Shown here piece after piece: positions 1 to 24,407 of a stretch of 24,407 nucleotides of DNA. This stretch comes from Cochliopodium minus. Taxonomy: Eukaryota; Discosea; Himatismenida; Cochliopodiidae. Under the pieces are notes generated by a model, which was not told the origin of the DNA, did no database searches, and saw only the letters and a program-made list of their open reading frames with translations. Numbering within the stretch: position 1 is the stretch's first letter; every line of letters begins with the position of its first letter. Where the stretch lies: assembly GCA_024220525.1 (NCBI GenBank), contig JAMYWO010000222.1, forward strand, positions 44,994 through 69,400, read 5' to 3'. A program made the position numbers and the translations under genes.

Positions 1-1695
1 AAAAATTGAGAAATTAATCTCTCTGATGGAAGAAAAATCTTCATTGGTAATAAGAGATTATTTGATGAGAAATGATCTTTGTTTTGATGAATTGGGATTG
101 ATAGAATTGTTCGAGATTTTATATTTTTCAAAAGAAATTGAAGATAAATTTTTGAAAGCAAATATAGGGATAGAGATTGAAAATAAAATTGAAAATGTGG
201 AAGTAATTGAATTGGGTATAGTATCCATTTAATATTATAAAATTTTTTTTTTTTCACTGAAATAATTATTAAAATATAAAATTATATTAATCGTAAAAAA
301 AATATTAATCAAGGATTAACAATTAAAAGATTGGATGAGATGGGATTGGAGAAAGAAAGAGAATGGATGATCATGATTTTCAAAGAGTTCCAATGCACAA
401 TGAATCAGATGAACCAAATTAACTTTTCAAAGGATCTTTTCAAAATTATTTTTTCTACGCATAAAGATAATCATTTAGAAAATATTTTTAAAGACATTTT
501 AAATGAAGATGGAGAAATTGAAAATGATCAAGAAGAAGAGAATAATATAGAAGAAATTGTTGATAAATTTTGGGATGAGAAAGAAAAAAATGGAGATTAT
601 GTTGTAAATTGTGGAGATGGGAAATCAGTAAAGTTTCATAGATTCATTTTGACCTTATTGCCCTATTTTTACCATGAATTAAACTCGAGCAAATTTTTCA
701 ATGATAAAAATGAGCATAATACAAATCTTTCTTCAAATGCTTTCAATGATTTTGCACAGATAATTTATACGAGAGAAACGGATCATTTTGATGGGTTGAG
801 TGCTTTGGAACTTTTGGATAAAGAAAATGGGATTTATTTTTATTTCGATTACAATGACATTTTGCTTAAAAAACTTCCAAAGAATCTTGCTTGAAATCCC
901 TTATGTATGGAATCCAAAATGAAAACGAAGAAATCCAAAATTTTTGCCTGAAAAAATTTAGCCAACATAAAGAAGAATTGATGCAAGAAATACCCAAAAG
1001 ATTCAAAGTTTCAGACCAGAATATTCTCTATCAATTTATAATTAATTGTTTGTATTCCAGTTTGGAAATGAACAACATACAAAGCCCCGTAATCCATTAT
1101 TATTCCAAAAGCGAAATTCTTGACCATTCTCACTATAAACAGCTATCTAATTGGTATTTCGAAAAAGGAGACAAGTATTTGGATCTTGTTTACGGTTCAT
1201 CTGGCGTAAAGTTTGACGTGAATACTTTTCACACAAAAACTAAGCATTTGAATAACCTCTTGGTCGTCATCAAAACATCTGAAAACTACATTTTTGGTGG
1301 TTACACTCAACGTAATTGGTACCATCTCAAAGACATGTATATTAGATCGGATAAAAATTCTTCTCTTTTTTCTTTGGTTTCTTATTCCAGCAAAATCCCT
1401 ACTTTGTGCAAAGTAAAACATTACAAAAGGGCCATTGTTTGTTCTAATAATTTTGGACCCATTTTTGGTTCTTCTGAATCAGGAAAATGTAAAAACTTTA
1501 TTATCAATTTATTCTATTTATTTATCCTTTCTTTTAGATTTTGATTTGAAAATCTTCACCTCCAATGGAATTACTTTTGGATCCAATTACTATAATTATC
1601 CTGACTTATCTTACAAGATAGGAAGATTGTCAAATTCTCAAACTTTTGTTGTTTCGCATATTGAAATTTATCAAATTAAAAGTTTTGAAAATTAA
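1..1695 (+). pseudogene. BTB-TLDc protein, copy 1 (5' partial, frameshifted)
   Basis: The reading uses three exons: 1-215 (cut by the window edge), 314 to about 1488, and 1538-1695. The introns start GTATAG and GTAAAA, both phase 1 and matching copy 2. The parts are a family-specific helical N-terminal domain, a BTB domain (DYVVNCGDGKSVKFHRFIL, followed by an aromatic-rich helical tail) and a TLDc domain (FGG motif near 1293, final strand DLKIF in the last exon). Compared with copy 2, 34 bp are missing after position 871, with a 3-bp CTT microhomology at the break. This shifts the frame and puts TGA at 892-894; the correct frame resumes from about 891. BTB proteins commonly serve as cullin-3 adaptors, and TLDc proteins are linked to V-ATPase regulation and oxidative stress; the role here is inferred only. 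It is either a pseudogene, a truncated N-terminal/BTB protein, or an assembly indel. Confidence 0.75.
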
Positions 1696-1745
1696 TAAAC
1701 AATTTAATATTATAATATATTTATATTAATATAAATTATAAAAAA

Positions 1746-3880
1746 ATGAGAGAAGTTATTGAGAAACGTGTTCAAAAAAAAATGAAATTGGTTGGAAATA
1801 ATGATTCGAGAAACGAGAATGAGAAAGATAAAACCATTGCAGAGATTATTTTGGGAAGATTGAAGAATAATTTGAAAGATTTGAAGAGATTCAAACATCT
1901 CACCTTCAAAGATAAAAAGGGAAATGAAATTCTTTTTTTGGAGGAGATTCTTATTTCAAAGGATTTGAATAAGGAAAAAATTGAGAAATTAATCTCTCTG
2001 ATGGAAGAAAAATCTTCATTGGTAATAAGAGATTATTTGATGAGAAATGATCTTTGTTTTGATGAATTGGGATTGATAGAATTGTTTGAGATTTTATATT
2101 TTTCAAAAGAAATTGAAGATAAATTTTTGAAAGCAAAAATAGGGATAGAGATTGAGAATAAAATTGAAAATGTGCAAGTAATTGAATTGGGTATAGTATC
2201 CATTTAATATTATAAATATTTTTTTCTTTCACTGAAATAATTATTAAAATATAAAATAAAAAAATAAAAATCTTGATCATTAAGAAAATGAAAAAAGTTT
2301 AAAGATGTGAATAATCCATCTTTATAAACAAAACTTTTTCTAAAAAAAAAATTTTTAACAAAGGATCAACAATTAAAAGATTGGATGAGATGGGTTTAAA
2401 ATATGAAAGAGAATGGATTATAGTGAAATTCAAAATAAGAACACCATCGATGGAAGAGGTGGAAAAACTCAATTTTTCAGTGGATCTTTTCAAACATCTG
2501 TTCTGCGTTCAAGAAGAAAACCACCTCAAAGACATTTTCGAAAATACATTAGATATTCAAACAAAAAGTAAAATTACAGTAAAAAAGGAAGAAGAGAAGA
2601 AAATAGAAGAAATTGTTAAAAAATTTTGGGATGAGAAAGAAAAAAATGGAGATTATGTTGTAAATTGTGGAGATGGGCAATCAGTCAAGTTTCACAGATT
2701 CATTTTGACCTTATTGCCCTATTTTAATCACGAATTAAACTCTAGCAATTTTTTCAATGATAAAAATGAGCATAATACAAATCTTTCTTCAAATGCTTTC
2801 AATGATTTCGTACAGATTATTTATACGAGAGAAATGGATCATTTTGATGGGTTGAGTGCTTTGGAACTTTTGGATAAAGAAAATGGGATTTATTTTTATT
2901 TCGATTACAATGACATTTTGCTTAAAAAACTTGAAAACATCATGTTGAATAAACTGAGTAATCCTTCCAAAGAATCTTGCTTGGGATCTCTTTTGTATGG
3001 AATCCAAAATGAAAACGAAGAAATAAAACAAACTTGTTTGAAGGAATTCTATGAACACAAAGAAGAATTGATGCCAGATATCCCCAAAAAATTATCTGTT
3101 TCAGATCAATCCATTCTCCTCCATTTTATTTTAAATAATTTTTGTAATCATTTACAAAAAAAATCTATTTCAAATCTTTTCGATGAATTTAGTAATATTT
3201 TACAAGAAATTCACTTTCATCAATTGTCTGAATGGTATCTTTCTAATAACAAAATTACCAGAAAAATATTTTCCGCTGATGGTGAAAGTTTCAGCATGAA
3301 AACTTTTCATAAATTGACCGATCCTTTCAACAATATCATAGTAGTTATCAAAACAACTGAAAATTATATTTTTGGTGGACATACTAACTACAATTTTTCT
3401 AAGGTTGAAAATAGTATTTGTAAAAAAGATAGCTATTCTTCCCTATTTTCTTTCGTTTCTTGTTCAAATAGAAACCCTAAATTCTCCAAAATTAAATATT
3501 CCACAAGGGCTGTTTGTTGTTTAGAAGATGGATTTTCTTTTGGAACTGATTCAACTTTTAAATGTAGAAATAACTTATTTCTAAAAGTTTATTTTATATT
3601 TGTTTTCATTTTTATTTTTAATTTTATTTTTTTATTTCATTTTTAATTTTAAATTTTAATTTTGTTTTTTTATTTTAATATATTATTTTATTTAATTTTA
3701 TTTTTTTTTATTTTTATTTTTTATTCAGATTTTGATTTGAAAATATTTTCTAAAAATGGAAAAACTTATGGAAGGAATGATTATCATTGTTATGGATTAA
3801 ACTATGACATCGGAAGGTTGACAAACAAAGAAGAGTTTGAAGTGTCAAACATAGAAGTTTACAGAATCATAAACAAATGA
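1746..3880 (+). CDS. BTB-TLDc domain protein, copy 2 (intact)
   Basis: Three exons, 1746-2190, 2364-3563 and 3729-3880, give 598 aa; both introns are phase 1. The ATG at 1746 follows an A-rich run. Residues about 1-150 form a charged helical domain that I do not recognise. A linker with acidic and lysine runs leads to the BTB domain (about 215-320: FWDEKEKNGDYVVNCGDG, HRFILTLLPYF, IIYTRE). A helical BACK-like stretch follows, then TLDc from about residue 430 (FSADGESFSMKTFH, YIFGGHT, SLFSFVS, and in the last exon DLKIFSKNG and a closing VSNIEVYRI strand). The first intron joins what otherwise looks like two genes: splicing at GTATAG and AAG gives a continuous frame in both copies. Family knowledge suggests a substrate adaptor (BTB) and a V-ATPase or oxidation-related module (TLDc); the actual target is unknown. 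It ends 113 bp tail-to-tail from the phosphatase-like gene. Confidence 0.85.
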
Positions 3881-3993
3881 AAAAAAAAATTTAAAAAATA
3901 AAAAACAAAATAAAAATAAAAAACAAAAAATCTAAACAATAAATTAAATTTTTTAGTAATAAACAAATAATTATATCGAACGAAGACATTTCT

Positions 3994-6075
3994 TCAATTC
4001 AAAATGATTTCCATCTCGATTTTGCTACGGTTCTTGTGAGATTTGTTTCTCTGGTAACGCCTATAAAACAAAAAGAATACAAAACCAACAAAAAGACCAG
4101 CAAAAATGGAAAAGAAGATGGAATAAGAAACAAAGTTGGCATGGGTATGGTTGTAATAATGTTCGAGTTCACTTGGGCAAGCGTCTTCTATCAAATTTTC
4201 TGTGCACATCTTCATCCATCTTTCGAGGGGCGTGGCGAGCACTCCTGCGTGGAACCTTTTGAATTTATAGAAGGTGCATTCTGGTTTACAATACGTGAGA
4301 TTGAATTGTACATCTAAAATTTTGATTTTTTTTTCAATAATTTTTATTTTTTCTTTATTTTTTAGTTTTTATTTTATTTTAAGCAGTTTTTTTTATTTCT
4401 TCAATTTTCAATTTTTATTTTTATTTTTTATTATTATTTTATTTTTAAATTTGTTTTTTAATTTTTATTTTTTAATTTTTTATTTTTTTTAATATATTTT
4501 ATTTTTCTTTATTTTCTTTATTATTTATCATTTTTTATTTTTTATTTTTTATTTTTTTTAATATCAATTATTATTTTTGTTTTTTAATTATTATTTTTCT
4601 ATTTTAAATTTTAAATTTTGATTTTTTTATTTTTTATTTTTTTATTTATTTATTTTTACTTTATTTTTTATTTTGTATTCTTACTTTGATAATAAAACTT
4701 TAGTTTGTAGTGATCAAGAGAGGTGTTGGACATGAATTTTTCATCCAAAACATTTTCGTCATAATAAACCTCTATTTCCAAATGAGAAGAAAATGGAGCA
4801 TTAGAAAAGAAAGGATATCTAATCAAAATAAAAACGAAAATAAATAAAAATGAAATTAAAAATAAAAAAATTCAAAATAAAAACCTAATAAAAAAAATAA
4901 AAAAAAATAATAGTAAATGAATATAAAATTTAAAAATAAAATTCAAAATAAAAACCTAATTAAAAAATAAATAAATAATAAATAAATAAATATATAATAA
5001 ATAAATAATAAATAAATAATAAAAAAATAAATGAATAAAATAATGATTAAAGTAAAAATAAATGATTAAAAAAATAATAAAATAATGTAAAAAATTAAAA
5101 GTAAATGAAAAAAAAAATAAAAAAATAAGTAAAAACCTTAACAAAGAAGCCAAACTTCTTATGTTTTTGTCATCGGAACTGTAAGCCAAAAGTTTCTTAG
5201 GAGGAACTTTACTTTTGTTTTCTCTGAAAGAAATGAGGTGATCGATGTTCTGAGAAATTTCTTTGAGGAGATTTGTGGAGACCAAACTTCCGATCATGTA
5301 ATCGTTAGAAGTGAAGGTGTAGTTTTGTATGGCGGAATATATTTTGAAGATTTGGTGGATGTGGTCTGTTGAAATGTTTTTTGGGATGTGTCCGTATAAG
5401 TTGTGTCTTCGAGCACAATAAAGCGGGTAATATATTTCTAAACCAAAAAAGAAAAAAATAATAAAGTTTAATAATCTTTCAATAAATAAAAAAAAATAAA
5501 ATAAAAATAAAATAATTTTAATTGAATAAAATTTTAAATAATGAAAAAAAAATAAAACACAAAATTAAAATCAATAATAAATAAAAAAAAAAAAAGAACC
5601 AAATAAAAAAACTGGAAAGATAAAAAAATAAAAAATAAAATCAAAAATAAAAATAAATGATAAAAAAAATAAAAATAAAAAATTTTAAAAAATAATAATA
5701 AAAATATAAATAAAAATAAATAATAAAAAAATCACAAAATAAAAAATAAAAATAAAATAAAAATAAAAAATAAAAAATAAAAAATAAACAAGAAGAAATA
5801 CTCATTAAAAAATTAACGAAATTTAAAATATTTATTTTTATTACGATCCACGTAAGAAAGTTGATGTCTAAACAAAAGTTTGTTTGAAGAACAAATGTAA
5901 TTTTTGTATCTGTGGATTCCTCCCATTTTATCCATTGCAATGTTTGATGCAAGCTTTTCGATGTCTTGTAAAAAGGACAATTATGATAAGCTAGGAAAGT
6001 ACAAAAAATAAAAATAAAAAATAAAAAATAAAAAAATAAAAAATAAAAAATAAAATAAAATAAAAATAAAAAAAT

Positions 6076-6107
<32 letters not shown>

Positions 6108-7028
6108 TAAAAAAAATAAAAATAAAAAAATAAAAAATAAAAAATTGATACAAATAAAAATAAAAATAAAAAATTGAACAAAAACCATATTTTACATTGT
6201 AAAACATAATCTTGATCTAAATCAGAAGAATGAACGGGTATGATTTGCAAAGGATTCGAAGAATTTTTTTCCGCATCGTCAAAAAACCCTCTGACAAAAG
6301 CATTAAGAGATTGAAAGTTTCTGTCCCGTTTTATCGACTTCAAATAAATGTTTTCAAATTCTTTTGTAACGTCATCTTGTATGAGAGATATTTCTTTGAT
6401 GTATTTTCTTCTCAGTGAAAGACCCACGTTGTATGATTCTTCTAATCCCAATTTTGTTAGTTCTCCTGGTGCCTCTATTTTTTTTTTTGTTAATTTTTTT
6501 TAATTTTTCAATGTTAAAAAAAAAATTTTTTGCAATTTTTTTTGTACAAAATTTGATTCTTTGAGAAATTTCTTTAAAATATTATTTGTTTTAATGATGT
6601 TTTATTTGTTTTTTTTTTTTCGTGATTTTTTTATCATTTTATATTTTTCAGTTCAAAAATTATAATTAAATCTTTCAACGATTGAGTATTTGATGTGGAT
6701 ATTATCAATTCACCATTAAATATGATGGTTATAAATTTATATTTATTGTGGATAAATTTTATTTAAGACCAATATATTTGAAGGGTTGAAATTTAAGAAC
6801 AATTAAATATGCCAATATCTAAAATAAGAATTTGGATATGATTGATTCATTAATTTTACCTGTCCAATTGTATAAATAATTTTTTTTGGGTATATACATA
6901 GGAGAAATGTCTCCATGATTGATTATGGTCGCCACCATCATCAATTCCTCTTTCGATTCAACACAGGAGAATAATATACATAGTATGATAGAAATAAATA
7001 GGAGAGATGTTGTGCATCTTTTGAACAT
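3994..7028 (-). CDS. Histidine acid phosphatase-like type I membrane protein, probably catalytically inactive
   Basis: Six exons on the minus strand: 7028-6860, 6474-6196, 5990-5802, 5437-5137, 4818-4685, 4313-3994 (463 aa). All phases match. The ATG at 7028 opens a signal peptide (hydrophobic residues about 8-22). The fold is that of lysosomal/prostatic acid phosphatase: a motif at INHGDISP, then PGELTKLGLEESYNVGLSLR, a DR motif in KSIKRDRNFQS, the PVHSSD segment, the CPFY segment, and LAYSSDDKNIRSL. A luminal Cys-rich part with NHT is followed by a TM helix (SIFFSIFAGLFVGFVFFLF) and a basic cytosolic tail, as in lysosomal acid phosphatase. The family's RHGxRxP is NHGDISP here and the catalytic HD is DD, so two arginines and the acid-base histidine region are lost while the nucleophilic His remains. 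I infer a pseudoenzyme or a very altered enzyme in the endolysosomal membrane. The exon 3/4 junction (donor in ATGA-GTATTT) is the least certain. Confidence 0.82.
5991..6195 (-). repeat. T5-6A-rich intron of the phosphatase-like gene
   Basis: On the minus (sense) strand this intron is a run of TTTTTATTTTTTATTTTTA, as in introns of the plus-strand Roco and kinase genes. The other introns of this gene (4314-4684, 4819-5136, 5438-5801) are similar but less regular. The long Phe/Tyr-rich open frames across them are artefacts of this composition. Confidence 0.8.
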
Positions 7029-7479
7029 ATAATACCTGTAAGTTGTGAATATATATTGTTAATGTAAATGGATTTGAAAATTATGATTGATTTTTTACAT
7101 AAATGTCTTTTTTAGGATGGAAGAGGGAAATGATTCCAAATTTTTTTTTTTAAACACAAAAATTAAATCTTGTCAACGTGTTTGCATTTCAATTTTGAAA
7201 TTTTAATTAACCTTTCTTTATCATATGTTGTATTTGCTTTAAAAAATGATTGAATTAATTTACAACTAATAGAATTCCAACATCTTTTTTAGCGGATATT
7301 AATTTAAAACCAATTTTTTAAATAATTGTACTTTTCAAAGAACTCAAAGAATTTTTTTTGTAATTTAATTTTGATTACTTTTTTTGTTTGCATTTAAACT
7401 TTGACCAACTAAAAAAAAAAAAATTTGATCAAATAAAATAAAAAAAAATAAAAAACAAGTTCAAGAAAAATTTAAATCA
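7029..7479. promoter_or_regulatory. Divergent intergenic region between phosphatase-like gene and SelW-like gene
   Basis: This stretch of 451 bp separates two divergently transcribed genes, so it should hold both promoters. It is AT-rich with several A and T tracts (for example the A-rich run just before 7480). No specific promoter motif could be identified. Confidence 0.4.
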
Positions 7480-7731
7480 ATGAGCGAACTTCCAAAGATA
7501 GTGGTCAATACATGTGATAGTTGCCAAGGAGCCAAAGATATTTCTGATCTCATAGAAACTTTCAAAGGAAAAGCCATCGTTGAATTGAATCTGAAGCCAA
7601 AACATTATAATGAAAGATACTGTGTTATGAGTGTGGATGTAATCAAAAATGGAAACAAGAAGAAATATAATAAAAGAGGAAAAGAATATCCCAATGAGAA
7701 TGATTTGAATCAATATTTGAATGATTTTTAA
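7480..7731 (+). CDS. SelW/Rdx-family thioredoxin-like protein, copy 1 (Cys form)
   Basis: An intronless 83-aa protein. The ATG at 7480 is preceded by an A-rich leader. Near the N-terminus lies a beta strand followed by a CxxC motif (NTCDSCQGA, Cys12 and Cys15), at the position where selenoprotein W has CxxU. The C-terminal half has the family pattern of a strand ending in a short basic hairpin and Gly (DVIKNGNKKKYNKRGKEYP) followed by a helix. Length fits SelW/Rdx proteins (about 85-100 aa). Members are small thioredoxin-fold proteins thought to take part in thiol redox reactions with glutathione or 14-3-3 partners. Both residues are Cys codons (TGT/TGC), so no selenocysteine recoding is required. 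Assignment rests on pattern similarity, not a search. Confidence 0.7.
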   Translation: MSELPKIVVNTCDSCQGAKDISDLIETFKGKAIVELNLKPKHYNERYCVMSVDVIKNGNKKKYNKRGKEYPNENDLNQYLNDF

Positions 7732-7844
7732 ATTAAAGTACAAAAAACGAACAAATTATTCATTTCGAGTATATTTATCCTTTGAATTAAAAAATTTTTC
7801 AAAATATAACATTTGTTTGACTAGATTTAAAATAAAACCTACAA

Positions 7845-8180
7845 TTATCCCTAACGGTGAAAGTTAAAGAAAAGCCTCAATTTTATTTACACATCCAAAA
7901 GTGTTTAATTCTACCAAGCCAAAATAATACTTTTTCAAATCATAAATCTTTTAAATTGAAAAAATAGCAGAGGTCAAAAAAGTGTTTGGATCAATACAAA
8001 CAAAAAATGATACAATTATCATTGAAATGAATAATGAAAAATATAATAAATTTATTCGATGAAAAAAATTTTTTACAAAGTTTTTATATTGAAAAAAAAA
8101 ATTGCAAGAAAGAACTTTAGTGCAGACTGTTACACTGCAAAAATAAGGAGAACAGCCTGCACTTTCACCGTTAGGGATAA
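7845..8180. repeat. Inverted-repeat element (20-bp perfect arms), MITE-like or structured locus
   Basis: Positions 7845-7864 (TTATCCCTAACGGTGAAAGT) are the exact reverse complement of 8161-8180. The similarity extends imperfectly a few bases outward (CTAC before both arms, with one indel). The arms are clearly more GC-rich than their surroundings. The enclosed 296 nt hold another hairpin (8119-8163) and a short palindrome (8006-8023). No target-site duplication was obvious. It could be a small non-autonomous transposon, a hairpin RNA locus, or a remnant of an inverted duplication. Confidence 0.6.
8119..8163 (-). ncRNA. Candidate hairpin RNA (13-bp stem)
   Basis: AGTGCAGACTGTT at 8119-8131 pairs with AACAGCCTGCACT at 8151-8163 across a 19-nt loop. 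The single mismatch is A-C on the plus strand but becomes a G-U pair on the minus strand, so a minus-strand transcript would be fully paired. The stem is unusually GC-rich for this window. No known RNA family was recognised; expression is unknown. Confidence 0.3.
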
Positions 8181-8399
8181 GGTAGAAATTTTAATCAACA
8201 AAACTAAAGAAACAAATTTTTTTTTTGATTTCTATTCTACGGATTTATTCAAAAGATATTTTGTTTGAAAATTGTAAATAGAAGAATTTCTCTGGATGAT
8301 GGCTTATTGAATAAGTTTGAAAAAAAACATTTTGAATAAACAATAAAAACAAAAGAAATAAATAAATTAAAAAAAAAAACGAAAATTAATCAATAAAAA

Positions 8400-8651
8400 A
8401 TGAGTGAACTTCCAAAGATAGTGGTCAATACATGTGATAGTTGCCAAGGAGCCAAAGATATTTCTGATCTCATAGAAACTTTCAAAGGAAAAGCCATCGT
8501 TGAATTGAATCTGAAGCCAAAACATTATAATGAAAGATACTGTGTTATGAGTGTGGATGTAATCAAAAATGGAAACAGCAAGAAATTTAATAAAAGAGGA
8601 AACGAATATCCCAATGAGAATGATTTGAATCAATATTTGAACGATTTTTAA
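8400..8651 (+). CDS. SelW/Rdx-family thioredoxin-like protein, copy 2 (Cys form)
   Basis: An 83-aa intronless near-duplicate of the gene 920 bp upstream. Only three residues differ (Lys to Ser, Tyr to Phe and Lys to Asn, all in the basic hairpin near residues 60-70), and DNA identity in the first 170 bp is complete apart from one synonymous change close to the start (gcg/gtg region codon 2-3). The CxxC motif (TCDSC) is unchanged. The flanks differ, so the copy arose either by a short duplication covering little beyond the coding region or by gene conversion that keeps only the coding part uniform. Function as for copy 1. Confidence 0.7.
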   Translation: MSELPKIVVNTCDSCQGAKDISDLIETFKGKAIVELNLKPKHYNERYCVMSVDVIKNGNSKKFNKRGNEYPNENDLNQYLNDF

Positions 8652-8858
8652 ATTATAATTAAGAATTCTTATAGACCATTCCAATTAAAGAATTATTAAT
8701 GTATTGAATACAAGAAAAAATTTTTTTGATTAAAGTTCAATTGATAAACAAATCTTGATCATTAAAACCTTTTTTGATCAAATTATCTATATCTGAGTCC
8801 CTCATCAGTCTCAACCAATTTATTCCACGTATCAAGTTAAAAAATTAAAAAAAAAAAA

Positions 8859-9657
8859 ATGAAGAAATTCTTACAAAAGTTGGATGCTTATCCAAAGGTA
8901 TTGGATGAATTTAGAGAAAAGACATTGAGTGGTGCAATAGGTGAAGATATCATTCAATCAATTTAAAAATATGAATGTTGATCTAACAAGTATATTTTAT
9001 ACTATTGACAAATTTTGATGAATAATAAAGCCTTATCTGATATTATTCATTTATAATGAGTCATTTCAATTCTCTTCAAAAAAATTTTGAACATCATATT
9101 TTGATAGAGAAAAAAATAACATACAAAATTGATTAATGAACATTATTTTTAAAGATATCGATCTATTCTATAACCAGATCTTTTATTTTCTTACAAATTT
9201 TTGAAATATTGATATTATATTCAATTTTCTTACCATATAATTTATATAAACTCAATATTTCTTTGAATAGTATCATTAATATGTGGCTTGATAATCTTAT
9301 GGTTGTTCATCTCAGAATTATCACTCTATCTGAGCACAGAGGTGAAACCACAATTATATGTAGACACAACAAGAGGAGAAAAGATGAGAATAAATCTAGA
9401 TGTCACCTTCCCATCAATACCATGTGCATGTATAAAAAAAAAAAAATTTTTAATTTATTGTATTTCTCTGAAAAAAAATAATTGAAATTATAATTTTTGA
9501 TATCTTTCTTTTGATCAATCTTCTTTTCTCTTTTGATGAAAAGATTTGAGTCTTGATACCATGGACGTTTCTGGAGAGCATCAGACTGATATAGCCCACA
9601 ACGTCTTCAAAAAGAGGATGAGGGATGGGAAGCCTGTGGCAGTTGAAAGACAAAATT
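8859..9657 (+). CDS. ERGIC3/Erv46-like cargo receptor, 5' part only
   Basis: Three exons, 8859-8940, 9271-9429 and 9544-9657, with phase-1 introns. Exon 1 reads MKKFLQKLDAYPKVLDEFRE, the typical ERGIC3/Erv46 start. Exon 2 gives the first transmembrane helix (SLICGLIILWLFISELSLYL) and the start of the luminal domain (STEVKPQLYVDTTRGEKMRI, then FPSIPCA). Exon 3 continues YLSLDTMDVSGEHQTDIAHN and VFKKRMRDGKPVAVE. The Erv41-Erv46 complex cycles between ER and Golgi in COPII/COPI vesicles and retrieves escaped ER proteins. About 118 residues are present of a protein usually near 380 aa; the remaining luminal domain and second TM helix are not found downstream, where T-rich repeats and an unrelated kinase follow. 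So the gene is either broken by an assembly join or truncated. Without splicing, the first exon alone would look like a 35-aa ORF. Confidence 0.82.
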
Positions 9658-10275
9658 GTAATTACAATAAATTTATTTGAATTTTAAAGCATTTTTATAA
9701 GTTTTAATTGTATTTTTAACTATTGTAATTTATGTAACTTTTATTTTATTCTTTTATTTTATTTTTATTTTAGATTTATTTTTATTTACTAAACTTTTTT
9801 TTTTACATTTATTTTTATTTTTAAATATTTTAGTTTATTCAACTTTTTTTTATTTTTATATCTTATTTTATATTTATTGTTATTTCTTTTTTTATATTTA
9901 TTTTTTAATTTTTATTTTTATTTCTTATTTTATTTTATTTATTTAATTTCTTATTTTATATTTATTTTTAATTTTTAATTTAATAAACCTTTTTTAATTT
10001 TTTCATATTTATTTTTTCATATTTAATTTTTAAATATATTTATATTTATTATTCATTTATATTTATTTTATTTTTTATTTTTTATTTTTTATTAAAGTAT
10101 TTTTTATTTTTTATTTTTTATTTTTTATTTTTTATTTTTTATTTTTTATTTTAATAAAAAATAAAAAATATTTTTTATTTTTTATTTTTTATTTTTTATT
10201 TTTTATTTTTTATTTTTTATTTTTTATTTCATTTTATTTTTTGTTAATTTTTATTTTCTATTCTTCATTTGAAAG
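9658..10275. repeat. T-rich low-complexity region with T6A heptamer array
   Basis: No exon is visible. The first 400 bp are mixed TTTTATTTT sequence; 10078-10228 is an array of TTTTTTA units interrupted at 10153-10170 by an A-rich stretch of the opposite orientation (TAATAAAAAATAAAAAATA). ERGIC3 coding sequence ends on one side and a kinase C-lobe begins on the other, so an assembly join probably lies here. The 24-nt segment around TTATTAAAGTATTTTTTATT occurs both near 10087 and near 11636. Confidence 0.7.
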
Positions 10276-11856
10276 TATATGAACCTTGGAAGTCTGTTTT
10301 CATATATCCACGACAAGGAAAAAGAAATGACAGGCAAACTCAAGCTCTCCATCTCCAAATCCATCGCAGAGGGAATGAATTTTTTGCACAGCAGGAACCC
10401 TCCCATCATACATCGTGACTTGAAAAGCCCCAACGTAAAATTTTTTTTTATTTTATTTTTATTTTTTTATTATTATTTTTATTTTTTTTATTTTTTCATT
10501 TTTTTAATATTTATTTTTTTCATTTTTTTTAATTTTAAATTTTGTTCTTTTTTGTAGGTTCTTCTCCATCTCACTGAAGACAACAAAATTATAACCAAAG
10601 TAACTGATTTCGGACTTTCGACAAGCGTTTCGGAAATCACAGGAAGAGTGGTCGATAATCCAGTAAGATTTTTTTATTATTAATTTTAAAAACTTTTTTA
10701 TTTTTTTTTTGTAAAAAATTTTTTCATATTTTTTTTTTCATTTATTTTTTTGAATTTAATTTGTGTTTTTTTTTGATTTTTTGATTTTTTTTCTAATCAA
10801 GGTTTGGTTGGCTCCAGAAATTATAAAAAGAGGAAAACACACAACGAGCAGCGACGTATATGCTTATGGAGTGATTTTGTGGGAGATTGCCACGCGTTCA
10901 CAATTTTTTTCAGAAATTACTTTTCAAACAGAAATCGAAGAGAAAGTGCTTGCTGGTAAAAAATCCAATATTTTTAAAAAAAAAATTATTTTTTATTTTT
11001 TATTTTTTATTTTTTATAAAAGGTGAAAGACCAAGCATTCCCCAGGACATTTGCTCCAAAATCATATCTCTGATTTTAAAATGTAAAATTTGTTTTGTCA
11101 TTAATTTTTTAATCAAATAATATTATTATTTGATTAATTTTTTCATTTCTCATTCATTTACTTATTATTATTAAAATTATTTTATATTTATTATTTATTA
11201 ATTTATTATTTTTCATCATTTTATCATTTTTTTTATATTAATTTATCATTTTTTATTATTTTTTTAATTTTAATAAAATAATTTATTTCTAGTTAATTTT
11301 TATAATTTATTTCTAGTTAATTTTTTTTTTATTTGGATTTTTTTAAGAATTATTTTTTACATTTTTTCTTTTTAAAAAGGTTGGTCTTCTGAACCAAAGA
11401 ACAGACCCAATTTCTTGGAAATAGTGGACGGCCTGTCCATTCTCTCGAACTTTGACACCAACGAGAGCGTGGTGATAGAAAAGGAGCCTTCTGACAGTGA
11501 AATCAACCTCGACAAACTCAACAACAAAAATAAAAAAAATCTGAATAATGACAATGATAATAATTTTTCAAACAATAATTCTCCAAATCAAAAAATGTCA
11601 AGTATAACTATTGGTAAAAAAAAAGCAATTTATTTTTTATTAAAGTATTTTTTATTATTTATTATTTATTTTTTATTTTTTAATTTTATTTTCTTTTTAT
11701 TTAGAGAACTTGGTTACACCAAATAGTTTTTGGGAAGATGAGAACGACTCTTCTTACGATGAACAAAGAGCCAGTTTCATTTTGGATCTCATTTCCACCA
11801 ACAAAAGCAAAAAGAACAACAAAAACAAACAAATGAGAAATCTGAGGAGCAATTAA
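10276..11856 (+). CDS. Roco-type (TKL) protein kinase, C-lobe only, 5' missing
   Basis: Six exons: 10276-10434, 10558-10662, 10802-10955, 11023-11082, 11380-11613, 11705-11856. The first begins after AAAG at a phase-0 acceptor and starts YMNLGSLFSYIHD, the kinase hinge and alphaD. Then follow IIHRDLKSPN (catalytic loop), TKVTDFGLS (DFG), a short activation segment, VWLAPEII (APE), SSDVYAYGVILWEIATR, GERPSIPQD and CWSSEPKNRPNFLEIV. The layout, including the DNPVW segment before the APE motif, resembles Dictyostelium Roco kinases. A tail of about 110 residues follows, rich in Asn and Lys. No glycine loop, VAIK lysine or alphaC helix occurs upstream: the preceding gene is ERGIC3. Hence it is an orphan C-lobe, either a fragment placed wrongly by the assembly or a rearranged copy. 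Its first exon would join in phase with the end of the Roco gene at 24294. Confidence 0.85.
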
Positions 11857-12255
11857 TTAGAAATTTTATTTTCTAAACAAAAATGTTTTTTTTCACATGG
11901 AAATTTTTATTTAATCTCCTTTTTTTATATTTTTTTTTGTAAACAAACCACTTTTTAATAAAATAAATTATTTTTTGTAAAAATTTTAAACATTTTTAAC
12001 CTGTCAATCAAAACCATTTTGGTTTATTTCTGTAGTTGAAGTCCCCTTAGAGCTACCATCCTTTCTCATATTCCTCCTTAAGTCTGTTCCTTTCCTCCTT
12101 TCTTTTTTCTCTATAAAATTTTCAGAGAAATGTTTAAATGAAATTTCTTTTAAATGATTAATTGATGCTTCTGAGATTTTGTTTGATCTAAACCCAATAC
12201 AACAACTATTACACCCATATACAACCACATTTCTTTTAATTTTTGAATTAAAAAA
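11857..12255. other. Intergenic stretch, possible small minus-strand gene
   Basis: This 399-bp stretch is less AT-rich than other spacers, which hints at coding or conserved sequence. On the minus strand an open frame runs from about 12240 to 12004 with a cluster of cysteines (YGCNSCCIGF) and a basic, Lys/Arg/Glu-rich tail. No family was recognised and a splice model could not be fixed, so no CDS is called. Confidence 0.3.
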
Positions 12256-12577
12256 ATGATAAAAAAGAAAAGAAAAAAAATGGATCAAGAAATTACTGAT
12301 GAAGAAAATGGACAAGATTTAAAGAAGAATTTGAAAAATGAGAATGAAGAGGATAAAACCATTGCGGAGATTATTTTGGGAAGATTGAAGAATAATTTGA
12401 AAGATTTGAAGAGATTCAAACATCTCACCTTCAAAGATAAGAAGGGAAATGAAATTCTTTTTTTGGAGGAGATTCTCATTTTAAAGGATTTGAATGTGTC
12501 AAAAATTGAGAAATTAATCTCTCTGATGGAAGAAAAATCTTCATTGGTAATAAGAGATTATTTGATGAGAAATGATC
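12256..12577 (+). pseudogene. Third copy of BTB-TLDc first exon, truncated at assembly N
   Basis: The ATG at 12256 opens a new N-terminus (MIKKKRKKMDQEITDEENGQ) that then becomes almost identical to exon 1 of copy 2 (from EDKTIAEIILGRL through SLVIRDYLMRND). At the nucleotide level identity persists to 12577, one base before the N; copies 1 and 2 continue CTTTGTTTTGATGAATTGG there, whereas this copy changes abruptly to a TTATTTAAT repeat. The rest of exon 1, the BTB domain and the TLDc domain are absent. It is most likely a real paralogue cut by an unsized gap and not a functional short gene. Confidence 0.75.
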
Positions 12578-12578
12578 N
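12578..12578. other. Single ambiguous base (N) marking a likely assembly gap or join
   Basis: This is the only N in the window. The left side is BTB-TLDc exon 1, the right side is minisatellite and then a RasGEF gene that lacks its 5' part. Both genes are cut, which is what an unsized scaffold gap would give. Confidence 0.75.
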
Positions 12579-12719
12579 TATTTAATTTATTTAATTTATT
12601 TAATTTATTTAATTTATTTAATTTATTTAATTTATTTAATTTATTTAATTTATTTGATTTATTCAATTTATTTGATTTATTTAATTTATTTAATTTATTC
12701 AATTTATTTGATTTATTTT
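12579..12719. repeat. 9-bp minisatellite (TTATTTAAT)n
   Basis: About 15 tandem 9-bp units with a few TTATTTGAT and TTATTCAAT variants. Because 9 is a multiple of 3 it gives a long open frame of Leu-Phe-Asn repeats, which is an artefact. It probably lies in an intron of the RasGEF gene, directly before the acceptor at 12728. Confidence 0.9.
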
Positions 12720-12728
12720 TTAAAATAG

Positions 12729-13590
12729 TAAAAAAAAAATTCAACTTGAACAACTGCTATGCGATCGTGGCAGCCATCAACAGTAACTCCATCACAAGAA
12801 TGAAGCAATCATGGAGCAAAATAGGAAGTGAGAACAACAAAACCTACCAAACTTTCCAACAACTCTGTGATCTCTTCAACCCCCAAGCAAACATGAAGAA
12901 TTTAAGGTAAAAATTCAAAAAAAATTCATTTTTTCATTTAAATTTATTTTTAATTTTAATTTTTTATTTTAATTATTTTATTTTATTTAAATTATTTTAA
13001 TTCTATTATTAATTATTTTATTTCTAATTATTTTAATTTTAATTTTAGTTCTGTTTAATTTTTTTTAATTCTCCATTTAAATAATTTTTCATTTAGGAAA
13101 TTCATTTCTTTGCATCCTAACGAGATTGTTTGTCCCTTTATTGGAATGTATACTAAAGACATCTTTGGAATCGAAGAAAACAATAAGTAATGAAAACAAA
13201 AAATAATAAAATAAAGAATAAAAAAAATAAAACGATAAATAAAATAGAATAAAAAACTAATAATGGAAATAAAGAAATATTTTATTAAACAATTTTTTTT
13301 TTTTAATAAAAAAAAAAAGAAATTATTTGACGGAAGGAATTATAAACTTTGAAAAGATGGAAATGCTATCAAATGTGATCGAAAGCACACTCAAATTTCA
13401 ATCGATACCTGACGTGAAGAAAAAAATTTCGAACATGTTCGTCAAAAACGAAAACCTTGTTTCCGATCCCATCTATAAGTATGAGGCTATTGGAGATGAA
13501 CATTTGTATCGTTTGTCTTTACAAAGAGAGGCTAAAAATCAGAATTTTAATAATCCTTTGTTTTCGATCGAAACTAACAAGAAAAATTGA
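12729..13590 (+). CDS. RasGEF (CDC25-homology) domain protein, 3' part
   Basis: Three exons, 12729-12906, 13097-13186 and 13320-13590, with phase-2 introns throughout. The product reads NNCYAIVAAINSNSITRMKQ and SWSKI (core RasGEF helices around the Ras-binding site), LRKFISLHPNEIVCPFIGMY and TKDIFGIEE (the conserved P-F-x-G-x-Y-x-x-D segment), then LTEGIINFEKMEMLSNVIES (the INFxK signature) and a C-terminal LYRLSLQREAK ending. These proteins catalyse GDP release from Ras-type GTPases. About 180 residues, roughly the C-terminal two thirds of a catalytic domain, are present. The RasGEF-N domain, the first catalytic helices and any upstream modules are lost at the gap, so substrate class cannot be told. 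Confidence 0.85.
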
Positions 13591-14041
13591 TCAAAGTTTG
13601 AAAGGAAATTTGAATTATTTTAATTTTCATTTTACCTTATTTCTTCTTCAATTTTCTTTTTTTTATTTATTTTCTCTTTCTTTCTCCCTCTCTTCTTTTA
13701 TAAAGTTTTTTTTCTTCTTCTCAATAAACAAAATATTTTATTAAATCAACTTTTATTAAAATCTTTCCTTGAAATTATTTGTTATCAAAGTAAATGAATT
13801 TTTTAAAAAAATACAATTTTTCTTTCACTTTATTACGATAAACGAGACAATTCTTTCTTCCCACGTCAAAGTCTCATGAAACTTGTGGAAATAAATTGGA
13901 TTCCAATTTACGAAAAATTTTTTTTGGATCTTAACTTTTCTGTTTCAATGAATCATAAAAGTAAAGATTGTTGACTAAGAAGTTGAATTACCCATTTCTT
14001 GAATTAAATAAAAAATAAAATAAAAAAAATTGAATTTGATA
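13591..14041. other. Intergenic region containing SPRY-gene remnant
   Basis: After the RasGEF stop comes T-rich sequence to about 13820; from 13825 to 14005 a decayed copy of the end of the downstream F-box/SPRY gene is found (separate entry). Confidence 0.6.
13825..14005 (+). pseudogene. Decayed 3' end of an F-box/SPRY gene copy
   Basis: The DNA matches 14853-15058, the end of the intact neighbour: shared blocks include AAACGAGACAATTCTTTC, GAAACTTGTGGAA, GTTTCAATGAATCATAAAAG and GTTGAATTACCCATTTCTTG. Deletions (about 25-30 bp after the first block, smaller ones later) and a frame-disrupting change in the final codons destroy the frame. No 5' part is visible upstream. Confidence 0.85.
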
Positions 14042-15058
14042 ATGGAGACTTATTTCCATTTACTTCCCAAATTTGTATTATCTCATCTTTTTTCTTTCAT
14101 TTCTTTCAATGAAATTTCGAAATTAGAAAGGATATGCAAATCAATCAAAATATTGATTGAAACAAAAGAGATATGGAAAACAATATGCCAAAGATATGGT
14201 GTTGATATAGAAGTGAATGAAAAGGACAAGAAAAATTGGAAAGTTTATTTCAAAGAAAATTATAAAACTTTTTCACAAACTCATAAATGGAAACAAAACT
14301 ACCAATTTGATGAATTCAATAGAAAAGCAACTTTGAAAGATGAAGAGAATTACAAACATTTTGTTCTTCCTCTCAAACAAAGTATAAAAGAAATAACAAG
14401 AATTGATTTTGAAATAATCAAATATGAACCAGGATTATGGATAGGATTATACAATCAAAAAACAGCAAAAGATGTAAGAGAAAAAAAATGTTTTTTTTTT
14501 AAAATATAAATAAAAAAATCATTTTGTTGAAAAAGAAAATTTAAAATTGAAAATTACATTTTTTTAAAAAAATTTTTTGATTCAAACTAAACATCTCACC
14601 TTTTTTCTTTTTATTAAACATTCTAAATGCATTTTTTATTTTAGGATGATTGGCTTGGAGGAGGAAAAGGAACAATAGGTTGGGGAAATTGCAAACAAGG
14701 AAATTACAAAATTTTTTATGAGTGTAAAACTTTTTTTCTACACAATTTGAACTTTCCTTTACTAAAAAGTTTTTTCAAAACAAAAAAAGATTCTATGATG
14801 TTGAAAATTAGAAACATCCAACTTGGATCTTATGATGAAAAAGATATAGTTTCACTTTATTTCGACAAACGAGACAATTCTTTCCATTACTTTTTGAATT
14901 ATAAACTTCCTCCCATGTCAAAGTCTTATGAAACTTGTGGAATTAAAGTGGATTCCAATTTCTATAAAAATTATGAGGATCTTTTCTTTGCTGTTTCAAT
15001 GAATCATAAAAGTAGTGTAAAGATTGTTGACTCAGAAGTTGAATTACCCATTTCTTGA
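14042..15058 (+). CDS. F-box and SPRY-like domain protein
   Basis: Two exons, 14042-14473 and 14645-15058, phase 0, 281 aa. The ATG at 14042 was chosen because the conserved decayed copy at 15091 starts at the equivalent codon. Residues about 5-50 look like an F-box (LLPKFVLSHLFSFISFNEIS, then LERICKSIKILI and IWKTICQRYG), which would bind Skp1 of an SCF ubiquitin ligase. The rest resembles SPRY: PGLWIGLYNQ, GGGKGTIGWGNC, DIVSLYFDKRDNSFHYFLNY, EDLFFAVSM. F-box/SPRY proteins such as Fbxo45 use SPRY to pick substrates. The first exon has a reading frame with typical Lys-rich composition. Both flanks carry decayed copies, indicating a tandem array with a unit of about 1.05 kb. Confidence 0.72.
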
Positions 15059-15090
15059 ATTAAAAAAAAAATCAAAAATTGAATTTGATA

Positions 15091-15192
15091 ATGGATACTT
15101 ATTTCCATTTAATCCCCAAATTTGTATTATCTCATTTTTTTTCTTTCCTTTTTTTAAATGAAATCTCAAAAACAGAAGAGATATGCAAATAA
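15091..15192 (+). pseudogene. Decayed 5' start of an F-box/SPRY gene copy
   Basis: The frame reads MDTYFHLIPKFVLSHFFSFL and stops at TAA (15190-15192) after 33 codons. It matches the first 33 residues of the intact gene, including the leader AATTGAATTTGATAATGGA. Homology is lost shortly after the stop. Together with the remnant upstream it shows that a tandem array has collapsed to one working gene. Confidence 0.85.
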
Positions 15193-15311
15193 TTTTAGAA
15201 AAATAATGTTAGAATCAAAACTATTTTTAATTAGATAGTTGATTTTTTGGATTATATATATTGAGATCTCTTTCTTAATTTTATTTGTTTTGATATAATA
15301 AAAAAAAAAAA

Positions 15312-15997
15312 ATGGAAAAAGCACCAAATCCTCCATTAAGTGCAAAGAAGATCAAGAAGAATAAAAAATTCCCAAAATTATCACATCCAATGCCCCAAAC
15401 TCCCCAACAATATAAACTAATTTATCCTTGGAGAAAATTTTATCCCCTTGCCATCTTTGCATCCTTTGTGACTGGTGCTATTATAGAATATAGTATCATA
15501 AAATCAGGCTTCTGTAGGTTTTTCTTTGATATAAATTAATAATATTTCAAAATATCCTATTCATAATAACAAATTACAAAACTCAAACATCATCAAAATG
15601 AGAAAATAATTATAAATAGAGCAAATAAATTAATGTGGTTTCTTATTTTCCTATCATCTTAATCATTCTTTCACATATTATAACCCACGTATATAATCAA
15701 AAAAGAATTCCAAAGAAAATTCAAATGATATCTTGCCTTTAATTTCATCAATTAATAATCTTTTAGATGATATGATGAAGATCTCAAGCTATAAAAAAGT
15801 CAATGAGTTTGAAACAAAGCTCAAAGAAGCAAAAAGAGATCCAGAATTGGCAGAAAGAATGAAAGTAATTAAAGAGATGGAATTAAAGTATCAAAAAGCA
15901 TTAAAGGTAAACAAAAAAAAAATTAAAACAATTAAATTTAATTTAAAATAAAAAAAAACAATAGGAAGTTGAAGAAAGAAAGAACAAAAAAAATTAA
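15312..15997 (+). CDS. Small single-pass membrane protein, possibly SMIM4/UQCC5-type mitochondrial factor
   Basis: Three exons, 15312-15513, 15767-15906 and 15965-15997, give 124 aa. The N-terminus is basic and proline-rich (MEKAPNPPLSAKKIKKNKK). A YPWRKFYP stretch leads into one TM helix (LAIFASFVTGAIIEYSIIKS), and the splice joins GF to Y giving the GFYDM sequence. The second half is a highly charged coiled helix (NEFETKLKEAKRDPELAERM, KVIKEMELKYQKALKEVEER). The GAxxEYxxIKxGFY pattern after the TM helix resembles small mitochondrial inner-membrane proteins of the SMIM4/UQCC5 kind, which help complex III assembly. That is an inference from short motifs. What supports the gene itself is the exact phase fit of all three exons and the A-rich context before the ATG. 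Confidence 0.65.
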
Positions 15998-16194
15998 AAA
16001 AAAAAGTTGTTTTATTTATTAATTTTTATTTGACTCTTTTTTTTTTTTTTTTTTATTAATTTGGTTTTTCCTTTGGCTTTTCAAAGTTTTTATAAAGAAA
16101 AAAGCATATTAAATAATTTATAAAAAAAATAAAAAAAAGATAAATTAATACTAAGAATATTTTTATCTTTTTTTTTATTTTTCCTTTTTTTCTT

Positions 16195-18566
16195 TTATTT
16201 CTTTTCGAGTTGCTTGACCTTTTCTAAAGCGGAACTTTTTAGATGCTCGTATTTTCTACGAATAGACTCCACCTCCATGTCTACTTCCTTGTCTAGTTGA
16301 ACCAACATCTGTTCGAGTTGTTTCTTATCGTACTGAGAAAAATCTTTTGGAGGACCAGTCAAAAGGCTGTCTGATTTATCTATTATCCAAAAAATAATAT
16401 AATAAAATAAATGTCAAAAAAAATAAAATTCAAAAAAAAATAAAATTCAGATAAATCCAAAATTATTTTTTGAATATTTTCAATGAAGAAGGTTACTGAT
16501 GTTGGAGTTGGTGATCATTGTTCCGTCAGAACTAGAAAGTGTGTTATTGTTTTCTTTGTGGTGGAAAAGAGTATTGCTGTTGGACTTGGTTGGCTTTTGA
16601 CTCGTACTTCCTCCTTCCTAAAAATAAAAAAATAAAAGATCAAAATATTAGTAAATATAAAAATTAAAAAATGAAAAAATTTCAAAAAAAAAAAAAAATA
16701 AAATTTAAATTTGTTTTACCTCAGAGTCCTCTTCTTCTTCAGAATCAAAACCCAAAGCAAGCTCTCTTGAACCAGCTTGACGAATCAACTCGGCAGTTTG
16801 ATCGATGATGTCTTGTAAAGAGGAAGTAGGTTTGGCATTCTTGAGAAAGTTGTGGCTCAACAAATCTTTAGCGAAAGGTCTCTTCTCAGGGTTTTTAACT
16901 AAACATTTGGAGAGAAAGTCGTTGAATTCTTCTGGCCAGTCTTTTGGCTCGTCCAAAGTTGGAGGGCTGTTTTGTGGGATCATGAAGATCGCTCTCATTG
17001 GATGGATGTCGCTGAGTGGAGGTTCTCCTTGTGCCATTTCCTGATGAAGAAATATAAAAAAAAATCAAAAAGATTAATTTAGAATGATTTAAATGAAAGA
17101 TATGAATCAATCTCATTATATTTGTTAATGTTTTTTCCGTTTGGATATAAAGTGATTATATAAAATTATAATTTTATTTCAAGAAAAAAAAAACGTATAA
17201 TTTATAATTACAATAGCAGTGATTCCAAGTGACCAAATATCTGCTCTGACATCATATCCTATCTCTTGTATGACTATAATAAAAGAAGATTAGGTAAATA
17301 TAAAGATTTAAGAAAAAGCATTTTTGAATATACCTTCAGGAGCCATCCAATACTAATCATATGAATAAATAAAGATTAATAAGCTTTTTGAAATTCAATA
17401 AGAAAATATTTTTTACAGGAGTTCCAATAACTGTGATTCTCTTTCCCATTTTTTCAGATATAGTACCAGCAATACCAAAATCAGCTAAATTTGGAAATAA
17501 TAGTGAGTTTTAAAGTTTTGAATAAAGAAGGTGTATATATTTTAAAATGAGAAGATTCAATGAGATGCTTTTAGATGAATATTCGAAATTAATTGATATA
17601 TTTCTTCATCAAATTGTTGTGAAGTATTTTTAAAGTATTATTACTGTATAATTTTTTAAATGGAGGTATTATATTGCATTGTAAAAGGTATTTGGAAAGT
17701 AATCAAAAGATTTAAATTCAATATTATGAAAATTATTTTTCTATACCCAATTTTACACCTCCTTTTTCAGACAATAGAATATTTCCTGATTTGATATCTC
17801 TGTGTATCAATTTATTATTGTGAAGATACATCAATCCATTGATTACTTCTTTGATAATTGTTTGAATTATAACGGCAGCCAATGTTTTTTGTCTAATTTT
17901 GATTATATCTGCAACAGATCCTACCTATAAAGTGAAATTATATAATCAAATTCTTCTTAAATTTGAGATCTTCTATGAATTTATAAATGATCAATTGGTA
18001 AAAATTGGAAAGAATTGGTTATAATGATAAATATTTTTATATTTTATAAATTATATTGAGATCAAATTAGAAATCTTTATTACCCCACAGTATTCCATAG
18101 CAATCTATAAAGGAAAAAAAATCAGCATAATGAAAAATATAAATATAGAATACAGTATTATAATAATTTATAAGAAAAGTATGAAAATAAAGATATAAAA
18201 TTGTTTTTTGAACAGATCTTGTATCTAAATTAATAATCTATATGTTACCCATAATCTTTCATCTTTCAAGAATGATCCATAATATTCGACAATAAATTCA
18301 CTTTTTAAATCTTTCATTATATTTACTTCCTTTATTAAATTATTTGATTCTTCTTCCAACTCTACAACTTTAATAGCACATAATGTACCACTTTGTTTAT
18401 GAATGGCCTTCCATACAGTACCATAAGAACTAAAAAGAAAAAATGTTCAAAAGAATGAAAAGTTTAATTTTTATATTGGTATAAACCCTTCTCCCAATTT
18501 CTCCATCAATCCAAATACTTCCAATGGATCAGATTTTTGATCGAAATCTTTCAAGACAATACTCAT
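16195..18566 (-). CDS. Hippo/MST (STE20 GCK-II) serine/threonine kinase with SARAH domain
   Basis: Ten exons on the minus strand: 18566-18487, 18429-18249, 18104-18084, 17924-17747, 17484-17417, 17352-17334, 17273-17212, 17040-16720, 16617-16497, 16379-16195; total 411 aa. Two are micro-exons (21 and 19 nt). Kinase motifs in order: LGEGSYGTVW (glycine loop), CAIKVVE (catalytic Lys), IKEVNIM (alphaC Glu), [40 protein letters not shown] (activation segment with the Thr phosphorylated in MST), [31 protein letters not shown] (near-diagnostic of MST1/2/Hippo), [10 protein letters not shown]. An acidic-serine linker leads to a C-terminal SARAH helix ([38 protein letters not shown]). MST/Hippo phosphorylates MOB1 and LATS/NDR kinases and dimerises through SARAH; Dictyostelium KrsA is a close functional analogue. 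Complete and apparently intact. Confidence 0.95.
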
Positions 18567-19049
18567 TTTTTTTATATATTATTTTTTTTTTCTGAATATT
18601 TCCATCCTCTTTATAAAATTAAATTTAATTTTTTTAATCTTCCTTGTTAAATTTTTGAATCTGGGTTTAAAGGAATAGAAGATATATGAAGGATAATTCA
18701 TGAATTTATATCAAGGAGATGTTATAAAATTTATATAATCCACAATAAAAAAAAAAAAATCATTGTTGAAAAAAGAAAGAAAACAAAATATATTCCAAAA
18801 TACAATCAAATTAGATCATTTCTTTTCAAAACCTTTTTAAAATAACAACTGTATAATCAATCATACTAAATAAAGGGTAAAAAATAACAAACAAACGGTT
18901 AATAATATTAATCATCCTATCAAAAATGACCATATATCAAATCATCAATTAAAACCAATAACATCAAATATTAATTAATTCCCTTTTCATATTTCCATCC
19001 TAAAATATAATATAATTTCTTTTTATATTTTTTTCCATATTCCTTAGAA
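18567..19049. promoter_or_regulatory. Divergent intergenic region between Hippo kinase and Roco gene
   Basis: 483 bp between two head-to-head signalling kinase genes, so likely to hold both promoters. AT-rich with A and T tracts. No defined motif could be named. Confidence 0.4.
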
Positions 19050-22000
19050 ATGAATAAGGATAAAGGAGATTGGGATGGATTGAATATCATAAATTTGGCA
19101 TCCAAAATAGCGAATAACAGATATCTCAAGAAAGATTTGTCTATAACAAAAACTGAACTTTCAAGCCAGGTATTCTCTACGTTATTGAATGCATTGATAC
19201 CAAATGAAACAATAGAAGTGTTGAATCTATCAGATAATAAAATATCAGAGAAAGATATCAGTCAATTATTTACCGAATTGAAGAAAAACATTTCAATCAC
19301 AAAATTGGTTTTGAAAGGAATACCTATTTCTCTCAAAAATCTTCAAGATTTGATGGATTTATTCTCGATCAATATAAAAATAGGAGAAGTCGAAATGGAA
19401 GTTGACGAAGAGACATGGAGAAAGATGAAAAAAGGAAAGGAAGATAATCCAAAGCTTCAATTCCAATCATATTTGAGATCAAACAAGAATATACAGACAT
19501 TAGCGAAGAATCTCGAAAATGAAGAAAAAACCTCCACTGATGATAATCATTACAGCATGAAAACAAGATATTCCATGTATACAGATGAAGAAGAAAGCAG
19601 CAGAAGCGAAAGCCCTACCATCTTTTCAATGAGTCTTGATTCATCTGAATTGAAAAAGACAGTGAAAGTGTTGACCCCTTCTTTCATCAACTTTAGTAAC
19701 AGAAATTCTCTTGTGGTGCCTCCAATAATCTTCAAGTTTCTTTCTATTAGCGATCTAAACTTGTCATGTAACAACTTGGAGGAAATCCCCAATGAGATAG
19801 AACATCTTTGTTATTTGAAGAGATTAAACTTTGATCATAATCACATCAAAGTGATTCCAGAGTCCATATCTTTCCTTGAGGAGCTAAAATATTTTTCTAT
19901 TTCAAACAATCAAATAGAGATAGTGCCACTTTATCTTAGGGCTTTGGGAAATCTCAAAGAGATAAATCTTGAGCACAACAAGATCAAGGTTCTTCCCTTC
20001 TTTCTTTCTACCCTAGAAAACTTGAAGAAATTAGAGTTGCAAGGAAATTTGGCTTACAAATCAGTCCCTAAAAGAATCACAGAGGGAAAGGGTAAAGAGA
20101 TGATAGGATTTTTGAAATCTAGTTTAAACAACAATCAAAAATCTTCTTCGAGCGTTCTTATGATACTTGGCTCCAGAAATGTTGGCAAATCTTCTCTCAT
20201 GTCTTCTCTTTTAAACACTCAAGTAAGAAACAGACGTGGATCTCTTTTCAAAAGCAAAGAATACGAGAAGAATGCTATTGACAAAAGAAAATCCAGAAAT
20301 ATGGAAGTGGATGACAAATTTGAGAACATTACTTTTGATAATGTCCAGAAAAGAGATGTTTTGGATAACATCAACACCATTTCAGAACAAAACGAAACAA
20401 CAAATAATGATAAAGAAGTATCCACTTTCGAAATTAAAAACACGGAAAGCTCCGAAGGTGTAACAATGACAAAGTGGGTAAAAAAAAAAATATTTTTTCG
20501 TCTTTTTTTTGATTTTAAAATATTTTCATTATAAAAAGGTAATTCATTCTGGAATTGAGCGCTCTAATAGCAACTCTCAACAGATGAACTCAAAGTTGTT
20601 CGATTTTACTGTCCCTAATTTCAATGGGAATGACATTGACCAAAGGATCTACAAGATATTCATGTCTCGCAGGGCTGTGTATATGGTTTGCTTCAACATC
20701 ATGGAGCCACAAGAGCCAGTGTCCAAATTAGAATACTGGCTACAGTTGATTAAAAAAGATGCATGTTCAGCACCTGTAAAAAAATTTTTAAAATAATTTT
20801 TTTTAATAGTATTTTTTTTGATCATTTTTAATTTTTTTTTAAAAAAAGGTTATTCTTGTTGGTACTTATTCTCAGGAAGAAGAATTGTCCAGGGAAACCA
20901 CTAAGAAAATAGAGAAGCACATTGTCGAAAATTTTTTCGGGAGGTTCAAGAACATTGTGGATTTCGTAGTGATCGATTTTAAACGTGCAAAGAAGAAAGA
21001 ATTTGTGAATTTACAGCAGAAAATAATGAAGATCACAGGAAAAACGATGGGCGAGATGATTTCACTCAATTATTTGACACTCAGAGAAAAAATAAGGATT
21101 TTGAAATCTCGCTATACGAGTCCTTTGTTGCAATATGATGTTTACAGGAAGATGGTGATGAGGTGTGGAGTTTCTTCCCAACAGTTGGATGCTGCGACTC
21201 AATTTTTGTTTGAGTTGGAGGAAATATTTTGTTGTGAATCTAATTCAAAGTTTATTTGTATTGACAGGTAAAATTATTAATTTAATTTATTATATTGTTA
21301 TTTTTTTTTTCATTTATTTTATTTTATTTTTTTTATTTTTTTTAAACTTTTAATTTTTTGATACCTTTTTATCTATTTTTCAACTTTTAATTTTATAATT
21401 TTTTTATCTTTACATTTATTTTTAATTTTTTTATCTTTTCATTTATTTTAATTTTCATTTAATTTCATTTTTAAACATTTAATTTATTTTCAATTTATTT
21501 TACCTATTATATTTTTAAATAGGGATTGGATTGCTAGACTTTATCGAAAGGTTCTGTCGGTGGAAAGTGCAAAATGGGGAGTGATCAAAAGAGAAGAAAT
21601 TGCAAAAGTTCTGTCAGTGAGACAAAACGAGCTGGACTTTCTCTTCGACTGCTGGGAACAACTCAACTTGGTACTATCTGTTAAGAACGACAACAGAATC
21701 GTCATTGTTCCTTCTCTCTTTTACAATACTCCTCAAGATTTGGAAACACATTGGCCAAAATTTGCTATAGGTCCACAGTTATCTAGAATTTATATTTTTG
21801 AATATTTAGAATCTGTCATATTTCACAAATTAATCGCAAGAGTAAATCAATTTATTTATTTACTAAAATTTTTTATTTTCATTATTTTATTTTATTTTTT
21901 GAATTTTTTCATATTTTTTATTTATTTTATTTTTTTTTTTTTATTTTGTTATATTTTAAATTTTTTTTTTATTATTTACTCTTTTTTTTGATTTGATTTA

Positions 22001-24294
22001 TTTTTTATTTTTTGTTGTGATATTTTCATTTTTAAAATTTATATCTCCTTTTTATGTAAAACTTCTTTTCATCCAATTTCTAGTTGTTTGGTATTGGGTG
22101 GGCATTTCGTTGCTGCTGGAACAGGGGAGTAGTATTTTCAGTAGAAAACGACACATGCCTCATCGAAATCGACTCCAACACAGGAACGATGATCATCCAC
22201 GTGAGAGGACCAACTTGCGGAGCTTCCCTCTTCACCATCCTCGAATGTTTCGAGTCCTTGTTCGAAAGAAATCTCAACGCGAAAGTTTTTGTGCCATGCA
22301 TACATTGTATGAACAATCCTAGTTCTGAGACTCATCTCTTCACTTTGCAAGAATGTGAGGAAGCTTATTCTAATGGAGAGAACCAATTGTTTTGCAAGGA
22401 GTTCTTGCCTATTGACTTGTATTCTTTGGCTCCTGATGTTGCGATGAATCACGTCAATCAGTTTACTTTCGAGGATGTTTCTATTCGGGGAGTATTGGGA
22501 GAAGGCTCATATGCAGTAGTACACAAAGCAATGTAGAATTTTTTTTTAAATTCAAAACTTTCATTTTTTATTTTTTAATATTTTTTTTGTTTTTTTATTT
22601 GTTGATATTCTTTTAGTTTTTTTTTTTGTTTAGTTTTATTTTCATTTTTATTTGTTTATTTGATAACTTTTATTTTATTTTATTTTTTAATTTTATTTTT
22701 ATAATTGTTTTTTTTATTCAATTTTGTTAATTTCGTATTTATAAATCAGTTTGCTTGATTTTTATTTTATTTAAATCAATTTTTTACTTGATTTTATCTT
22801 TAATTCTTTTTTTACATTATTAAAAATTATTTAGATACAAAGAGAACTTGGTAGCATTAAAACAGTTCCACTTTGATACGGAAGAAATGGAAATGACAGT
22901 AGAAAAGCTCAAAAAGAAGCAACCTTCAAAAGGAAGGCCACCCAGCGGGAAATTTGTCATCAACAAGAAAAAGGGAAAAGAGACTACTTGGAGAGACGTG
23001 ATAGGTTACGAGGAAAACAGCACAGAGTCTAACTCTCCTGGTTTGCTTCCTCAAAAATCTCCTTTCAAGTCTCTTCAGGGAATTTTTTCGAGGAATGATA
23101 ATATGAGTGGTCCTACAACTGAAAGAATTATGGAAAGCAAAGATGTAAAAAATCAAAATTATTTTTATGAATAATTCTGAAATTTTAAATCACATTATTT
23201 TTATTCTAATTTATTGAATTTAAGTAATATTTTAATAAAAACTTATTTTGTTTCTTATTTTAAAAGTCATTCATTTTTTAAATTATCATTAATTTTTTTT
23301 TGAATTATTTTTAAAAGTTTAATAATTTCTTTTTAAATATTTTAAAAGTTAAATTATTTATTTTTAAACTTTTTTTTTTATTTTAAAATTTAATTCTTTT
23401 TTATTAAAAATTTTTTGTTATTTTTTTAAAAAATTTAAAAAGGAATTAAAACAAATCAAAAGAGCAAACACAATGGTGGACATGCGATCCCAAATGATCA
23501 AAGGAGGACAAAACCCCAACAAGTCTCAGTCACCAGTAACCCAACACTTTGACTATTTCTGGTCTTCCGCACCTTCACAAACAGAATCTGTTAACAACGA
23601 AGGAGAGATCGAAGAGGATGTTGTCATATCAAAATCTTTTTCTCCTGTCATGCTTCTGGGTTCTCCTCCTAAAAACTCTTTGAATAGTTTAATGCCTCAA
23701 TCTCCTCCAAGGTCCAATGGTTTTGGAAGCAATTCTTATTCTTCCATTTTCACTATGGTAAAAACCAACAAACACATTATTTTTGAGATTTTATTTTGAT
23801 TTTAAATATCTTTTATTAATTTTAAATTATTTTAAATTTTTTTTTTTTAAATCATTTATTTATTAAACAATTAAAACTTAATTTTTTAATTAATTAATTC
23901 ATTTAATTTTTAATTCATTTTCTTACATTAGTTTCAATATTTCCAAATTAGATTTAATATATTATTTTCAAATCAAATTTAGTTTTTTCTTTAATTTTGA
24001 TTCATTAATTTACTATTTTTTGAAATAAAATTAAAGGACTCTCCACAAAAGAAACAAAAGAACCTTGGATCAATCTTTGGAAGCCCCGTAGTCAAAAGCA
24101 AAAACATGCCGTCATCTCTGAAACAAGAAAACAAACAAGACTCTCAGCAAAGAGTCGAACCCTCTGTCAATAAGATGGTGCTCAAACTCTTCACTGATTT
24201 CAGAAGGGAGGTTTGTTTGATGACCATGCTTTCTCATCCCAACATCGTCGTTTTGAATGGTATTTGTAGAAATCCCTTGTCTATGATGATGGAA
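19050..24294 (+). CDS. Roco family protein kinase (LRR-Roc-COR-kinase), 3' part beyond window
   Basis: Eight exons: 19050-20477, 20539-20775, 20849-21267, 21523-21841, 22084-22532, 22835-23144, 23443-23757, 24037-24294 (about 1245 aa so far). The ATG at 19050 follows TTAGAA. The N-terminal quarter has degenerate LRR-like helices, then regular LRRs (LNLSCNNLEEIPNEIEHL, IKVIPESISFL, IKVLPFFLSTL). The Roc GTPase has a clear P-loop (ILGSRNVGKSS), a 75-100 residue charged insertion, then a switch with NFNGND where DxxGQ is expected and VGTYSQ where the G4 motif is expected. COR follows (REKIRILKSRYTSPLLQYDV, WIARLYRK, ending with a Cys pair PCIHC and DVAMN). The kinase N-lobe has VLGEGSYAVVHKAI and VALKQF; the alphaC (DFRREVCLM) and HPNIVVLNGI come about 250 residues later after a Ser/Asn/Pro-rich insertion. 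Roco kinases act in chemotaxis, cytokinesis or stress response in amoebae. The last exon ends MMME at a GTAAGA donor, phase 0. Confidence 0.9.
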
Positions 24295-24307
24295 GTAAGA
24301 ACAATTT

Positions 24308-24407
24308 ATTTTTCATTTTTTATTTTTTATTTTTTTATTTTTTATTTTTTATTTTTTATTTTTTATTTTTTATTTTTTTATTTTTTATTTTTTATTTTTT
24401 ATTTTTT
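24308..24407. repeat. T6A heptamer array in the last Roco intron, runs off window
   Basis: After the donor at 24295 the intron becomes tandem TTTTTTA units to the end. The array resembles that at 10078-10228, which precedes the orphan C-lobe exon. Confidence 0.9.

Follow-up and report, generated by a model that had tools for sequence, protein, structure and literature searches.

The gene order in this part of the assembly appears to be an assembly artefact, a reading to which we give a probability of about 90%: the pieces of a scaffold would have been strung together in reverse, each on its original strand, so that several ordinary genes look halved. The window, i.e., the whole stretch of 24,407 bases that was analysed (G000:C222:44994-69400), is the right end of C222, a scaffold of 69,400 bases from an AT-rich eukaryotic genome, and its position 24407 is the final base of that contig. 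Single Ns occur in the scaffold at C222:4180, 35213, and 57571 (the last being window position 12578), and a run of 5,804 Ns at C222:39190-44993 abuts window position 1. Six pieces were set out, named a, b, c, L, A, and B, the 5,804-N gap separating c from L (positions without a prefix are those of the window).

C222:1-4179, piece a
C222:4181-35212, piece b
C222:35214-39189, piece c
1 to about 10152 (right edge approximate, within 10100-10170), + strand, piece L, with the remainder of BTB-TLDc "copy 1", copy 2, other genes and, last, the N-half of an ERGIC3/Erv46-type gene; proposed neighbours A on the left and c (C222:35214) on the right
10100-10229, T6A arrays with a strand flip at 10153-10170, where L is probably wrongly fused to A
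about 10171-12577, + strand, piece A, with a Roco kinase C-lobe and the 5' part of a BTB-TLDc gene; proposed place between 24407 and window position 1
12578, single N, probably a false join of A to B, the next gene being the C-half of a RasGEF gene
12579-24407, + strand, piece B, with the RasGEF C-half, other genes, and a Roco gene as far as its kinase hinge; A is the proposed neighbour on the right

The true order would be B (12579-24407), A (10171-12577), L (1-10152), and c (C222:35214-39189), most likely followed by b and then a. Compared with it, the scaffold order a-b-c-L-A-B is reversed at four of the five neighbour pairs, all on the same strand, and the adjacencies B to A, A to L, L to c, and b to a are each supported by a gene apparently cut in two or by an exact overlap; the fifth, c to b, is weak. 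The sequence-only reading had suggested that a piece of about 2.4 kb might be misplaced, bounded by the flip at 10153-10170 on its left and by the N at 12578 on its right. Both bounds are seen in the sequence, and the placing of 10171-12577 directly after 24407 agrees with the kinase hinge and the intron phase, with modest support from trees. What did not stand is the scope of that claim, which was too narrow: the whole scaffold order would be affected, because A leads on its right, through a 77-base overlap, into window position 1; nor would A belong behind 10152, since the ERGIC3 gene carries L on into C222:35214. The flip itself reads AATAAAAAATAAAAAATA at 10153-10170 and is flanked by two T6A arrays, and we infer that L and A are two separate pieces fused here without an N. 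Judged by eye, the flip and the next bases, TTTTTTATTTTTTATT, form a palindrome, which possibly arose on the fusion of two T6A ends.

The strongest single argument for the putative false fusion of L to A is the splitting of the last gene of L.

9264-9657, + strand, N-half of an ERGIC3/Erv46-type gene, with a first exon matching from 9264 and ending at 9429, then an exon at 9544-9657, beyond which no exon was found up to the T-rich array

The end of L matches ERGIC_N (PF13850, 34-80 of 91, E 3.7e-14), and piece c opens with a T6A array followed by a full COPIIcoated_ERV domain (PF07970, 1-227 of 227, E 6.4e-90). Genome searches with ERGIC_N gave a single above-threshold match, the one that closes L, besides a sub-threshold match on C44; those with COPIIcoated_ERV gave five exon matches, all in c, which holds the sole above-threshold gene of this kind found. 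The donor at 9657 and the acceptor at C222:35313 join in frame over the stretch checked (..KPVAVERQN-SMGPPPTEKPKEDANYCGSCYG..), and only after this joining are the two domains found in one open frame. We take this gene to be ERGIC3. Like the ERGIC3/Erv46 cargo receptors, it has ERGIC_N followed by COPIIcoated_ERV; unlike them, it is split between window 9264-9657 and C222:35313 onwards, presumably by the same ordering error.

The join of B to A is supported by a Roco kinase gene that would be cut at the hinge of its kinase domain.

19050-24294, + strand, 5' part of the Roco gene (LRR, Roc, COR-B, and kinase N-lobe), 1,245 codons in 8 exons (19050-20477, 20539-20775, 20849-21267, 21523-21841, 22084-22532, 22835-23144, 23443-23757, and 24037-24294)
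24295-24407, + strand, 5' part of the Roco hinge intron, with donor GTAAGA and a T6A array; proposed continuation at about 10171-10275
10276-11856, + strand, kinase C-lobe and tail with its own stop, six exons in an open spliced frame (10276-10434, 10558-10662, 10802-10955, 11023-11082, 11380-11613, and 11705-11856)

The eight-exon model keeps an open frame with all introns GT..AG and ends in ..LSMMME at 24294 on a phase-0 GTAAGA donor, which bears out the earlier view that the gene ends there and passes into a T6A intron. In Pfam, its product matches Roc (PF08477, E 1.2e-9) and then COR-B (PF25497, E 2.9e-16), and also LRR_8. The orphan C-lobe and tail, 287 residues long and intact, starts at the next hinge residue (YMNLGSLF.., 10276), and its first exon is preceded by ..TTGAAAG in phase 0, in agreement with the predicted phase-0 acceptor after a T6A array; the exon set given above is one among four open splicings. 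The coverage of the kinase profile PF07714 is complementary, the Roco part matching positions 44-80 and the orphan positions 82-256 of 258 (141.5 bits, E 3.8e-41), in the same phase. A complete kinase domain C-terminal of COR would have one part in B and the other in A, not contiguous in the assembly, and the proposal that joining MMME to YMNLGSLF restores a kinase hinge is in keeping with these spans and with phase 0 on both sides. Against B to A, the N-lobe match, at 18.9 bits, falls under the curated cut-off of 23.1, and 29 T6A bases at the end of B recur exactly where c begins. T6A sequence is indeed present on both sides of the split, as had been pointed out, but is weak evidence alone and was rejected as proof of the join, since such arrays are frequent in C222 (14 T6A/T5A-type arrays of at least four units). 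The order of LRR, Roc, COR-B, and kinase is that of the Dictyostelium/LRRK-type Roco kinases, and we presume the product to be comparable with Dictyostelium Roco4 and LRRK; its proposed hinge, ..MMME-YMNLGSLF.., resembles ..AMEYMECGTL.. of P0002 (named as Balamuthia). It differs from those kinases in that the gene is split over two assembly pieces, nothing else distinctive having been seen.

Among the alternatives, the one that survives best, though still unlikely, is that a second Roco gene lost its 5' part and left the C-lobe at 10276 as a remnant, the gene at 19050-24294 having its own C-lobe beyond the contig. Roco-like genes are many here, COR-A being matched 69 times at E ≤ 0.01 (21 of these matches above the cut-off) in a genome of 44.65 Mb, and C-lobe fragments sit near other contig ends, one at C103:135279-135569 (- strand) and perhaps another at C567:11652-11894, both of which are possible rival partners for the Roco N-part. 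Nevertheless, no N-lobe was seen next to this intact C-lobe, and the sequence to its left is that of an ERGIC3 gene continuing elsewhere. When the genome was searched with the C-lobe (best 150 of 284 candidates scored), 54 matches were listed, three of which are exons of A itself; the other 51 listed share 25-50% identity with it over the aligned stretches, and each of the eight Roco-like relatives read has an N-lobe of its own, which makes this paralogue, also raised by the sequence-only reading, the weaker interpretation. An intron exactly at the hinge point was seen in none of these eight loci, so that a conserved hinge intron in paralogues was uninformative as a test of the B-A join. Trees were built from hand-aligned sequences (17 N-parts and 16 C-lobes) with seven own-genome paralogues in each, C111, one of the eight loci, being omitted from both. 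In the C-lobe tree, A falls with P0035 and P0013 (support 0.865); in the N-part tree, B falls with P0002 and with the row of P0006 completed by the N-lobe of P0035 (support 0.772), P0006 and P0035 being probably two halves of one gene. None of the seven own-genome paralogues joins either group. Both trees are of modest strength and only partly congruent: P0013 stands beside P0035 in the one for the C-lobe but away from B in the one for the N-part. Ranked by BLAST score, A is matched best by P0004, with P0035 eighth of 15, and B by P0002, with the P0006 row third of 16. The complementarity of the two parts in profile and phase, and their similar places in the two trees with modest support, speak against a paralogue and for a single Roco gene divided between B and A.

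The other end of A appears to lead back to the start of the window, through a BTB-TLDc gene.

12280-12577, + strand, 5' part of a BTB-TLDc gene ("copy 3"), whose frame runs through the 77-base overlap into window 78 onwards
1-77, + strand, left end of L, the same in sequence as the 77 bases that precede the N at 12578

The overlap between the end of A and the start of L is exact over 77 bases and no longer; the frame of A is open across it into L, and in scaffold order, across the N, it stops within two codons. Of the closely similar BTB-TLDc genes, the genome search gave 5' halves in A and copy 2 (93% identical) and 3' halves in copies 1 and 2 (84-97% identical over the matched parts), two of each, along with one further, distant match (73%) on C56. 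Since the frame is open through the overlap and the halves number two and two, "copy 3" most likely supplies the start that "copy 1" lacks, and a third copy was rejected, there being not three of each half in the contigs searched. Of the suggestion that a BTB-TLDc copy 3 sits directly downstream of the Roco gene, the order, Roco and then BTB-TLDc, is supported, but the third copy is not. In both remaining copies BTB is followed by TLDc, with BTB at E 9.5e-5 (280-891) and TLD at E 1.1e-15 (870-1541) in copy 1, and BTB at E 1.2e-4 and TLD at E 4.5e-11 in copy 2 (2372-3643). Near this pair lies another recent tandem duplication, at 7479-7735 and 8399-8655, of a small gene beginning MSELPKIVVNTCDSCQ, the two copies being 98% identical over 257 bases and 920 bases apart from start to start.

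To the right of the N, where the remainder of the BTB-TLDc gene had been expected, the sequence encodes part of a RasGEF gene instead.

12735-13590, + strand (boundaries approximate), RasGEF C-half, PF00617 85-180 of 181, E 4e-23

It is the sole entry from C222 among the RasGEF matches listed; no N-half was found in the scaffold among these matches, and none was picked out by eye among them at another contig end. The N-half may be on sequence outside the contigs searched, the last-numbered of which has 10,038 bases. The RasGEF set of this 44.65-Mb genome is very large, with at least 171 exon matches at E ≤ 0.01 (best 150 of 217 candidates scored). It is very improbable that only the 2.4-kb piece is misplaced and that L is rightly followed by B. 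Such a reading has the merit of minimal change and explains the kinase, but the last gene of L continues in c and not in B, the RasGEF C-half with which B opens has no N-half in L among the matches listed, and the right end of A overlaps window position 1. In the reversed order, the RasGEF C-half would come to stand at the outer (left) end.

The last 77 bases of b are likewise the first 77 of a, and this 77-mer occurs at just these two places in the genome, so that the adjacency of b to a is supported by sequence. As for c and b, the minus strand carries an F-box-like gene truncated where b begins and a gene fragment where c ends, and a join through an F-box/SPRY-like gene was not upheld as firm, the part at the end of c having no Pfam match and the F-box match in b being below threshold. 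The fragment at C222:38700-39189 (- strand), SPRY-like as judged by eye, contains one stop and one frame change and is either a pseudogene or the product of a local sequence error. At the right of a, the N-part of an amino-acid transporter gene (Aa_trans, PF01490, 17-88 of 410) is truncated, so that after reversal two truncated genes with domain matches are at the outer ends, RasGEF at the left of B and Aa_trans at the right of a.

That L and A together (window 1-12577) form a real circular or tandemly repeated unit of 12.5 kb seems highly implausible, even though this stretch ends on its own first 77 bases, an end-to-start identity that counts against the artefact model, and even though the a-b stretch (C222:1-35212) does likewise. 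The 77-mer of L and A is found inside copy 2 as well, its last 30 bases occurring at 48, 2023, and 12548. An identity of exactly 77 at two unrelated places fits an assembler word length, and a circle would leave both ERGIC3 halves partnerless, though they match each other across C222. Equally, we give hardly any credence to the order being real, with permuted gene segments bounded by direct repeats (the 77-base overlaps as pointers) and reordered before expression, as in the scrambled genes of ciliates.

The reversal of the pieces would have come about in two steps. The contig ends, which either have exactly 77 bases in common or fall in simple-repeat arrays, are such as a de Bruijn assembly with k=77 would leave, and a scaffolding step would then have set neighbouring contigs in the opposite order, their strands kept. 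We take 77 to be a word length of SPAdes, and the single N to be the mark of a particular scaffolder (SSPACE). The likely cause is that inward-facing read pairs were taken as outward-facing, which would swap the order without a change of strand. Mate pairs should face outward, and a high proportion of inward-facing pairs of about 500 bases has been described and ascribed to paired-end contamination (PMC3622640). Scaffolds from mate pairs with such contamination would resemble ours in having neighbours wrongly ordered at single-N or fused simple-repeat joins; the difference is that the excerpted text of that paper contains no pattern like the four of five pairs reversed in C222 and the one in C580. 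Among the titles listed in a literature search, none dealt with whole-scaffold order reversal. Some observations count against the model: no N marks the join of L to A, the model gives no reason for the 5,804-N gap separating c from L, and, as regards pair orientation, swapped pairs such as a and b, 35 kb together, would imply strongly negative gaps.

The same order swap is apparently shown by an independent scaffold, C580, at its one pair. It reads piece 1, N, piece 2, yet piece 2 ends on 961 bases that are 92.9% identical to the opening 930 of piece 1; its left flank of the N is single copy, so that end overlaps are not present at every N. Being only 92.9% identical, the overlapping stretches (C580:1-930 and 10272-11232) may represent two haplotypes or a recent duplication, and not one sequence. 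C598, with one pair, has T6A at both outer ends and no decisive gene join, and no N is present in C590.

Underneath, the biology is ordinary: a BTB-TLDc gene comes after a Roco kinase gene, and it would be wrong to report the orphan kinase half as a paralogue or as a split gene. If the reversal affects other scaffolds, as it seems to in C580, gene models, synteny, and claims about gene neighbours would be wrong at such joins, and split genes would be counted as partial paralogues. A mechanical correction may be possible, by inverting the order of the pieces inside scaffolds with their strands kept.
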